In this document: piece after piece, positions 1 to 64,000 of the stretch | Position numbering within the stretch: position 1 is the stretch's first letter | How the letters are laid out: each line of letters starts with the position of its first letter | Origin: Bacteroidetes bacterium MedPE-SWsnd-G2 | GTDB taxonomy: Bacteria; Bacteroidota; Bacteroidia; Flavobacteriales; Flavobacteriaceae | Length of the DNA: 64,000 bases | Direction: 5' to 3' | NCBI GenBank assembly: GCA_001874335.1 | Contig: MPDE01000014.1 | Location: 1-64,000 of the forward strand | Position numbers and translations under genes: made by a program | Notes under the pieces: model-generated | Told to the model about the DNA's origin: nothing | Databases searched by the model: none | Seen by the model: the letters and a program-made list of their open reading frames with translations, nothing else

Positions 1-28
1 ATCACAATAATTTATATTTATATAATAA

Positions 29-1123
29 ATGGTTAATTTTAATTTTAGTATTAACATTTACAGAAAATTAGCCAATTTGAATAGGAGAACTTCGTATTAC
101 CGCAATCCATTAATTAAGAATACTACAATTTTAGGGATTTCACTTTTAATTAGTTTTCTTGTAAATCTTCCTCGCACGCTAATTGTTTTTAAAATTGATA
201 AGGACGATAACGAGTTTTTGTCGTTTGCTACCTTCCAAGATCTGATATTTAGATTTGTTGTTCTTTTTTTAATGTGCCTAGCAGTATTAAGTTTTAATTG
301 TAATTGGAGAGAACGCTTTAACGGAATTTCTGAAAAAGGCATGGTGTTTTTGACCATAGGTGTTGATTTGTTAATTTTTGCATTAACTGCAGCTTTATTT
401 TTAGGTTGTCATGATTTGTTAGTAGATCAGCCATTAACCCTTCTGGATAAAAAACTGTTCTTATTTGTGTATTTGACAGTTACGGTTTTGCTGTTTTTTA
501 TTTCAAAAGCACTGCGCTATCGGATGCTGAGAAATGAAACACTAAAGGAAGCAGCGCAGCTAAAGGAAGAGAATTTGCAAAATGAATTATCGGCACTTAA
601 AAATCAAATAAACCCTCATTTTCTTTTTAACAGTTTAAACACCTTAAGTTCTTTAACCAGAGGTAATAAAGAAGCAACAGCGTTTATTGGTAAGTTGTCA
701 TTTATGTATCGCTATATTTTATTGAGTAGCGATAGAGATTTAGTAACTTTAGACGAAGAATTGAAGTTTTTAAAGAGTTATATCTTTTTAATGAAAACCA
801 GATTTAGTGATAAGTTTAATGTGGTATTCGATTTAGGAAGCAATTATGAGAATTTTGAAGTTCCTATTTTATCATTACAATTGTTAGTAGAAAATGCCGT
901 TAAACACAACGAAATATCTGTTAGTAATCCTTTAGAAGTTTCTATTAAAATTGAAAATAATAATCTGATAGTTTCAAATAAAATTAGAATTAGAAATTCA
1001 ATGGTGGACAGTACCAATCTTGGGTTAGCAAACCTTGATAAACGCTATTTTTTATTAAAAAAGAAACACATTAAAATAAGTAACAATACCGAGATTTTTG
1101 AAGTAACCTTACCCTTAAAATAA
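29..1123 (+). CDS. LytS-type membrane sensor histidine kinase
   Basis: Inner-membrane histidine kinase of the LytS / His_kinase (PF06580) class. Four hydrophobic segments at about residues 33-53, 71-89, 104-127 and 141-160 form the sensor part with no large periplasmic domain. A short coiled coil leads to the family signature NQINPHFLFN, giving His197 as the phospho-acceptor. The ATPase N box is LVENAVKHN (286-294), and the C-terminal part keeps the short NLGLANLDKRY motif usual for this class. The stop lies 4 bases before the LytTR regulator, so the two are one two-component unit. The stimulus cannot be read from the sequence. The efflux locus that follows is a plausible target, which is inference. 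Confidence 0.93.
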   Translation: MVNFNFSINIYRKLANLNRRTSYYRNPLIKNTTILGISLLISFLVNLPRTLIVFKIDKDDNEFLSFATFQDLIFRFVVLFLMCLAVLSFNCNWRERFNGISEKGMVFLTIGVDLLIFALTAALFLGCHDLLVDQPLTLLDKKLFLFVYLTVTVLLFFISKALRYRMLRNETLKEAAQLKEENLQNELSALKNQINPHFLFNSLNTLSSLTRGNKEATAFIGKLSFMYRYILLSSDRDLVTLDEELKFLKSYIFLMKTRFSDKFNVVFDLGSNYENFEVPILSLQLLVENAVKHNEISVSNPLEVSIKIENNNLIVSNKIRIRNSMVDSTNLGLANLDKRYFLLKKKHIKISNNTEIFEVTLPLK

Positions 1124-1127
1124 AACC

Positions 1128-1883
1128 ATGAAAGTTGTAATTGTAGAAGATGAAGTTGCTGCAAGTGAAAATTTATCATACTTGCTAAAAGCATTAAATC
1201 CAGAAATTGAAATTTTAGCAATTCTAGATAGCGTCAAAGCAAGTGTCAAATATTTTTCAAAACCCCACGATGCCAAATTAATATTTATGGATATCCATTT
1301 GGCAGATGGTAATTCTTTCGAGATTTTTTCTCAAACACCATTAGAAGTGCCAATAATTTTTACGACCGCTTACAATCAATATGCAATTAAAGCTTTTAAA
1401 GTTAATAGCATAGATTACCTTTTAAAACCAATTGATGAAGATGAGTTATCTGTTGCTTTAGAGAAGTTTGAAGCAAAAACACAGCATGAAACTTCAATAA
1501 AAATGGAAGAGGTTTTAAAATCTATGTTTACCAGTAAGTTGGATCATAAGTCAACCTATTTGGTGCATCATAGAGATGAGTTGCTGCCTATAAAAACTGA
1601 AGATATAGCCTATTTTTATATAGACGTTGGTGTTGTAAAGGCCGTGACTTTTAGTTCAAAATCTTATATCGTTGATAAAAAATTGGAGGACATTGAAAAG
1701 GAATTGAATACGTATCAGTTTTTTAGGATAAACCGACAAGCCGTGGTAAATAGGGCTGCTGTAGAAAACGTAAAAGTTTATTTTAATGGTAAACTTATAG
1801 TAGGACTAAATCCAAAATTTCCAGATCGCGTAATTGTAAGTAAAGCCAAAGCAACTGCATTTAAAGATTGGCTTGGTCGTTAA
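1128..1883 (+). CDS. LytTR-family response regulator
   Basis: DNA-binding partner of the upstream LytS-type kinase. The receiver domain covers about residues 1-118, with acidic pocket EDE (7-9), phospho-acceptor Asp55 (FMDIHLADG) and conserved Lys100 (YLLKPID). The LytTR DNA-binding domain covers about 145-248 and contains the typical FFRINRQAVVN stretch. The length of 251 residues is normal. The 108-base gap to the next gene means the efflux genes could be a target or merely neighbours. LytTR proteins usually bind paired direct repeats; I did not find a convincing pair in that gap. Confidence 0.95.
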   Translation: MKVVIVEDEVAASENLSYLLKALNPEIEILAILDSVKASVKYFSKPHDAKLIFMDIHLADGNSFEIFSQTPLEVPIIFTTAYNQYAIKAFKVNSIDYLLKPIDEDELSVALEKFEAKTQHETSIKMEEVLKSMFTSKLDHKSTYLVHHRDELLPIKTEDIAYFYIDVGVVKAVTFSSKSYIVDKKLEDIEKELNTYQFFRINRQAVVNRAAVENVKVYFNGKLIVGLNPKFPDRVIVSKAKATAFKDWLGR

Positions 1884-1991
1884 TTGTAGTATACTTCTTA
1901 GTCTATTAAATAACTCATTGTTTATTAGGGTTTAAAGGTGTGGTGCCTATTATTTTACTATATTTAGTTTATATATTAACTGATATAGTTT

Positions 1992-4337
1992 ATGCGAAAA
2001 ATAGTTGTGTTATGCTTTGTTTTTTGTTTGCCTTTATGTTCTGTAGGGCAAACTAAAGAAGTATTAAATGTTGGGATTTTATTAGATTATTTTGACACCA
2101 ATAAAATAGATCTTTTTGATGAACTTAAAAATGAAATTAAGGCAGTAGTTGGTGAAGATGCAGAGGTTAAATTTGATGATGAAAATATCCTCGTAGCCGA
2201 TTTAGACGTAAAAAAGGCTCAAGAGAATTACAATACCATTATCACTAAGGATGTTGATATTATTTTAGCATTTGGATTAGTGAATAATGAGGTTATTGCC
2301 AGAGTAAAATCCCACCCTATTCCTACGATCTTGTTTGGTGTAGTAAGTAATGATCTTATCAAGATTAAAGAAGGTCAAACAACGTCAGAAATTAATAACT
2401 TTTCATTTATAATTACGTCAAAATCATATGCTTCCGATTTGCTTACGTTACATCAACTTTCCAATTATAATAAAGTAGGTATAATTATTGAAGACGGAGT
2501 GGTTGATGGAGTCGATGTTGAAGGGTTTATGGATACGGTTGCACAAGACTTAGATGTAGATTACAAAGTAATTCCCTTTAAGTCTTTAGATGATATATTA
2601 TCTAATATTGATGGCATAGACGCAGCTTATCTGGTTGGTGGGTTTTATCTTCAAGAATCCGAAATAAAAACACTTGCCAATGAGTTTATCAAACGTAAGA
2701 TTCCGTCTTTCACAAATAATACGATTACAGATTTGGACAATGGCTTGATGGCTACAAACCAAGCAAAGCAAAATTTAAATCAGTTTTTTAGAAGGGTAGC
2801 CTTAAGTGTGGAGGATGTAGTTTCAGGTAAAAACTTGAAAGATATTCCTATTTATTTAGAGTATGATAATGAGCTTACCATAAACTATAATACGGCTCAA
2901 CTTGTTGAGTTGCCAATAAAAAATAGCCTATTGGCGACTACCAATTTTGTCGGTAATTTCAATAAGGTTATCTACGATAAAAAATATGGATTAGTAGAAG
3001 TTCTGCACAATATTATCCAGGATAATTTGGGCCTTCAAGTTGAAAAAGCAAACATCAACTTAGCTGGTAAAGATGTGCAGTCTGCTAAAAGCGAATACCT
3101 ACCCAATTTGTCGGCTAGTGCCAGTGCGGCTTATGTAGACCCAGGTCTTGCTGAAGTGGCAAATGGACAAAGCCCAGAGTTTTCAACTAGCGGAAATATA
3201 GGGTTATCTCAATTGGTGTATTCTGAAGCTGTTTCGGCTAATGTGAGTATTCAAAAATCTTTGGAGCAAGCGCAAATTCAAAATTACACCTCAGAAGAGT
3301 TGAACACCGTTTTAGAAGGAGCAAATACCTATTTAAATTGCTTAATACTAAAAGCGAACTTGCAAATAGTTTCTCAGAATTTAGAATTGACTAAAACCAA
3401 CTTGCAAATAGCAAAGCAAAACTTTGAAGCTGGGCAATCTGGAAAATCGGATGTGCTACGATTTCAAAGTGAATTAGCCCAAGGATCACAACTATTAATA
3501 GAAGCAATTAATAGTTTAAAACAATCTTTTTTCGAATTAAATAAAGTGCTTAACAATCCTATAGATCAAAAAATTGATGTTGAAGATTTAGAATTGCAAG
3601 TAGAGTTGTTTGAGCGCTACAATTACAGCAAGTGGAGTCGTTTTTTAGATAACCCAAAACTGAGAAAAAAACTAATCGACTTTTTGGTAGAATTTGCTTT
3701 AGAAAACTCACCAGAGCTAAAATCATTAGATTATAATTTAGAAGCAACCGACAGGAGTTTGAAATTGTATAGTGGCGGTCGTTTTGTGCCAACCTTAGCG
3801 CTACAAGGGCAGTATATTCATGAATTAAGTAGGTCTGGAAAAGGCGTGGGGTATCCAACTGGTTTTCCTGTAATTCCAGATGGGTATTATAATGTTGGAG
3901 CTAGTTTAACCATTCCTTTAATTGATCAGAATAAACAAAACATTAATAAACAAATTGCAATCATTCAAAAAGATCAAATTGAGATTAATGAGCAGGACTT
4001 AAAATTGCAAATTGCATCTAATATTAATAATGCTATTTTAGATTTGATAAATCAAATTGCAAACATAGAATTGTCCAAAGTATCCGAACGAACTGCAGAA
4101 GAAGGCTTAGAATTAACTCAAGCATCTTATAACAGCGGAGCCGTTAATATTGTACAGTTATTAGACGCGCAAAACAATTACTTGGAAGCGCAGTTGGCTA
4201 ATATAAGTGCTAACTATAACTACTTGTTTAGTGCTTTACAATTAGAACGTAGTTTGGGCTATTTCTTTCTTTTACATACGGTTGAGGAAAATGAAGAAGT
4301 CATTAGAAGATTTGAAGAATTTGCATTAAGAAATTAA
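1992..4337 (+). CDS. Fusion of ABC-type substrate-binding-like domain to TolC outer-membrane efflux protein
   Basis: Residues 1-20 form a signal peptide ending SVGQ. Residues about 22-320 resemble a periplasmic binding protein of the ABC_sub_bind (PF04392, TrpX-like) type: repeated beta-alpha units, VGILLDYF at the start, PTILFGVV mid-way, and AAYLVGGFYLQ. Residues about 325-781 are a TolC/OEP domain with two alpha-hairpin repeats (LQIAKQNFEAGQSGKSDVLR and LTQASYNSGAVNIVQLLDAQ). TolC proteins are normally 420-500 residues, so the extra 300 residues are a real N-terminal addition in one uninterrupted frame. It lies 18 bases before the adaptor gene and would form the outer-membrane channel of the following RND pump. 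The binding-domain role (ligand capture or gating) is inference. Confidence 0.85.
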   Translation: MRKIVVLCFVFCLPLCSVGQTKEVLNVGILLDYFDTNKIDLFDELKNEIKAVVGEDAEVKFDDENILVADLDVKKAQENYNTIITKDVDIILAFGLVNNEVIARVKSHPIPTILFGVVSNDLIKIKEGQTTSEINNFSFIITSKSYASDLLTLHQLSNYNKVGIIIEDGVVDGVDVEGFMDTVAQDLDVDYKVIPFKSLDDILSNIDGIDAAYLVGGFYLQESEIKTLANEFIKRKIPSFTNNTITDLDNGLMATNQAKQNLNQFFRRVALSVEDVVSGKNLKDIPIYLEYDNELTINYNTAQLVELPIKNSLLATTNFVGNFNKVIYDKKYGLVEVLHNIIQDNLGLQVEKANINLAGKDVQSAKSEYLPNLSASASAAYVDPGLAEVANGQSPEFSTSGNIGLSQLVYSEAVSANVSIQKSLEQAQIQNYTSEELNTVLEGANTYLNCLILKANLQIVSQNLELTKTNLQIAKQNFEAGQSGKSDVLRFQSELAQGSQLLIEAINSLKQSFFELNKVLNNPIDQKIDVEDLELQVELFERYNYSKWSRFLDNPKLRKKLIDFLVEFALENSPELKSLDYNLEATDRSLKLYSGGRFVPTLALQGQYIHELSRSGKGVGYPTGFPVIPDGYYNVGASLTIPLIDQNKQNINKQIAIIQKDQIEINEQDLKLQIASNINNAILDLINQIANIELSKVSERTAEEGLELTQASYNSGAVNIVQLLDAQNNYLEAQLANISANYNYLFSALQLERSLGYFFLLHTVEENEEVIRRFEEFALRN

Positions 4338-4355
4338 AAAATAACACTACCATTT

Positions 4356-5450
4356 ATGAATAATTTTAAAACCATAAACTACAAAATAATGTGCCTATTG
4401 GCAGTAATTTTGGTGTCATCTTGTAGTGAGAAAAAGGTTGAAGAGAAAAAAGCCATTAGACCAGTTAAGTTTGAAACGGTATCTTATTTAGGAGGTGAAA
4501 AAGTGAGAACCTTTAGTGGGGCAGCCAAAACTGATAAGATCATTAATTTAAGTTTCAGAAATAGTGGTATTATCACAAAATTAGATATGAAACTTGGTCA
4601 AAAAGTAAAAAAAGGACAACTTTTGGCTCAATTAGATAATGTGCAATCAAGGCTAAATTACGAGAGTTCTATTGAGTCTTTAAATAGTGCAGAGTCTCAG
4701 ATGAATACTTCAAAATTGAACTTAAACCGCGTTCGTTCTCTGTATGAAAAAGGAAGTAGTGCATTAAGTGATTACGAAGCAGCTAAAAACTCGTATTTAA
4801 CGGCTGTAGCAAGTTTTGAATCGGCTAAGCGTAGCGTTGCAATTCAACAAGAACAAATACGTTATGGTTATTTATATGCGCCTGAAAATAGTGTTATCGC
4901 AGAGGTGTCAACCGAAATTGATGAAAACGTTAGTGTAGGGCAAGTAATTGGAGTGTTAAATGCGGGTACTCAAATGGAAATTAAGTTAGGTTTACCGGAG
5001 AGTGTAATAAATGGCGTATCTCAAAATATGGCTGTTAAAGTCGATTTTTCTGCTATAAAAGGAGAACAATTTGAGGGGGTTGTAACCGAGGTTTCTCCAG
5101 CTGTCGACACTAATACATCTACTTACCCCATAAAAATAACGGTGACCAACCCTTCTTCAAAAATAAAAAGTGGAATGGCTGCTAATGTCACTTTTGATTT
5201 TGGTGATAATAACGACTTTGAAAAATTTCTTGTCGTTCCTGCCAAGGCGGTAGGAGAAGATGATAAAGGCCAATTTGTGTTTGTTATTGAAGGCGAAGGT
5301 GAAATAGGAAAAGTAAAGAAAACTCATATTCAGTTAGGGAATTTATCTTCAGACGGATTTGAAGTGAAATCTGGATTAGAAAAAGGACAACGTATAGCGA
5401 CTGCAGGTTTGCAAACCTTGCTAGATGGCCAGGAGGTTAAATTAAATTAA
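4356..5450 (+). CDS. RND efflux periplasmic adaptor (membrane fusion protein), lipoprotein
   Basis: HlyD/AcrA-like adaptor that joins the RND pump to the outer-membrane channel. A lipoprotein signal ends at VSSC, with Cys23 as the lipidation site. A first barrel-sandwich half contains KLGQKVKKGQLLAQLDN. A helical hairpin follows (NLNRVRSLYEKGSSALSDYE), then the second lipoyl half (APENSVIAEVSTEIDENVSVG), a beta-barrel and a membrane-proximal domain (IATAGLQTLLDGQEVKLN). The 364-residue length is standard. It sits 18 bases after the TolC fusion and 13 bases before the pump, the normal order for a tripartite operon. The substrate is unknown. Confidence 0.94.
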   Translation: MNNFKTINYKIMCLLAVILVSSCSEKKVEEKKAIRPVKFETVSYLGGEKVRTFSGAAKTDKIINLSFRNSGIITKLDMKLGQKVKKGQLLAQLDNVQSRLNYESSIESLNSAESQMNTSKLNLNRVRSLYEKGSSALSDYEAAKNSYLTAVASFESAKRSVAIQQEQIRYGYLYAPENSVIAEVSTEIDENVSVGQVIGVLNAGTQMEIKLGLPESVINGVSQNMAVKVDFSAIKGEQFEGVVTEVSPAVDTNTSTYPIKITVTNPSSKIKSGMAANVTFDFGDNNDFEKFLVVPAKAVGEDDKGQFVFVIEGEGEIGKVKKTHIQLGNLSSDGFEVKSGLEKGQRIATAGLQTLLDGQEVKLN

Positions 5451-5463
5451 TAGACCAATTTGT

Positions 5464-8400
5464 ATGAATTTAACACAATTTTCAATTGAGAAAAATAGAA
5501 TAACCTTCACTATTCTTGGTACAATTATTTTGTTAGGGATATCATTATACCCTGGTTTACCAAGAGATAGTATGCCGCCTTATACCGTTCGGGTCGCTAC
5601 AATAGTTTCGCAATTTCCAGGAGCAAGTCCTGAGCGTGTTGAACTCTTAGTTACTGATAAAATAGAAAAGGTAGCCCAAGAATTACCAGAGTTAAAAGAG
5701 GTGTCGAGTACTTCTCGTTCTGGTTTATCTGTGGTTTCAGTGACTTTAAAAGATGAAGTGGAACCAGAGAAAATGCAGGAGGTTTGGGATAGGCTAAGAC
5801 GAAAATTGGACGTGATCTCTGGCTTGCCGCAAGGTGTAACTTATAATTTGGACGATGACGGTATTGGAGATGTTTACGGCATTGCTTTAGGTTTAATATC
5901 AGACGGATTTTCATATGCCGAAATGAAAGAATATGCAGATGATATTAAAGACGAATTAATAAAGCTTGAAGATGCAGCAAAAGTTGAATTAGGAGGTTCT
6001 CAAGATGAGCGTGTTTTTGTTGAGTTTGATAATACAGTATTAAAGGAGTACGGCCTTTCTTCAAGTAAACTTCAAAGCATTATTACAAGTACAAATATAT
6101 TGAGTTCTGGCGGTGAAATTAATGTCGAGGATGAACGTATAATTCTGGAGCCAACGGGTAATTTTGATAACATCGAAGACATTAAGAGCATGCTCATCCC
6201 GGTAGGTGACGGTTCTCAATTAGTTTACCTGGGAGATATTACAAAAATTAGAAAATGGTATATAGATCCACCTAAACAAATTGTGAGTGTCGATGGAGAA
6301 AATGCAATATCCCTGCACGTTAATCTTAAAGATGGTGCAAATATTATTAAGTTAGGAGAGGATATTAATGCAGTTGTAAGTAAGTGGGAAGAGCGATTGC
6401 CTGTTGGATTAGAATTAAAACGATTGGCATCAATGGATTCCTATATTGATGTAAAGATTTCAGATTTTATTGTAAATCTAATCCAAGCCATTGTTATTGT
6501 ATTGGTGGTAATGCTTAGTTTTTTAGGTTTTCGATCTGGTTTAGTGATTTCAAGTCTTATTCCTATTGTAGTAATTATGACACTTATGTTGATGGGGGTG
6601 TTAAACATGGGGTTAAATCAGGTAACCTTAGCAGCTTTAATTATGGCTCTCGGGATGATGGTAGATAACGCTATAGTTGTTGCGGAGACCATAATGGTAA
6701 AAATGGAGAACGGAATTGATGTGAAAGATGCAGCAATTCAAGCATGTTCAGAGTTGTTTACCCCGCTGTTAATTTCCACCTTAACCACCTCTGCTGCCTT
6801 TTTAGCCTTTTATTTAGCTGAGTCTATAATGGGTGACATTATGGGGGTGATTTTTGTTGTCATCTCCTTGGCGTTAGGATCATCATGGATAGTAGCTTTA
6901 ACCATCGTTCCATTATTTTGTTACTTGTTTTTAAAGGTTAAGCCAAAATCAGAGCAACAACCCAGTGCAATAGATAAAATCATTGACAAGCTTAAAGGCA
7001 ACTACAAAAACTTAGTGCTTTTTGCTTTAGGTAATAAGTATAAAGTAATACTGGTAATAGTTGTAATGTTTGCCCTATCTCTTTTCGGATTTACTAAAAT
7101 TGCTTTTATATTTTTTCCAGATAGTGATAGAAACATGATTACGGTAGATATTAATTTACCGCAGGGTACGAGAATTGAGCGTACCTCAGAAATTATAAGT
7201 GATATAGAGACTTATATCTTAGATTCCTTGATAGTCAAGGAGAACAGACCAAATGGTATCACAGATTGGTCATCATACGTTGGTGAAGGGCCAGAATCTT
7301 ACGATCAAGGTTATACACCAGATGAGCCAAATTCAAGTTATGCCCATATGCTTGTAAATGTTTCTGATGCCACCTTCAATAGTTTAATGATTGAGAAGTT
7401 AGACGCCTTTTGTTATAACTCGTTTGCCAATGCCGATATTAAAGTTGGTTTTTTAGGAGCAGGAGGAGGAGGAACGCCTATTGAAATAAAAATTTCTGGT
7501 GATAACCCTGATGTTTTGGCAAATATTTCTGAATCAGTGAAAACGGAGTTAACCGGAATTTCAGGAACTAAAAATGTTAAGGATGATTGGGGGCCGAAAA
7601 GTAAAAAGTTTGTTATTAATATTGATCAAAATAGGGCGCAAGTGGCAGGAGTATCAAGCCAAGATATTGCAACCTCTTTACAAACCGTTTTAGACGGGTT
7701 TAAAACAGGAGAATATCGTGAGGACGATAAAACAATTCCTATTTTAATGCGGAGTGATGAGAGTCAACAACAAACATTAGAATCTTTAGAAACCTTAAAT
7801 ATTTATGCTCAAAACTCAGGAAAAAGTGTGCCTCTGCTTCAAGTAGCTACAATAGACCCGCAATGGCAATATTCTAAAATTAGACGTTTAGATATTAATA
7901 GAACTATAAATGTTTCAAGTGAATTAAGTAGTGAAGGGAATGCCTCATATATCACAAAGTCAATAACGCCGTGGTTAGAAGAACAGGCCAAAACTTGGCC
8001 CGTTGGTTATGATTATGAGTTTGGTGGAGATGCAGAAAATACTGCTGATAATATGGGTGCCGTTTTAAAGTATTTACCCTTATCGGGCTTTATTATTTTG
8101 TTGCTTCTTATTATACAGTTTAATTCTTTTAGAAAAATGACTATGGTTACGCTCACTATTCCGTTAGGAATAATTGGTGTTGTATTTGGGCTGTTGGTGT
8201 TTCAAGAACCATTCGGCTTTATGCCATTTTTAGGTGTAATTTCACTTGCAGGTATTGTTATAAACAATGCAATTGTATTAATTGATAGAATAGAAGTAGA
8301 ACAATCTGAATTAAAACGAAACAGTCAAGATGCTATTATTGCCGCTTGTCTTCAGAGATTTAGACCAATACTTTTAGCGACGTTTACAACGGTCTTAGGT

Positions 8401-8577
8401 TTGATACCATTGTATTTAAGTGGAGGTGAAATGTGGGAAGGTATGGCAGTAAGCATTATGATTGGTCTGCTTTTTGGAACTATGATTACGCTAATATTTG
8501 TTCCTTCATTATACAGTATTTTGTTTAAGGTTGATTATAAAAATTACACCTTCAATCCAGAATTGTTAGATGATTAA
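5464..8577 (+). CDS. RND-family efflux permease (inner-membrane pump)
   Basis: AcrB/MdtB-type proton-driven exporter of 1037 residues, the usual length. Transmembrane helix 1 is at about 12-30, and two large periplasmic porter halves follow TM1 and TM7. The helix-4 motif is MMVDNAIVVAE; one Asp is kept and the second position is Asn, a common variant in this superfamily. The second half carries the equivalent AGIVINNAIVLIDRIE. The first periplasmic loop opens with LPRDSMPPYTVRV. The C terminus is short and cytoplasmic. The gene's last 8 bases overlap the following channel gene. Drug, metal or lipid substrate cannot be decided from sequence. Confidence 0.95.
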   Translation: MNLTQFSIEKNRITFTILGTIILLGISLYPGLPRDSMPPYTVRVATIVSQFPGASPERVELLVTDKIEKVAQELPELKEVSSTSRSGLSVVSVTLKDEVEPEKMQEVWDRLRRKLDVISGLPQGVTYNLDDDGIGDVYGIALGLISDGFSYAEMKEYADDIKDELIKLEDAAKVELGGSQDERVFVEFDNTVLKEYGLSSSKLQSIITSTNILSSGGEINVEDERIILEPTGNFDNIEDIKSMLIPVGDGSQLVYLGDITKIRKWYIDPPKQIVSVDGENAISLHVNLKDGANIIKLGEDINAVVSKWEERLPVGLELKRLASMDSYIDVKISDFIVNLIQAIVIVLVVMLSFLGFRSGLVISSLIPIVVIMTLMLMGVLNMGLNQVTLAALIMALGMMVDNAIVVAETIMVKMENGIDVKDAAIQACSELFTPLLISTLTTSAAFLAFYLAESIMGDIMGVIFVVISLALGSSWIVALTIVPLFCYLFLKVKPKSEQQPSAIDKIIDKLKGNYKNLVLFALGNKYKVILVIVVMFALSLFGFTKIAFIFFPDSDRNMITVDINLPQGTRIERTSEIISDIETYILDSLIVKENRPNGITDWSSYVGEGPESYDQGYTPDEPNSSYAHMLVNVSDATFNSLMIEKLDAFCYNSFANADIKVGFLGAGGGGTPIEIKISGDNPDVLANISESVKTELTGISGTKNVKDDWGPKSKKFVINIDQNRAQVAGVSSQDIATSLQTVLDGFKTGEYREDDKTIPILMRSDESQQQTLESLETLNIYAQNSGKSVPLLQVATIDPQWQYSKIRRLDINRTINVSSELSSEGNASYITKSITPWLEEQAKTWPVGYDYEFGGDAENTADNMGAVLKYLPLSGFIILLLLIIQFNSFRKMTMVTLTIPLGIIGVVFGLLVFQEPFGFMPFLGVISLAGIVINNAIVLIDRIEVEQSELKRNSQDAIIAACLQRFRPILLATFTTVLGLIPLYLSGGEMWEGMAVSIMIGLLFGTMITLIFVPSLYSILFKVDYKNYTFNPELLDD

Positions 8578-9277
8578 ATTTTATGAGATGTTAGATTCAA
8601 AGTGGTATCATAAGTTATATGATTTAAGATTCGAACTGTTTTTTTTAAGTTTAGTCTTTGTCTTATTCGGGTCAATTATTTTTCCCTTTAAAATATTTGA
8701 GGATATAATTATGCCTGTTTTATTTATATCTAATATTTGTTCAGGAATTATTTTAATTTCTAAACGCTCAAAGTTGTTGAAGGTATTCATTGCAATGGTA
8801 TTTATTTTAGCCCTATTATTAGTCGTGAATGTTGTGACTGGGGCGAAATCAGAACCACTAGTAAATGGCTATATTAGAATGGGGATTTATTACATATTTT
8901 ATGTCACCGTTACTTATGAAATTATTACCCAAGTATGGCGATCAGCAATTGTAGATCGAAAAGTAATTATAGGTCTGATGAGCGGGTATATTTCTTTGGG
9001 ATTAGTCTCTTTTTTTATCTTTTTGAGTATTTTAATGTCCGACGAAAATGCATTTAGAGGACTTAAAATTATATCTGAATATGAATCTTCTCCAATTCAG
9101 TCATTGATATACTACAGTTATATTACCTTGCTTACAATAGGATATGGCGATATTGTGCCGGTTAGTAATTTAGCTCAAAAGGCCTCGATTTTAGTTGGAC
9201 TCATGGGGCAATTTTATATGGTTATTATTACAGCTGTAGTCATTGAAAAGTACATTAGGCATACACATAAACAATAA
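8570..9277 (+). CDS. Two-pore-helix potassium channel-like membrane protein
   Basis: A 235-residue polytopic protein. Hydrophobic segments lie at about 21-40, 46-64, 72-90, 101-121 and 134-156, then a pore loop with the K+ selectivity filter TIGYGD (189-194), then a last helix at about 205-228. The motif YYSYITLLTIGYGDIVP is the Ion_trans_2 (PF07885) signature. No cytoplasmic regulatory domain is present. The ATG overlaps the end of the RND pump gene by 8 bases, so translation is probably coupled. Function as a K+ channel is inferred from the filter; a link to the pump is inferred only from the overlap. Confidence 0.85.
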   Translation: MIKFYEMLDSKWYHKLYDLRFELFFLSLVFVLFGSIIFPFKIFEDIIMPVLFISNICSGIILISKRSKLLKVFIAMVFILALLLVVNVVTGAKSEPLVNGYIRMGIYYIFYVTVTYEIITQVWRSAIVDRKVIIGLMSGYISLGLVSFFIFLSILMSDENAFRGLKIISEYESSPIQSLIYYSYITLLTIGYGDIVPVSNLAQKASILVGLMGQFYMVIITAVVIEKYIRHTHKQ

Positions 9278-9287
9278 AGATTAACGG

Positions 9288-10151
9288 ATGAAAACGGTAG
9301 ATCATTTACTTAAAAATTTAATTCTGGATCAGGTAGGAGAACAACTTTATAACGGTGTTAGTAAAAGTATTGGGAGTCCAATTGTTTTTGGTGGACAAGT
9401 TATTGCACAATCTTTGAATGCAGCTTACAGAAGTATTACTAACGGAAGGATTTTGCACTCCATGCATGCTTATTTTCTTGAAGCGGGCCAGCTAGATTTA
9501 CCCATTACGTATAAGGTGAGTATTATGCGAGAGGGCGGTAGCTTTTCCACAAGAAGGGTAACTGCATTGCAAGGTGAAAAAGTGATTTTTATTCTTGCAG
9601 CCTCTTTTCATAAAAAGGAGTCTGGTTATGATCATCAGGATCCAATGCCAATTAAAGTAAAACAACCTGAGGAGTTGTTAAGTTGGGATGATATGTTAGA
9701 GCAAATGGGTGATTTTATGCCTAAACAATTCAAAACATTTTTGGAAATTGATAGGCCAATTATGTTCAAGCCATCACGAATAAATAATCCTTTAGAGCAA
9801 GAAGATTTACCTCCAAACTTAGATGTGTGGTTTAAACTAAAAGGGGATACAAGTGAAATTAATTATGAAACTTGCCAACAAATTTTGGCCTATGTTTCCG
9901 ATTATAATGTATTGACAACGGCCTTGAATCCACATGCAAGTGAAGCCAATTACGGAAACATGCAAATGGCAAGTTTAGACCATTCTATGTGGTTTTTTAG
10001 AGCGTTTGATCTAAATGATTGGATGTTGTTTTCTATTGAATCTCCAAGCGCTTCAAATGCCAGAGGTTTTACACGTGGACATATTTATACCAGAGATGGG
10101 CATTTGATAGCAAGTGTTTGCCAAGAAGGGTTAATGAGAAAACGGAAATAA
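9288..10151 (+). CDS. tesB: Acyl-CoA thioesterase II (TesB family)
   Basis: Cytoplasmic hydrolase of acyl-CoA thioesters with two hotdog domains (about 10-110 and 170-285). Visible family motifs are GGQVIAQSL, LHSMHAYFLEAG, SLDHSMWFF and the C-terminal GFTRGHIYTRDGHLIASVCQEGL region. The 287-residue length matches E. coli TesB. It follows the channel gene by 10 bases on the same strand and ends one base before the stop of the convergent gene at 10152. It is probably a housekeeping passenger of the transcript; no link to efflux is evident. Confidence 0.94.
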   Translation: MKTVDHLLKNLILDQVGEQLYNGVSKSIGSPIVFGGQVIAQSLNAAYRSITNGRILHSMHAYFLEAGQLDLPITYKVSIMREGGSFSTRRVTALQGEKVIFILAASFHKKESGYDHQDPMPIKVKQPEELLSWDDMLEQMGDFMPKQFKTFLEIDRPIMFKPSRINNPLEQEDLPPNLDVWFKLKGDTSEINYETCQQILAYVSDYNVLTTALNPHASEANYGNMQMASLDHSMWFFRAFDLNDWMLFSIESPSASNARGFTRGHIYTRDGHLIASVCQEGLMRKRK

Positions 10152-11009
10152 TCACTTTAATTTAAAAGTATAGAGATTACCGCCATCGGTTCCAGTGCGT
10201 TCATCGGTAATGTAAACTTCATTTGAAGATTTATAGCAAATACCTTCTTTTTGAGATTGGTGTTCTAATGCAATGACTTCTGGATCGACAGACAAAAAAT
10301 TGTCGCCTTTAAAGCCTTTAAATTTTAAAATGCTGTTATGAGTTAAAAGCAAAACTTCGGTTCCAGAAGTATTAATTGTTGCCGATGTTATAGAGCATTC
10401 GAGTTTGCTGCAATGACTGAAGCTACCAATTTTAGTGGCTTCAAATTCACCTTTTTGAGCAGGAACTTTATAAAGTGTGGTTTTGCCAAATTGATCAGGT
10501 ACTCGACTTCTTGTGAAAATATAAAAACTACCATTGAAATAAAAAAAGGATTCGGCATCAAAAAAACGCTTCTTCTTTTTTGGTGGAAATTTAGATTGTT
10601 CTGGATAATAAAACTTTGTTTTTACAACCTCGGCTTTAGTATCTGTTTGCAAGTAACTTTTGTCAACTTTCAAAATTTTTAAGTTGTCTCTATGGTTTTC
10701 ATTATTGCCAAAATCACCAATATATAGATTGCCTTCAGGATCACTAGCTAAATCCTCCCAATCATTGTTTTTGGCATTTATCGGAATTACTATTTTTATC
10801 TTCCCTGACCGGTTTAAACCATATAACTTCTTTTTATTGCCACCGTCATTAATCATCCAAAGGAGATTGGAACCGGGAACAATTTCAACTGCAGAGACTT
10901 CATTTAAAAGGTCTGATAAATCGGCTTTAACTTTTAGTTGACCATAATTTGTACAGGAGTTTAAAAGAGAAAACCAGATTAAAAAGTATCCTTGTTTAAG
11001 TAGATGCAT
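10152..11009 (-). CDS. Secreted beta-propeller-like protein of unknown function
   Basis: A 285-residue exported protein. The N terminus is hydrophobic and ends LLNSC, a possible lipoprotein cysteine at position 19. The body has repeated strands with the look of a propeller: WMINDGGNKKKLYGL, NDWEDLASDPEGNLYIGDFGNN, FDAESFFYFNGSFYIFTRSR and EVLLLTHNSILKFKGF. I recognise no catalytic motif. Its stop codon directly abuts that of tesB (convergent pair with no spacer). It may be a phytase-like or SdiA-regulated-type propeller, but this is weak. The function is unassigned. Confidence 0.75.
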   Translation of the reverse strand: MHLLKQGYFLIWFSLLNSCTNYGQLKVKADLSDLLNEVSAVEIVPGSNLLWMINDGGNKKKLYGLNRSGKIKIVIPINAKNNDWEDLASDPEGNLYIGDFGNNENHRDNLKILKVDKSYLQTDTKAEVVKTKFYYPEQSKFPPKKKKRFFDAESFFYFNGSFYIFTRSRVPDQFGKTTLYKVPAQKGEFEATKIGSFSHCSKLECSITSATINTSGTEVLLLTHNSILKFKGFKGDNFLSVDPEVIALEHQSQKEGICYKSSNEVYITDERTGTDGGNLYTFKLK

Positions 11010-11061
11010 GCCGTAAAATTTGCATAAATTTACATATAATTTACTCCAATTCGTGGAGTTG

Positions 11062-11069
11062 TAATTTTG
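11062..11069 (+). promoter_or_regulatory. Putative -7 promoter box (TAATTTTG) with adjoining inverted repeat
   Basis: TAATTTTG matches the Bacteroidota -7 consensus TAnnTTTG and lies 14 bases before the flavoprotein start. Directly upstream, 11043-11059 is a 5-base inverted repeat (ACTCC / GGAGT with a 7-base loop), in a position where an operator could sit. No clear TTG box was seen at the usual spacing. Confidence 0.45.
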
Positions 11070-11083
11070 TTTCTACAATTTAA

Positions 11084-12301
11084 ATGATTCATAAAAATAT
11101 AATTGTAATTGGAGGTGGAGCTGCAGGATTTTTTGGGGCCATAAATTGTGCACAATTAAACCCTAATCTCAGTGTTGCTATTCTTGAAAGGGGATCTGAT
11201 GTGCTTACTAAAGTTAAGGTTTCTGGAGGAGGAAGATGTAACGTGACACACGCTCAGTTTGTTCCTAATGAATTAGTTTTAAATTACCCTCGAGGTGAGA
11301 AGGAATTATTAGGCCCTTTTCATCAATTTATGACTGGTGATACCATTGAGTGGTTCGAAAAAAGAGGTGTGCCTTTAAAAATTGAAGAAGACGGAAGAAT
11401 GTTTCCTGAAAGCAATTCATCTCAAACTATTATCGATTGCTTTTTGAATGAAGCTAAAACATATAAAGTTGAGGTGCTAAAAAACCAGCCTCTTAAGCAT
11501 CTTGAGAAGCATGGAGAATTTTGGCAAATAAAGACAAAAGACGAACAATTTTCTTGTAGTAAAATATTAATAGCAACAGGTAGTAATCCTAAAATTTGGA
11601 ATATACTTAAACTGTTAGGTCATAAGGTGTCAGCGCCAGTACCTTCACTTTTTACATTTAATATTCAGGATTCAAGATTAAAGGAAATTCCGGGTGTTGT
11701 GGCTCAAGATGTGTCTGTAAAAGTGTTAGACACTAATTTAGAATCAAACGGTCCACTATTAGTAACACATTGGGGATTGAGTGCCCCTGCTATTTTAAAA
11801 CTATCGGCATTTGGGGCCATCGAGTTGGCAAAAAGAAATTATAAATTTCAAATCGAAATTAATTTTATAAATCAAAATCCACAGGATACTCTTCTTGAAC
11901 TTAAAAACACCAAGCAGCAATTGGCAAAAAAGAAGATTAGTAAGTCCGCGCAATTTGGATTGCCTAAGCGCTTATGGGAACAACTAATTGTAGCAGCAGG
12001 TATATCTGAGGATAAAAAATGGGCAGATGCCAATAATATCGAACTACAAAATTTGGTAGATCAGTTAACACAAGCGGTATTTAGGGTCGATGGGAAAAGC
12101 ACTTTTAAAGAGGAGTTTGTTACGGCAGGAGGTGTTGAGTTGAAAGAAGTTAACTTTAAAACGTTTGAAAGTAAAATTCACTCTAATTTGTATTTGGCAG
12201 GCGAGGTGTTAAATATTGATGCCATAACTGGTGGATTTAATTTTCAAAATGCCTGGACAGGAGCGTATTTAGCAGCAAAAGCAATGAGTCAAACCGAATA
12301 G
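11084..12301 (+). CDS. HI0933/YhiN-family FAD-dependent flavoprotein
   Basis: A 405-residue flavoprotein of the HI0933-like (PF03486) family, often annotated as NAD(P)/FAD-dependent or aminoacetone oxidase family. The FAD Rossmann motif VIGGGAAGFFGAINCA is at 5-20. The family signature VKVSGGGRCNVTH follows at about 45-57. The C-terminal FAD-closing segment is ITGGFNFQNAWTGAYLAA. The physiological reaction of this family is not settled. It stands alone, divergent from the propeller-like gene, and is followed by the mevalonate genes after 79 bases. Confidence 0.92.
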   Translation: MIHKNIIVIGGGAAGFFGAINCAQLNPNLSVAILERGSDVLTKVKVSGGGRCNVTHAQFVPNELVLNYPRGEKELLGPFHQFMTGDTIEWFEKRGVPLKIEEDGRMFPESNSSQTIIDCFLNEAKTYKVEVLKNQPLKHLEKHGEFWQIKTKDEQFSCSKILIATGSNPKIWNILKLLGHKVSAPVPSLFTFNIQDSRLKEIPGVVAQDVSVKVLDTNLESNGPLLVTHWGLSAPAILKLSAFGAIELAKRNYKFQIEINFINQNPQDTLLELKNTKQQLAKKKISKSAQFGLPKRLWEQLIVAAGISEDKKWADANNIELQNLVDQLTQAVFRVDGKSTFKEEFVTAGGVELKEVNFKTFESKIHSNLYLAGEVLNIDAITGGFNFQNAWTGAYLAAKAMSQTE

Positions 12302-12353
12302 ATTAACCCTTAAATCGGAATTTAATTAATACAACATACTTTAATTAAGTTGT

Positions 12354-12361
12354 TATCTTTG
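12354..12361 (+). promoter_or_regulatory. Putative -7 promoter box (TATCTTTG) of the mvaD operon
   Basis: TATCTTTG is an exact match to TAnnTTTG, 19 bases before the mvaD start. The expected leader would be about 10-13 bases. No clean TTG box is present 19-20 bases upstream, so the -33 part is weak. Confidence 0.55.
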
Positions 12362-12380
12362 TGAGCATATTATTTTAAGC

Positions 12381-13460
12381 ATGAATCAAACCGAATTTAT
12401 ACCTGAATCGTATACACGTTCTTTAGAAACAGGCAAAGAAACATGGTCTTCACCAAGTAATATTGCATTGGTAAAGTACTGGGGGAAAAAACCAAATCAA
12501 ATACCAGAGAACCCATCAATTAGTTTTACGTTAGACTATTGCAGAACAACAACCTCTGTGGCGTATGAACTTAAGGAAGATACCAATAATTTTTCTTTCG
12601 AATTGTATTTAGATGGCGTTTTAAAACCAGAATTCTATGAGAAAATCACAACCTTTTTGGAGCGAATTGAGCCTTATATGCCCTTTTTAAAGCAATATCA
12701 TTTTAAAATTGAGACAAGCAATTCTTTCCCTCATAGTTCAGGTATAGCATCTTCGGCATCGGGTATGAGTGCATTGGCAGTTTGTTTTATGGCAATGGAA
12801 AAGAGACTAAACCCTGAAATGGATGAAGTGTTTTTTACTAAAAAGACGTCCTTTTTGTCCAGATTAGGATCTGGTAGTGCCTGTCGTAGTTTAGAAGGTG
12901 ACTTGGTGGTTTGGGGTGCACATGCTGATATTGAAGGTAGTAGTGATTTGTATGGTGTAAAATTTGATGGTGAGGTTCATGATAACTTTAAAAATTATCA
13001 AGACACAATTTTATTGGTTGATAAAGGCGAAAAACAAGTTAGTAGTACAGTAGGGCATGGTCTAATGCATGGTCATCCATTTGCAGAAAGAAGGTTTGAG
13101 CAAGCTCATGAAAATATTTCTAAATTAAAATCAATATTTAAATCGGGAGATTTGAAAGCATTTATGGCATTAGTAGAAAGTGAAGCGTTAACGTTACACG
13201 CTATGATGATGACCAGTATGCCCTATTTTATATTGATGAAACCTAATACCCTTGAAATTATAAATAAAATTTGGGCATACCGAAACAGAACAGATATTCC
13301 TGTATGTTTTACACTTGATGCTGGTGCAAATGTTCACATGTTATATCCGGAAAACCATAAATTAGAAGTGCTCGATTTTGTTAAAACAGAATTGGTAAGC
13401 CATTGTCAAAACGGTCACTTTATTAATGACCAAGTAGGATTTGGCGCTAAAAAGCAATAG
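12381..13460 (+). CDS. mvaD: Diphosphomevalonate decarboxylase
   Basis: Cytoplasmic enzyme that converts mevalonate 5-diphosphate, ATP-dependently, to isopentenyl diphosphate. GHMP-kinase fold. The substrate-binding start is SNIALVKYWGK, the phosphate loop is SFPHSSGIASSASGMSALA, the helix with the conserved Arg is SRLGSGSACRS, and the catalytic Asp motif is FTLDAGANVHML. The 359-residue length fits. It is followed after 57 bases by mevalonate kinase, and the rest of the pathway (HMG-CoA reductase and a second GHMP kinase) lies at 52478-54703 in the same window. Confidence 0.95.
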   Translation: MNQTEFIPESYTRSLETGKETWSSPSNIALVKYWGKKPNQIPENPSISFTLDYCRTTTSVAYELKEDTNNFSFELYLDGVLKPEFYEKITTFLERIEPYMPFLKQYHFKIETSNSFPHSSGIASSASGMSALAVCFMAMEKRLNPEMDEVFFTKKTSFLSRLGSGSACRSLEGDLVVWGAHADIEGSSDLYGVKFDGEVHDNFKNYQDTILLVDKGEKQVSSTVGHGLMHGHPFAERRFEQAHENISKLKSIFKSGDLKAFMALVESEALTLHAMMMTSMPYFILMKPNTLEIINKIWAYRNRTDIPVCFTLDAGANVHMLYPENHKLEVLDFVKTELVSHCQNGHFINDQVGFGAKKQ

Positions 13461-13467
13461 ATTTATG

Positions 13468-13475
13468 TATATTTG
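13468..13475 (+). promoter_or_regulatory. Possible internal -7 box (TATATTTG) before mevalonate kinase
   Basis: TATATTTG matches TAnnTTTG between mvaD and the mevalonate kinase gene. It would place a transcript start near 13481, upstream of the ATG at 13518 and downstream of a possible TTG at 13473, supporting the ATG as the true start. The nearest upstream TTG is 24 bases away, longer than usual. Confidence 0.35.
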
Positions 13476-13517
13476 CATTGTAATACAATAAACCCAAAGT
13501 GTAAAGGTTATCTGCTT

Positions 13518-14447
13518 ATGAAAGGACCGCTGTTTTATTCTAAAATTCTTTTGTTCGGTGAATATGGAATCATCAAAGATTCTAAAGGGCTATCTATACC
13601 TTATAATTTCTATAATGGTGCCTTAAAAATGGATGGCAACACCAACGAAAATGCGCTTAAATCTAATTCTAATTTAAAGAATTATGTGTCTTATTTGTCA
13701 GAGATAAACCCAGACTTGGTTGTTTTTGATATTCAGAAATTGCAAGAAGATGTATCAAACGGTATGTACTTTGATTCTTCTATACCTCAAGGTTATGGTG
13801 TTGGAAGTAGTGGCGCATTAGTAGCTGCTATTTACGACAAGTATGCCTTTGATAAAATTACAGTTTTAGAAAACCTTACACGAGAAAAGTTATTGCAGTT
13901 AAAGTCTATCTTTTCTGAAATGGAATCTTTTTTTCATGGAAAATCTTCAGGTTTAGATCCTTTAAATAGTTATTTGAGTATACCAATTTTAATTAATTCT
14001 AAAGATAATATTGAAGCTACAGGTATTCCATCTCAAAAGTCAGATGGGAAAGGTGCTGTCTTCTTATTAGACTCTGGGATTATTGGAGAAACGGCTCCAA
14101 TGGTAAGTATCTTTATGGAAAACATGAAGCAAGAAGGCTTTAGGAAAATGCTTAAAGATCAGTTTATTAAATATACTGATGCCTGTGTTGATGATTTCTT
14201 GCAAGGTGATATGTCTTCATTGTTTAGTAATACCAAAAAATTATCTAAAGTTGTATTAAATCATTTTAAGCCGATGATCCCAAAACAGTTTCATGAACTT
14301 TGGAAAAAGGGCTTAGAGTCTAACGAGTATTACCTGAAATTATGTGGCTCTGGAGGAGGCGGTTACATCTTAGGGTTTACAGAAGATTTTAGTAAAGCTC
14401 AAAAAGCACTAAAAGATTATAAGTTAGAAGTGGTTTACAATTTCTAA
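13518..14447 (+). CDS. mvk: Mevalonate kinase-like GHMP kinase
   Basis: A 309-residue GHMP kinase placed as mevalonate kinase by context and motifs. The N-terminal motif is ILLFGEYGII, the ATP loop PQGYGVGSSGAL is at about 90-101, the catalytic-Asp region is GKSSGLDPLNS, and the C-terminal glycine loop is LCGSGGGGYILGF. An open frame reaches back to a TTG at 13473, but the ATG at 13518 gives the normal family N terminus (the ILLFGE motif about ten residues in), so I chose it. It sits between mvaD and the prenyltransferase in one run. Phosphomevalonate kinase is the alternative reading. Confidence 0.88.
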   Translation: MKGPLFYSKILLFGEYGIIKDSKGLSIPYNFYNGALKMDGNTNENALKSNSNLKNYVSYLSEINPDLVVFDIQKLQEDVSNGMYFDSSIPQGYGVGSSGALVAAIYDKYAFDKITVLENLTREKLLQLKSIFSEMESFFHGKSSGLDPLNSYLSIPILINSKDNIEATGIPSQKSDGKGAVFLLDSGIIGETAPMVSIFMENMKQEGFRKMLKDQFIKYTDACVDDFLQGDMSSLFSNTKKLSKVVLNHFKPMIPKQFHELWKKGLESNEYYLKLCGSGGGGYILGFTEDFSKAQKALKDYKLEVVYNF

Positions 14448-14457
14448 TTCTACACCT

Positions 14458-15378
14458 ATGTTATCCAGACGACAGAAACTAGTATTACTTAAGTTTTTTA
14501 GTATGTTTTCTGTGGTAAGGGGATACAATATTTTAATTATTGTACTGGCTCAGTACGTGACCTCTATTTTTATTTTATCAGTTAATACTTCGGTAAAAGA
14601 GGTTGTTACAGATTTAAACCTGTTTATGCTTGTAGCTGCATCTGCGTGTGCAATTGCGGGAGGTTACATCATAAATAATTTTTACGATTCAGAAAAAGAC
14701 TTGATCAATAGACCTCAAAAATCGATGTTGGATAGATTGGTGAGTCAGAATACCAAATTGTCTTTTTATTTTGTAATTAATTTTCTTGCAGTTGTTTTTG
14801 CCAGTTATGTTTCCTTCAACGCCGTATTGTTTTTTTCGGTTTATATCTTTTTGATTTGGTTGTATTCTCACAAATTAAAACGAAAGCCTTTTGTGGGGAA
14901 CTTAACTTCGGCTATACTGGCTATTATTCCCTTCTTTGCCATTTTTATTTATTACAAGAATTTTGATTCTGGAATATTTGTGCACGCCAGTTTTTTGTTT
15001 CTCATTATTTCTATGCGTGAGTTAACAAAAGATTTGGAAAACATAAAAGGGGATCTTGCCTCGGGATATAAGACCATTCCTATCTCCTATGGAGAGTCGT
15101 TTTCAAAACGTATGCTCACGGTTTTAATTCTATTAACCTTTATTCCCGTTTATCTTCTGCTTACCAAATATGATATTGGACATATGTATTATTACTTCTA
15201 CTTCAGTGTTATATTATTGATTATCTTTCTGATTATTCTATGGAAATCTAAAACAAAAACTCACTATTTAATCCTTCATAATATGTTGAAGTTTATAATT
15301 GTACTTGGTGTGTTTAGTATTGTTTTAATAGATTTTGAAATGGTTTTAAATCGGATTCAAAAATGGAGCATACTTTAA
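14458..15378 (+). CDS. UbiA-family prenyltransferase
   Basis: A 306-residue integral membrane protein with about eight hydrophobic helices. Both Asp-rich motifs of UbiA prenyltransferases are present: NNFYDSEKDLINRP in the first half and DLENIKGDLASGYKT in the second. Flavobacterial homologues are commonly labelled geranylgeranylglycerol-phosphate geranylgeranyltransferase, but the acceptor is not proven. It lies 10 bases after mevalonate kinase, so precursor supply and prenyl transfer are co-transcribed. Its 3' end overlaps the nitrilase-family gene by 16 bases. Confidence 0.88.
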   Translation: MLSRRQKLVLLKFFSMFSVVRGYNILIIVLAQYVTSIFILSVNTSVKEVVTDLNLFMLVAASACAIAGGYIINNFYDSEKDLINRPQKSMLDRLVSQNTKLSFYFVINFLAVVFASYVSFNAVLFFSVYIFLIWLYSHKLKRKPFVGNLTSAILAIIPFFAIFIYYKNFDSGIFVHASFLFLIISMRELTKDLENIKGDLASGYKTIPISYGESFSKRMLTVLILLTFIPVYLLLTKYDIGHMYYYFYFSVILLIIFLIILWKSKTKTHYLILHNMLKFIIVLGVFSIVLIDFEMVLNRIQKWSIL

Positions 15379-16313
15379 AAATTGCAATGGCTCAAATATC
15401 TCCTGTATGGTTAAACAAGGGAGAAACATTGTTAAAAATCAAAAACTATATTGAAGAGGCAGCTGAGAACAAATGCGAGTTAGTGGTATTTGGTGAAGCA
15501 TTACTACCAGGATACCCGTTTTGGTTGGCCTTAATTGATGGGGCTTCGTGGAATACTAAAATTAACAAAGAGCTTCATGCCCATTATGTGAGAAATTCTA
15601 TTACCATTGAAAATGGTGATTTAGACCACATTTGTTTGTTGGCGAAAAAACATAAAATTGCAATTTACTTAGGTGTAATCGAGCGTCCTTTAGATCGAGG
15701 TGGTCATAGTATTTATGCTAGCTTGGTTTATATAGATGAGACTGGTACCATTAAATCTAACCATAGAAAGTTGCAACCAACCTATGACGAAAGATTAACT
15801 TGGGCGCCAGGAGATGGCAATGGGTTGCAGGTACATAATTTAAAACAGTTTACGGTTGGTGGATTAAATTGCTGGGAAAATTGGATGCCTTTGCCAAGAG
15901 CTGCGCTCTATGGTTTAGGTGAAAATTTACATATAGCCGTTTGGCCTGGGAGTGATCATAATACAAAGGATATTACACGATTTATAGCCAGAGAATCACG
16001 ATCATTTGTGGTGTCGGTAAGCTGTACCATGAAGGTTTATGATTTTCCGAAGGACACACCGCATTTTCAGGAAATAATAAATAATGCTCCAGAAGTTTTA
16101 GCAAACGGAGGAAGTTGCATTGCTGGACCTGATGGTGAATGGATTGTAGAACCAGTTCTGAATAAAGAAGGCTTAATTATTCAAACTATAGATTTTAATA
16201 GAGTTTTTGAAGAACGTCAAAACTTTGATGCAGTGGGGCATTATTCCAGACCCGATGTAACTAAGTTAGTGGTAAATAGGCAAAGACAATCTACTGTAGA
16301 TTTTAATGATTAA
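15363..16313 (+). CDS. Carbon-nitrogen hydrolase (nitrilase superfamily)
   Basis: Cytoplasmic C-N hydrolase of 316 residues. The catalytic Glu-Lys-Cys triad is visible as Glu45 (VFGEALLPG), Lys136 (HRKLQPT) and Cys170 (GLNCWENW). The motif GLNCWENWMPL with ERLTWAPGDG before it is typical of the true nitrilase branch (nitrile or cyanide hydrolases) rather than the omega-amidase branch. The substrate is unknown. The start ATG lies inside the preceding prenyltransferase frame (16-base overlap). Confidence 0.9.
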   Translation: MEHTLKIAMAQISPVWLNKGETLLKIKNYIEEAAENKCELVVFGEALLPGYPFWLALIDGASWNTKINKELHAHYVRNSITIENGDLDHICLLAKKHKIAIYLGVIERPLDRGGHSIYASLVYIDETGTIKSNHRKLQPTYDERLTWAPGDGNGLQVHNLKQFTVGGLNCWENWMPLPRAALYGLGENLHIAVWPGSDHNTKDITRFIARESRSFVVSVSCTMKVYDFPKDTPHFQEIINNAPEVLANGGSCIAGPDGEWIVEPVLNKEGLIIQTIDFNRVFEERQNFDAVGHYSRPDVTKLVVNRQRQSTVDFND

Positions 16314-16328
16314 TGAAAACTAAAGTTA

Positions 16329-16336
16329 TACCTTTG
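16329..16336 (+). promoter_or_regulatory. Putative -7 promoter box (TACCTTTG)
   Basis: TACCTTTG is an exact match to TAnnTTTG and sits 16 bases before the ATG of the pseudouridine-synthase-family gene. No clear -33 TTG was seen at standard spacing. Confidence 0.5.
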
Positions 16337-16352
16337 CAAAAATTTTTTATCC

Positions 16353-17189
16353 ATGAGTAGACAAGGCAATAATAATAAAGGGAAGCAGACTAAAGGAACA
16401 GGAAAGCCTAACTCAAAATATTCTAGACCAAATACGTCTAAACCAAAAACGCCAAAAACCAATGTGAAGTCAACATCTAATCCAGATGAAATAAGGCTTA
16501 ATAAATACATTGCAAATTCTGGTATTTGTTCAAGACGAGATGCTGATATGCATATTTCTATCGGTGGTGTTACCGTTAATGGCAAAGTTATCACAGAAAT
16601 GGGATATAAGGTGAAACTTGGTGATGAGGTTCGATTTGATGGATCTCGAATTACACCAGAAAAGAAGGCTTACGTCTTATTAAATAAACCAAAAGGTTTT
16701 GCAACAACCACAAGTGAGGGGAAAGGTAGAACAGTAATGGATTTAGTATCTAACGCTACAAATTCAAGAATAAAACCTATAGGTAGGTTAGGAAGAAACT
16801 CAATGGGGTTACTTTTATTTACTAATGACGATCAAGTTCATAATAAATTCACCAATTCTAATACTGGTGTTTCTCGTTTATTTCAGATTGAATTAGATAA
16901 AAACTTGAAATTTGAAGATTTTAAGAAGATTAAAGAAGGTTTAAAAATAAATGGGAAATTAGTTGCTGTAGAAGAGATAAGCTATATCGATGATGCACCT
17001 AAAAGCCAAATAGGGTTGAAGATTAAAAATACAGGGAATAGCATCCTTCGTACTATTTTTGATCAATTAAAATATGATATTGTAAAAGTTGATTGCGTTG
17101 CAATTGGGCATTTAACGAAAAAAGATATTCCGAGAGGACATTGGAAACATTTAACTGAGCAGGAGATAAACACTTTAAAAATGTTATAA
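16353..17189 (+). CDS. RsuA/RluB-family pseudouridine synthase lacking the catalytic Asp
   Basis: Residues 1-45 are a basic, Gly/Asn/Lys/Thr-rich tail, common in Bacteroidota homologues. An S4 RNA-binding domain follows (about 46-105, RLNKYIANSGICSRRDADMHI). The catalytic domain starts at LLNKPKGFATTT. The family active-site motif is GRLDxxTxGLLLLTNDG with Asp as the nucleophile; here it reads GRLGRNSMGLLLFTNDD, with Gly147 (codon GGA) in that place. The rest of the fold (FQIELDKNLKFEDF, GNSILRTIFDQLKYDI) is kept. It may be an RNA-binding protein that no longer isomerises uridine, or may use another residue. The frame is intact, so it is not a pseudogene. Confidence 0.85.
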   Translation: MSRQGNNNKGKQTKGTGKPNSKYSRPNTSKPKTPKTNVKSTSNPDEIRLNKYIANSGICSRRDADMHISIGGVTVNGKVITEMGYKVKLGDEVRFDGSRITPEKKAYVLLNKPKGFATTTSEGKGRTVMDLVSNATNSRIKPIGRLGRNSMGLLLFTNDDQVHNKFTNSNTGVSRLFQIELDKNLKFEDFKKIKEGLKINGKLVAVEEISYIDDAPKSQIGLKIKNTGNSILRTIFDQLKYDIVKVDCVAIGHLTKKDIPRGHWKHLTEQEINTLKML

Positions 17190-17203
17190 ATTTCAGTTCG
17201 TTA

Positions 17204-18565
17204 TTAAGAATTTATTAATTGGTCGTCATTTTGTGGCGACCAATTTTTGTATAGCTCAATAACACATAAACTATATACAACTATATATTCCAACCCAATT
17301 AGCCAGAGGTTTTCATTGTGGTCTGAGGTGATGTATGCAAAGTAGCTTAAAACGACCATAAAACTCCATGCTAAGGGGTATCTAAAAGGTGTGAATACGC
17401 ATAGTAAAACTAAACTGGAAACATACCAAGGGTGCACTGTTGTGGTTGTAAAAAGGTAAAAGGTGAGAACCAATAACATGTTAGTAATAACCTGATTTGT
17501 CGATTGGTTTTTTCGCCACAAACTCATGAAAATTACAAAAACAAAGGTTGTAATTGCAAGTAACTTTCCTATAATAGCAATTTCATTATAGCCCGTAATA
17601 CTATAACCAATAGCTCTTAAAATGTAATAAATACTGGCATTGAACTCAAAGTTTTGGAACCATAAAGCCACAGTCTGCGAATAGTTATCTATAAATTGAG
17701 GCGAATAAAAAGGTAAAAACATTAAAATGCAAAACATACCTACAAATGCATAGAATAAAATGCTTTTTCGCCATTTAAAGTATTTAAAAAATAAGGGAAG
17801 AAAGATTAATGGTATGAGCTTAACGGCGATTGAGCAGGCAAATATAAACGCGCCATAAATCAATTTTCTTTTATGCAATAGGTATAAAGCCCACACAAGA
17901 AAAAATAACATTAGACCTTCAAAATGTAAATTGCCACTGAGCTCAATTATTATAAATGGATTTAAGAAATAAAGGAAAATTAAGGACTTAGATAAATTGA
18001 GTTTTTTTAATAATTTTTGCCCAAAGTAAACGATGCCAATATCGGCTAAAAGTAATATGCTCCTCAAAACTATTGCAGCTCCTAAAATATTTGTATTTGA
18101 TAAGTAAGCTGCAATTGTAAAGCAAAGCTGATTTAAAGGTGGATAATTTGTGTAATGACTGGCATTGAGTTGTCCCATACCATTGTATAGCTCCTGAGCT
18201 TGCGCAACCGGAAATTTTCCTGAAGAAATAAAAGATTCTGGAGTGAATAGGTATGGGTTAAGACCTTCAAAAATCATCCTTCCGTCCCAAATAAAACGAT
18301 AAAAATCTTGAGATAAATTTGGGATTGCAGCGATAAATATGAGTCGAAATACAATGCCTATCCCTATCGCGTATTTGAAATTGTATTTAGAAGTCTGGTA
18401 AAGTTTTAGGAAGCAAAAGAAAAGTAAACCGTAAAGGAGTAGCATTTTGAAAACCTCTGTGCGTTCTAAATAATAAGCAAAGAGCGTATAAAGTATTATA
18501 CTTAAAACACCAACGAGAATAGGTATCCTATTTAATTTTAAAAATGAAGAATTAAATAAAGTCAC
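17204..18565 (-). CDS. Polytopic membrane glycosyltransferase-like protein
   Basis: A 453-residue protein with about 11-12 hydrophobic helices. The first extracytoplasmic loop carries QDFYRFIWDGRMIFEGLNPY, typical of polyprenyl-phosphate-sugar-dependent mannosyltransferases (GT-C fold, DUF2029/PIG-M-like). Late in the protein HPWYVSSLV is the usual conserved stretch. The start codon is GTG at 18565; an in-frame stop lies just upstream and the next Met would cut the first helix. It sits 92 bases after a CESA-like GT2 on the same strand. With the GT2 at 20148-20837, a possible polyprenyl-sugar donor synthase, a lipid-linked sugar route is suggested. Confidence 0.8.
   Translation of the reverse strand: MTLFNSSFLKLNRIPILVGVLSIILYTLFAYYLERTEVFKMLLLYGLLFFCFLKLYQTSKYNFKYAIGIGIVFRLIFIAAIPNLSQDFYRFIWDGRMIFEGLNPYLFTPESFISSGKFPVAQAQELYNGMGQLNASHYTNYPPLNQLCFTIAAYLSNTNILGAAIVLRSILLLADIGIVYFGQKLLKKLNLSKSLIFLYFLNPFIIIELSGNLHFEGLMLFFLVWALYLLHKRKLIYGAFIFACSIAVKLIPLIFLPLFFKYFKWRKSILFYAFVGMFCILMFLPFYSPQFIDNYSQTVALWFQNFEFNASIYYILRAIGYSITGYNEIAIIGKLLAITTFVFVIFMSLWRKNQSTNQVITNMLLVLTFYLFTTTTVHPWYVSSLVLLCVFTPFRYPLAWSFMVVLSYFAYITSDHNENLWLIGLEYIVVYSLCVIELYKNWSPQNDDQLINS
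17217..17248 (+). terminator. Rho-independent terminator inside a convergent gene
   Basis: A perfect 9-base-pair stem (AATTGGTCG at 17217-17225, CGACCAATT at 17237-17245) with an 11-base loop runs into a T tract to 17248. It lies 28 bases after the stop of the pseudouridine-synthase-family gene and inside the last 45 bases of the minus-strand glycosyltransferase frame, so the same DNA codes protein and ends the opposing transcript. Confidence 0.7.
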
Positions 18566-18657
18566 TTTTGCTTTAAGTATTTAACAATTAAGTATAGTAA
18601 AATGCTATTTCTTAATTGAAATTACATAAAACATCCTATTAAAAAAAATGCTGGCTT

Positions 18658-20148
18658 TTATGCTTTTGAAGTCAACGATTTGAAGAATACATATCCAAAC
18701 CCAATAAATAACATTAAGTGAAATGGGAATAGTCCAAAATCTCCACCTTGGTCACCTACAACAAAGGCACTGTATAATCCAAATGCAAAATAGAGCATTA
18801 ATAGGCCTTCTAAAATCACATTAAGCGATAATGATTTACGTAAATATTTGTTGCCTTTCCAAGAATCTTTAAGGTTGTTAATGTTGAATTTAGGAGTTCT
18901 AACAAATTCACTTCTTTTACCAGCATGACCTTCAATTACAGCAATTGTATTGTGAAGAGAAAAGCCCATAGCAATTGAGAAAAACGTGAAAAACATCCCC
19001 ACATAACTAAAGAATTTTTTAAATCCACCGCCATAAATCTGTTTAAACATAAACCAGTAACACACAAAAAATATAATGGTACTGCAAACAAAGAAACTCA
19101 TAAAGTAAAAATAGAATCTTAAGTGAGCATATTCGTTTTTGATGTATAACATGGGTATACTCAAAATAGCCACCGTAAAGATGCTTAAAAACATGGTGCT
19201 GTTTAGTAAATGTAATAACCCATGAATTTTAGTTTTTAAGGATATGTTTTTAGAAGAAACTACGCGCCATAGCATTTTTCTAAAGTTTTCAGCGCCACCC
19301 TTATTCCATCTAAACTGCTGACTTCTCGCTGCGCTAATCACTACTGGCAATTCTGCAGGAGTTTCGACATCTTCTAAGTATTTAAATTTCCAGTTTTTAA
19401 GTTGAGCTCTATAGCTTAAATCTAAATCTTCTGTCAGGGTATCGCCTTCCCAATTACCAGCATCGATAATACAAGTTTTACGCCAGACACCAGCTGTACC
19501 ATTAAAATTGATAAAGTGTCCCTTACTGTTTCTACCAACCTGCTCTAAGGTGAAATGAGCATCCAAAGCAAACGCTTGAATTTTTGTAAGGATAGAATAG
19601 TTTCTGTTAATATGTCCCCATCTGGTTTGAACAACGCCTACTTTTTTATCCTTAAAATAAGGGATTGTACGTTTTAGCCAATTGGGTTCTGGCAAGAAAT
19701 CGGCATCAAAAATTGCAATATATTCACCTTTCGCAATTTCTAAACCTTCCTTTAAAGCACCTGCTTTAAATCCGCTTCTGTCTGTTCTCGTAATATGTGT
19801 TATGTTTAGTCCAGACTCATGTAATTGTTTTACGTGAGCGCATGTAGAGGCTACCGTTTCATCTGTAGAATCATCTAAAACCTGAATTTCTAACTTGTCT
19901 TTTGGGTAATCAATTTTTGAAATGTTATTAAGCAAACGCTCCATAACATACATTTCATTGTACACTGGAAGTTGGATGGTGACATAAGGGATTTCATCTT
20001 CATTGGTAAAATCAAATAAATCAGAATCGTCCTCTTTTTTCTTAGAAGATAAATAATTGAATAAAAGATTTAACTGCGCAAGAGCGTACATGAAAATAAG
20101 CACGATTGCTATGGTGTAAATGACAATAATTAACGATTCAAAAAACAT
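18658..20148 (-). CDS. Membrane processive-type GT2 glycosyltransferase (cellulose-synthase-like)
   Basis: A 496-residue inner-membrane glycosyltransferase. One N-terminal helix is followed by a cytoplasmic GT2 domain with all landmarks: DDSTDET, the DxD-like DADFLPEP, the catalytic base TLTEDLDLS and the QQFRWNKG motif of CESA/CrtQ-like enzymes, then four or more C-terminal helices. The family includes cellulose, mannan and glucosylceramide-type synthases; the product here is unknown. The ATG overlaps the stop of the upstream GT2 as TAATG, so translation is coupled. Confidence 0.9.
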   Translation of the reverse strand: MFFESLIIVIYTIAIVLIFMYALAQLNLLFNYLSSKKKEDDSDLFDFTNEDEIPYVTIQLPVYNEMYVMERLLNNISKIDYPKDKLEIQVLDDSTDETVASTCAHVKQLHESGLNITHITRTDRSGFKAGALKEGLEIAKGEYIAIFDADFLPEPNWLKRTIPYFKDKKVGVVQTRWGHINRNYSILTKIQAFALDAHFTLEQVGRNSKGHFINFNGTAGVWRKTCIIDAGNWEGDTLTEDLDLSYRAQLKNWKFKYLEDVETPAELPVVISAARSQQFRWNKGGAENFRKMLWRVVSSKNISLKTKIHGLLHLLNSTMFLSIFTVAILSIPMLYIKNEYAHLRFYFYFMSFFVCSTIIFFVCYWFMFKQIYGGGFKKFFSYVGMFFTFFSIAMGFSLHNTIAVIEGHAGKRSEFVRTPKFNINNLKDSWKGNKYLRKSLSLNVILEGLLMLYFAFGLYSAFVVGDQGGDFGLFPFHLMLFIGFGYVFFKSLTSKA

Positions 20149-20837
20149 TATTTCAAACTATATTTAAAAATCCAACCTAGTATTTTATAGCCCGCTAAGA
20201 TACTACCTTTTATTGTACCTGAAACCTTTGAAACACCAATACGTTTTCTGTACTTCACAGGTACTTCACAATACTCTAATTTTTGTCGTAAAGCCTTGAG
20301 TTGCATTTCAATAGTCCAGCCATAAGTTTTGTCTTGCATCTCTAAATCTAGTAACTTTTGATATTTTATGGCTCTAAAAGGACCTAAGTCTGTAAATTTT
20401 GCTCCAAAAAAGAGTGTCATTAGTCGAGTTGCTAACCAATTTCCAAAAATTTGTTGAGGTGTCATTGATCCGTCTTCTCGTTGAGCATTATTTCTTGATC
20501 CAATAACCAAATCGAAATTATCGTTAAGTATTGGTGCTACTATTTGGGTTAATTCTTCTGGATAATCGCTGTAATCACCATCTAAAAAGACGACTATGTC
20601 TGGTGGTGACGTTTCATTTGCTAAATAAGCCATCCCTTTTAAACAGGCAAAACCGTAACCTTTTTGAGGCTCTTTTAAAACTATTGCTCCAGATTGTTCG
20701 GCAACTAATGCCGTATTGTCTGTTGAGTTGTTGTCAACAACAATTATGTTTTTTACATTTTCAGGAATGTCTTTAACAACATGTCCTATAGATTGATCCT
20801 CGTTAAAAGCGGGAATAATTACAGAAATTGAGGCCAT
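20148..20837 (-). CDS. GT2 glycosyltransferase (dolichyl-phosphate-mannose-synthase-like)
   Basis: A 229-residue soluble or membrane-associated GT2. It opens with VIIPAFNED, then VVDNNSTDNT, with the metal motif FLDGDYSDYPEE. It lacks C-terminal transmembrane helices and ends with an amphipathic stretch (GYKILGWIFKYSLK), as in single-domain Dpm1/DPMS enzymes that load sugar onto polyprenyl phosphate. It is the first gene of a three-gene run with the CESA-like and GT-C-like proteins. The donor sugar is not readable from sequence. Confidence 0.88.
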   Translation of the reverse strand: MASISVIIPAFNEDQSIGHVVKDIPENVKNIIVVDNNSTDNTALVAEQSGAIVLKEPQKGYGFACLKGMAYLANETSPPDIVVFLDGDYSDYPEELTQIVAPILNDNFDLVIGSRNNAQREDGSMTPQQIFGNWLATRLMTLFFGAKFTDLGPFRAIKYQKLLDLEMQDKTYGWTIEMQLKALRQKLEYCEVPVKYRKRIGVSKVSGTIKGSILAGYKILGWIFKYSLK

Positions 20838-20902
20838 TCAATATTTAGATTTACAATGGTTTTTTGTTCTGAAATTGGTTTCATTTCAAAAAACTGTTCG
20901 CG

Positions 20903-20910
20903 CAAAAGTA
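20903..20910 (-). promoter_or_regulatory. Putative -7 promoter box of the glycosyltransferase run
   Basis: On the minus strand the bases read TACTTTTG, matching TAnnTTTG, 65 bases upstream of the GT2 start at 20837. The box also lies between the end of the NapH-like gene and the GT run, arguing for separate transcription. No clear -33 TTG was found. Confidence 0.4.
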
Positions 20911-20920
20911 TCAATTATTT

Positions 20921-22495
20921 TTACTTTAAATAGTCCATTAGATTTATATCATTACCTAATAGTATTTCGGTAGGATTTATCCGTCCTTGTTCTGGTCCGT
21001 TTTCTAACTTTAATACGCCACGAGGACAAACAGCACTGCAAACGCCGCATCCTACGCAACTGGCTCTCACAATATTTTCTCCCTTTTGAGCGTAGGCCCT
21101 AACATCAATCCCTTGTTCACAGTAAGTAGAGCAATTTCCGCAAGAAATACATTGTCCTCCATTGGTGGTAATTCTAAATCGGGATTTAAAACGTTGAATA
21201 ATACCCATGTAAGCGGCAAGTGGGCAACCAAACCTGCACCAAACTCTATTTCCAAAAATAGGGTAGAAGCCAGTACCGATAACCCCTGCAAAGATAGAGC
21301 CTATTAAAAAGCCATAAATATCTTGAATGGTTTGTGTTTTAATTCCCATGACCATTTGACTCCCAGAAAAATAGGTGTACAACGTAAACCCAGTCATTAT
21401 TATGGCGAAGGCTAATACGCCATGCACAAGCCAGCGTTCAATCTGCCATGCTTTAAGTGATTTGTCTGATAATTGTCGGTATGGGTCGCCAAGAGTTTCG
21501 GCCAATCCACCGCAGCCACAAACCCAGCTGCAATACCAGCGTTTCCCGAAAAAGTAAACCATAATAGGTACGATTACTAAGGATAAAACAACACCCCAAA
21601 CAAGAATAAACAAGCCGATGCCTCCGCTAGCAATTAGACTGTCTAAATTCCAACTAAAAAAGAAATCGTAATCAAGAGGAAATGCGTTTTTGAAGTCATA
21701 CCAAGGTTTTTCAAACCTAACCATCAATTCAGGGATAAGAAAGGCAAATACAATTTGAAAAAATAAAACAGATGTTGTTCTTAAAGTTTGGTATTTATTA
21801 TGACGGTATTTTATGTACATTCTAACTCCCATGACGAGCATAACAACGCAATACATAAAGCCATAGAGAAACCATTGACTCGCCATATTGCCACTCAAGG
21901 CTTGGCTAATGGGATCTACTAAATAAGTCCAATTCACTATAAAATCTGGATAGAAATATAGTAGAATATAAAAGCCTACTAAAAAAATAAAAGTAAGCCA
22001 ACCTATCCAACCTCTATTGGTCGCAGAGTTGTGATAAATGCCATTATTTTTGATTCCTGCCGGGCCTAAAATTAGAATTTGAGGCAGGATAAATAGTAAG
22101 GCGCCAATTATTCCAATTCCGAAAGTTAACCACCATAACAACCACTTATGTGTGACAATAAATCCGCTACCAGCACCTTTTAATACTTGGTAAGAAAAAC
22201 TATGAGGTTTATCCCAAATTACCTTTCCCCATTCTTTATTTGCTCGGTGGTTGGTGTTGGCTTCATTAAAAGCAGTTAGCGTTAAATTTGAAATGGCAAA
22301 AGGGCCTTTAAAGGTTTTGTCGACAACTGTTTCATTCATTTTAGAAATAAATACTTCACTAGTTATCCCTTTTTGATTTACAAATGAATTTAATTGCTCA
22401 GAATTCATTTTAAAGTCACCCAGAAAAATAAGCGATATAAATAATCCTAATCCTAAAAAAAATAGGGCAAGGCCAATGCGTTGAACGGTTTTCAT
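20921..22495 (-). CDS. NapH-like polytopic 4Fe-4S membrane protein
   Basis: A 524-residue integral membrane iron-sulfur protein with about eight helices, nearly twice the size of NapH. The C-terminal part is NapH/CcoG-like: WYCSWVCGCGG and WCRFGCPLAAY cysteine pairs in membrane loops, then two ferredoxin clusters (CISCGNCSTYC at about 441-451 and CVGCGVCSAVCPRG). The N-terminal 200 residues are an added membrane region with a periplasmic loop. I place the start at the ATG at 22495, 2 bases after the oxidoreductase stop, because the longer open frame from 22528 overlaps that gene and dilutes the signal helix. It likely carries electrons across the membrane, fed by the reductase upstream. Confidence 0.85.
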   Translation of the reverse strand: MKTVQRIGLALFFLGLGLFISLIFLGDFKMNSEQLNSFVNQKGITSEVFISKMNETVVDKTFKGPFAISNLTLTAFNEANTNHRANKEWGKVIWDKPHSFSYQVLKGAGSGFIVTHKWLLWWLTFGIGIIGALLFILPQILILGPAGIKNNGIYHNSATNRGWIGWLTFIFLVGFYILLYFYPDFIVNWTYLVDPISQALSGNMASQWFLYGFMYCVVMLVMGVRMYIKYRHNKYQTLRTTSVLFFQIVFAFLIPELMVRFEKPWYDFKNAFPLDYDFFFSWNLDSLIASGGIGLFILVWGVVLSLVIVPIMVYFFGKRWYCSWVCGCGGLAETLGDPYRQLSDKSLKAWQIERWLVHGVLAFAIIMTGFTLYTYFSGSQMVMGIKTQTIQDIYGFLIGSIFAGVIGTGFYPIFGNRVWCRFGCPLAAYMGIIQRFKSRFRITTNGGQCISCGNCSTYCEQGIDVRAYAQKGENIVRASCVGCGVCSAVCPRGVLKLENGPEQGRINPTEILLGNDINLMDYLK

Positions 22496-22497
22496 AG

Positions 22498-23844
22498 TTA
22501 CAGTTGTTTTGTGAAAATGCGTTTCCAACTTTTTGGTTTTAGGGAAACTGCTTTGGGTGCGTTTATATTAAATTGTTTTAGGATGTCTTTATGGTAAGAT
22601 TTGTAAAATTCGGGATCGAAGTTTGCATCACTCAAGTGTGAAATTACATAGTCTATCGTTTCACCCTTATTTAATACTTTATCAAAAAAGTCATGTCTCA
22701 TTCGTAAACCAAAAGTGTTGATGCCTATCAATGTTCTTGAGGAGGTATCATAACTAATATGAATACAAATGTTCTCGTTTTCGGCCTCCCAATAAAAGCG
22801 AGATTCGTGTGGTTTCGGTTTTGCCCAAACCCAACCATAGGTTTGATATTCAATATCCAAAAACTTTGCTGAATTAAACCAATGTCCAGGATTGTATTTT
22901 ATTCTATTACCACAAATGGTTTGTGCCACCGTTTCACCCATCATTCTCCCGGTATACCAAACGGCTTCAATTGTTCTGCGTTCGCCAATGGCTTCTCGCT
23001 GTTCGGCACAATCACCAATAGCATAAATGTCTTTAATATTTGTTTCTAAAAACCGATTAACTAAAACACCTCTTTGATATTCAATTTTAGAAGTTTTTAA
23101 AAACTCGATATTGGGAGATACACCTGCGGTTAATCCTACTACTTGACATTCTATTTCTTCACCGGTTTCTAATATTTTTACCGATTTTACTTGCCCAGAA
23201 GCATCAGCATTAATTTGCTCAAGATTACAACCCAAGCGTAGATCAATATGATGTTCTTTGATGTGTTTGTTGATTAATTCGCTTTCTTCAGGAGGCAATA
23301 CACTACCCCAAAAACTTTTTTCACGAACCAAAAAAGTAACTTCAATGTTTCTACTTCTTAGCATTTCTGCCAATTCAATTCCTATTAAACCACCTCCAAC
23401 AATTACGGCACGTTTACATACTTTATTGTTTGGTGCACATTGTTCTAATTGCTCTAAGTCTTGTTTGTGGTACATGCCCATAACCCCTTTTAAATCTTGT
23501 CCGGGCCAACCAAATTTATTGGGTTTACTTCCTGTGGCAATAATGAGTTTGTCATACTGAAGCGATTGCCCTGATGAAAATTTTAAAGTATTGCTGTCTG
23601 CGTCAATTTCTTCGACAAAGCCATTTAGTAAATTAATTTTGTTCTTGTCCCAAAACCAAGATTCGTAAGGCTGTGTATGTTCAAATTTCATGTGACCCAT
23701 ATAAACATACATTAAGGCTGTTCTGGAGAAGAAATAATCGGACTCTGCCGAGATTATAGTAATCTTGAAGTCAGAGTTCTTTCTAATATGGCGAGCAGCT
23801 GTAACGCCGGAAATCCCGTTGCCAATGATAGCAATGTGTTGCAT
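22498..23844 (-). CDS. NAD(P)/FAD-dependent pyridine nucleotide-disulfide-type oxidoreductase
   Basis: A 448-residue flavoprotein of the rubredoxin-reductase/NirB-N-terminal type. The FAD site is AIIGNGISGVTAARHI at the N terminus, the NAD site is VIVGGGLIGIELAEML mid-protein, and the second FAD contact is DIYAIGDCAEQ. No redox-active Cys pair is present. A C-terminal extension of about 130 residues follows the reductase fold. It is directly upstream of the NapH-like Fe-S protein (2-base gap), so the pair probably forms an NAD(P)H-linked membrane electron-transfer module. The terminal acceptor is unknown. Confidence 0.9.
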   Translation of the reverse strand: MQHIAIIGNGISGVTAARHIRKNSDFKITIISAESDYFFSRTALMYVYMGHMKFEHTQPYESWFWDKNKINLLNGFVEEIDADSNTLKFSSGQSLQYDKLIIATGSKPNKFGWPGQDLKGVMGMYHKQDLEQLEQCAPNNKVCKRAVIVGGGLIGIELAEMLRSRNIEVTFLVREKSFWGSVLPPEESELINKHIKEHHIDLRLGCNLEQINADASGQVKSVKILETGEEIECQVVGLTAGVSPNIEFLKTSKIEYQRGVLVNRFLETNIKDIYAIGDCAEQREAIGERRTIEAVWYTGRMMGETVAQTICGNRIKYNPGHWFNSAKFLDIEYQTYGWVWAKPKPHESRFYWEAENENICIHISYDTSSRTLIGINTFGLRMRHDFFDKVLNKGETIDYVISHLSDANFDPEFYKSYHKDILKQFNINAPKAVSLKPKSWKRIFTKQL

Positions 23845-24050
23845 AGTTTTGTAGTTGATGGTGGTTCTGTCGTTATTAAATATAAGAACTTATTCTTAAG
23901 GATGTTAATTTAGAATAGAAACAAATTGAGGGTTAAATGTAAGTTTTATTACATTTTTAAGACGCATAAAACTTTCAAAAAAGTTTGTAAGATAATGTAG
24001 GTTTACTTCGACCTAATGTTCAAATCATTAACTATTTACCCAATTTTAGT

Positions 24051-24761
24051 ATGAAACATTTCTTCACTATAGTTGCTGTGTTTGCTGTTTTTTTGAGCCA
24101 AGCTCAAACTATCGATCAATTTTATAAATCTTCTAACCAGTTTTTTGCGACATATGTGCAGGAAGGAAAAGTGAAGTACTCTGAAGTAGCGGAAAATATA
24201 GGGGTATTGGATGAAATTTTGAAAGAAGCTTCAAATATGGATTTAAGTGCTTTGGGTCAAACAGAAATCAAGGCGTATTGGATTAATGTATATAATCTTG
24301 GTGTCATAAAAATTGTGGTTGAAGAATCTCCAATAAAATCGCCTTTGGATGTTGATGGTTTTTTTGATATAAAACAGATTCCATTTAACGGTAAGCAACT
24401 CAGCTTAAATGCCATTGAGCATGACATTTTGAGGGCGAAATATATGGATCCTCGATTACATTTTGTACTGGTTTGTGGAGCAGTTGGTTGCCCACCCCTT
24501 ATAAGTAAGGCCTATATTCCGAGCACATTAGAGCAGCAATTGGAGGAGCAAACAAGATTAGCCTTAAACGGCAATTTTGTTAAAGTGAATACCAAAAGAA
24601 AAAAGATACAAGTCACCGAGTTGTTTAAATGGTATAAATCTGATTTTACCATGAATCATTCCACAGTGATAGACTTTATAAATAAATACCGACCGGAAAA
24701 AATACCAACAAATTATAAGTTAGAATACTACCCTTATGATTGGAGTATAAACAGCCTTTAA
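24051..24761 (+). CDS. Secreted DUF547 protein (copy 1)
   Basis: A 236-residue exported DUF547 (PF04784) protein. The signal peptide ends SQAQ. Conserved features are AYWINVYNLGVIKIV, AIEHDILRAKY, the Cys motif CGAVGCPPL, and LFKWYKSDF near the C terminus. The reaction of DUF547 is not established; the CxxxxCPP and EHD residues look like candidate functional sites. A paralogue with the same motifs is at 30287-31015 in the arsenosugar operon. It heads a four-gene plus-strand run with a barrel, a GH113-like hydrolase and a BamA-like protein. Confidence 0.88.
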   Translation: MKHFFTIVAVFAVFLSQAQTIDQFYKSSNQFFATYVQEGKVKYSEVAENIGVLDEILKEASNMDLSALGQTEIKAYWINVYNLGVIKIVVEESPIKSPLDVDGFFDIKQIPFNGKQLSLNAIEHDILRAKYMDPRLHFVLVCGAVGCPPLISKAYIPSTLEQQLEEQTRLALNGNFVKVNTKRKKIQVTELFKWYKSDFTMNHSTVIDFINKYRPEKIPTNYKLEYYPYDWSINSL

Positions 24762-24780
24762 CATCCTAATCCCATATCAT

Positions 24781-25650
24781 ATGAAAAACTTAATTTTTAG
24801 TATTAGTCTTTTATTTTGCTTACCTCTGTTTGCTCAAGAAGGTGATGAGTCTCAAAAAAGTGTAATTCAGGAATATACACCATCAAAATTGTTAGAAATT
24901 GGTCAATGGGATATCAAATGGTTTAATAATCTATACACTCAAACCAATAGTACCTTTACCAGTGGGAAGGAACCTCGTGAAAGCTACTTCACATCTTCCT
25001 TAGAAGTTTTTACTGGAGTTTCAAAAGAAAATAGATTGAATGTTGGTGTCTTCGCCGAGTTGAGATCTAATGTGATTAATGATCGAAACGCACTTGATGT
25101 TTTTAAATTTGATGGAGAAACTAATTCTGCCCGTTCTGGGTTAACTTCGTTTGCCGTTGCCGTAAAATTTAGTCCTTTAAGAAAGGTGAGTAATTTTAGT
25201 GTGCTAAGTGCCTTTCATATTCCGTTAGTTGATAATGAAGTTGAAAATGGTGTATTTTTAGATCAGAAAGGGTTTATTTGGCAGAATAAACTATTCTATG
25301 ATTTTAGCTTTTCAGAAGATAAATTTCAATTGTATACTGAGTTAAACACAGAGTTTAATTTTGGTAAGTCTGAAGATAGTTTTGCCAATAATAGTTTGAA
25401 TTTAGTTCCTGGACTTTTTCTAAGTTATTTTCCATCTCAAAAATTTACTTTACTTGTTTTAGCTCAGCATAATCAAAGATTAGATTTAGGTAATGATTTT
25501 GAGCAAAACTTCAGCAGTTTTGGTGGTGGTGCCAAATATCAAATAAGTAGAGTATTAAATGTCGAGGCACTGTATACCAATTTTATTTGGGGACATAATA
25601 CGGGCTTAGGTGAGACTTTTAATCTCGGATTACGCGCATTATTTCATTGA
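24781..25650 (+). CDS. Outer-membrane beta-barrel protein, unknown function
   Basis: A 289-residue protein with signal peptide (CLPLFAQ). The remainder is alternating amphipathic strands ending in a Phe/aromatic C terminus (NLGLRALFH), typical of small outer-membrane barrels. There is no catalytic motif. It lies 19 bases after the DUF547 gene and 31 before the GH113-like gene, so it belongs to that run. I do not recognise a named family. Confidence 0.75.
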   Translation: MKNLIFSISLLFCLPLFAQEGDESQKSVIQEYTPSKLLEIGQWDIKWFNNLYTQTNSTFTSGKEPRESYFTSSLEVFTGVSKENRLNVGVFAELRSNVINDRNALDVFKFDGETNSARSGLTSFAVAVKFSPLRKVSNFSVLSAFHIPLVDNEVENGVFLDQKGFIWQNKLFYDFSFSEDKFQLYTELNTEFNFGKSEDSFANNSLNLVPGLFLSYFPSQKFTLLVLAQHNQRLDLGNDFEQNFSSFGGGAKYQISRVLNVEALYTNFIWGHNTGLGETFNLGLRALFH

Positions 25651-25681
25651 TAACTGTAAATTAGTGTATTAAACTCTCTCT

Positions 25682-26698
25682 ATGATGGTCTTTAGAATTT
25701 TATGTTTATCAATTATTGTAAACTTATTTTGGTCTTGTGACGGGCATTCGCAAATCGTAAATGGTGTTAGTTTTGTTGCCGCACCAGATTCTATTTCGGT
25801 GAAACATGTTAAACCTGTTGTTGATATACATGCAAATTTTGCTGCCGTAATGCCTTTTGGTTTTGTAAAATCTCTTGGTCATCCTGATATAATTTATAAT
25901 ACCGAAAGACAGTGGTTTGGCGAAACTGTGGCTGGCACGGCACAGTATATTAAACAGCTGAAAACCCATAATATTCAAATAATGATAAAACCTCAAATTT
26001 GGGTTTGGCGTGGCGAATTTACCGGTAAGATTGAAATGCTTTCTGAATCTGATTGGCAGAGTTTCGAAACGGCGTATTCTAAGTTTATTTTAGAACATGC
26101 ACAATTGGCTGAAGATACCAATGCTGAGATGTTTTGTATTGGTACAGAATTAGAAACATTTGTAGCTAATAGGCCTCAGTATTGGGAAAAATTAATAGAA
26201 CGTATTAGAGCTATTTATAAAGGGAAATTAACCTATGCAGCAAATTGGGATGAATATAAAAGAACTCCTTTTTGGAAGGATTTAGACTATATAGGTGTAG
26301 ATGCGTATTTTCCGGTTAGCGATTTAAAAACACCCTCGGTTGAAGAATGTAAATTAGGTTGGCAAAAGCATAAAATGGTATTAGAAGACATATCTAAAAC
26401 ATTTAATAAAAAGATTCTATTCACCGAATTTGGTTACCGCAGTGTTGATTACGCAGGTAAAGAACCCTGGCGATCGGACCGCTCAATGACCGCTGTGAAT
26501 TTTGAAGCACAGAACAATACAACTCAAGCTCTTTTTGAAGAGTTTTGGCATGAATCTGATTGGTTTGCCGGTGGGTTTATTTGGAAATGGTTTCATAATT
26601 ACGAGCGAAGTGGAGGAGAAGGTGATTCTCAATTCACCCCTCAGAATAAGCCCTCAGAAGAAATTGTAAAACGATTTTTTAAAGCAAATCAGCAATAG
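25682..26698 (+). CDS. Glycoside hydrolase (GH113-like), exported
   Basis: A 338-residue protein with an export signal ending WSC, a possible lipoprotein. A TIM-barrel-type glycosidase resembling GH113 (beta-mannanase-like family). Candidate acid/base Glu156 is in FCIGTELETF and candidate nucleophile Glu249 in LFTEFGYRS. Other conserved stretches are MIKPQIWVW, LTYAANWDEY, DYIGVDAYFPVS and FIWKWFHNY. GH113 enzymes act on beta-mannans, but substrate cannot be set by sequence alone. It is the third gene of the DUF547/barrel/BamA-like run. Confidence 0.82.
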   Translation: MMVFRILCLSIIVNLFWSCDGHSQIVNGVSFVAAPDSISVKHVKPVVDIHANFAAVMPFGFVKSLGHPDIIYNTERQWFGETVAGTAQYIKQLKTHNIQIMIKPQIWVWRGEFTGKIEMLSESDWQSFETAYSKFILEHAQLAEDTNAEMFCIGTELETFVANRPQYWEKLIERIRAIYKGKLTYAANWDEYKRTPFWKDLDYIGVDAYFPVSDLKTPSVEECKLGWQKHKMVLEDISKTFNKKILFTEFGYRSVDYAGKEPWRSDRSMTAVNFEAQNNTTQALFEEFWHESDWFAGGFIWKWFHNYERSGGEGDSQFTPQNKPSEEIVKRFFKANQQ

Positions 26699-26713
26699 TG
26701 ATTATTGAAAAGT

Positions 26714-27985
26714 ATGAAAAGTGTTTTGTTTGTGTGTTTGGTTTTGAGTTTTGTTAGTCAAACAGGGTTTGGGCAAGAACCTCTTGTTACCGACTTAAAA
26801 ATTGAAGGCGTTAAAAAAATAAAACCAACTTTTGTAAAACGAATAGCGAGAATTAAAGCAGGAGTAAAATTAGACTCTACTGTCATTGAAACAGATATTA
26901 AATTTTTAAAACAATTACCCTCTGTCTCTCATGCTTATTATCAGGTGTTTCCTGTGGGAGACGGAATTAATTATAATGTAATTTACCACCTTGAAGAGAA
27001 TTTTACAATTATTCCTGCTGCTGCCATATATACTACAAATAAAGGAGAGTTTGCATATCGGTTGAGCCTTTATGAGTTTAATACGTTTGGGCAGTCTATT
27101 ATTTTTGGTGGCTTTTATCAAGATGATATTTACAGTTCGTTTGGCTTAAATTTAAGAGCGCCATATGTGTTTAGTAGGCAATTGGGATTAGCTGTAAACT
27201 ATCAAGATTTAACCACCTTAGAACCTGTTTTTTTTGAATCAGGGACACGAGATTACCGGTATAATAATAGGTCGGTAGAGGTTTTGGGGTTATTTCAGAT
27301 TCATCCAAAACATAGAATTGAACTTGGGGTTAATGTGTTTACAGAGGATTATAAGTTGGAGTCTGAAGGCGATAATGAAGATATACCTGAGGCCTTAAAA
27401 GTGGATAAGTTGTTGTATAAATTTGGATATGAATTTAATGATTTAGACTACCATTATCAATATGTTTCGGGTTTTAAAAATTGGTTTAATTTTCAGGTGG
27501 TTAGAACTAAAGGCGAATCCGATTTTGATGATTTTCTTATCGGTTGGAACGATTTTTTGTATTACAAACGATTAGGTAAAAAGGGCAACTGGGCTTCCCG
27601 ATTGCGCTTGGGATTGGCAACAAATAATGATTCTCCTTTCGCACCTTTTTCTGTTGATAATAATTTGAACATTCGTGGGGTAGGGAATACTATAGATCGC
27701 GGCACAGGATCAATTGTATTAAATACAGAGTATCGTTATACGCTTTATGAAAAAAAATGGTTTGTGCTACAGGGCAACACTTTTATAGATGCCGGCTCCT
27801 GGCAAAATCCAGGAGGCGACTTTGGTGATTTCTCTGACGATCAAAATATTAGAGTGTATCCCGGAATTGGGCTTCGTTTTATACATAAATCCATTTTTAA
27901 TGCCATTTTTAGAATTGATTATGGCTATGGCCTTACAAAAGATGCGAGTAGTGGTTTGGTTTTCGGGATTGGACAATATTTTTAA
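26714..27985 (+). CDS. BamA/TamA-superfamily outer-membrane protein with a single POTRA
   Basis: A 423-residue Omp85-type protein. Signal peptide ends SQTGFGQ. One POTRA-like domain (about 25-95, LVTDLKIEGVKKIKPTFVKR) is followed by a 16-strand-like barrel. The barrel has the loop-6 motif IRGVGN, the equivalent of VRGF/Y in BamA, and ends GIGQYF with terminal Phe. An open frame starts at a TTG at 26705, but the ATG at 26714 gives a clean signal peptide. BamA has five POTRAs, so this is a short relative, perhaps for a particular cargo. The stop directly abuts that of the convergent gene at 27986. Confidence 0.85.
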   Translation: MKSVLFVCLVLSFVSQTGFGQEPLVTDLKIEGVKKIKPTFVKRIARIKAGVKLDSTVIETDIKFLKQLPSVSHAYYQVFPVGDGINYNVIYHLEENFTIIPAAAIYTTNKGEFAYRLSLYEFNTFGQSIIFGGFYQDDIYSSFGLNLRAPYVFSRQLGLAVNYQDLTTLEPVFFESGTRDYRYNNRSVEVLGLFQIHPKHRIELGVNVFTEDYKLESEGDNEDIPEALKVDKLLYKFGYEFNDLDYHYQYVSGFKNWFNFQVVRTKGESDFDDFLIGWNDFLYYKRLGKKGNWASRLRLGLATNNDSPFAPFSVDNNLNIRGVGNTIDRGTGSIVLNTEYRYTLYEKKWFVLQGNTFIDAGSWQNPGGDFGDFSDDQNIRVYPGIGLRFIHKSIFNAIFRIDYGYGLTKDASSGLVFGIGQYF

Positions 27986-29506
27986 TTACTCAATGCTCTT
28001 AAATTCTTTTATGGCTTGGTTGGGTTCTATTACATTATAACCCATCCAAAATTCAGGATCATAACTCGGTAAGTATACGGGGGTAACTTTAGCTTTTTCT
28101 TCAAAATCACTGAATGCTACTTCGTCTATACCTGAGTTTTCAAATACTACAAGTTCTTTTTTTGCACTCATCTCTACAATGAAATGCAGGTTGCATGCCA
28201 ATTCATTTTGTTTTCTTCTGCCCTTTACATTTTTGTTTTTTTCAATAATCTTGAGTGGGCGTTTGATTCCCATTTTAGAGCTTTCAGTCAGTTCGGCAAA
28301 TTTTAAACTGTATTTGTCATTATTGTTTTTGGAATAAATGTAGGTCCCTTTTTTAAGAAACAAATTATACGACAATCCTAAAAGGTTAAATTTCTCTACA
28401 GACTTTACATTTTCAAAGTCTAATCTTAAAATCGCAAAATCTTCAGTATTGACATACATAATTCCTTTGTAGTCTGCAGAACCTTTTGGTCTAAAACTTA
28501 TTTTATAGACAAAATCATTGTTTAAAAAGGTGTAGTCTAATAATTCAAATCTATATTTTTTAGCCTTGTGAATGAAATTCAAATCAGTATCCTCATAAAT
28601 GAAACTTTGAGTATTCATTCTTGCAATCATACTTTTTCGATATTTCAAGAAATTGTTTTTCCGGTTCTCTTCTTTCTTTTTTTGCTCTTCTAATAAGGCT
28701 TCAGTTTCTTTAGCTTCAGGATTGTCATAAAAGGTGCTATCCATATCTTCTTTAGTGCTGAAAATCCCTGATTTAATTTTAAAATAGGAGTCTCGTTTTA
28801 CATTCTGTTTAATAATGTCGTTAAAGCGCTCTTCATAGGCCTCCATGCTTATTTCTTGGCTTTTATCATATAGTTCTGAGGCTTTTATGATATTTAGTTT
28901 GTTCTCAGAACCTGGCATGTTTTTGCCATATAGATTTCCTAATATTTCGGTATAACTATCAGAATATTTGGGTAACGATTGCATCACGCTATCAATAAAT
29001 CCTTGATTAAACTCAGGAATGGAAGAGGTTTTAATTTTTATTTCACTTTTCTGAATTTCATTTATGTTAGACTCCCTAAAAAACAATGTGCTTTTAATGA
29101 AATTATTGTCGTAGTTAGACTCAAGGCTATCTTGTATATGCTTAATAATTTCGTCTAAGCTGTAGGTTTTGTTTGTTAAAACAACTTCGTCTAACTCTAT
29201 ATTCTTGGGTGATAGAAATATATTTAAGCTGTCAGAAACCGTTAAAGGTAAACGTTTGCCGTCATAGCCTAAACAAGAGATGTAGAGAGAATCTTGATTA
29301 GTGATTTCTACTTCTTTTAGAAAAATTTTAAACTCGCCTCTTTCATTACTAAGTACACCATAATTGTTGTTTACAGAGACTGTGGCAAAAGGCACAGCTT
29401 TTTTGGTGACCGAATCGAGAAGGATTCCTTTAGTTAGTTTTTGGGCAAATAATGTAGGTGCGCAACATAAAATTGCAAGAAATAATAAGTGTTTGATTGA
29501 TGACAT
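27986..29506 (-). CDS. Exported protein with carboxypeptidase-like regulatory domain
   Basis: A 506-residue protein. Signal peptide CCAPTLFAQ, then a CarbopepD_reg-like beta-sandwich (about 22-105: LTKGILLDSVTKKAVPFATVSV, SNERGEFKIFL), common at the N terminus of Bacteroidota envelope proteins. The remainder is long alternating charged helix and strand; an Asp/Glu/Lys-rich stretch lies around residues 230-265. No catalytic motif is seen. The frame opens at TTG 29521, but the ATG at 29506 fits the signal peptide. A perfect 16-base palindrome (29514-29529) sits just upstream. Function unknown. Confidence 0.8.
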   Translation of the reverse strand: MSSIKHLLFLAILCCAPTLFAQKLTKGILLDSVTKKAVPFATVSVNNNYGVLSNERGEFKIFLKEVEITNQDSLYISCLGYDGKRLPLTVSDSLNIFLSPKNIELDEVVLTNKTYSLDEIIKHIQDSLESNYDNNFIKSTLFFRESNINEIQKSEIKIKTSSIPEFNQGFIDSVMQSLPKYSDSYTEILGNLYGKNMPGSENKLNIIKASELYDKSQEISMEAYEERFNDIIKQNVKRDSYFKIKSGIFSTKEDMDSTFYDNPEAKETEALLEEQKKKEENRKNNFLKYRKSMIARMNTQSFIYEDTDLNFIHKAKKYRFELLDYTFLNNDFVYKISFRPKGSADYKGIMYVNTEDFAILRLDFENVKSVEKFNLLGLSYNLFLKKGTYIYSKNNNDKYSLKFAELTESSKMGIKRPLKIIEKNKNVKGRRKQNELACNLHFIVEMSAKKELVVFENSGIDEVAFSDFEEKAKVTPVYLPSYDPEFWMGYNVIEPNQAIKEFKSIE

Positions 29507-29589
29507 ATGGTTGATTTTCAATTGAAAATACTATAAATCAAGATGTCAGCTCTAAAGTTTAGCATTTTTTTAAAGCATTTAACCAAATT

Positions 29590-30294
29590 TTAACGGCTCA
29601 GATATTTTCTGTGATAGAGATGAAGTTCTTCTGGACTAGCTCCCATCCACTTTTTAAAGTATATGGCCCAAAAGTGAAGTTGTAGTTTTAAAATCCCAAC
29701 AGAATAGAAGCGACGAGAAGAAGTGACCAGCCATTTTGGGATCACAACAAATTGCTTTCGTTTATACAACTGATTTATTAAAATGTTGTCCTCATAGATT
29801 AGGTATCGCTCATCGTAACCGCCAATAGATTGAAAAAGGGGTTTGGTTATAAATTGACTTTGATCACCACCTCTACCAGCGCGCCATGAAAACTGAGTCA
29901 ACCATCCCAAGAATTTAAGCCATAAATGTGGGGAATCAAACTTCATTTTGAAGCATCCAGCTTCATGACCTTTAGAAACTTGGTTAGCTATTAATCTGTC
30001 AAAATTTTGTGGTGGTATAGAATCGGCATGTAAAAAATATAGAATATCTGAAGTCGCTACTGAAGCCCCTTTGTTGAGTTGAATAGGTCTTCCTTTGTTT
30101 GAAGCAACAAGCTTTAATTTTGAATTGGTTTTAGATAATCTATTGACTATTGCTACTGTTTGATCGGTACTACCGCCATCAACTATTATAATTTCTTTGA
30201 TAAGGGAAGAAGAACGTTGCGCAAGTGCATTTAGCAAATGTTCAATGTTTTGCGCTTCGTTAAGTGTTGGGATTATGATTGAAATATTACTCAT
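29590..30294 (-). CDS. TIGR04283-type arsenosugar-associated GT2 glycosyltransferase
   Basis: A 234-residue GT2. It opens ISIIIPTLNEAQNIEHLL, then VDGGSTDQT and the metal motif LHADSIPP. The C-terminal RRFYSVGILKLQLHFWAIYF is typical of the small GT2 group NCBI labels TIGR04283 arsenosugar biosynthesis glycosyltransferase. It is the last gene of the nine-gene operon, overlapping the DUF547 gene by 8 bases. It may add a sugar to the arsenoriboside or a lipid; the acceptor is not proven. Confidence 0.88.
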   Translation of the reverse strand: MSNISIIIPTLNEAQNIEHLLNALAQRSSSLIKEIIIVDGGSTDQTVAIVNRLSKTNSKLKLVASNKGRPIQLNKGASVATSDILYFLHADSIPPQNFDRLIANQVSKGHEAGCFKMKFDSPHLWLKFLGWLTQFSWRAGRGGDQSQFITKPLFQSIGGYDERYLIYEDNILINQLYKRKQFVVIPKWLVTSSRRFYSVGILKLQLHFWAIYFKKWMGASPEELHLYHRKYLSR

Positions 30295-31015
30295 TTAGTT
30301 CCCAGTTGTATGGTAAATATTCAATTTTGATGTTTTTAGGTATGATTTCGTCAGAATAAGTATTTATAAATGCAATAACCCCGCCTGCAGCTTTAAAATC
30401 TTTTGAATACCATTTAAAAAGTTTGGAGACTACTAATTTCTTGTCAGAAATCATTAAGTTTTCTCTTGAGTTTAAAAATGAAGAAGTAACCGATTTTAAT
30501 TGAGTGTCGAGTTGGTTCTCAGAAAACGCTCTATTGTATAATGGAGGACAGGATCGGGAAGCACAATTAATGGCAAAGTGAATTTCTGGCTTGTTATACG
30601 TTCTTAATATATCATGCTCAATTTCATTTAATGAGTAGAACTTAGTGCCAATTGTAATAAACTTCGTTGTCCAAGCTTTTTTAATATCCTTGATGCTTTT
30701 TACTGGATAATTGTCCACTATTAATTTTAGTGTATATGCGTTGTAGGTATTGATCCAAAACGCAATTTGAGCGTTTTCAGAATTTAATTGAGAAGGTTTG
30801 GTATTTGATAATATTTGTAAATAATCTTCAAAATCAGCTGAGTTTGATTTTAGGTTTTGGTAATTGACATTTCCGTTGGGATCCACATGGCTTTGCAAAA
30901 TGGTATTCCAAAGAGCATGGATTTCTTTATTGTTATTTTCATAGTTAATGTCATAGTCTGTTAGGGTAGACGATGAAACAATCAATTGAAAAAGAATGTT
31001 TAGAAAAAGTGTCAT
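30287..31015 (-). CDS. Secreted DUF547 protein (copy 2) in the arsenosugar operon
   Basis: A 242-residue DUF547 protein with an N-terminal hydrophobic segment. It shares the same landmarks as the copy at 24051: AFWINTYNAYTLKLIV, EIEHDILRTYN, CASRSCPPL and LFKWYSKDF. Start and stop overlap the desaturase-family gene as ATGA, and the downstream GT2 overlaps by 8 bases, so it is firmly inside the operon. Enzymatic role unknown; location suggests work on an envelope step of the arsenosugar route. Confidence 0.88.
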   Translation of the reverse strand: MTLFLNILFQLIVSSSTLTDYDINYENNNKEIHALWNTILQSHVDPNGNVNYQNLKSNSADFEDYLQILSNTKPSQLNSENAQIAFWINTYNAYTLKLIVDNYPVKSIKDIKKAWTTKFITIGTKFYSLNEIEHDILRTYNKPEIHFAINCASRSCPPLYNRAFSENQLDTQLKSVTSSFLNSRENLMISDKKLVVSKLFKWYSKDFKAAGGVIAFINTYSDEIIPKNIKIEYLPYNWELNE

Positions 31016-31890
31016 GATTTACTTAAAGGATAAAGCTCTTGTTTTATAAATCCATCAGGAAAGTTTTCATCACCTTCAAATCCTAATTCTATATCCTTTC
31101 CACTTTTTGGAATGTAATCGGTTTTAAAAATGTAATCCCAGACGCTTAATGTCAAGCCAAAATTGACTCCGTATTTATGCTCTAATTTTTTACTATGGTG
31201 CCAAATGTGCATTTTAGGGTTGTTTAAAATCACTTTTAAGGGGCCGTAATCCCAACCCAAATTGGCATGGTTAAGATGACCTATTGCTATATTGAAAAAG
31301 TATACGATACTAACATCTTGGGCATCAAACCCACCTATTATTGCGATAGGTATATACAACAACGATTTGTACACCACAGGCTCCATCCAGTGGTATCTTA
31401 AATGGGCAGCAAACCCCATTTCTTTAACCGAATGATGAACTTTATGAAACTGCCATAGCCAATCTACTCTGTGCAATAATCTATGCGTGTTCCATTGCAC
31501 AAAATCACTAACTAAAAAGAAAATGAATAGGCCAAGCCATTTAGGTAAATTATCGACGTCAAAAAGTTGAAAGTTATCGATAGACCAGCCAAAATTGGAT
31601 AATAAATTGTCAAAAAAAGCAGCTGTTGTGTTGGATAGAGCAATTAAAAAAATGAGATTTAATAAGAAAAAATTAAAGAACATATAAAAGGTGTCTAACC
31701 AAAAATCTTTTCTAAAAGCGGCTTGGTTTTTACGCCATGGAAACGCTAATTCTAATCCCCAAATGATTAGGGAAACGAGGATTAATCCGTAAAAATAATT
31801 GTCCCAGTTTCCTTCTAATAAAACTAATTTTTTAATGTAATTCCAGTACCCAGAATACGATTCTAAAATTATTTGAATGTACTTTTCCAT
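31012..31890 (-). CDS. Sterol desaturase / fatty-acid hydroxylase superfamily membrane enzyme
   Basis: A 292-residue integral membrane di-iron oxygenase of PF04116. His clusters are in order HRLLHR, HKVHH and HIWHH. Four or more hydrophobic segments flank them. Substrates in this superfamily include sterols, fatty acids and alkylglycerols. It lies between ArsM and the DUF547 gene, overlapping the latter by 4 bases (ATGA). In an arsenosugar operon it may act on a lipid part of the product; this is inference only. Confidence 0.9.
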   Translation of the reverse strand: MEKYIQIILESYSGYWNYIKKLVLLEGNWDNYFYGLILVSLIIWGLELAFPWRKNQAAFRKDFWLDTFYMFFNFFLLNLIFLIALSNTTAAFFDNLLSNFGWSIDNFQLFDVDNLPKWLGLFIFFLVSDFVQWNTHRLLHRVDWLWQFHKVHHSVKEMGFAAHLRYHWMEPVVYKSLLYIPIAIIGGFDAQDVSIVYFFNIAIGHLNHANLGWDYGPLKVILNNPKMHIWHHSKKLEHKYGVNFGLTLSVWDYIFKTDYIPKSGKDIELGFEGDENFPDGFIKQELYPLSKS

Positions 31891-31900
31891 AAGCTTTTAT

Positions 31901-32869
31901 TTAGCAGCATCCGCCACCGTCATAATGAAAGGTTGATTCGCTAATATGAATATCAGGTCGGTTTAAGTCTTTTAACGCAGCCGCTGTTTTATCGCATATT
32001 GCTATAGGTTGATTTTGCAATAAAAGGTGTCCTTTATTGTCATCAAAATAGTGTTCTTCACCAAAGTAAATAGCAGCTTTCCCAGTAAAAACACATGGGC
32101 CATCTTCCGGCATTGGGTCTTTAATTGCAGCTACTTCAATAGATTCGATATAAATTATTTCATCTGTTGGGTATTGTCCAGGTGCAAGAATGCGATAAGG
32201 TTTACGAGCTCTAATTTCAATCGTACCAAAACCAGCGTCAGTTAGCATTTTAACGTATTCTGCTATTGGTAAGCTTCCGCTAAGGCAAAGCGCTCTTAAT
32301 CTATCATCGTTTCGTAAAGTGTCATTCATAGGTTGCTCACATGTGGGATCGCTCATTACTAATCTACCGTGTGGTTTTAAAACGCGGTACATTTCTGCAA
32401 TTGCCTTTTTTAAATCTTCAGTTTTGAAAATATTAAATAGACAATTTTGAGCAGCAACATCAATAGTGTTATCTTCAACAGGTAAATTTAAAGCATCTCC
32501 TTTTTTTAGATCTACGAAGTCACTTTTAAACCAAGGGTTTTGTTCTTCGGCCGTTTTAAAATTGGTCATAGACGCTTCGAGCATTTCGTCTACAACATCA
32601 ACTCCAATTACGCCTCCTTTTTGCCTGTTGAAATATGAGAATTGTAAAAGTTCCATACCGCCACCAACGCCAACATATAACATTTTTGGATTATTTGTTA
32701 AATCTCTGGCATGAACTGTACTTCCGCAGCCATAATTCATTTCTTGCATTATTCTTGGAATCTTAAGACCAGGAAGCTCCCAGATTGGATTTGTTGTACA
32801 GCAAAGACCAATGTCAGGTGTTAAGGCTGCCTCTTTGTAAACGTCGTGGGTTGTGTCAAGATAACTCAT
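31901..32869 (-). CDS. arsM: Arsenosugar-type arsenite methyltransferase
   Basis: A 322-residue SAM-dependent class I methyltransferase. The SAM motif is LYVGVGGGMELL (64-75), then GVDVVDEMLEAS. Arsenic-binding cysteines are plausible among Cys23-Cys24 (GLCCTT), Cys48 (YGCGS), Cys143 (QNCLFN) and Cys195 (ALCLSG). The C terminus ends GGGCC. The layout matches the arsenosugar ArsM subgroup rather than the short resistance ArsM. It would convert arsenite to dimethylated species used by ArsS at 34810. Gaps are 2 bases from the phosphorylase stop and 10 from the desaturase-family gene. Confidence 0.92.
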   Translation of the reverse strand: MSYLDTTHDVYKEAALTPDIGLCCTTNPIWELPGLKIPRIMQEMNYGCGSTVHARDLTNNPKMLYVGVGGGMELLQFSYFNRQKGGVIGVDVVDEMLEASMTNFKTAEEQNPWFKSDFVDLKKGDALNLPVEDNTIDVAAQNCLFNIFKTEDLKKAIAEMYRVLKPHGRLVMSDPTCEQPMNDTLRNDDRLRALCLSGSLPIAEYVKMLTDAGFGTIEIRARKPYRILAPGQYPTDEIIYIESIEVAAIKDPMPEDGPCVFTGKAAIYFGEEHYFDDNKGHLLLQNQPIAICDKTAAALKDLNRPDIHISESTFHYDGGGCC

Positions 32870-32871
32870 GA

Positions 32872-33684
32872 TTATAGGGTCTTAATTAATTCTTTAAATA
32901 GTGTAATCATTTCTGGTTCAGCCTTCATTGCCATAGCAATAATCTCATCAATATTTACGGGCTTTAGATTGTTTGGGTCGCATTCATCTGTCAAAACTGA
33001 CACTGCTGCAACTCTTAAATTTAAATGATTAGCGACAATAACCTCCGGAACGGTACTCATACCAACGGCATCTGCACCAATAATATTTAGCATTCTGTAT
33101 TCAGCTCTTGTTTCTAACTGCGGTCCTACCACACTGGCGTAAACCCCTTTATGTAAGCTAATGCCATGCTTATCTGCAATTTCTGAAAATTTTTCATTTA
33201 ACTCCAGATTATAAGGCGCGCTCATGTCGGCAAAACGTTCACCTAATTGAGAAACTCCTTTAAAGGCTAATGGCGAGCTACCTTGCAAATTAATATGATC
33301 GTCAATCAACATCAATTCTCCTTTTTTAAAGTTTAGATTTATAGCACCAGCTGCGTTTGAAACTAAAAGGGTGTTAATTCCTAAGGCGTTCATTATGCGC
33401 ACTGGAAAGGTAACATCTTGCAACGTGTAGCCTTCGTACAGATGAAACCTACCTTGCATAACTATAACCTTTTTGCCTTCTAAAATTCCGTAAATGAGTT
33501 TTCCTTTATGAAACTCAACCGTTGCAGTAGGGAAGTAGGGGATATGATTATAACTTACTTCTTTTATAATTTTAACATGATCTAATAATTGACCAAGACC
33601 TGTCCCTAAAATTATTCCTATTTCTGGCGATTCAAACCCTTTTTCTACAAGGTATTTAGTCGCTTTTTTTATTTCATTTATCAT
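32872..33684 (-). CDS. Purine nucleoside phosphorylase
   Basis: A 270-residue trimeric-type PNP (inosine/guanosine family). Motifs are IGIILGTGLGQL, MQGRFHLYEGY, VSNAAGAINLNF, VGMSTVPEVIVA and VLTDECDP. It cleaves purine nucleosides with phosphate. Placed inside the arsenosugar operon between arsM (2-base gap) and the DUF2064 glycosyltransferase (11-base overlap), it may remove adenine from the arsenic-containing nucleoside made by ArsS, although a housekeeping role is also possible. Confidence 0.92.
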   Translation of the reverse strand: MINEIKKATKYLVEKGFESPEIGIILGTGLGQLLDHVKIIKEVSYNHIPYFPTATVEFHKGKLIYGILEGKKVIVMQGRFHLYEGYTLQDVTFPVRIMNALGINTLLVSNAAGAINLNFKKGELMLIDDHINLQGSSPLAFKGVSQLGERFADMSAPYNLELNEKFSEIADKHGISLHKGVYASVVGPQLETRAEYRMLNIIGADAVGMSTVPEVIVANHLNLRVAAVSVLTDECDPNNLKPVNIDEIIAMAMKAEPEMITLFKELIKTL

Positions 33685-34291
33685 TTTCTAAAATACGTTT
33701 TTTAAGTTTTTTATTTGATATAAGATCCTCGTAAGTATCTATATCGTTTAAGGTCTCAATGTGGCTCAAATTTAAATGCTCTATATCTTTAAGTGTATCT
33801 TTATATACAGTTGAGGTGCCCCAATTTTTATTTAAAAATACAGATTTATGCAGTGTTTTCATGCCTAATAAATAATATCCGCCGTCTAAAGCCGGACCAA
33901 TAACAATGTCTGATTTGCTAAGCTTCTGAAATGCTTCAGAAATATGATTAGTTTTTAAGTCGAATAAATCGCTACCTACAATTATAATATTTTGATAGCC
34001 GTCTTTAAATCCCTGTTCAAAAGCCGTGGCCATTCGGGATCCTAAATCTATTCCTGTTTGAAGGTGTTTTGTTGCGTATTCATCAGTCCAAATGTCATCT
34101 TTTATTATAGCTTCAGAATAATATATGGCTTTATCGCAATTAAACTTTTTAATTGTTTTAGCGGTATGTCGCATTAACTCTTCATAGGTTTTTAGAGCTA
34201 ATTGGTCTCCAATAGTTTTTGCTAATCGCGTTTTTACCTTCCCCAATTCAGGGTTGCGAGTAAAGGTGATAAGTAGTTGAGTATTATTCAA
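33674..34291 (-). CDS. TIGR04282/DUF2064 arsenosugar-associated glycosyltransferase
   Basis: A 205-residue nucleotidyl/glycosyltransferase-like protein. The N-terminal signature TRNPELGKVKTRLAKTIG and the metal-region IIVGSDLFDLKTNH are typical of DUF2064 (TIGR04282, arsenosugar biosynthesis). The start is TTG at 34291; no ATG or GTG lies upstream in frame before a stop, and the next Met would remove the signature. It overlaps the PNP gene by 11 bases and follows the rhodanese by 23. It probably builds or activates the sugar part. Confidence 0.86.
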   Translation of the reverse strand: MNNTQLLITFTRNPELGKVKTRLAKTIGDQLALKTYEELMRHTAKTIKKFNCDKAIYYSEAIIKDDIWTDEYATKHLQTGIDLGSRMATAFEQGFKDGYQNIIIVGSDLFDLKTNHISEAFQKLSKSDIVIGPALDGGYYLLGMKTLHKSVFLNKNWGTSTVYKDTLKDIEHLNLSHIETLNDIDTYEDLISNKKLKKRILENDK

Positions 34292-34314
34292 GGTTGAGAT
34301 TAATAGTGATTTAA

Positions 34315-34806
34315 TTAGTGTGTTTTTTGACCTGATTTAAGAAACTTACTCCATTCTTTCGAAAAGACATGAACATTTTCAGTTTTTATATTGTTCCGGT
34401 TGTAAACGTTAAGCCCTTGATTTTTCCATTCAAAAATTCCACCATAAAGATTGAAAACGTTGGTAAATCCCTTTTCTTTTAGTTTCTCTCCAATTATTTC
34501 TGATCTCACACCAATGGAGCAGTACACAACAATTGGTTTTGAAAAATCTTTGATCTCATTTACTGAAGCATCGATGTTAAAATTCTCAAATCCAATATTT
34601 ATAGCGTTTTTTAAATGACTCACATTATATTCACCTTGTTCTCGGCTATCTAAAATTAGATATTCATTATAATTAGAATTTAATTCTTCTACGTTTATAT
34701 ATTTGACCGAATGCGTATTGTATTTTTCAATAACATCAGGGATGGTGTTTTGAGAAAAACCCAAAGCACTTACAAAGAAACAAAGGATAAAAATATAGTG
34801 TTTCAT
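34315..34806 (-). CDS. Exported rhodanese-like protein
   Basis: A 163-residue protein with signal peptide (ALGFSQ). A rhodanese domain at about 32-140 has active-site loop CSIGVRS with Cys96 and the upstream ILDSREQGEYNVSHLKNAINI. Its reaction (sulfur transfer or arsenate-related chemistry) is not set by sequence. Only 3 bases separate it from ArsS, so it is co-translated with the core of the arsenosugar operon; the signal peptide places it outside the cytoplasm, unlike ArsS and ArsM. Confidence 0.88.
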   Translation of the reverse strand: MKHYIFILCFFVSALGFSQNTIPDVIEKYNTHSVKYINVEELNSNYNEYLILDSREQGEYNVSHLKNAINIGFENFNIDASVNEIKDFSKPIVVYCSIGVRSEIIGEKLKEKGFTNVFNLYGGIFEWKNQGLNVYNRNNIKTENVHVFSKEWSKFLKSGQKTH

Positions 34807-34809
34807 ACG

Positions 34810-35865
34810 TTAAGCAACTGTACCTTGACAACTACTTCCTGCTCCAGCAGTACAGCCATAGCAATGCTGAGAAATAACTATTTCTCGATTATTGATAAGA
34901 CTTTCGTTGTAATTAGAGATATGTTTGATGGGGCTGTTTACTGGAAGGCTGAGCATTTGATTAAAATCACAATCAAATAAATAGCCGTCCCAACTCACCG
35001 AAATTGTATTTGTGCACATTACGTTAGCAACCGCATTAGGATTGTAAGCCTCTACCAGCGCATACATATAATCTTCATAGTTTTCTGATGCAATTAAATA
35101 GTCTAAAAACCTTGAAATTGGCAGGTTTGTTATGGCAAACAAATTGTGGAATTGAATTCCGAAATCTTCAATTAATGCCTTTTTAAAATCCTTTTCCATT
35201 GCCGATTGGTTAGCTGGCAAAAAGGCTCCCGAAGGGTTGTACACCAAATCCAATTTTAAATCGCTGCCTGGCATACCATAACCCACGTCGTTTAAGGACT
35301 GTAGAGCTTTTATAGATTTGTCGAAAACACCGTCACCTCTTTGCTTATCTGTTTTGCCTTTGGTCCAATGTGGCATGGAAGAAATGACATGAATATTATG
35401 AGTTTTAAAGAAATGGGGTAAATCATAATAGGTTTTGTTCGCCCTAATAATGGTTAAATTGGAACGTACAATAAAATCCTTAATTCCTGCCTTTGATGCT
35501 TCTTCTACAAACCATCTAAAATTTGGATTCATTTCTGGAGCACCACCGGTTAAATCTAAGGTATGAGCTTTTGTGGTTTTAATAACTTCAAGACATTGTA
35601 ACATGGTCTCTTTGGTCATTATTTCTTTGCGATCTGGACCAGCATCTACATGGCAATGTTCACAAACCTGGTTACACATATAACCCAAGTTAATTTGAAG
35701 TATTTCAAGTGTTTTAGCTTTTAATGGATATTGGTTGGTCTCAGAGATTTTTGATTTAAAAGTGGGTAATTCACCATTGCTAAATATGCCATTAGATAAT
35801 ATCTCTAATTGACGATTAGCGTTGGCAAGAGTGTTATTTCTTTTTTTTAAGGAAGAATTAGCCAT
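34810..35865 (-). CDS. arsS: Arsenosugar radical SAM enzyme ArsS
   Basis: A 351-residue radical SAM enzyme with a DUF3641 C-terminal domain. The Fe-S motif is CNQVCEHC (Cys64, Cys68, Cys71). Further motifs are LDLTGGAPEMNP and the extra Cys region near the C terminus (CYGCTAGAGSSCQG). Members of this group transfer the 5'-deoxyadenosyl part of SAM to dimethylated arsenic. It is the second gene of the operon, after the CMD-family gene by 43 bases, and pairs with arsM at 31901. Confidence 0.94.
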   Translation of the reverse strand: MANSSLKKRNNTLANANRQLEILSNGIFSNGELPTFKSKISETNQYPLKAKTLEILQINLGYMCNQVCEHCHVDAGPDRKEIMTKETMLQCLEVIKTTKAHTLDLTGGAPEMNPNFRWFVEEASKAGIKDFIVRSNLTIIRANKTYYDLPHFFKTHNIHVISSMPHWTKGKTDKQRGDGVFDKSIKALQSLNDVGYGMPGSDLKLDLVYNPSGAFLPANQSAMEKDFKKALIEDFGIQFHNLFAITNLPISRFLDYLIASENYEDYMYALVEAYNPNAVANVMCTNTISVSWDGYLFDCDFNQMLSLPVNSPIKHISNYNESLINNREIVISQHCYGCTAGAGSSCQGTVA

Positions 35866-35908
35866 TAGTGGATGTTTGTTTTAATTGATTTGGTCGCTCT
35901 AATGACTA

Positions 35909-36244
35909 TTACATTTCAAGTTTGTTCACTTTGTTCATCATTTGAACGCCATGAACAAGGGTCGCTCCACTTTTAATGGCAGCGCCTACATGCAAAGCTT
36001 CCATCATTTCTTCTTTTGTAATACCACGTTGTAAACCATCTTTAGTGTAGGCATCAATACAATATGGGCATTGTTCTGTGTGTGCTACGACCAAGGCTAT
36101 AAGTGATTTTTCGCGTTCAGATAATTTGCCTTCGGCAAAAACGCTGTTGTAGTATTCGAAAAATTTAGCACCTAATTCTTCATTCCATTCAGAAATTTTT
36201 CCAAATTTTTTTAAATCAGATGGGTCGTAATATGTTTTTTGCAT
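35909..36244 (-). CDS. Arsenosugar-associated peroxidase-like protein (CMD family)
   Basis: A 111-residue carboxymuconolactone decarboxylase (AhpD-like) protein. The CxxC redox pair is Cys59-Cys62 (EQCPYCIDAY), followed by the conserved His in EALHVGAAIKSG. NCBI names close relatives arsenosugar biosynthesis-associated peroxidase-like. It is the first gene of the operon, right after the promoter at 36282-36312, and may handle oxidants or reduce pentavalent arsenic intermediates, which is inference. Confidence 0.9.
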   Translation of the reverse strand: MQKTYYDPSDLKKFGKISEWNEELGAKFFEYYNSVFAEGKLSEREKSLIALVVAHTEQCPYCIDAYTKDGLQRGITKEEMMEALHVGAAIKSGATLVHGVQMMNKVNKLEM

Positions 36245-36281
36245 AGCTGTATATTGAGTCTTGATTTGAAATTTAATCAGA

Positions 36282-36312
36282 GAAATATACAGATTAAAGT
36301 CGTTTCATTCAA
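36282..36312 (-). promoter_or_regulatory. Promoter of the arsenosugar operon
   Basis: On the minus strand a TTG (36310-36312) is followed after 20 bases by TATATTTC (36282-36289), 7 of 8 with TAnnTTTG when n is free, so close to the Bacteroidota consensus. It is 37 bases upstream of the first operon gene. I saw no ArsR-type operator or arsenic sensor gene beside it. Confidence 0.6.
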
Positions 36313-36398
36313 TTAATACTAACAGAAAAGGGTAATATATAAAATGAAAGACTTAATTCTTTTAAAATTATAAGCTGATGAACTTAGTTTATTGGGCT

Positions 36399-37562
36399 TT
36401 AAAGCAATGCGGTTTCCAATAATTTTGAATCGTTTATTGGTAGTTTTATGTTTACATATGCGCCTTTGTTTGTGTTTCCAGCATCAATTTCACCACCATG
36501 AGTTTCAATGATTTTTTTACATAAAATTAGACTTAATCCTAATTTACCATCTCCTTTGTCGTGCCCAGAAAACGGTTTGGTTTCTTTGATGTCAAAAGAC
36601 TCAGAAAACTGTTCACCTATGTTGGTGCAATTAAATTCGAAATTACCGCTATTTTGTTTTAGCTGTATTGCAGTTTCTGAATAAGGCGTTGAGTACTCAA
36701 TGGCATTTTGAATGATGTATTTAAAACACAGTTCTAATAGCTTAGCATCTACCTTTAATTCGGGACGAGTGACATCATGATTAAATTTGATGTAAACATT
36801 TCGTTCTACTGCCAGTGTTTCAAACTGATCAATTATTTTGTGTGTTAAATCTAAAATATTTGTATTGCTCAACTTTAAAACTTTTGCTCCCAAGGTGTTC
36901 AAGTTTGAAATGTTCAAGGCTTTAAATGCAAATAATTCTAAGCGGTTTGAGGACTCGTCTAATATATCAACTAACTCTTTGGTGTCCTCTGTAAGTTCAT
37001 CTGGGTCTATCAGCTGAATGGCGCCAATAATACCATTTAAAGGCGTTCTAATTTCATGACTTATAATTCTAAGAAACTCCGATTTGGCAGCGTCTAATTT
37101 CAAGAGTTTTTTATTCGCCAATCTCAGTTCTACAGTGCGTTCTTCAACCTTTTTTTCTAAGGTGTTATTAAGGCATTTAAGTTTAGACTTGCTTTCTTTT
37201 AATTGTAAATGCGTTTTTATGCGCGCCAATAATTCAATTTTATTGAAAGGTTTGGTAATGTAATCAACACCTCCTGATTCAAAACCTTGAGCCAAGCTAA
37301 GCTCATCTGTTTTGGCGGTAATAAATATAATGGGGATATCTGAATAGTTTTCCAGAGTTTTGATGGTCTCACAGGCTTCAAAACCATTCATTACCGGCAT
37401 CATGACATCCATTAAAATAAGGTCAAAATCCTCTTCCTTGGCTATTGCTGTAGCTTCTAATCCATTTAAGGCATAATCAATATCATAGTCATAATCACTT
37501 AAAATATTAGCTAAAACTTGAATGTTTTTGGAGTTGTCATCAACTATTAAAATTTTGCACAT
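36399..37562 (-). CDS. Receiver domain-histidine kinase fusion (response regulator/kinase)
   Basis: A 387-residue cytoplasmic protein. Receiver domain at about 1-120 with acidic DD (8-9), phospho-acceptor Asp52 (LMDVMMP) and Lys104. A coiled coil at about 120-160 leads to HisKA with His169 (RIISHEIRTPLNG). The ATPase domain has the N box IIQNAIEYS, but its G1 box reads CTNIGEQF with Asn-type instead of DxGxG; the G2-like DGKLGLSL is present. It lies 14 bases after the giant hybrid kinase and is probably its partner. Some HKs use the Asn-type G1, so loss of ATPase is not certain. Confidence 0.9.
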   Translation of the reverse strand: MCKILIVDDNSKNIQVLANILSDYDYDIDYALNGLEATAIAKEEDFDLILMDVMMPVMNGFEACETIKTLENYSDIPIIFITAKTDELSLAQGFESGGVDYITKPFNKIELLARIKTHLQLKESKSKLKCLNNTLEKKVEERTVELRLANKKLLKLDAAKSEFLRIISHEIRTPLNGIIGAIQLIDPDELTEDTKELVDILDESSNRLELFAFKALNISNLNTLGAKVLKLSNTNILDLTHKIIDQFETLAVERNVYIKFNHDVTRPELKVDAKLLELCFKYIIQNAIEYSTPYSETAIQLKQNSGNFEFNCTNIGEQFSESFDIKETKPFSGHDKGDGKLGLSLILCKKIIETHGGEIDAGNTNKGAYVNIKLPINDSKLLETALL

Positions 37563-37576
37563 CTTTTCTATGGGGT

Positions 37577-40500
37577 TTAGTTAAGGCTATGCGGTAATTT
37601 TGATTTGAGAATAAGAATGTAGTTTGGGAAATCCAAAACCAGTTCTTCTACTTCTTTAATGTCAAAAATTTGCACAGCGTTATCCAGTGTTTCTAAGTAA
37701 ATTTCTAAGTGTGGTAATTGATGCTTGTCGTTAAATGTTTTTAAGGTTGTAATAAATGTTTTGGCGCCTTTTAGACGAATTCTACTCGAAAGACTATCCC
37801 AATATTCAGTCTTTATTTGTTCCAATTCATTTATGATTTCTTCTAGGTTATCTTGATTTTCAATCGTGTAATCAATCAAGTTACTTTCCTTTGACTCTTG
37901 CTTTTCAGCGTGTTCTGTATATGGTATAAATTGAATTAAACTTTTAATTAATTGCGCATATAAAATGGGCTTTCTAATGAAGCCATCAAAGCCTTCGGTA
38001 ATAACTTCTTTTTTGGTGTTTAAGGCTGAAGCTGTAAGCGCAATTATAGGTGTATGTTGAGTTTTAGGGTTGGATTTGATTTGTTTTGCAGCTTCATATC
38101 CATCTAAAATTGGCATTCGTAAATCCATTAAAACTACATCTGGCGCATTTTGATTGACCATTTCTATAGCTTCCTGCCCATTTCGGGCTTCCATAATTGT
38201 TAAATTGAATGACTGTAAATAGCCTATAATTACATTTCTGTTGTCTTCAATGTCATCGACTACCAAAACTTTTGCATGTGAAAACTCAACACTTCGTAAT
38301 CGTTGTTTGCAGCTTGCTGAAAGTACATCTGAGTAATTTGATACGACAGTAACTTCTGGTAATTGAATTGTAAAAACAGACCCTTGGTTTAATTGGCTTT
38401 CTGCAGATAAACTACCACCCATTAAAGCTATAAGTTGTTTAGAAATACTCAGCCCAAGGCCAGTGCCTCCATATTTTCTGGTATCAAGATCTTCTACTTG
38501 TTGAAAGGATTGGAAAATAGATTTAAGATCATGCTCCGAAATCCCTATTCCTGTGTCGGTTACTTTTAAAGTTAAATCTACTTTGTCAGTAGATCGTTTT
38601 TCATGCGATACGAGTATTGAAACAGAGCCTGCCTCAGTGAATTTAAAGGCGTTATTGATAAGGTTTATTAATACTTGTCTAAGTCTTAATTCGTCTAATT
38701 CTAAGTGCTTTGGGAGCTCAGGAGATATAGAGACATTAAACCTTAAGTTTTTGTCTTTGGCCTTAATTTCAAACATGCTTGCAACTTCTTCTACCAATGA
38801 TCTAATTGCAATTTCTTCTGTCCTTATTTCGGTTTTACCAGCTTCAATTTTCGAAATGTCAAGAATGTCGTTTATAATACCTAACAAGGTCTTTCCGCTC
38901 GATTGAATAGAGTTTAAATAGTTGAGGTTGGAAGGTTTTTTTATTTGTTGACTTAAAATTTCTGAGAATCCAATAATGGCATTCATTGGTGTTCTAATCT
39001 CATGGCTCATATTAGCCAAGAATGTACTTTTAGCTTTGTTAGCTTCCTCCGCTTTTATTTTTGCGCTTTCAATATTCAACTGCATTTCTTTTTGTGAAGA
39101 TATATCCATTTGAAATCCGATAAAACGTTGGCATTTACCTTCTTCATTTTTTTCAACAACCTCACCAACATCTCTAATCCAAACATAGTGACCGTCTTTA
39201 TGAAGCATTCTAAATTCAATGTCGTACTTATGGGTTGCATTGCCTTCAAAATGTGGCTCTAATGCAGAGTTTACCCAATCTACATCATCAGGGTGTAACT
39301 TTGTAGACCACGCATCTAAGCATGTTACTTTGTAGTTGGAAGGGTATCCAAGCATGGTAACAAAGGTTTCATTAGTATACAGTTCATCGGTTAAAGGGCG
39401 ATAGTCCCAAGACCCAATATTGGCTGCATTTGTAGCAGAGTTGATTTGATCATAAGAACGTCTAAGTTTCGACTCTAATTCTTTGTTGTCTGTAACATCA
39501 TATAGGGATACTAAAGAGGTTTCTTCATCAAGGAAATTACCTCTAATTATAGAGGTTTTAGCCCAAAATTCTTTTTTGTTTTTAACAGTGACAAATTCAA
39601 TTTCTCGATTGTCAACTTTGTTTTCCTTGTCTAGTAATTTTATGGCTTCTCCTAGTGCGTTTTTGTCTTTGTAGAGATTTAGATCGTCTGCTTTTAAATC
39701 TACAGTACTTTCTATTTCAAGCATCTCTTTTATGGTGTCATTAATAAAGAGAGGGCTTTTGGTTTTTCTATTAAAGATGGCAACACCAATAGGTATTGAG
39801 TTAAGGATTTGTGATAGATTTTCCTGTAAACGCTTAATAGCTTTTTCCTTTGTTTTTAATTCTGTGACATCCCAGATAATTCCATTGGCGGTAATTGGTA
39901 TGCCTTCTGAGTTATAAATGACTTCTCCAGATTTTGAAATATGGGTGTATTCTCCATCTTGTTTTAAAATTCTATAAGCTAAATTGTACTTTGATTTTTT
40001 GTTTTTTAGTACGCTACCAAATACCTCTTCAACCATTTTAGCATCTTCAGGGTGAACAATTTTTAGATACTCATCTTTACTGTATCTTGATTGCGGGCCT
40101 TCTGGTTTGAAAATGCCTAAACAGTCTGCTTGAAAGCTTATGGTTTTAGTAGGTACATCATAAGTCCATGTTCCCATGTTTGCCGATTGAAGCGTGAAGT
40201 CTAAATAATCTTTAGCTTCTTTAAGATTGACCATGTTTTGGTGAGCTTCATACTTTTTCCAAACATAATCCATTAATAGTTTTAATTGATTTTGGTCTGT
40301 CTCGTTATAAGGCTTTAATTTATTTGCTACACCAGCAACGGCAACAATTTTTCCTTGGGAGAATACAGGTATGCTTAAAAAGCGATGAATTTGGAAATGA
40401 TTGTCAGGTGTGCCTTTGGCTTTAGGATGATTTTTACTGTAATCATTCACTAAAATAGGTTTACGCTGCCTAACAACTTCTCCCCATAAACCGGCTTCGT

Positions 40501-43500
40501 CAAGGTTTTCGGTCATGGTTTGCCTCGAAAATGAAGTGTCATGCATGACTCCGTCAGAAAGATTACTTAAGGTAAATGTCTTTTTATCCTCATCATACAT
40601 CATAATATACCCTATTCCGCTTTCTGTAATATCTACTGCGCGTTCTTGAGCAAAATTTAAAAAGGCAGAAATATCGTTAATAGAATACGATGACACTTGC
40701 ATTAACTTTTCAATGCGTTCACTGTTTTTTCTTATTTCCGTTTCGTTGAGAATGATTTCTGTAATGTCTCTTGAAATACCGATAAGGCCAATGGTTTCGC
40801 CTTTGGAATTTATAACAGGATTTTTAGCAACTTCGTATACCGCCTTCAAATCGCCATATTCATCAAATAGTTTTTCTTGATTATACGATGCCTGGTTTGT
40901 TGCAAATACATTTTCATCGTTATCTATAAAAGTTTTGGCTAAATCTGATGAGTAGAGGTCATGATCGGTTTTTCCAATAAAGTCTTCTTCTTTGCAATTA
41001 GTGAATTCAAGAGTTTGCCTGCTCGCTAATGTATACTTACCTGATAGGTCTTTTGCAAAAACAGATCCTGGTATAGATTGGACTAATGTTTTTAAATAAT
41101 TATGTTTTTCTTGAATGTCTTTTTCGGTTTTTAAACGTGCCGAAATATTTGAAAGAACTTCTGCAAATACTTTTAGTAGATTGATTTCCCAGTCTAAGAA
41201 TTGATGAGTGTTACTCATAAAATTATACTCAATAAACCCACGTAATTGTTTGTCTCTAAAATAGGGCACGCTTAATAAACTTTTTATCTTGTTTTCTTTG
41301 ACATAGTTTAGAATAGGTTCATCAAACCTTGAGCATGTATCATGTATTATGAAATGTTCTCCATTTTCATGATTTTGGTGTATTTCCTCCGAGAATGTGC
41401 AGGGGAGTATAAAGGCTGAAGAGCTATTGTTTTTTACGATGCTCGATGTCCATTCTGTTAATGGCGTGCATTTTTCATTTTTACCGTGATATTCATAAAT
41501 ACGTGCTTTGTCAGCCTTAATAAATTGAGCAATTTGTTTAAGGGCTGAGAAAACAGCATCATCTACCTCCTCAATTGGGCAGTTAATATATTGTGATGAT
41601 ATTTTGGTGAGAATTTGGCTTAATTCCTTTTGGTGATTGATTTTAGTTTCTTGTTCTTTTAAATCGGTGATGTCCTCTATCACACCAAGAACACTAAGTA
41701 CTTTGCCGTTGTCATCAAACTCAAAAGGTAAATGCGTCTCTTTAATCCAGAGATACTTTCCGTTTTTATGTTTAGTTCTAAGGGTTAAGCTTCTTGTTTC
41801 TGGAGTTTCTCTAATTAGCTTTACATGTTGTAAAAACTTATCGCGATCTTCAGGATGAATTTTGCTTAATTCATCATCAGTAGCATTGTGTTTTAAGTCT
41901 TCAAAACTGTAGCCTAAAATTTCTGTAGTTCTTTGGCTTAAAAACGTATAACCATCATGAACGTTAAATACTGAAAGTCCGTTAGGTATTAAATTTATGA
42001 TGTTATCAGAAAATTGTTTTTCCTTGGCTATTTTGGACAAAAGATTTTGGGTGTTTGTAATGTCTTGAGAGACACCATACATATACAATCTTTTTCCAGA
42101 ACTATCTTTAATAATTTCGGCCTTTGATTTAATCCAAATAACCTTGCCGTCGGTTGGTCTTTTAAATTTATAAGTGGCTTTGAATACTGATTTGTTTTGG
42201 GCGGCTTTAAATGCTCTAAATGTTTGTTTTGCAAGTTGCCTGTCGGCTTTAAGCATTTGAAAGTAGTACTCTTTTAAAAGATGGTTGTCTTTTTTGCTAA
42301 TAAGGCCCTTTAATTCTAAAATTTTATCTGAAGGGGCATAAATTTTTGGGTGTGAAAAATCAAATTGCCAAAAGCCAGATTCAGTCAGAGATAAAGCGTT
42401 TCTTGATAGTTTGCTAATTCGCTCTAATTCCTGCTCATTAGTTTTTATGGCAATTGTTCTTTTTTCAACTAATTTTTCAAGGTTTTTGTTTTGTAATTTA
42501 AGTTGTTGTTTTGATTCTTTAATCTTTTTAGATTGCTTTTTAACCTTGTCTTTTAACATACCAGTCCAAAAAATGAAACCAAGAACAGTAATACTTAATA
42601 TTGTTAAAATAGTGAGTATTTGATATAGTCCCTTGTGATTGGCTTGTGAGAAATATTCATGAGAGAATAGCGCGAGTTTTTCATTTGAAATCTGTGAAAT
42701 TCCTTTATTTAAAATACTAGCTAAAACCCAATTTTCTGAATTAAGAGCAAATCGAAATTGTTGTTTGTCAATACCAGTTGGAGCGACCATATTCACATTA
42801 GAAAACTGGTGATGTCTTATAATATATTCCCCCGTAATATTTAACCCGATGTAGGCTTCTATAGATCCTGTATTAACATGTTTTAAGGCTTTTATACGTG
42901 AGGTATATTCTTTAAATTCTATAAGGGGATAAGCTTTAATCAGTTTGTTTTTTATTCCTAATTCTTTAGATATCGCAACAGTTTTACCATAAAGGTCCTC
43001 CATGTTGTGTGTAAAGGAGTTTTTAGGGTTGGCAAATACAACCAAGGAGCTAGAAATGTAGGAGTTGGTGGCACCCAAATTTTGTTCTAAAATAGGTTTG
43101 TCATCAAAAATTGGATAAAAATCGATGCAAGTATTGTTTTTTAATTTTTCAAAGACCTCTTTTTCAGAATCTGCATGAATGTAGTTTATTTCTAAATTAT
43201 AGGTTTCAGCTATAAAGTTTAAGACTTCAGTGGTGATTCCGCTGGCTTCTTTGTCCCACATTAAGTATGGTTGATTGCCTTTTACATAACAATTTATTTT
43301 TGAATGTTTTTTTAGCCAATCTTTTTCTATGTCGGTTAAAACCGTATTTGTTTTGGTATGCTTAGAAAATGAAATCCATTTGGAATTCATAAACCTTTTG
43401 CGCTCTGGGCTTAATGAAGCTAAGGCTTTGTCAATTATGGAATTTAAGGGTGATAGGCCTTTTCGTGAACCGATGCTTATTTTCATTCCCGAAACACCTT

Positions 43501-44155
43501 TTAATTGCGCTCCTATTTCTACATCATTTATGCCTTTTTTTGTGATTTGATGATGTAGTACAATTCTATTATCAAGGTAGGTGTCAATGTCTCCACTTCG
43601 CAATGCATCTATCCCTAATTCGATATTGTTGTAATAAGTAACATTAATATCCCGGTAATTTTCTTTAAGATATTTTGATATAAATCCATCCTTAATAACC
43701 CCAACCTTAAGGTTTTCGGAGTTAGAAATACTTCGTTTAATATTTTCGCCTCTTCTAAATAGGTAAACGGACTCAGAGTAAAAATAGGGTTCAGAAAAGT
43801 GTAAATAAGCCTTCCTTTCATCAACAGGATGCATGGATGCCGATACATCTAATTCTCCCTTTTTTAATCCATTTAAAACATCCGACCAGTTTTCGAAAGG
43901 GGAAGTTTCAAATTTTATACCTGTTACTTTTGAGATATGTGAAATGTATTCTTTGGCTAATCCTGTAAACCCGTTGTCAATGTCGTTGTATTCAAACGGA
44001 TTCCAATTATGATCATAACCTAACTTTAATGTTGGGTTGTTTTTTATGAACTCCTGCTCTTCAGGAGTGAAATCAAGCTGACCAATGGCTTGATTTGAGT
44101 AGATATAGATAAAAATTAGGCACGCTAATTTCGCAATAGAATTGTGAAATTTCAT
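37577..44155 (-). CDS. Giant hybrid sensor histidine kinase with two SBP_bac_3 domains
   Basis: A 2192-residue membrane hybrid kinase. Signal peptide to about residue 25. Two periplasmic SBP_bac_3 (amino-acid-binding-like) domains cover about 28-265 and 275-505. One helix is at 510-534, then a coiled coil to 585. Cytoplasmic sensor domains, in order, are PAS 588-700, PAS 713-832, GAF 845-1010, PAS 1016-1135, GAF 1150-1305, PAS 1315-1435, PAS 1440-1560 and PAS 1565-1690. HisKA has His1718 (MSHEIRTPMN); the ATPase has N box 1831-1839, DTGIG 1867-1871 and GGTGLGL 1896-1902; the receiver has Asp2011 and Lys2062. A roughly 85-residue helical tail without a clear Hpt His ends it. It is co-transcribed with the receiver-kinase downstream. 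Confidence 0.93.
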   Translation of the reverse strand: MKFHNSIAKLACLIFIYIYSNQAIGQLDFTPEEQEFIKNNPTLKLGYDHNWNPFEYNDIDNGFTGLAKEYISHISKVTGIKFETSPFENWSDVLNGLKKGELDVSASMHPVDERKAYLHFSEPYFYSESVYLFRRGENIKRSISNSENLKVGVIKDGFISKYLKENYRDINVTYYNNIELGIDALRSGDIDTYLDNRIVLHHQITKKGINDVEIGAQLKGVSGMKISIGSRKGLSPLNSIIDKALASLSPERKRFMNSKWISFSKHTKTNTVLTDIEKDWLKKHSKINCYVKGNQPYLMWDKEASGITTEVLNFIAETYNLEINYIHADSEKEVFEKLKNNTCIDFYPIFDDKPILEQNLGATNSYISSSLVVFANPKNSFTHNMEDLYGKTVAISKELGIKNKLIKAYPLIEFKEYTSRIKALKHVNTGSIEAYIGLNITGEYIIRHHQFSNVNMVAPTGIDKQQFRFALNSENWVLASILNKGISQISNEKLALFSHEYFSQANHKGLYQILTILTILSITVLGFIFWTGMLKDKVKKQSKKIKESKQQLKLQNKNLEKLVEKRTIAIKTNEQELERISKLSRNALSLTESGFWQFDFSHPKIYAPSDKILELKGLISKKDNHLLKEYYFQMLKADRQLAKQTFRAFKAAQNKSVFKATYKFKRPTDGKVIWIKSKAEIIKDSSGKRLYMYGVSQDITNTQNLLSKIAKEKQFSDNIINLIPNGLSVFNVHDGYTFLSQRTTEILGYSFEDLKHNATDDELSKIHPEDRDKFLQHVKLIRETPETRSLTLRTKHKNGKYLWIKETHLPFEFDDNGKVLSVLGVIEDITDLKEQETKINHQKELSQILTKISSQYINCPIEEVDDAVFSALKQIAQFIKADKARIYEYHGKNEKCTPLTEWTSSIVKNNSSSAFILPCTFSEEIHQNHENGEHFIIHDTCSRFDEPILNYVKENKIKSLLSVPYFRDKQLRGFIEYNFMSNTHQFLDWEINLLKVFAEVLSNISARLKTEKDIQEKHNYLKTLVQSIPGSVFAKDLSGKYTLASRQTLEFTNCKEEDFIGKTDHDLYSSDLAKTFIDNDENVFATNQASYNQEKLFDEYGDLKAVYEVAKNPVINSKGETIGLIGISRDITEIILNETEIRKNSERIEKLMQVSSYSINDISAFLNFAQERAVDITESGIGYIMMYDEDKKTFTLSNLSDGVMHDTSFSRQTMTENLDEAGLWGEVVRQRKPILVNDYSKNHPKAKGTPDNHFQIHRFLSIPVFSQGKIVAVAGVANKLKPYNETDQNQLKLLMDYVWKKYEAHQNMVNLKEAKDYLDFTLQSANMGTWTYDVPTKTISFQADCLGIFKPEGPQSRYSKDEYLKIVHPEDAKMVEEVFGSVLKNKKSKYNLAYRILKQDGEYTHISKSGEVIYNSEGIPITANGIIWDVTELKTKEKAIKRLQENLSQILNSIPIGVAIFNRKTKSPLFINDTIKEMLEIESTVDLKADDLNLYKDKNALGEAIKLLDKENKVDNREIEFVTVKNKKEFWAKTSIIRGNFLDEETSLVSLYDVTDNKELESKLRRSYDQINSATNAANIGSWDYRPLTDELYTNETFVTMLGYPSNYKVTCLDAWSTKLHPDDVDWVNSALEPHFEGNATHKYDIEFRMLHKDGHYVWIRDVGEVVEKNEEGKCQRFIGFQMDISSQKEMQLNIESAKIKAEEANKAKSTFLANMSHEIRTPMNAIIGFSEILSQQIKKPSNLNYLNSIQSSGKTLLGIINDILDISKIEAGKTEIRTEEIAIRSLVEEVASMFEIKAKDKNLRFNVSISPELPKHLELDELRLRQVLINLINNAFKFTEAGSVSILVSHEKRSTDKVDLTLKVTDTGIGISEHDLKSIFQSFQQVEDLDTRKYGGTGLGLSISKQLIALMGGSLSAESQLNQGSVFTIQLPEVTVVSNYSDVLSASCKQRLRSVEFSHAKVLVVDDIEDNRNVIIGYLQSFNLTIMEARNGQEAIEMVNQNAPDVVLMDLRMPILDGYEAAKQIKSNPKTQHTPIIALTASALNTKKEVITEGFDGFIRKPILYAQLIKSLIQFIPYTEHAEKQESKESNLIDYTIENQDNLEEIINELEQIKTEYWDSLSSRIRLKGAKTFITTLKTFNDKHQLPHLEIYLETLDNAVQIFDIKEVEELVLDFPNYILILKSKLPHSLN

Positions 44156-44422
44156 TGTTTTTTAGGTTTGGGGCTAATAAAAAAGGTGAGTGAAGTGCTA
44201 ATCTTTTATGATCGCTACAAAATTAATGATTTTGAACATTTTTTTTGAGGTTTACGACATAATTAGAAATGCCTTTTAGATTTAAGATATTCTTTAAGCC
44301 TCTTTTAGGGATTTTTTTAAATTCTCAATAAAAGATAAAATTTTTAACTGTTTTGTTGAAGAGGTGACAGCAATATTTTGCTGTAATAGCCGATGAAAAG
44401 CAAGAAAAAAGGGTGTAAAACC
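44156..44422. other. Non-coding gap upstream of the giant kinase
   Basis: AT-rich leader region of the hybrid kinase. It holds a minus-strand TAATTTTG box at 44218-44225, a match to TAnnTTTG 63 bases before the kinase start, and a perfect 7-base-pair inverted repeat ACAGCAA/TTGCTGT with a 4-base loop at 44367-44384 whose role is unknown. No open frame or RNA gene was recognised in it. Confidence 0.6.
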
Positions 44423-44466
44423 AAAAAAACCTTAAAGCATCTATTTCTAAATGTTTAAGGCTTTTT
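44423..44466 (-). terminator. Rho-independent terminator of tRNA-Phe (bidirectional-looking)
   Basis: Read on the minus strand, CCTTAAACAT (from 44460) pairs with ATGCTTTAAGG (one bulged base) and is followed by seven T residues. It begins 9 bases after the tRNA 3' end. The plus strand reads the same hairpin followed by CTTTTT, so it could act both ways. Confidence 0.7.
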
Positions 44467-44468
44467 AG

Positions 44469-44544
44469 TGGTGGTGCCTCCAGGAATCGAACCAGGGACA
44501 CAAGGATTTTCAGTCCTTTGCTCTACCAACTGAGCTAAGGCACC
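44469..44544 (-). tRNA. tRNA-Phe (anticodon GAA)
   Basis: A 76-base cloverleaf. The acceptor stem GGTGCCT pairs with AGGCACC, discriminator A, and CCA is encoded. D stem GCTC/GAGC. Anticodon stem AAGGA/TCCTT with loop CTGAAAA gives anticodon GAA. The T arm reads CCTGG-TTCGATT-CCTGG, so its central pair is U-U rather than Watson-Crick. A promoter lies upstream and a terminator downstream. Confidence 0.97.
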
Positions 44545-44563
44545 AATTGCGTAATTGCGGTTG

Positions 44564-44595
44564 CAAAGATAATCTCTTTTTGTAATCTGCCAAAA
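44564..44595 (-). promoter_or_regulatory. Consensus promoter of tRNA-Phe
   Basis: On the minus strand TTTTG (44591-44595) is followed by 19 bases and then TATCTTTG (44564-44571). Both boxes match the Bacteroidota sigma-A consensus (TTTG, N19, TAnnTTTG). The -7 box is 19 bases upstream of the mature tRNA 5' end. Confidence 0.85.
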
Positions 44596-44644
44596 GAAAA
44601 TTTATAAAAATTCGTTTTGTAAATTTACAATCTTAAAATTTCAT

Positions 44645-45373
44645 ATGAATTTAATTATAGATGTTGGTAATTCCTTAGTGAAAATCGCTGTTTTTCAGGA
44701 GGGTAAATTGAAAGTTAAGGATGCTTTTAAGCTTGAAAGTTTTTTAGAATTTTTTCAAACTTTTTTTGAAGTGCATGGCAATTTTGATAAATGTATCGTG
44801 TCTTCGGTAGGAAAACTAACCGATTTGCAATTAAATAGCATTAAGGAAAAGGTTGAGGTGTTTGAGTTGAACTCTAAAACGCCCTTACCTTTTAAAAATT
44901 TATATAGTACTCCAAATACACTAGGGATAGATAGATTAGCTTTGGTTAGTGCCTTAGTTAACCAATACCCAAATACTAATGCACTTGTTATTGATGCCGG
45001 TACCTGTGTGACTTTTGATTTTTTAACAGCCCAAAACACCTACTTGGGTGGTGCTATTTCACCAGGTTTGAGATTGCGATATCAAGCCTTGAATAATTTT
45101 ACAGCTAATTTACCGTTACTTGAAACCAAACGGCCAAACGGCTTGATAGGAAACTCTACTTCAGAAGCCATTCATTCTGGTGTGGTGTTAGGATTGGTTA
45201 ATGAATTGGAAGGTGTTATTTCTAAATATCAAGAAAAATACTCAGATTTAACAGTTATTTTAACAGGAGGCGATGCCGATTTCTTGTCAAAGCAATTTAA
45301 AAATGGCATATTTGCCAATTCTAATTTTTTATTAGAGGGCTTAAACTATATTTTAGAATTTAATTCAAACTAA
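44645..45373 (+). CDS. coaX: Type III pantothenate kinase
   Basis: A 242-residue cytoplasmic enzyme that phosphorylates pantothenate in coenzyme A synthesis. Motifs of the CoaX ASKHA fold are IIDVGNSLVKIAVF, LGIDRLALVSA, VIDAGTCVTFDFL, GGAISPGLRLR and ILTGGDADFL. Length is normal. The last base of its TAA is shared with the ATG of the next gene (TAATG), so it is coupled to the outer-membrane protein gene. Confidence 0.95.
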   Translation: MNLIIDVGNSLVKIAVFQEGKLKVKDAFKLESFLEFFQTFFEVHGNFDKCIVSSVGKLTDLQLNSIKEKVEVFELNSKTPLPFKNLYSTPNTLGIDRLALVSALVNQYPNTNALVIDAGTCVTFDFLTAQNTYLGGAISPGLRLRYQALNNFTANLPLLETKRPNGLIGNSTSEAIHSGVVLGLVNELEGVISKYQEKYSDLTVILTGGDADFLSKQFKNGIFANSNFLLEGLNYILEFNSN

Positions 45374-46677
45374 TGATAAAAAAACTTGTAATAGTTTTAA
45401 TTACCATTCTTGCTGTCCAAGTACATGCGCAAGATAGAACTTCGTCCCCATATTCTTTTTATGGTATTGGTAGCTTGAAGTTTAAGGGTACAGTTGAAAA
45501 TAGAAGTATGGGTGGTATTAGCATGTATACAGATAGTATCCATGTTAACTTGCAGAACCCAGCAAGTACTGTAAGTCCAAATTTAAAAATGTTTCAAGGA
45601 GAAAGTAGGCCTATTAAGTTTGCCGTTGGAGGAACGTATTCAAGTGTTACTTTAAAAGGAGATGGCAGTAGTGATAAAGCAAGCACTACTACATTTGATT
45701 ATTTTGCAATGACAATACCTATGGGTAAATTTGGTATGACCTTTGGTTTGGTACCATACACAGCGGTAGGATACAAGTTGGAGTCTATACAAGATGAAGT
45801 CTTAACCAATAGGTTTAGAGGAGAAGGAGGATTAAATAAGGTGTTTTTTGACCTTGGATATCAAATTACAAACGAGTTAAGTTTTGGGGTTGATGTGGCT
45901 TATAATTTTGGAAACATTCAAAATGCTGCAATCGAATACGTTTACGGTGATGACGGTGAGTTAGTGCAATATCAAACAAGAGAAGATAATAGATCAGATT
46001 TAAGTGGATTAAGCGTTAACTTAGGTTTGGCCTATACAAAGCTTTTAAACAGAAAACTACAGTTAAAAACTGGTGCTACTTATAGCCCTAAAAGTGATAT
46101 CAGATCTAAAAACACACGTTCATTCTCAACGATTATAATTAATGAATTTTCAGGACAAGAATTTGTTGTGAATACCATCGACGCCGATTTAGTTGCTGAT
46201 GGTTTACATGAAACAGATTTAACTTTGCCGTCTTCAGTATCTTTAGGAGTTGGATTAGGCCGTCCAAAACAATGGTTTGTTGGAGCTGAGTATACAAGAC
46301 AATATACTAGCCAGTTTGGGAATCCTGTTGTTGATATCGACAATTCAAACTTTATTGATGGTTCTGTAATGTCCCTTGGAGGATTTATTATTCCTGATTA
46401 CGATAGTTTTGGTAACTACTGGAAACGAGTAACATATAGAGCTGGTGTTCGATTTGAAAATACTGGATTAGAAATTAATAATGAAAAGATAGACGAGTTT
46501 GGCATATCTTTTGGAGCTGGATTACCGATAGGCGGATTGTTTTCTAACGCAAATATTGGGTTTGAATTTGGAAACAGAGGTACAACTAACGAAAATTTAA
46601 TTAAAGAGAACTTTTTTAACTTTCAAATTGGCTTATCTTTGAATGATAGATGGTTCCAGAAAAGGAAATATGATTAA
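45373..46677 (+). CDS. Outer-membrane beta-barrel protein (FadL/OmpP1-like fold)
   Basis: A 434-residue exported protein. The signal peptide ends VQVHAQ; the mature N terminus is DRTSSPYSFYGIGSL with NRSMGGISM, and the rest is barrel strands. This flavobacterial family, with a FadL/OmpP1-like layout, commonly lies between coaX and the TPR/lptC genes. Substrate unknown. The gene order points to envelope biogenesis. Confidence 0.82.
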   Translation: MIKKLVIVLITILAVQVHAQDRTSSPYSFYGIGSLKFKGTVENRSMGGISMYTDSIHVNLQNPASTVSPNLKMFQGESRPIKFAVGGTYSSVTLKGDGSSDKASTTTFDYFAMTIPMGKFGMTFGLVPYTAVGYKLESIQDEVLTNRFRGEGGLNKVFFDLGYQITNELSFGVDVAYNFGNIQNAAIEYVYGDDGELVQYQTREDNRSDLSGLSVNLGLAYTKLLNRKLQLKTGATYSPKSDIRSKNTRSFSTIIINEFSGQEFVVNTIDADLVADGLHETDLTLPSSVSLGVGLGRPKQWFVGAEYTRQYTSQFGNPVVDIDNSNFIDGSVMSLGGFIIPDYDSFGNYWKRVTYRAGVRFENTGLEINNEKIDEFGISFGAGLPIGGLFSNANIGFEFGNRGTTNENLIKENFFNFQIGLSLNDRWFQKRKYD

Positions 46678-46705
46678 TAAATTACAAATATTTAAAACTA
46701 AGACG

Positions 46706-48088
46706 ATGAAATCTAAAATTGCCATTATAGTTTTTGCCCTGTTTATGTGCGTTAATACAAGTTTTGCTCAGCAGGATGAAGAGTGTATGACTAATTTAAC
46801 CATATTTAATGATGCGGTAAAAAGCAAGAAGTATGACCAAGCTTATGAGCCTTGGATGAAAGTGAGAAATAAATGTCCTAAGTTTAATATTGCAATTTAT
46901 GCATACGGTGAGAAAATTTTAAAGCACAAAATTAAAAACTCTACTGGAGCAGAGCAAGTTGCATTTATCAATGATTTATTGAAATTATGGGAAGATAGAG
47001 CAGAGTATTACCCAAGTAAAACTAAAAAGGGTGAATACATGGCTAAAGCTTGCCAGTTAATGTATGACAATAGAAAAGCTATAGGTAAAAGTAAAGCAGA
47101 ATTATACGAGTGTTTTGATGTGGCTTACAAAGCTGATACAGCTACGTTTACAAACCCAAAAAGTTTGTACACATATTTTTCTTTATTAGTTGATATCTTC
47201 AATGACGGAAAAGCAGAAATACAAGATGTATTTAATAAATATGATGATGTTTCTGAAAAGTTAGATTCTGAAGTTAAAAATTACTCTCAAAAGCTTAATA
47301 AATTAATCGAGAAGGAAGAAGCTGGTACAGCTTTAACCTCTAAAGAGAGCAAGTATAAAAAATCATACAACAGTTATTTATCTGCTTATGATAAGGTAGC
47401 TGGTAGTATTGACAGTAAACTTGGAAAATTAGCTAACTGTGAGAATTTAATTCCACTTTATGAAAAAGACTTCGAAGAGTTTAAAAACGATGGTGTTTGG
47501 TTAAAAAGAGCTGTAACACGTATGGCTAATAAAGACTGTACAGATTCGCCATTATACATTAAATTGGTAAAAGCTTATGATGAAGCTGCACCATCTGCAG
47601 ATACGAAGTACTATGTGGGTACTTTATTAGACAAAGAAGGGAAAAGCAGCGAAGCTATTAAATATTATAATCAGTCAATTGATTTAGAGACTGATAGCTA
47701 TCAAAAAGCGAAGTTGCTAAGACGAATTGGGTTGAAACTTAAGGCAAGAAAAAGTTATTCTCAAGCGAGAACTTACTTTAGAAGAGCTCTTAAAGAAAAT
47801 CCATCAATGGGAGAGAATCACTTATCTATTGCGGCAATGTATGCTGCAAGTGCAAACTCATGTGGGGATACAACATTTAATAAAAGAGCCGTATATTGGT
47901 TAGCAGCACAAGAGGCCAGAAAAGCTGGAAGAGTGAATGCTAAATTCAAAAAGTCTGCTGCACAATCTGCAACAAGTTATGAAGCTAAAGCACCAAGTAG
48001 AAGTGATATTTTCTCTGCAGGTAATTCTGGAGCTAAAATCACTATTGGGTGTTGGATTAACGGAAGTGTAACAGTGCCTAGCCTTTAA
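46706..48088 (+). CDS. Exported TPR-repeat protein
   Basis: A 460-residue protein, signal peptide FMCVNTSFAQ, then alpha-helical repeats with TPR-like pairs, clearest at VGTLLDKEGKSSEAIKYYNQS and ARTYFRRALKENPSMGENHL. An open frame extends back to 46643 inside the preceding gene, but the ATG at 46706 provides the signal peptide. Its TAA shares a base with the lptC start. It is probably a periplasmic or outer-membrane scaffold; partner unknown. Confidence 0.87.
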   Translation: MKSKIAIIVFALFMCVNTSFAQQDEECMTNLTIFNDAVKSKKYDQAYEPWMKVRNKCPKFNIAIYAYGEKILKHKIKNSTGAEQVAFINDLLKLWEDRAEYYPSKTKKGEYMAKACQLMYDNRKAIGKSKAELYECFDVAYKADTATFTNPKSLYTYFSLLVDIFNDGKAEIQDVFNKYDDVSEKLDSEVKNYSQKLNKLIEKEEAGTALTSKESKYKKSYNSYLSAYDKVAGSIDSKLGKLANCENLIPLYEKDFEEFKNDGVWLKRAVTRMANKDCTDSPLYIKLVKAYDEAAPSADTKYYVGTLLDKEGKSSEAIKYYNQSIDLETDSYQKAKLLRRIGLKLKARKSYSQARTYFRRALKENPSMGENHLSIAAMYAASANSCGDTTFNKRAVYWLAAQEARKAGRVNAKFKKSAAQSATSYEAKAPSRSDIFSAGNSGAKITIGCWINGSVTVPSL

Positions 48089-48642
48089 TGAAAGGAAAGA
48101 CATTACATAATATTATATTCATGGTCGCAGCATTTGCTGTGACCATGTTTTTTTCATGCCAAGACAACTACAATGAAGTTGAGAAAATTGGTGTTTCGGC
48201 TAATGAGCCCATGGGTATTGCAAAAGAGGTTAACTTGAAGTACACAGATTCAGGAGTGATGGTTGCAAACTTATTAAGCCCAAAAATGTTAGATTTTTCA
48301 AATAGACCATTTGCATTTACCGAGTTTCCTGAAGGCATACATTTATCTCTGTTTGATGAGGAAGGTCGTAAAAGTGTTGTGATATCAGATTATGCCATCG
48401 TGTATGATCCAACGGGTTTAATAGATTTGCAAGGCAATGTGATATTAGCAACTTATTCTAATGATAGTGTATTTGCAGACCAAATGTATTACGACCAGAA
48501 ATTAGAATGGTTGTTTACAGATCAGCCTTGGGAGTTTAGATCACAAGGTGATATCTCTAAAGGCACGAATTTCGACTCTGATAATAAATTTAATCAAAAG
48601 CAGTTTCTTGATTTAGGCGGAACCTATAATTTGGATGAATAA
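48088..48642 (+). CDS. lptC: LPS export periplasmic protein LptC
   Basis: A 184-residue lipoprotein-like LptC. The N-terminal helix ends FFSC (Cys24). The OstA-like beta-jellyroll carries VMVANLLSPKML, EFPEGIHLSLFDEEG and YDPTGLIDLQGNVILAT. LptC bridges LptBFG to LptA for lipopolysaccharide transport. The ATG overlaps the TPR gene stop (TAATG), so translation is coupled. Confidence 0.9.
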   Translation: MKGKTLHNIIFMVAAFAVTMFFSCQDNYNEVEKIGVSANEPMGIAKEVNLKYTDSGVMVANLLSPKMLDFSNRPFAFTEFPEGIHLSLFDEEGRKSVVISDYAIVYDPTGLIDLQGNVILATYSNDSVFADQMYYDQKLEWLFTDQPWEFRSQGDISKGTNFDSDNKFNQKQFLDLGGTYNLDE

Positions 48643-48680
48643 TTGCTTATCTTTACCCTCTAACGAATAACTTCAATAAA

Positions 48681-48869
48681 ATGAGGATAATTAAATTTAT
48701 TCAATTTGCATATTTAGCATTTGCTGCACTATTTTTTTACGACGGAATTTCAAAGTGGAATGAGGAAGGATACGGAGCTTTAATCTCACTTTTTTTAGGA
48801 GCCCTTGCACTTTTTATGTTTTTCTTCAGAAGAAATTTCAGGAAGAAAATGGAAGATAAAAACAAGTAG
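48681..48869 (+). CDS. Small membrane protein of unknown function
   Basis: A 62-residue protein with two predicted helices (about 4-21 and 33-50) and a basic C-terminal tail (RRNFRKKMEDKNK). It lies 38 bases after lptC and 8 before the CBS protein, on the same strand, with the same composition as neighbours, so it is probably real. No family was recognised. Confidence 0.65.
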   Translation: MRIIKFIQFAYLAFAALFFYDGISKWNEEGYGALISLFLGALALFMFFFRRNFRKKMEDKNK

Positions 48870-48877
48870 TTTTTATT

Positions 48878-50161
48878 GTGGTTGAAGACATCATTATAAT
48901 TGTATCCTTAATACTGTCGGCATTTTTCTCAGGAATGGAAATTGCCTATGTGTCTTCAAATAAAATTCACATCGAAATTCAAAAGCAACAAGGAGACCTG
49001 CTCTCTAAGTTATTGGCTAAACTCACAGCCAAGCCATCCCGATTTATTGCAACCATGTTAATTGGTAATAATATTTCGTTAGTGGTTTACGCATTTTTAA
49101 TGGGTGAAAAACTCATGAGGTGGTTTGCAGAAGTATTACCTTCCTCAAATCCCATTATTCAGGCTCTGTTAACAGATTTTAGCCTGTTATCTCAAACCAT
49201 TATTTCTACTGTCATTATATTGATTACAGCAGAGTTTTTACCAAAAGTATTTTTTCAGATTTATGCCAATAAGCTACTAAAAGTGTTTTCGGTTCCAGCG
49301 TATTTCTTCTACGTTTTGTTTTGGCCCATAAGTACGTTTGTGATTTGGTTGTCAGATACCATATTAAGCAAGGTGTTTAAAGGGCAGTCTGAAGATGTGC
49401 AATTGGCTCTTACAAAGGTAGATTTGGGGCATTACATTTCGGAGCAAATGGAATCTGTTGAAAATAGGGAAGAGGTTGATAGTGAGATTCAAATATTTCA
49501 AAATGCCTTAGAGTTTTCAGATGTAAAAGCACGCGATGTCATGGTGCCAAGGACCGAAATTATTGGTATTAATATTAGTGAGAGTGTTAGTAATCTGAAT
49601 AAAATGTTTACCGATACAGGATGTTCAAAAATAATCGTTTATAAATCTACTGTTGATGATGTTTTGGGCTATGTGCATTCTTTCGATTTGTTTAAAAATC
49701 CAAAATCCATAAAATCAATTATGTCTCCTGTAGAGCTGGTGCCTGAAACTATGCTTGTAAAGGATATTTTAAATGTGTTAACCAAAAAGCGCAAAAGTAT
49801 TGCAGTGGTCATTGATGAATATGGCGGAACCTCTGGAATAATGACTGTGGAGGATATTGTTGAAGAGTTGTTTGGAGAAATAGAGGATGAGCATGATAGT
49901 GTTGATCTTATTGAGGAACAATTAGAAGGTAATATATTCAAGTTTTCAGCACGTCTTGAAGTTGATTATATCAATGAATCTTATAAGCTGGCATTGCCAG
50001 AAGATGAAAGTTATGAAACCTTAGGAGGTTTAATTGTATCGCTTACAGAAGAAATTCCTCAAAAGGGCGACAAAATTGTTGTTGAGAATTATCATTTCAC
50101 TATTTTAGAAGCATCTACATCTAAAATAGAAGTAGTGAGTCTTATGATTCTGGAAGATTAA
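48878..50161 (+). CDS. CNNM/CorC-family protein (DUF21, two CBS, CorC_HlyC)
   Basis: A 427-residue membrane protein starting at GTG. A DUF21/CNNM domain with helices covers about 1-185, a paired CBS module covers about 205-330 (ARDVMVPRTEIIGI, IAVVIDEYGGTSG), and a CorC_HlyC domain is at 345-425 (YETLGGLIVSLTEEIPQKG). The family is linked to Mg2+/Co2+ export or hemolysin annotation; the true substrate is unclear. It is 8 bases after the small membrane gene. Confidence 0.92.
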   Translation: MVEDIIIIVSLILSAFFSGMEIAYVSSNKIHIEIQKQQGDLLSKLLAKLTAKPSRFIATMLIGNNISLVVYAFLMGEKLMRWFAEVLPSSNPIIQALLTDFSLLSQTIISTVIILITAEFLPKVFFQIYANKLLKVFSVPAYFFYVLFWPISTFVIWLSDTILSKVFKGQSEDVQLALTKVDLGHYISEQMESVENREEVDSEIQIFQNALEFSDVKARDVMVPRTEIIGINISESVSNLNKMFTDTGCSKIIVYKSTVDDVLGYVHSFDLFKNPKSIKSIMSPVELVPETMLVKDILNVLTKKRKSIAVVIDEYGGTSGIMTVEDIVEELFGEIEDEHDSVDLIEEQLEGNIFKFSARLEVDYINESYKLALPEDESYETLGGLIVSLTEEIPQKGDKIVVENYHFTILEASTSKIEVVSLMILED

Positions 50162-50258
50162 TTGATTTAATTCCGAATAAAATAGAGGATACTCCTTTTA
50201 TTATTTAAATGAAATTGGTATTTTCGCCCACTTATATTTACAAAATTATATTATAATA

Positions 50259-52424
50259 ATGGCAGTTTTAAATAAAATTAGACAACGTTCACTTTTCTTA
50301 ATTCTTATTATTGCATTGGCTTTATTTTCATTCGTATTAGCCGATTTATTTAGAAATAGCGATGCTTTAGCAAATGGTTCTCAGGATACTGTAGCAACTA
50401 TTAACGGAAAAGACATTAGTAGAGTTGAATTTGTTGGTCAGGTAGAATCAATGCGAAGAAATATGGGGCCTAACGGGTCTGATACTCAAGCAATGAATTC
50501 TGTATGGAATAGAGAGGTACGTAAAGCTGTTTTAGAAACAGAATATGAAGCTCTTGGGCTTAGTGTTGAGAAAGATCAAATGAGATCTATAATGGCAGCG
50601 AGTTTAGCAAGTAACCCAGAGTTCTTGAATGAAGATGGGATTTTTGATGAAAACAGATTAAATGAGTTTATCGCTAACTTAAAAGCGATACAAGGTTTAG
50701 AAGCGCCAAACAATAGAGCACCTTTCGGTAATGGATCTATTTCTTATAGCGATTGGATTAACTACGAAAACTCATTGGCAACAACAGCTATGCAAACAAC
50801 ATATGTAAATATGATTAAAGCTGGAGTTAATGCAACTTTAGGTGAAGCTGAAGCGAACTACATTGTTGAAAACAAAAATGTAGATTTAAAATATGTAAAT
50901 ATTCCTTATTCTTCAATTGCAGATAGTTTAGTTCAAGTTTCTAAAAGTGATATCAACGCATACGTTAAAGCTCACAAATCAGAGTTTGAAGTTGAAGAAT
51001 CAAGAGATTTTAAATTTGTGTATTTTCAAGAAGTAGCGTCTTTAGAAGATGAAACAAATATCCAAAACGAACTTAAAAAGTTATTAGAGGATAGAGAAGA
51101 GTTTAATAATACAACTAAGGCTACAGAGGTCATAAAAGGATTTAATACTACTTCAGATATTGAAGCTTTTGTTAATGCTAACTCTAACGAGAAATTTAAC
51201 GACAACTTCGTGCCAAAGTCTGCTTTACCAGTGGCTTTTCAAGATACCATCTTTAACTTAGAAGTTAATGGTGTGTTTGGACCTTATAAAGATAACGGTC
51301 AATTTAAAATCACGAAGCTAATTGCTGAAAGACAATTGCCAGATTCTGTAAAGATTCGTCACATTTTAATTCCTCACGTTGGAGCAAGAAATATTACACC
51401 AGATGTAGTTCAAACTGAAGCACAAGCTAAAGCAACTGCCGATAGTGTATTAACAATTGTAAAATCAAACCGTTCTAAATTCCCAGAATTAGTAACAGCT
51501 TTATCTTCTGACCCAGGAAGTGTTGATAATGGTGGTGAGTACGATTTCCATGGCTACGGCACAATGGTAAAACCTTTTAACGACTTTGAATTTGAAAACA
51601 AAGTAGGAGATATGGAAGTTGTGAAAACAGACTTCGGTTTCCACGTTATCGAAATTTTAGGTCAAAGAGGTGAAAGTAAATTAGTGAAAGTTGCAACCTT
51701 AGCTGAGAAAATTGAACCTTCAGAAGAAACAGTTGATGCTGTGTATTATGATGCGTCTAAATTTGAGTTGGCTATTAAGGATGGTGATTTTGATGAAATT
51801 GCCAAAGCCTCTAACTATGTTGTTAGACCAGTAAATAGTGCTAAAGTTTTAGATGAAAATATTCCAACAGTTGGAAGCCAAAGACAAATTGTAAAATGGA
51901 CTTTCGATAAAGCTACTAAGGTTGGAGACGCTAAGCGTTTTGATGTTCCTGGTGGATTTGTTATCGCTGAGTTAGTAGCTAAGCATGACGCAGGATTAAT
52001 GTCTGCCGAAGCTGCTTCTGCTGCTGTGTTGCCTAAAATTAGAAACGAAAAGAAAGCAGAAATGATTAGAGCTAAAATAACAGCTACTAACCTTGACGAT
52101 TTAGCTGCTAATAACAAACAGAGTGTTAGAACATCTTCTGCTGTTAATATGAAAACGCCAACCATTTCTGGAGCTGGTCAAGAACCATTAGTTGTTGGTA
52201 CAGCATTTGGATTAGCAGAAGGCGCAACTTCAGGATTAATTGATGGTGTTAAAGGTGTTTACATGATTCAAGTAACAAAAATTAATGATGTTACTAATTT
52301 AGACAACTACCAAGCTATGGCTAATAGATTAAGTAGAACAAGAACTGGAGCTGCTCAGGGAAAAGTTTTTCAAGCCTTAGAGGATGCTGCAGAGATCGAA
52401 GATAATAGAGCTACGTTTTATTAA
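50259..52424 (+). CDS. PpiD/SurA-type membrane peptidyl-prolyl isomerase
   Basis: A 721-residue periplasmic foldase anchored by one helix (about 11-30). A SurA_N-like helical domain covers about 35-220. A parvulin domain at about 364-470 carries VKIRHILIPHV, the SSDPGSVDNGGEYDFHG loop and TDFGFHVIEILGQ. A C-terminal region follows. It assists outer-membrane protein folding, fitting the preceding envelope genes. It ends before a strong bidirectional terminator. Confidence 0.92.
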   Translation: MAVLNKIRQRSLFLILIIALALFSFVLADLFRNSDALANGSQDTVATINGKDISRVEFVGQVESMRRNMGPNGSDTQAMNSVWNREVRKAVLETEYEALGLSVEKDQMRSIMAASLASNPEFLNEDGIFDENRLNEFIANLKAIQGLEAPNNRAPFGNGSISYSDWINYENSLATTAMQTTYVNMIKAGVNATLGEAEANYIVENKNVDLKYVNIPYSSIADSLVQVSKSDINAYVKAHKSEFEVEESRDFKFVYFQEVASLEDETNIQNELKKLLEDREEFNNTTKATEVIKGFNTTSDIEAFVNANSNEKFNDNFVPKSALPVAFQDTIFNLEVNGVFGPYKDNGQFKITKLIAERQLPDSVKIRHILIPHVGARNITPDVVQTEAQAKATADSVLTIVKSNRSKFPELVTALSSDPGSVDNGGEYDFHGYGTMVKPFNDFEFENKVGDMEVVKTDFGFHVIEILGQRGESKLVKVATLAEKIEPSEETVDAVYYDASKFELAIKDGDFDEIAKASNYVVRPVNSAKVLDENIPTVGSQRQIVKWTFDKATKVGDAKRFDVPGGFVIAELVAKHDAGLMSAEAASAAVLPKIRNEKKAEMIRAKITATNLDDLAANNKQSVRTSSAVNMKTPTISGAGQEPLVVGTAFGLAEGATSGLIDGVKGVYMIQVTKINDVTNLDNYQAMANRLSRTRTGAAQGKVFQALEDAAEIEDNRATFY

Positions 52425-52442
52425 TTAGTAGTTTAAACTAAT

Positions 52443-52474
52443 AAAAAAGCCATCTAAATTAGATGGCTTTTTTT
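52443..52474. terminator. Bidirectional rho-independent terminator
   Basis: A 7-base-pair stem GCCATCT (52449-52455) / AGATGGC (52461-52467), loop AAATT, is flanked by an A run (52443-52448) on one side and seven T (52468-52474) on the other. It ends both ppiD-like transcription and the convergent GHMP kinase transcript. Confidence 0.9.
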
Positions 52475-52477
52475 ATG

Positions 52478-53380
52478 CTATAAAATCAAATCTTGATAGG
52501 CTATTATGGTGAGATAGCCTTTAGATTGGAAATAGGGTGTTGGGTTGCGCTCTGAAGCCACTAATACAAAATCTCCTCCCCATGCTCCTAAACTCTTAAT
52601 TTGTCCGTTAAAGTCGTTAAAAAGGGCGTTTTGAATAGGAGTTTGGTTTGTCATCATAGCAATTAAATCTTCATGAGATTTTAATAAGCTTTTAAACGTA
52701 TCAAAATTTTGGGTGGATATGAGTTGCTCTGTTATTTGATTTAGAGCTTGTATCTCACTTGCTGTTGTTTTGTTAGCGTCCCTATAGGCTTTTATTCCTG
52801 TTCTGGAATTTTGTTTCTGATTGAGATGAACAAAGTATAATTTGTTTTTAAACTCAGGATTAAAAGCTACTTGTTGAGTTGTTGGGGAGCCATTAATTAA
52901 CTCGTATGTAATAGGGAAATCATTTTGAGCGCATGCAATGTCATAGCCGCTTCCGCCAAAAGTAAGTGATAGCAATTGGTACGGATCTACTTCAGCCCAT
53001 TGTGCTATATTAGAAATTAAGGTAGATGACGTGCCCAAGCCCCAATCTATGGGAAAGTCTAATAGAGTTGCGATGGCGTAACCTTCAGCTTTACTTAGAA
53101 AATTTGGGTTTAATTGTTTAGCTTTTGATAAAATTTGAACTAACCTATTTGAAATCTCATCATCAAAACTGAGAGTTTCCAACTCATTTATAGGTATAAT
53201 GCAATCAAACCATTTTTGGCCTTGATCATCTATACTCGTCCATTCTATAACAGCAGTATCAATGGGTTCTACGATTAAAGATTGACCTACGTTGGTTGGT
53301 AAAGCCAATGCCTTAGCGCCATCTAAAACCAAATATTCTCCGGTTATTAAAAGTTTTCCGTTACTATAAAAAGTTTGCAA
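52478..53380 (-). CDS. GYDIA-type GHMP kinase
   Basis: A 300-residue GHMP kinase with start GKLLITGEYLVLDGAKALALP, ATP loop PIDWGLGTSSTL (110-121) and the family tag GGSGYDIACA (142-151). The start is TTG at 53380; an in-frame stop lies 9 bases upstream and the N-terminal motif needs this start. It lies 9 bases after HMG-CoA reductase, so it is probably the phosphomevalonate kinase (or another kinase step) of the mevalonate pathway. The family name comes from its motif; the exact substrate is not fixed by sequence. Confidence 0.87.
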   Translation of the reverse strand: MQTFYSNGKLLITGEYLVLDGAKALALPTNVGQSLIVEPIDTAVIEWTSIDDQGQKWFDCIIPINELETLSFDDEISNRLVQILSKAKQLNPNFLSKAEGYAIATLLDFPIDWGLGTSSTLISNIAQWAEVDPYQLLSLTFGGSGYDIACAQNDFPITYELINGSPTTQQVAFNPEFKNKLYFVHLNQKQNSRTGIKAYRDANKTTASEIQALNQITEQLISTQNFDTFKSLLKSHEDLIAMMTNQTPIQNALFNDFNGQIKSLGAWGGDFVLVASERNPTPYFQSKGYLTIIAYQDLIL

Positions 53381-53389
53381 AGTCTTTAA

Positions 53390-54703
53390 TTATTTAGTTT
53401 CTATTCGTAGGGCATTTAATGCTTCATACACTGCGCTATGACTAACTGGGTTGGTTTTGAAATGAGAAATAAGTGTTTCCTTTTCTTTAGTATTGGCTTC
53501 AAACTGATTTAAAATATTCATCAAATGCATTTTCATATGCCCTTGTTGTATACCTGTAGTCGTTAATGATCTTAAAGCAGCAAAATTTTGAGCCAAACCT
53601 GCTACAGCAACAATTTGCATCAGCTCTTTTGAAGATGGCTGGTGTAATAATTCTAAGCCCAGCTTCACCAAGGGATGTAATCCTGTTAGCCCACCAACGG
53701 TTCCTAATGCTAACGGAATTTCAATCCAAAATGTGAATACACCGTCTTTTATTTTGGCATGAGTTAAACTTCGGTATTTTCCTGTTCGTGATGCATAGGC
53801 GTGTATGCCAGCTTCAACAGCTCTAAAGTCATTTCCAGTAGCTAATACAACAGCATCAATACCATTCATTATACCCTTATTATGGGTTACAGCTCTAAAA
53901 GGTTCAACTTCTGCAATTTTTACCGCTTGAATAAATTTGTTTGCAAACTCTTCTCCAGGAATATTGGGGTTATCACTAAGCTCAGAAACCTTGCAGCTCA
54001 CCTCTGCACGCACCAAACAATCTGGAACATAATTAGAAAGAATACTCATTACTACTTCAATTGACGAAATCGATTCGTCTTCTGCAGCCAAACGTTTAAG
54101 TGTTGTAGCGAATTGCTCCAAACAAGAGTTAATGAAGTTTGCGCCCATGGCATCTAACGTCTCAAAAGTGGCATGTAATTGAAAGTAGTTATCTAAAGCA
54201 TAAGATTTATCTTTTAGTTCAATATCCAGAATACCACCACCTCTCGCTTCCATATTCTTGGTTATTGGCTTAGCATCTTCAATAAATATTGATTTATTAG
54301 TTTGGAAAAATGAATTCAATGTTTCAAAATCACCATCGTACATAAAATGCACATGCCCAATTTTTGTGGTAGAAAGCACTTTGGCTTTAAATCCGCCTTT
54401 GTCTTGCCAGAATTTTGCGGCTTTACTTGCGGCAGCAACAACCGAGCTTTCTTCAATAGCCATTGGTATAGTGTAAATCTTGTCATTGATTACAAAATTT
54501 GGCGCTACACCCAGTGGTAGATAGTAATTAGTAATGGTGTTTTCAATGAATTCGTCATGCAATTGCTGCAACTTTTCATTGGTGTTCCAATACTGAGTTA
54601 TGATATTTTTAGCATTTTCTTTATTGTGAAAATACGTCTCAACAATCCAATCAATTTTATTGTTTTTTGACAGTTTAGAAAACCCAGAAATACTTTTGCT
54701 CAT
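53390..54703 (-). CDS. mvaA: Class II hydroxymethylglutaryl-CoA reductase
   Basis: A 437-residue HMG-CoA reductase of the Pseudomonas mevalonii type. Catalytic residues line up: Glu84/Glu85 (AIEESSVVAAAS), Lys276 (HNKGIMNG), Asp292 (ATGNDFRA) and His389 (QQGHMKMH). Although the class is called degradative, with mvaD and mevalonate kinase elsewhere in the window it almost surely works in biosynthesis. A TATCTTTG -7 box lies upstream at 54724-54731. Confidence 0.95.
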   Translation of the reverse strand: MSKSISGFSKLSKNNKIDWIVETYFHNKENAKNIITQYWNTNEKLQQLHDEFIENTITNYYLPLGVAPNFVINDKIYTIPMAIEESSVVAAASKAAKFWQDKGGFKAKVLSTTKIGHVHFMYDGDFETLNSFFQTNKSIFIEDAKPITKNMEARGGGILDIELKDKSYALDNYFQLHATFETLDAMGANFINSCLEQFATTLKRLAAEDESISSIEVVMSILSNYVPDCLVRAEVSCKVSELSDNPNIPGEEFANKFIQAVKIAEVEPFRAVTHNKGIMNGIDAVVLATGNDFRAVEAGIHAYASRTGKYRSLTHAKIKDGVFTFWIEIPLALGTVGGLTGLHPLVKLGLELLHQPSSKELMQIVAVAGLAQNFAALRSLTTTGIQQGHMKMHLMNILNQFEANTKEKETLISHFKTNPVSHSAVYEALNALRIETK

Positions 54704-54723
54704 TCTTTAAAAATTTGATGTAA

Positions 54724-54731
54724 CAAAGATA
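54724..54731 (-). promoter_or_regulatory. Putative -7 promoter box of mvaA
   Basis: On the minus strand the bases read TATCTTTG, an exact TAnnTTTG match, 20 bases before the mvaA start. No good TTG was seen 19-20 bases upstream. Confidence 0.5.
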
Positions 54732-54822
54732 GTGTTCTTGATAAGAATATTTTCTTACGATTGCCAATATTCGCTATTAAACTGTTAAGAGTAGGGCGTA
54801 ATTGCATAATTTTTAGTAAACT

Positions 54823-54840
54823 TGACAACATTTTGTCAAA
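54823..54840. promoter_or_regulatory. Inverted repeat upstream of the dipeptidyl peptidase
   Basis: A perfect 6-base inverted repeat, TTGACA (54823-54828) and TGTCAA (54835-54840) with a 6-base spacer, lies 11 bases before the ATG at 54852. The spacing and position suggest a possible protein-binding site; no direct support is available. Confidence 0.3.
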
Positions 54841-54851
54841 AATTTACCTTA

Positions 54852-57083
54852 ATGCAATATTTAAAATATTTTGTAGTTGCACTCCTCTTTGCAACCACCT
54901 CGTTATCAGCTCAAAACAAAAACATAACTTTAGAAGAAATTTGGTCAGGATCGTTTAGAACAGAACGTTTACAATCACTTCATTCCTTAAAAAATGGTCA
55001 GCAGTATGCGGTCTTAAATTTTAATCGAGCTTCTGGGGTATCAACAATAGATATTTTTGATTATAAAACACTTAAAAAAGTTGAGACTATAGTGTCTTCT
55101 GGTGATTTGGCATCGGTTCCTAGTTTTAGAGATTATACGTTTAGCGATGACGAATCAAAAGTACTATTGACTGTCGAGAGTCAACCAATTTACCGTAGAT
55201 CGTCTTTAGGGAAGTTTGTGGTATACGATAGGGCTTCAAAACAAGTGACTTTGGTGTCTGAAGACAAAATTCAAGAACCAACATTTTCTCCTGATGGAAC
55301 CAAAGTGGCTTATGGTAAATCTAATAACCTTTTTGTATTTGATTTAGCCACTAATAAAACAACTCAGCTTACATTTGATGGGAAGTTTAATGAGATAATT
55401 AATGGTATAACCGACTGGGTTTACGAAGAAGAATTTAGTTTTGTTAGAGCATTTGAATGGAATGCTGACGGCACTAAAATTGCATACATAAGATTTGATG
55501 AAACTAAGGTGCCAGAATTCTCAATGGACATTTATGGTTCTAAATTATACCAAACACAACAGGTGTTTAAATACCCTAAAGCCGGTGAGGAAAATGCTGT
55601 TGTTTCACTTCATGTTTATGATGTAAAGACAAATTCATCAAATGAAGTAAAAGTAAGTAAGAACTATTCAGACTTTTACATTCCGAGAATTAAATGGACC
55701 AAGGAAGCCGATTTATTAAGTGCACAATATTTAAACAGACATCAAAACGAATTAGACTTATGGATTATTGATGCCAGTTCTAATTCAACTCAATTGGTGT
55801 TAGAAGAAAAAGATGCTGCCTATGTTGACGTGACTTTTGATCTTACATTTTTAAATGACAATAGCTTTATTTGGACTAGTGAGTTGAGCGGATTTAATCA
55901 TATTTTTCACTATGACATTACTGGAAAATTAATCAATCAAATTACTAAAGGAAACTGGGAAGTCACTAATTATTACGGTTACGAGCCTAAATCTAAAACT
56001 ATTTATTACCAATCTGTAGAAAACGGATCTATAAATAGAGATGTGTATAGTATCGGACTTTCAGGAAAAAATAAAAAACGTTTAACGACGAGAGAAGGAA
56101 CAAGTCGAGCGGCTTTTAGTGCCGATTTTTCATATTTTATTAATACATTTTCAAGCGCAACAACGCCACCAGAATACACCTTAAACAGTGCAAAAACTGG
56201 TAAAATGATTAAGAGCATAAAGGATAATGATAAACTTGCTCAAAAATTATTGGATTATAAAACCTCTAAAAAAGAGTTTAGCACAATCAATGTTAATGGA
56301 AACGATTTGAATATGTGGATGATCAAACCCTCTAATTTCGATTCAAATAAAAAATATCCATTGTTTATGACTCAATATTCTGGTCCAGGTTCACAAAGTG
56401 TATCTAATTCTTGGAATGGGTCTAACGATTATTGGTATCAACATTTAGCTCAAGAAGGCTATGTTGTAGTATGTATTGATGGTCGTGGTACTGGTTTTAA
56501 AGGTGCAGAGTTTAAAAAGGTTACTCAAAAAGAATTGGGGAAATACGAATTAGAAGATCAAATTCAAGCTGCAAAACAATTAGGAGAATTAGCGTATATT
56601 GATGCGGATAAAATTGGAATCTGGGGTTGGAGCTTTGGTGGATTTATGAGTAGTAATGCGCTTTTTAAAGGAAATGATGTGTTTTCAATGGCTATTGCTG
56701 TTGCTCCTGTGACGAGCTGGAGGTATTATGATACGGTTTACACCGAAAGATATATGACCACACCACAAGAAAATCCGTCAGGTTATGATGAGAATTCTCC
56801 AATAAATCATGTCAATAAATTAAAAGGAGACTTTTTATTAGTACATGGTTCGGCAGATGATAATGTGCATTTACAAAACACTATGGCAATGGTTGAGGCA
56901 TTAATTCAGGCAGATAAACAGTTTGAATGGATGATTTACCCAGATGATAATCATGGTATTTACGGTGGTAATACAAGATTGCACCTGTATAAAAAGATGA
57001 CTAATTTTATTCATGATAAATTAGGCACAGAAAGAGAGGCTGTTCAAGCCAATGAAAAGGAAGAAGTGAAAATTAAAGGATAA
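54852..57083 (+). CDS. Dipeptidyl-peptidase IV-type S9 peptidase
   Basis: A 743-residue exported serine peptidase. Signal peptide (ATTSLSAQ), beta-propeller to about residue 470, alpha/beta-hydrolase after that. The catalytic triad is Ser594 (GWSFGGF), Asp669 (SADDNVH) and His701 (DDNHGIY). The DPP-IV Glu pair is in WVYEEEFS. It removes X-Pro or X-Ala dipeptides. I chose the ATG at 54852 because the open frame from 54822 would add a tail before the signal peptide. It is 21 bases upstream of the first peptide transporter. Confidence 0.94.
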   Translation: MQYLKYFVVALLFATTSLSAQNKNITLEEIWSGSFRTERLQSLHSLKNGQQYAVLNFNRASGVSTIDIFDYKTLKKVETIVSSGDLASVPSFRDYTFSDDESKVLLTVESQPIYRRSSLGKFVVYDRASKQVTLVSEDKIQEPTFSPDGTKVAYGKSNNLFVFDLATNKTTQLTFDGKFNEIINGITDWVYEEEFSFVRAFEWNADGTKIAYIRFDETKVPEFSMDIYGSKLYQTQQVFKYPKAGEENAVVSLHVYDVKTNSSNEVKVSKNYSDFYIPRIKWTKEADLLSAQYLNRHQNELDLWIIDASSNSTQLVLEEKDAAYVDVTFDLTFLNDNSFIWTSELSGFNHIFHYDITGKLINQITKGNWEVTNYYGYEPKSKTIYYQSVENGSINRDVYSIGLSGKNKKRLTTREGTSRAAFSADFSYFINTFSSATTPPEYTLNSAKTGKMIKSIKDNDKLAQKLLDYKTSKKEFSTINVNGNDLNMWMIKPSNFDSNKKYPLFMTQYSGPGSQSVSNSWNGSNDYWYQHLAQEGYVVVCIDGRGTGFKGAEFKKVTQKELGKYELEDQIQAAKQLGELAYIDADKIGIWGWSFGGFMSSNALFKGNDVFSMAIAVAPVTSWRYYDTVYTERYMTTPQENPSGYDENSPINHVNKLKGDFLLVHGSADDNVHLQNTMAMVEALIQADKQFEWMIYPDDNHGIYGGNTRLHLYKKMTNFIHDKLGTEREAVQANEKEEVKIKG

Positions 57084-57104
57084 ACTAACTAACTTAATTA
57101 ATAT

Positions 57105-58484
57105 ATGTCAACAGCAGTAAAACAAGAGGAATTTTTTGGGCACCCAAAAGGGTTATTTGTGTTATTTTTTACAGAAATGTGGGAACGTTTTTCCTATTAT
57201 GGAATGCGCGCAATTTTGGTATTGTATTTAGTAGCACAAACAGATACTTCAAATGCTGGTTTAGGTTGGACCAACGTTGAGGCATTATCACTTTACGGAT
57301 GGTATACCATGTTGGTATATGTAGCTTCTATTCCTGGAGGTTGGATTGCAGATAAGTTTTTAGGGCAGAAAAAATCGGTTTTATACGGTGGTATTTTATT
57401 GGTTGCAGGACATAGCGTATTGGCCATTGAGCAAATGTGGGCCTTTTATAGTGGTCTTGGTTTAATCATTGCCGGAGTAGGAATGTTAAAACCAAATATT
57501 TCTACCATGGTAGGAGGATTGTATAAGCAAGGTGATATTAGAAGAGATAAAGGGTTTACAATTTTTTATATCGGAATTAATGTAGGTGCATTTTTATCGA
57601 GTTTAATTGTAGGTTATGTCGGTGAGGTTCATGGATGGCATTACGGATTTGGTCTAGCGGGTATTGGTATGGCATTGGGTTTAATCCAATATGTTATAGG
57701 TCAAAAACATTTGGCATCTGTTGGAGGGTTTTTAGGTGAATCTAAAGATGAAGCAGACAAGGAATTAATGAATAAACCACTAACCAAAATTGAAAAAGAT
57801 AGAGTAGTAGTATTATTTATTTCATTTTTATTGGTAATCGTGTTCTGGGGGGCATTTGAGCAAGCTGGTGGTTTAATGAATATTTATGCAATGGAAAACA
57901 CGAACAGAATGTTGTTAGGTTGGGAAGTTCCAGCATCTTGGTTCCAATCGTTAAATGCAATGTTTATTATCCTTTTAGGGACTTCTGTTGCTGGTTTTTG
58001 GGCAAGTAGAAAATTAAAAGGAAAAGTTTCTACCTCTCTTTATAAAATGATCATTGGTTTGATAATAATGGGAACAGGTTTCTTCTTTATGTCAGCAGCT
58101 TCTACTCAATTTGAAAGTACTGGTTCTTCTGCTATGTACTGGTTAGTATTAGCATATTTATTTCATACTGTTGGAGAGCTTTGTATTTCTCCTGTAGCAT
58201 TGTCTTATATTACAAAATTAGCTCCTGTAAAATATGCATCTTTAATGATGGGTGTGTATTTTGCCATGACTGGTTTCGGAAATAAATTAGCAGGACTTTT
58301 AGGGGAATCTGCTTCGGAATTAGGAGAATTTAAAATCTTTACAGGAATAGCAATATTCTGCGTGATTTTCGGTGTTCTTGTATTGTCTCTTCGAGGTAGG
58401 TTAGAACGCTTAACACATGGTGCAGAGGACAACGAAGGAACAATAAACGAAGAAGCTGAAGGCTTTGAATTAGCTGACAATTAA
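57105..58484 (+). CDS. POT-family proton-coupled peptide transporter (copy 1)
   Basis: A 459-residue MFS/PTR2 transporter with about 12 helices. Motifs are GLFVLFFTEMWERFSYYGMR (the ExxER peptide-proton motif), the FYIGINVGAF loop and FWGAFEQAGG. It would take up di/tripeptides, fitting the secreted DPP-IV 21 bases upstream. A 26-base tract at 57162-57187 is identical in copy 2. Confidence 0.95.
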   Translation: MSTAVKQEEFFGHPKGLFVLFFTEMWERFSYYGMRAILVLYLVAQTDTSNAGLGWTNVEALSLYGWYTMLVYVASIPGGWIADKFLGQKKSVLYGGILLVAGHSVLAIEQMWAFYSGLGLIIAGVGMLKPNISTMVGGLYKQGDIRRDKGFTIFYIGINVGAFLSSLIVGYVGEVHGWHYGFGLAGIGMALGLIQYVIGQKHLASVGGFLGESKDEADKELMNKPLTKIEKDRVVVLFISFLLVIVFWGAFEQAGGLMNIYAMENTNRMLLGWEVPASWFQSLNAMFIILLGTSVAGFWASRKLKGKVSTSLYKMIIGLIIMGTGFFFMSAASTQFESTGSSAMYWLVLAYLFHTVGELCISPVALSYITKLAPVKYASLMMGVYFAMTGFGNKLAGLLGESASELGEFKIFTGIAIFCVIFGVLVLSLRGRLERLTHGAEDNEGTINEEAEGFELADN

Positions 58485-58535
58485 TAGTTACCATTTATTA
58501 AGTCAGAAATTTAAATTACAAAACTTTTATATTTT

Positions 58536-60314
58536 ATGAATACTGATATTCAGAACCTTTTTAAGGACAAGGTACTTGGTCATCCTGCGGGCCTATTTGT
58601 TTTATTTTTTACAGAAATGTGGGAACGATTTTCGTTCTATGGAATGCGAGTTCTATTAGTGAACTTCTTGACTATGGCGGCAGTTGGTTCAAACCCAGGA
58701 TGGGGATGGTCTGCTGAAAACGCTACGGCCTTGTTTGGTACTTATGCCATGTTATTATATATCACTCCAATTGTTGGAGGGGTAATAGCAGATAAAATTA
58801 CGGGTTACCGTTGGGCCGTTATAATTGGGTCTATTATTATGGCTTTAGGACACGCGTCTATGGCATTAGAAACCGAGTTTTCTCTCTATTTAGGATTGGC
58901 CTTGTTAGTTATTGGTACAGGGTTTTTTAAACCAAACATTACGTCTATTATTTCAGAAATGTACAAGGAGAATCCTGAGAAAAAAGATGGTGCCTATACC
59001 ATTTTCTACATGGGAGTAAATGCCGGTGCATTCTTCGGGATGATGCTTTGTGGTTATTTAGCTGAAAAAGTAGGATGGGCTTACGGATTTGGTTTAGCCG
59101 GAATCTTTATGTTGTTAGGAACATTACAGTTTGCGTTCTCCGGAAAATTATTCGGACAAATTGGAGCTAAGCCTTCAAAAGAATACGAAGTAGAGTTGCC
59201 TCAAGATATTAACGAAAAACATGCCGTAGATAGATCTGAAGAAAAAGACGTTGAAAAAGAAAATCCATTTACAGTTTTAGATAAAGTTTTAATCGTAATA
59301 TCGGCCGTTATTGGTTTAGGATATGCTATTAACGATCCAATGTCTAAAATTGCAGGAATAGATATGTTTTCTGCTTTTGAAATGGCTGGTTTAGACGGTC
59401 AATATGTTGCTGTATTGGTCGCGTTGGCATTGTTTTTATACCTTGTTATAGGTAGAATAATGAGATATACCGTAGTTGTAAGGGATAGAATGTTTGCATT
59501 TATCATTTTTGCATTTTTCACGGTTTTCTTTTGGATGTGTTTTGAACAAGGGGCATCATCATTAGTATTGTTTGCAAGAGATAATGTAGACAGAGTATTA
59601 ACCGGAGATTCTGCCTTAATATTTAATGTGATTAATTCATTATTAACGGTTATTCCATTACTAATTATTACTTATGTTCTTTATGTGTTATGGAATAAAA
59701 CGTATAGTAAAATTCCATTGTCAAATGTTGTTCTTGTAGTGTGCTTTGCCTTAATGTGGGGTATTGTAATTTGGATGCTTAACAGAGAATTTGCTGCTGA
59801 TACATCTGAGATTACAGTGTCATGGTTTAGTATTTTAAATTCATTCTTTATCATTGTGTTTGCTTCTATGTTCTCAAAATGGTGGGAGTCTAAGTACAAC
59901 CCGACTGCAGCAAATAAATATGCCTTTGGTTTAATTATCATGGCTATTGGATTTGGCTTACTTGCATTTGGATCTTACGGCATTCACGAGGGTGTGAAAG
60001 TAAGTATGATGTGGTTAATATTTGCCTATTTATTCCATACCCTTGGAGAGCTTTGCTTATCTCCTGTAGGTCTTTCATATGTTAGTAAATTAGTACCAGC
60101 ACGAATGATTGCCTTAATGTTTGGTATGTGGTACTTGGCTATTGCTATTGGTAATAAATTGGCTGCAGTATTAGGTGGGCAAATTGAGAATATTACCAAA
60201 GAATACAGTTTATCTACCTTCTTTTTAATATTCACGATTGTTCCTGTAATTGCCGGACTTGTAATTATGGCTCTTAATCCAGCCTTAAAGAAATTAATGC
60301 ACGGTGTAAAATAA
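58536..60314 (+). CDS. POT-family proton-coupled peptide transporter (copy 2)
   Basis: A 592-residue paralogue of the preceding transporter with the same EMWERFSFYGMR and FYMGVNAGAF motifs. It is about 130 residues longer because of an insert near residues 215-265 and additional central helices. Copies differ clearly except in conserved motifs, so the duplication is not recent. It follows copy 1 by 51 bases. Confidence 0.95.
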   Translation: MNTDIQNLFKDKVLGHPAGLFVLFFTEMWERFSFYGMRVLLVNFLTMAAVGSNPGWGWSAENATALFGTYAMLLYITPIVGGVIADKITGYRWAVIIGSIIMALGHASMALETEFSLYLGLALLVIGTGFFKPNITSIISEMYKENPEKKDGAYTIFYMGVNAGAFFGMMLCGYLAEKVGWAYGFGLAGIFMLLGTLQFAFSGKLFGQIGAKPSKEYEVELPQDINEKHAVDRSEEKDVEKENPFTVLDKVLIVISAVIGLGYAINDPMSKIAGIDMFSAFEMAGLDGQYVAVLVALALFLYLVIGRIMRYTVVVRDRMFAFIIFAFFTVFFWMCFEQGASSLVLFARDNVDRVLTGDSALIFNVINSLLTVIPLLIITYVLYVLWNKTYSKIPLSNVVLVVCFALMWGIVIWMLNREFAADTSEITVSWFSILNSFFIIVFASMFSKWWESKYNPTAANKYAFGLIIMAIGFGLLAFGSYGIHEGVKVSMMWLIFAYLFHTLGELCLSPVGLSYVSKLVPARMIALMFGMWYLAIAIGNKLAAVLGGQIENITKEYSLSTFFLIFTIVPVIAGLVIMALNPALKKLMHGVK

Positions 60315-60401
60315 CGGTAAATAGTAAGGGTTTATCCCTGAAATTACTGAGGCTTAAAAGATTTTAGTAAGTTTAAAGTATTAATTCGAACAAATACTAT
60401 T

Positions 60402-60953
60402 ATGAAAAAGATAATAACATTAGTGCTGTTTGCTGTATTTGTAAATAGTTATGCGCAACAAAATACGATCAATTGGGTGACTCTTGATGAGGCTATTAAA
60501 TTGCAAGCTAAATCACCAAAGAAAATAATGATGGATGTTTACACCAATTGGTGCGGTCCATGTAAGATGTTAGATAAAAACACCTTTCATAATCCTGACG
60601 TTGTAGATTATGTCAATAAAAACTTCTATGCTGTAAAGTTTAATGCAGAAGGGAATGATGTAATTAACTTTAAGGGTAACACATTTTCAAATTCGGGTTA
60701 TGACCCGGCGTTGGCAAATAGAAGAAATAGTGCCCATGAGTTTACAAGCTTTTTGAAGGTTAGAGCCTATCCAACAATTGTGTTTTTTGATGAAAACTTA
60801 GATGTTATTGCGCCTGTAAGAGGCTATCAAAAGCCACAACAGTTAGAATTATATTTAAAATTATTTAACTCAGATGATTATCAAAGTATGAGTACGCAAG
60901 AAGATTTTAATGCGTATTACAATTCTTTTACACCAACATTTAGAGGTAAATAA
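60402..60953 (+). CDS. Exported thioredoxin-family protein
   Basis: A 183-residue protein with signal peptide (VNSYAQ). The redox motif is WCGPC (NWCGPCKML) and the cis-Pro is in RAYPTIVFF, as in thioredoxins with a short C-terminal tail. It probably reduces or oxidises periplasmic cysteines. It is 87 bases after the second POT gene and ends 4 bases before the convergent comEC stop. Confidence 0.93.
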   Translation: MKKIITLVLFAVFVNSYAQQNTINWVTLDEAIKLQAKSPKKIMMDVYTNWCGPCKMLDKNTFHNPDVVDYVNKNFYAVKFNAEGNDVINFKGNTFSNSGYDPALANRRNSAHEFTSFLKVRAYPTIVFFDENLDVIAPVRGYQKPQQLELYLKLFNSDDYQSMSTQEDFNAYYNSFTPTFRGK

Positions 60954-60957
60954 CTAA

Positions 60958-62988
60958 TTAATAGTTTAAAATAAATGCTCCCTTTTCATAAGTGTTATGA
61001 AAAGGGACTTTTTTTTGCTTGCAACTTAATTCCCAGCGCTCTACAAAGCTTTTGTAGTTGCTTCCGTCAGATATAATAAGCTTGGGTTTAAATTGAGTTA
61101 ATAGTCGGTTTAAACTAATTTTAGGACTGTGCCTTAAAAGTATGATGTCAGGTTGTAAACCTTTGAAGTTATATATGGCCAAAGAGTCAATTACTAAAAG
61201 GTGTTGAGTTCCTAATTTATAAATGGGTTGAATGTCTTGTTCACATATATTACTAATCCCGTTTGAGATTTTATAGTCGTAGTAATTATTTTCACCCAAA
61301 AGTTCGGGATGGTTTGAATGACTTAATTGTAGATTGTAATTGTTTTTTAGTCCTAAAATAGAGGATTTGTACTTGTGAAAAATGACAAATTCTTGCTTCT
61401 GGTTTTGATTCAGCTCGTAAATCCAGATCAGTTGGCAAGAAATGATACAAATGCCTATTAATCGTAAGTTCGAAATAGATTTTGAAGTGATAGCGTGATA
61501 TATAGAAAATATTAAACCGTAAAGTCCGATGGTTTGAATCGGTGTTAGGTAGAGGTCTTTAATGATAAATGCTTCAAACTCGGAAACCCAGGTTACAAAT
61601 TGATTTAACCAGGAAATTATAGTCGAATAGATTTCAGCTATTGGGGGTGACAATAAATTGCATAACGCTAATCCAATGGTAAATATTCCTAAACCTAATA
61701 TTAGCCCTAAAACAGGTATAATAACCAAATTTGAAAGAAAGAATAGTCCAGGAAACTGATGGAAATATAATATTGAAATGGGAGCAACACCTGCTTGAGC
61801 TGCAAATGAAACGGCAAAAATACGCCAGGGATATCTTATAATTAAATACTTTGGACGCCATAGTGAGTTAATTAGAGGATAGATTGTTAATATCGAGATT
61901 ACAGCTAAATAACTCATTTGAAATCCGATATCAAATAGTGCTAATGGTTTGAAAAGCAATAACAATATTGCAGAAATGGCTAATGTGTTAAAAGTTTCGG
62001 AGGTTTTCTGAAAAAGATGGGCAAAGCTGAGCAATGAAAACATGAGTACAGCTCTTGTTACAGAAGCAGAGAAACCGGCGATAAGTGCAAACCCCCATAA
62101 TCCCAAGCTTGTTATAATTGCTATTAGTAATGGGCCATGTTTAAGTCGTTTAAGAGGTGATAAAAGCCTTAACAGTAATAAGGTAATGATTCCAACATGT
62201 AAACCTGAAACCGCTAAAATATGAACGGCTCCCGCTTTTGAGTAGGATTTATAAAGTTGGGGGTCTATGTCCTGCCTTTGACCTAATAGCAAAGCTGAAA
62301 TTATAGATAGCTCTTTTTCTTGGATCCCCGTTTTTTTAAGTGACAATACTATTTTTGATCTCAGGTTGTTGGCCATACCTGTAAATGATGGTTCCATTGG
62401 TTTTAGTGAGGAAATGGAGGTAGAGTCAGCAAATAATTGATGAGATATGTAATTGCGTTTTAAATAGGCTTTGTAGTTAAACTGGTTTGGATTAGATGGT
62501 GGGTTAATAGAATCTATTGATGTTATTACAAGATACAGTTGATCGGGAATGAGAAAATTTGTAGCGCTATCTTTCTGTTGATTTAGTAGCATGCTACCAG
62601 TGCATTTTTGAGAGTTAACGCCCAAAATATCAACGACATATTTCTCGTTAAAAGAGTTTGGCTTAAGTCGTTTTTGTACTTTAAACTGAATTGAATAAGT
62701 TTTAGAGAATTCACTTACTAAAGAAGTGTAGTGTTTTGGGCTCAAAACCGGATTATGAATTATCACCAGCCATACACCTAAGCAAACCAGCCATAAATAG
62801 CTCGTAATATTAAATATCGGGCTTTTATAACTGCCTTTTTTTATAAAGAAAGTTGTTGCTACCAGTAGGCTCAATGAAGCAAAACCGGTTGTAACTATAG
62901 TAATAGAACATTGAAAATTGTATCCAATTAAAATGCCTAAACATAGTAGTAAACAAAACTTGATACTAAAAAACTGAAGTAGCCTCAC
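60958..62988 (-). CDS. comEC: ComEC/Rec2-family DNA-uptake membrane protein
   Basis: A 676-residue protein starting at GTG (62988). An N-terminal DUF4131-like domain with two early helices is followed by the Competence domain (GAVHILAVSGLHVGI, SVTRAVLMF) with many helices. The C-terminal about 160 residues resemble the metallo-beta-lactamase position but keep no HxHxDH cluster (LLRHSPKISLNRLL only), so the nuclease-like part is absent or degenerate. Length fits short Bacteroidota ComEC. The stop is followed by the thioredoxin terminator. Confidence 0.88.
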   Translation of the reverse strand: MRLLQFFSIKFCLLLCLGILIGYNFQCSITIVTTGFASLSLLVATTFFIKKGSYKSPIFNITSYLWLVCLGVWLVIIHNPVLSPKHYTSLVSEFSKTYSIQFKVQKRLKPNSFNEKYVVDILGVNSQKCTGSMLLNQQKDSATNFLIPDQLYLVITSIDSINPPSNPNQFNYKAYLKRNYISHQLFADSTSISSLKPMEPSFTGMANNLRSKIVLSLKKTGIQEKELSIISALLLGQRQDIDPQLYKSYSKAGAVHILAVSGLHVGIITLLLLRLLSPLKRLKHGPLLIAIITSLGLWGFALIAGFSASVTRAVLMFSLLSFAHLFQKTSETFNTLAISAILLLLFKPLALFDIGFQMSYLAVISILTIYPLINSLWRPKYLIIRYPWRIFAVSFAAQAGVAPISILYFHQFPGLFFLSNLVIIPVLGLILGLGIFTIGLALCNLLSPPIAEIYSTIISWLNQFVTWVSEFEAFIIKDLYLTPIQTIGLYGLIFSIYHAITSKSISNLRLIGICIISCQLIWIYELNQNQKQEFVIFHKYKSSILGLKNNYNLQLSHSNHPELLGENNYYDYKISNGISNICEQDIQPIYKLGTQHLLVIDSLAIYNFKGLQPDIILLRHSPKISLNRLLTQFKPKLIISDGSNYKSFVERWELSCKQKKVPFHNTYEKGAFILNY
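60980..61016 (+). terminator. Rho-independent terminator inside the comEC 3' end
   Basis: A perfect 12-base-pair stem (CCCTTTTCATAA at 60980-60991, TTATGAAAAGGG at 60995-61006) with a 3-base loop is followed by ACTTTTTTTT. It ends the thioredoxin transcript and, at the same time, encodes the last residues of the opposing ComEC frame. Confidence 0.85.
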
Positions 62989-63018
62989 AAAACGTAAGTT
63001 ACTAAAATTCAGTCAATT

Positions 63019-63519
63019 CTATAAGATTCTTCTTGCTTGTGTAAATGTGTTTTTCCAATAACGCTCTGCTAATGAAGATGTGATGACTCCTGACGATGTG
63101 GTGGAATGTACAAATTGAATATAGCCTACCCGCGTTTCTGTAACCAAACCTACATGATTAATTACATTTTTATTTTTGTTGGTTTTGAAAAATAATAAAT
63201 CACCAGGTTTTACATTTGAAAGCTTGATAGTTTCTCCCTGCATTGACATGGCCTTTGATGTTCTTGGTATAGAAACACCATTAGAGGCAAACGCAGTGTA
63301 AATTAATCCAGAGCAATCCATTCCCTTTTTGGTGGTACCTCCATATTTGTATTTAGTACCTTCAAATTCGAGAGCTTTATCAATAATTTTATTTGTTTTT
63401 ACCGGAATTGAAACAGCTGTTTTAGTCTGAGTTTTAGTGCTGTTGTGATGTTGTTTTTTAGATTTACAACTGCTAAAGATTAAAACAAAAATTAAGAGTA
63501 GGTAGTAGGTGTTTTTCAT
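63019..63519 (-). CDS. Lipoprotein NlpC/P60 peptidoglycan hydrolase
   Basis: A 166-residue C40 peptidase. The lipoprotein signal ends IFSSC (Cys18). Catalytic Cys69 (GMDCSGLIY) and His122 (NHVGLV), with His138 as the likely third residue. It cleaves peptide bonds in murein stems. It lies 14 bases after lpxB and 30 before comEC on the minus strand. Confidence 0.93.
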   Translation of the reverse strand: MKNTYYLLLIFVLIFSSCKSKKQHHNSTKTQTKTAVSIPVKTNKIIDKALEFEGTKYKYGGTTKKGMDCSGLIYTAFASNGVSIPRTSKAMSMQGETIKLSNVKPGDLLFFKTNKNKNVINHVGLVTETRVGYIQFVHSTTSSGVITSSLAERYWKNTFTQARRIL

Positions 63520-63533
63520 TGAAGCAATCTAAG

Positions 63534-64000
63534 CTATTGTTTTAAATATTTGTACATTAATTCTGCAGTTTTTTGACTTGCACCTTGTCCTCCCAATTTA
63601 GCTTCTAAATCATAATAGTCAGAAAACAATTGTTCGCGATGTTTTTCATCTAAAATTAAATCTAACTCCTTTTTCAGGTGTTTAGGAGTGAATGTAGTTT
63701 GAATAAGTTCGGTTACTACTTTTCGATCCATAATTAGGTTCACCAGTGAAATAAATTTTAGTTTAATTACCAGTTTCCCAATTCGGTAAGAGATATAACT
63801 ACTCTTATAGCAAACAACCTGCGGAATTTTAAACAATGCCGTTTCTAGGGTTGCCGTTCCTGAGGTAACAAGAGCAGCAAATGATAAGCTCAGTAAATCG
63901 TAGGTTTCATTACTTACAAAAGCAACATTTGGTGTGGTAATAAAAGATTGGTAAAAATTATAATCCTGACTCGGCGCTCCTGCAATAACAAATTGGTAAT
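63534..64000 (-). CDS. lpxB: Lipid-A-disaccharide synthase, C-terminal part (window edge)
   Basis: The last about 155 residues of LpxB, with the 5' part beyond the window. The frame stays open to base 64000. It reads AFVSNETYDLLS, then ALVTSGTATLETALFK and the C-terminal IPQVVCYKSSYISYRIGK and LGGQGASQKTAELMY, which are LpxB signatures. LpxB joins UDP-diacylglucosamine and lipid X in lipid A synthesis. Confidence 0.9.
   Translation of the reverse strand, partial: YQFVIAGAPSQDYNFYQSFITTPNVAFVSNETYDLLSLSFAALVTSGTATLETALFKIPQVVCYKSSYISYRIGKLVIKLKFISLVNLIMDRKVVTELIQTTFTPKHLKKELDLILDEKHREQLFSDYYDLEAKLGGQGASQKTAELMYKYLKQ

Follow-up and report, generated by a model that had tools for sequence, protein, structure and literature searches.

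A nine-gene arsenosugar-type cluster in a flavobacterial genome, with candidate enzymes for the steps after ArsS

Within the 64,000-nt stretch of DNA analysed here (the window), ORF calls place nine open reading frames between positions 29590 and 36244, all on the minus strand and separated by gaps of at most 43 bp or by overlaps, which bears out the nine packed genes of the initial annotation. In an NCBIfam/Pfam profile search, all nine proteins score above the curated cut-offs of their assigned families (score and cut-off in brackets). As transcribed, the features are as follows.

36245..36398, minus strand, upstream intergenic region of 154 bp, with a promoter-like TTG-N20-TATATTT at 36312-36283
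35909..36244, minus strand, AhpD/CMD peroxidase-like protein, first gene (TIGR04169, 187.6 bits, cut-off 120)
34810..35865, minus strand, ArsS, radical SAM arsenosugar enzyme (TIGR04167, 437.9 bits, cut-off 300)
34315..34806, minus strand, rhodanese-domain protein (NF045521, 192 bits, cut-off 145)
33674..34291, minus strand, TIGR04282/DUF2064 protein, CofC-like (TIGR04282, 206.9 bits, cut-off 134)
32872..33684, minus strand, trimeric-type purine nucleoside phosphorylase, PNP (NF006054, 339.6 bits, cut-off 218)
31901..32869, minus strand, ArsM, arsenosugar-type arsenite methyltransferase (NF038099, 569.7 bits, cut-off 400)
31012..31890, minus strand, fatty-acid-hydroxylase/sterol-desaturase family protein (PF04116, 96 bits, cut-off 31)
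30287..31015, minus strand, DUF547 protein (PF04784, 93.1 bits, cut-off 27)
29590..30294, minus strand, TIGR04283 GT2-type glycosyltransferase, last gene (225.3 bits, cut-off 182)

The successive spacings are 43, 3, 23, -11 (overlap), 2, 10, -4 and -8 bp. Judged by these curated families the locus is an arsenosugar-type cluster, as had been proposed. Its placement behind one promoter is plausible, but the promoter-like pattern occurs 11 times in the window against 13.3 expected by shuffling and is thus not in excess of chance; the epithet "complete" is not supported as it stood, since sequence alone cannot establish completeness.

ArsM is assigned to the arsenosugar subfamily by its score and retains three cysteines of the arsenic site: Cys48/143/195 align with Cys72/174/224 of the arsenic methyltransferase in PDB 4kw7/4fr0, which we take to form the arsenic site of that enzyme. 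ArsS combines a score above the curated cut-off with a radical SAM motif CxxxCxxC, read from the sequence as C64, C68 and C71; the PDB holds no sequence relative of it at E<=0.001. The peroxidase-like protein carries a CxxC (CPYC), and the rhodanese, by eye, a signal-peptide-like N-terminus and a CSIGVR loop. The gene initially annotated as a desaturase-family enzyme is present, but its identity is corrected to a PF04116 hydroxylase-superfamily protein, with His motifs (H136xxxH140, H149xxHH153, H228xxHH232) invariant in 23 aligned sequences; as the ornithine lipid hydroxylase OlsE it was rejected (NF052566, 85.2 versus a cut-off of 475). In the DUF547 protein, H146 is invariant and C151 and C156 are nearly so (57 sequences); its AlphaFold model (pLDDT 91.9) has no Foldseek match among solved folds at E<=0.001 and VIA-align Z scores of at most 4.5.

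The TIGR04282 protein, whose start codon is TTG as assigned by the ORF tool, had been placed correctly in DUF2064 but called a glycosyltransferase, the name its family bears; it looks more like a CofC-type nucleotidyltransferase. It passes the Pfam gathering threshold of CofC (PF01983, 30.6 bits versus 22), and G17, K20, R22, L23 and D108 are invariant among 28 aligned sequences, K-x-R-L being a motif that marks nucleotidyltransferases. It matches PDB 3cgx (1.6e-51) and 2i5e (0.001). As CofC itself it was rejected (TIGR03552, 35.6 versus a cut-off of 105). The TIGR04283 protein, besides exceeding its cut-off, has the acidic ED motif: H89, D91, G143-D144-Q145 and E168-D169 are invariant in 20 sequences. 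GT2 transferases invert configuration. Within the trimeric PNP/MTAP (NP-I) family, the window PNP passes NF006054 but falls far below the cut-off for MTA phosphorylase (TIGR01694, 94.1 versus 274.85), and its nearest solved chain is 4lna. The base-recognition position, presumably that of human Asn243, is Asp in 26 of 30 Bacteroidota PNPs, among them 15 of the 19 from outside the clusters; judged by these sequences the residue is not special to the cluster, and the operon PNP looks like the ordinary trimeric PNP of the window's family. We nevertheless propose an arsenonucleoside as its substrate.

Together, these genes suggest a five-step route to arsenosugars or arsenosugar lipids, an assignment that we hold with about even confidence. 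As(III) would be methylated by ArsM with SAM to dimethylarsenic; ArsS would move the 5'-deoxyadenosyl radical of SAM onto arsenic, giving 5'-deoxy-5'-dimethylarsinoyl-adenosine; a phosphorylase (PNP here, MTAP in Proteobacteria) would swap adenine for phosphate to yield the arsenosugar alpha-ribose-1-phosphate; TIGR04282, as a CofC-like nucleotidyltransferase, would turn the arsenosugar-1-phosphate into an NDP-sugar; and TIGR04283, as an inverting GT2-type enzyme, would transfer the sugar to a glycerol-type acceptor. The peroxidase-like protein with its CxxC and the rhodanese may serve arsenic redox or thiol chemistry, and the hydroxylase and DUF547 the lipid or export side. The adenosylation of arsenic by ArsS-type enzymes is stated in PMC12159101. 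Steps one and two are taken from the literature or from recall; steps three to five and all accessory roles we infer from gene identities, motifs, conserved linkage and recurrence in other lineages. The product is predicted to be a beta-riboside because phosphorylases give alpha-ribose-1-phosphate and GT2 enzymes invert. The former premise is found in PMC7226091, and a natural arsenosugar is described as a beta-ribofuranoside in PMC6656958.

Gene order was compared across 80 related loci, 47 of them complete. The complete loci hold PNP in 47 cases, DUF547 and ArsM in 44 each, TIGR04283 and rhodanese in 41 each and the hydroxylase in 22. Counting direct same-strand adjacency among loci that have both genes, the peroxidase-like gene neighbours ArsS in 79/79, ArsS the rhodanese in 38/71, rhodanese TIGR04282 in 70/71, TIGR04282 PNP in 65/77, PNP ArsM in 50/52, ArsM the hydroxylase in 11/19, hydroxylase DUF547 in 22/22 and DUF547 TIGR04283 in 43/44. 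This linkage of the nine genes is more than chance. The accessory partners recur at other arsS loci, and their absence there, which the initial annotation had set against its own proposal, is therefore not what is seen; the nine-gene order is a form belonging to the window's own family, and the hydroxylase is confined to 22 of the 47 complete loci. Phosphate transporters, possible arsenate importers, sit in some clusters.

In 23 of the 80 loci, genes for SusC, SusD, a sodium:solute-symporter-like protein and a metallophosphoesterase are inserted between arsS and the remaining genes, and five of 296 Bacteroidota genomes, each of them ArsS-positive, hold a member of this metallophosphoesterase subfamily (E<=1e-40). 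One could read such loci as partly catabolic, serving uptake and breakdown of algal arsenosugars or arsenolipids. For the operon described here we regard this as extremely improbable: it lacks the inserted genes, the genome carrying it has no match to the phosphoesterase, and ArsM and ArsS are anabolic.

The arsenosugar route was examined further in a survey of one genome per genus across 110 genera of the window's family, 82 of which are ArsS-positive. A cluster-type PNP (at least 356 bits) is present in 82/82 ArsS-positive versus 12/28 ArsS-negative genera (Fisher p 4e-12, not phylogeny-corrected), and 67 of these 82 have it no more than 15 kb from ArsS. The operon PNP is the only NF006054 match in its genome, 9 of 11 ArsS-positive family genomes examined likewise have a single such PNP, and in eight ArsS-negative genera the cluster-type PNP is accompanied by no other cluster gene in the fetched stretch (near a contig end in G341). 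These observations would fit a purine-salvage enzyme that landed in the operon, adenine being removed otherwise, by direct transglycosylation or a hydrolase; so would the account in PMC7226091, where trimeric PNPs are described as specific for 6-keto purine nucleosides and usually reject adenine nucleosides. We nonetheless consider salvage unlikely, given that PNP is found in 77 of the 80 related loci (the remaining three being contigs of 4.5-7.4 kb), that it adjoins TIGR04282 in all 14 genera inspected (G134 among them) of the 15 in which ArsS lies elsewhere, that G084 and G289 of genus g2 have the cluster PNP plus a separate second one, and that MTAP lies near ArsS in three proteobacterial clusters.

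Four ArsS-negative genera (G182, G312, G330 and G397) retain rhodanese-TIGR04282-PNP-TIGR04283, three of them with DUF547 as well, and lack both ArsS and an ArsM that reaches the NF038099 cut-off (an ArsM-like match in G397 stays below it at 89.8 bits). Such genomes are consistent with a general pathway in which these five genes turn 5'-deoxynucleosides (e.g., 5'-deoxyadenosine) into glycosides and ArsM and ArsS feed in arsenic in some genomes. That seems quite unlikely to us, however: TIGR04283 is present in 70/82 ArsS-positive versus 4/28 ArsS-negative genera, as expected if those four are leftovers of ArsS loss. The four genera do count against the arsenosugar route, as does the lack of an ArsM above cut-off in four of seven ArsS-positive genomes examined (G343, G368, G358 and G373).

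Also against the route, none of 50 ArsS loci sampled from other Bacteroidota families (8-kb flanks, some ended by contig edges) has a linked phosphorylase; the genes most often found with ArsS in these 50 encode the peroxidase-like protein, TIGR04282 and TIGR04283. In 10 own-family loci, a PNP lies inside the flanks in 6. Plasmids of Cupriavidus, Burkholderia and Acinetobacter carry ArsS clusters with TIGR04283-, TIGR04282- and DUF547-type genes and an MTAP rather than a PNP, the MTAPs passing TIGR01694 (274.85) at 276.8, 312.1 and 314.8 bits, respectively. Burkholderia has MTAP, TIGR04283 and TIGR04282 as successive same-strand genes, ∼6 kb from ArsS. The Cupriavidus record, which is unannotated, has on a single strand the genes for PiT, ArsM, a protein that may be of CMD type (13.3 bits only), ArsS, an FAD enzyme and a TVP38-type protein (both recognised by eye), followed in the list by TIGR04283- and TIGR04282-like genes and those for MTAP, a radical SAM protein and DUF547. 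Two proteobacterial ArsS clusters include a PF04116 enzyme. On Pseudanabaena and Thiodictyon plasmids, no phosphorylase was found in the stretches fetched. This apparent convergence, in which the place of the phosphorylase is filled by PNP in the window's family or by MTAP in Proteobacteria, is the strongest new evidence.

A phosphorylase in an arsenic operon has another possible reason, since reduction of arsenate to arsenite by mammalian PNP has been observed in vitro, although reports differ on this (PMC1257606; PMC12608789). Arsenolysis, in which arsenate takes the place of phosphate, followed by thiol reduction of the ester would supply arsenite to ArsM, and the nine genes include no arsenate reductase, with phosphate transporters in some clusters; we give this little credence, because it leaves unexplained both the choice of MTAP and the company that the phosphorylase keeps with TIGR04282 and TIGR04283 rather than ArsM (the 14 unlinked genera; Burkholderia). 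Returning to the arsenosugar route, we tentatively suggest, with more doubt than conviction, that its post-ArsS half consists of phosphorolysis, nucleotidylation and glycosylation, independently assembled with PNP in Bacteroidota and MTAP in Proteobacteria, and that some flavobacteria add arsenic-dedicated import (SusC-SusD, the symporter-like protein and the Cys-rich metallophosphoesterase) and so both make and scavenge organoarsenicals.

An ArsM-ArsS arsenosugar pathway of cyanobacteria has reportedly been described (Xue 2017, 2019; Cheng 2021), and the window shares its ArsM (NF038099) and ArsS (TIGR04167) families. On the Pseudanabaena plasmid, arsM and arsS are separated by one gene, whereas the window adds the phosphorylase, TIGR04282, TIGR04283, rhodanese, peroxidase-like protein, hydroxylase and DUF547 in one array; none of these is annotated or matched within 7 kb of Pseudanabaena arsS. 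NCBIfam models for arsenosugar neighbourhoods (TIGR04167, TIGR04169, TIGR04282, TIGR04283, NF038099 and NF045521, "rhoda_near_glyco") recognise six of the nine proteins, and the names of these families thus already document that the six belong together; for the PNP, PF04116 and DUF547 proteins, in contrast, the best assignments have no arsenosugar name. We know of no phosphorylase or sugar steps in the arsinothricin cluster arsQML. That cluster, assigned to organoarsenical biosynthesis in PMC8552651, resembles the window in pairing an ArsM with a radical SAM enzyme (which PMC12159101 mentions too) and differs in product. Literature pairing arsenosugar with phosphorylase concerned, by title, human or plant exposure and reviews, and passages of two of these papers treat PNP as an arsenate reductase, not in connection with arsenosugar synthesis; no enzymes are assigned to the steps after the ArsS product in the literature searched. 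The extra partners of the cluster thus seem little described, in agreement with the initial annotation within the limits of a search whose scope mostly excludes subscription papers.

In edible marine algae, arsenosugars rank among the major forms of arsenic (PMC13197290). The operon and its proteobacterial counterparts offer a candidate enzyme for each step together with a stereochemical prediction, and the pathway is therefore testable with single purified proteins. Of 296 Bacteroidota genomes sampled, 121 have an ArsS above the cut-off, as do 82 of the 110 genera surveyed in the window's family, so that heterotrophic bacteria may have been overlooked as producers of organoarsenicals.

All nine open reading frames of the operon exceed a curated cut-off in profile searches. 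They are read from the minus strand (36244 to 29590) in the order AhpD/CMD peroxidase-like protein (TIGR04169), ArsS, rhodanese, TIGR04282/DUF2064 protein, purine nucleoside phosphorylase (PNP), ArsM, PF04116 hydroxylase, DUF547 protein and TIGR04283 protein, with gaps of at most 43 bp and overlaps at three junctions. Profile searches found no arsenate reductase, efflux pump or regulator among the nine genes; an Acr3 scoring over its cut-off is encoded in the genome on a separate contig from the operon. Scans for the operon promoter gave matches at chance level. The operon and its same-strand neighbors are arranged as follows:

37577-44155 (minus strand), 2192-aa multi-sensor hybrid histidine kinase-like protein (assigned by eye)
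36399-37562 (minus strand), response regulator/histidine kinase-like gene (assigned by eye), 154 bp upstream of the operon
29590-36244 (minus strand), nine-gene operon
27986-29521 (minus strand), CarboxypepD_reg gene, 68 bp downstream of the operon

Relatives of the CarboxypepD_reg gene are found directly 3' of TIGR04283 in L013, L025, L034 and L075 (L handles denote ArsS loci fetched for comparison).

Conservation within the window's family, probably Flavobacteriaceae, was followed in two samples. The first consists of the best 80 of 586 loci from a scan with the window's ArsS and is therefore biased towards the window. PNP is present in 77 of these 80 loci, the remaining three being contigs of 4.5–7.4 kb. 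Leaving aside 23 loci with a SusC insertion and 10 whose flanks are short, the peroxidase-like protein, the TIGR04282 protein and PNP are found in all 47 remaining loci, ArsM and DUF547 in 44 each, rhodanese and TIGR04283 in 41 each, and the hydroxylase in 22, under half, which counts against the arsenosugar route proposed below. In the second, less biased sample (110 genera, one genome each), ArsS scores over its cut-off in 82 genera. A PNP of cluster type (at least 356 bits) is encoded in all 82 of these versus 12 of the 28 ArsS-negative genera, and TIGR04283 in 70 of 82 versus 4 of 28. This comparison takes no account of phylogeny, and 19 of its 110 genomes miss the quality class of ≥90% completeness and ≤5% contamination. 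In 67 of the 82 genera no more than 15 kb separates the PNP from ArsS; of the other 15, all but G355 (ArsS in pieces on several contigs) were inspected. ArsM over cut-off is absent from four of seven ArsS-positive genomes checked, and four ArsS-negative genera (G182, G312, G330 and G397) retain the downstream module although neither ArsS nor an ArsM over cut-off is present; both results count against the proposed route.

Further genes accompany individual clusters of the family. A TetR-family regulator directly follows perox-arsS at L121:9153-9767; the ArsM, PNP and TIGR04282 of this genome (G134) are encoded at other sites. In Aquimarina clusters DUF547 is present in three or four tandem copies (L066:16467-20429, L022:15603-18583, L031:16308-19305). 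One genus g2 genome has an aquaporin-like gene with two NPA motifs, seen by eye, between its PNP and ArsM genes (L201:2302-2964, plus strand); it is a possible candidate for an arsenite channel. A PiT-type phosphate transporter stands 3' of ArsM in 8 of the 80 loci (L005, L013, L015, L016, L025, L034, L076 and L078) and elsewhere in the locus in L011; PiT-type transporters at ArsS clusters possibly serve arsenate uptake.

In 23 of the 80 loci, genes for SusC, SusD, a symporter-like protein and a metallophosphoesterase, preceded by a second TIGR04282-like gene, are inserted between arsS and the rhodanese gene; these genes are absent from the window's operon. The loci are:

L007, L017, L020, L021, L023, L024, L027, L035, L037, L039, L043, L050
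L051, L053, L055, L057, L060, L061, L062, L069, L071, L077, L079

ArsM and TIGR04283 were not counted here because in most of these loci the flank stops short of both. The symporter-like protein matches no Pfam family at 1e-5; at a looser limit it reaches 21.3 bits against SSF, under the SSF cut-off of 22.8. At E ≤ 1e-40 the metallophosphoesterase subfamily (C88, C90 and C98 invariant in 11 sequences) occurs in 5 of 296 Bacteroidota genomes. Each of these genomes is ArsS-positive, and in four of them the gene is within 8 kb of ArsS. The insertion is possibly an organoarsenical import module. In one of the five genomes, at L128, a single ORF (9101-10339, minus strand) encodes this metallophosphoesterase fused to the CMD/peroxidase-like domain, and the second TIGR04282-like paralogue is without the K-x-R-L of the main copy at L017:11133-11810, L024:11059-11739, L051:11097-11780 and L060:11127-11804.

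Across the phylum, ArsS scores over cut-off in 121 of the 296 genomes. We fetched 60 ArsS neighborhoods from ArsS-positive Bacteroidota, 50 from other families and 10 from the window's own, and counted genes that our own models scored at more than 60 bits; two loci without ArsS by ORF calling (L125 and L163) were retained among the 50. PNP is present in 6 of the 10 and in none of the 50, where the partners are the peroxidase-like protein (35), TIGR04282 (22), TIGR04283 (17), DUF547 (8), ArsM (6) and the hydroxylase (2). These counts point to a wider core of the peroxidase-like protein, ArsS, TIGR04282 and TIGR04283.

The operon proteins keep the following catalytic features. ArsS has the radical SAM-type motif C64xxxC68xxC71, and in an alignment C48, C143 and C195 of ArsM fall on C72, C174 and C224 of the arsenic methyltransferase structures 4kw7/4fr0, which we take to be their arsenic-site cysteines. 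G-x-x-K-x-R-L and D108 are invariant in all 28 aligned TIGR04282 sequences; the window's protein matches Pfam CofC over threshold and, strongly, PDB entry 3cgx (a "putative nucleotide-diphospho-sugar transferase"), with weak matches, in a range of E-values that also takes in unrelated designed proteins, to 2i5e (E 0.001) and a 2-phospho-L-lactate guanylyltransferase (E 0.55). In TIGR04283, whose PDB matches are glycosyltransferase structures, H89, D91, GDQ and ED are kept in 20 of 20 aligned sequences. The histidine boxes of the PF04116 protein are conserved across 23 sequences. In 57 DUF547 sequences H146 is invariant, and C151 and C156 occur in at least 90%; fold comparison of DUF547 found no convincing relative and gave no grounds for calling the fold new.

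We put at about an even chance a route to arsenosugar in which ArsM and ArsS would be followed by a phosphorylase, nucleotidyl transfer by TIGR04282 and glycosyl transfer by TIGR04283. Nucleotidyl transfer leaves the anomeric center unchanged, and GT2 transferases invert. According to excerpts of the respective papers, ArsS adenosylates arsenic (PMC12159101), the phosphorylase product is alpha-ribose-1-phosphate (PMC7226091) and the natural arsenosugar is a beta-ribofuranoside (PMC6656958). An alpha-phosphate, unchanged on nucleotidyl transfer and inverted by a GT2 enzyme to a beta-riboside, is consistent with the proposed route.

Among 14 PNPs sampled across the 80 loci, the position that we take as equivalent to human His257 is Ile in 13 and Val in one (L080); it is His in the separate, non-cluster PNPs of genus g2 and hydrophobic also in several other Bacteroidota PNPs. 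The Asp of TDECD, presumably equivalent to human Asn243, was dropped as a mark of adenine specificity, being present in 26 of 30 Bacteroidota PNPs, including 15 of 19 non-cluster ones. The cluster PNP as a dedicated subfamily was likewise dropped, as PNPs with cluster-type scores stand apart from cluster genes in eight ArsS-negative genera, which counts against the proposed route too. PNP matches with one in-frame TAA each occur in two small genomes of 1.6–1.7 Mb (G357:C13:60063-60857 and G385:C9:106918-107712). The available part of PMC7226091 calls trimeric PNPs 6-keto specific, which counts against the proposed PNP step. PNP may instead assist arsenate reduction; excerpts of PMC1257606 and PMC12608789 treat PNP as an arsenate reductase.

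A plasmid collection yielded 52 ArsS records, 47 from Burkholderia and one each from Hymenobacter, Pseudanabaena, Cupriavidus, Acinetobacter and Thiodictyon, and one record per genus was read; gene content was compared for the five non-Bacteroidota genera. MTA phosphorylase (MTAP) is no more than about 7 kb from ArsS in Cupriavidus, Acinetobacter and Burkholderia, as does DUF547 near ArsS in the same three; a PF04116 enzyme is near ArsS in Acinetobacter and Thiodictyon, and a phosphate transporter in Cupriavidus and Acinetobacter (PiT-type; L207:3988-5124 and L208:13298-14407). TIGR04282-type and TIGR04283-type genes are each present in four of the five genera, the Thiodictyon TIGR04283 being under cut-off (162.4 versus 182). 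The Cupriavidus and Acinetobacter ArsM score under the arsenosugar-ArsM cut-off, and Pseudanabaena has ArsM and ArsS with none of the other cluster genes within 7 kb. A TVP38/TMEM64 protein and an FAD-dependent "mercuric reductase"-like oxidoreductase are near ArsS in L205, L207 (by eye), L208 and L210, and an extra radical SAM protein directly precedes DUF547 in Cupriavidus (L207:12392-13861) and Burkholderia (L209:8096-9493). The main substrate of trimeric MTAPs is MTA, according to part of PMC7226091, and MTA and the ArsS product are both 5'-substituted adenosines. This likeness, with MTAP standing in place of the family's PNP, is the best evidence for the phosphorolysis step.

Arsenosugar glycosyltransferases receive an annotation-level mention in the accessible part of PMC13077682, and NCBIfam family names already record part of the neighborhood, so the novelty lies in the PNP/MTAP, hydroxylase and DUF547 partners, the assignment of steps and the convergence. 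The arsenate-reduction rival lowers our confidence both in the proposed route and in the wider reading, which we consider rather unlikely: that phosphorolysis, nucleotidylation and glycosylation would have been assembled into one route independently in Bacteroidota, with PNP, and in Proteobacteria, with MTAP, and joined by an import module in some flavobacteria.
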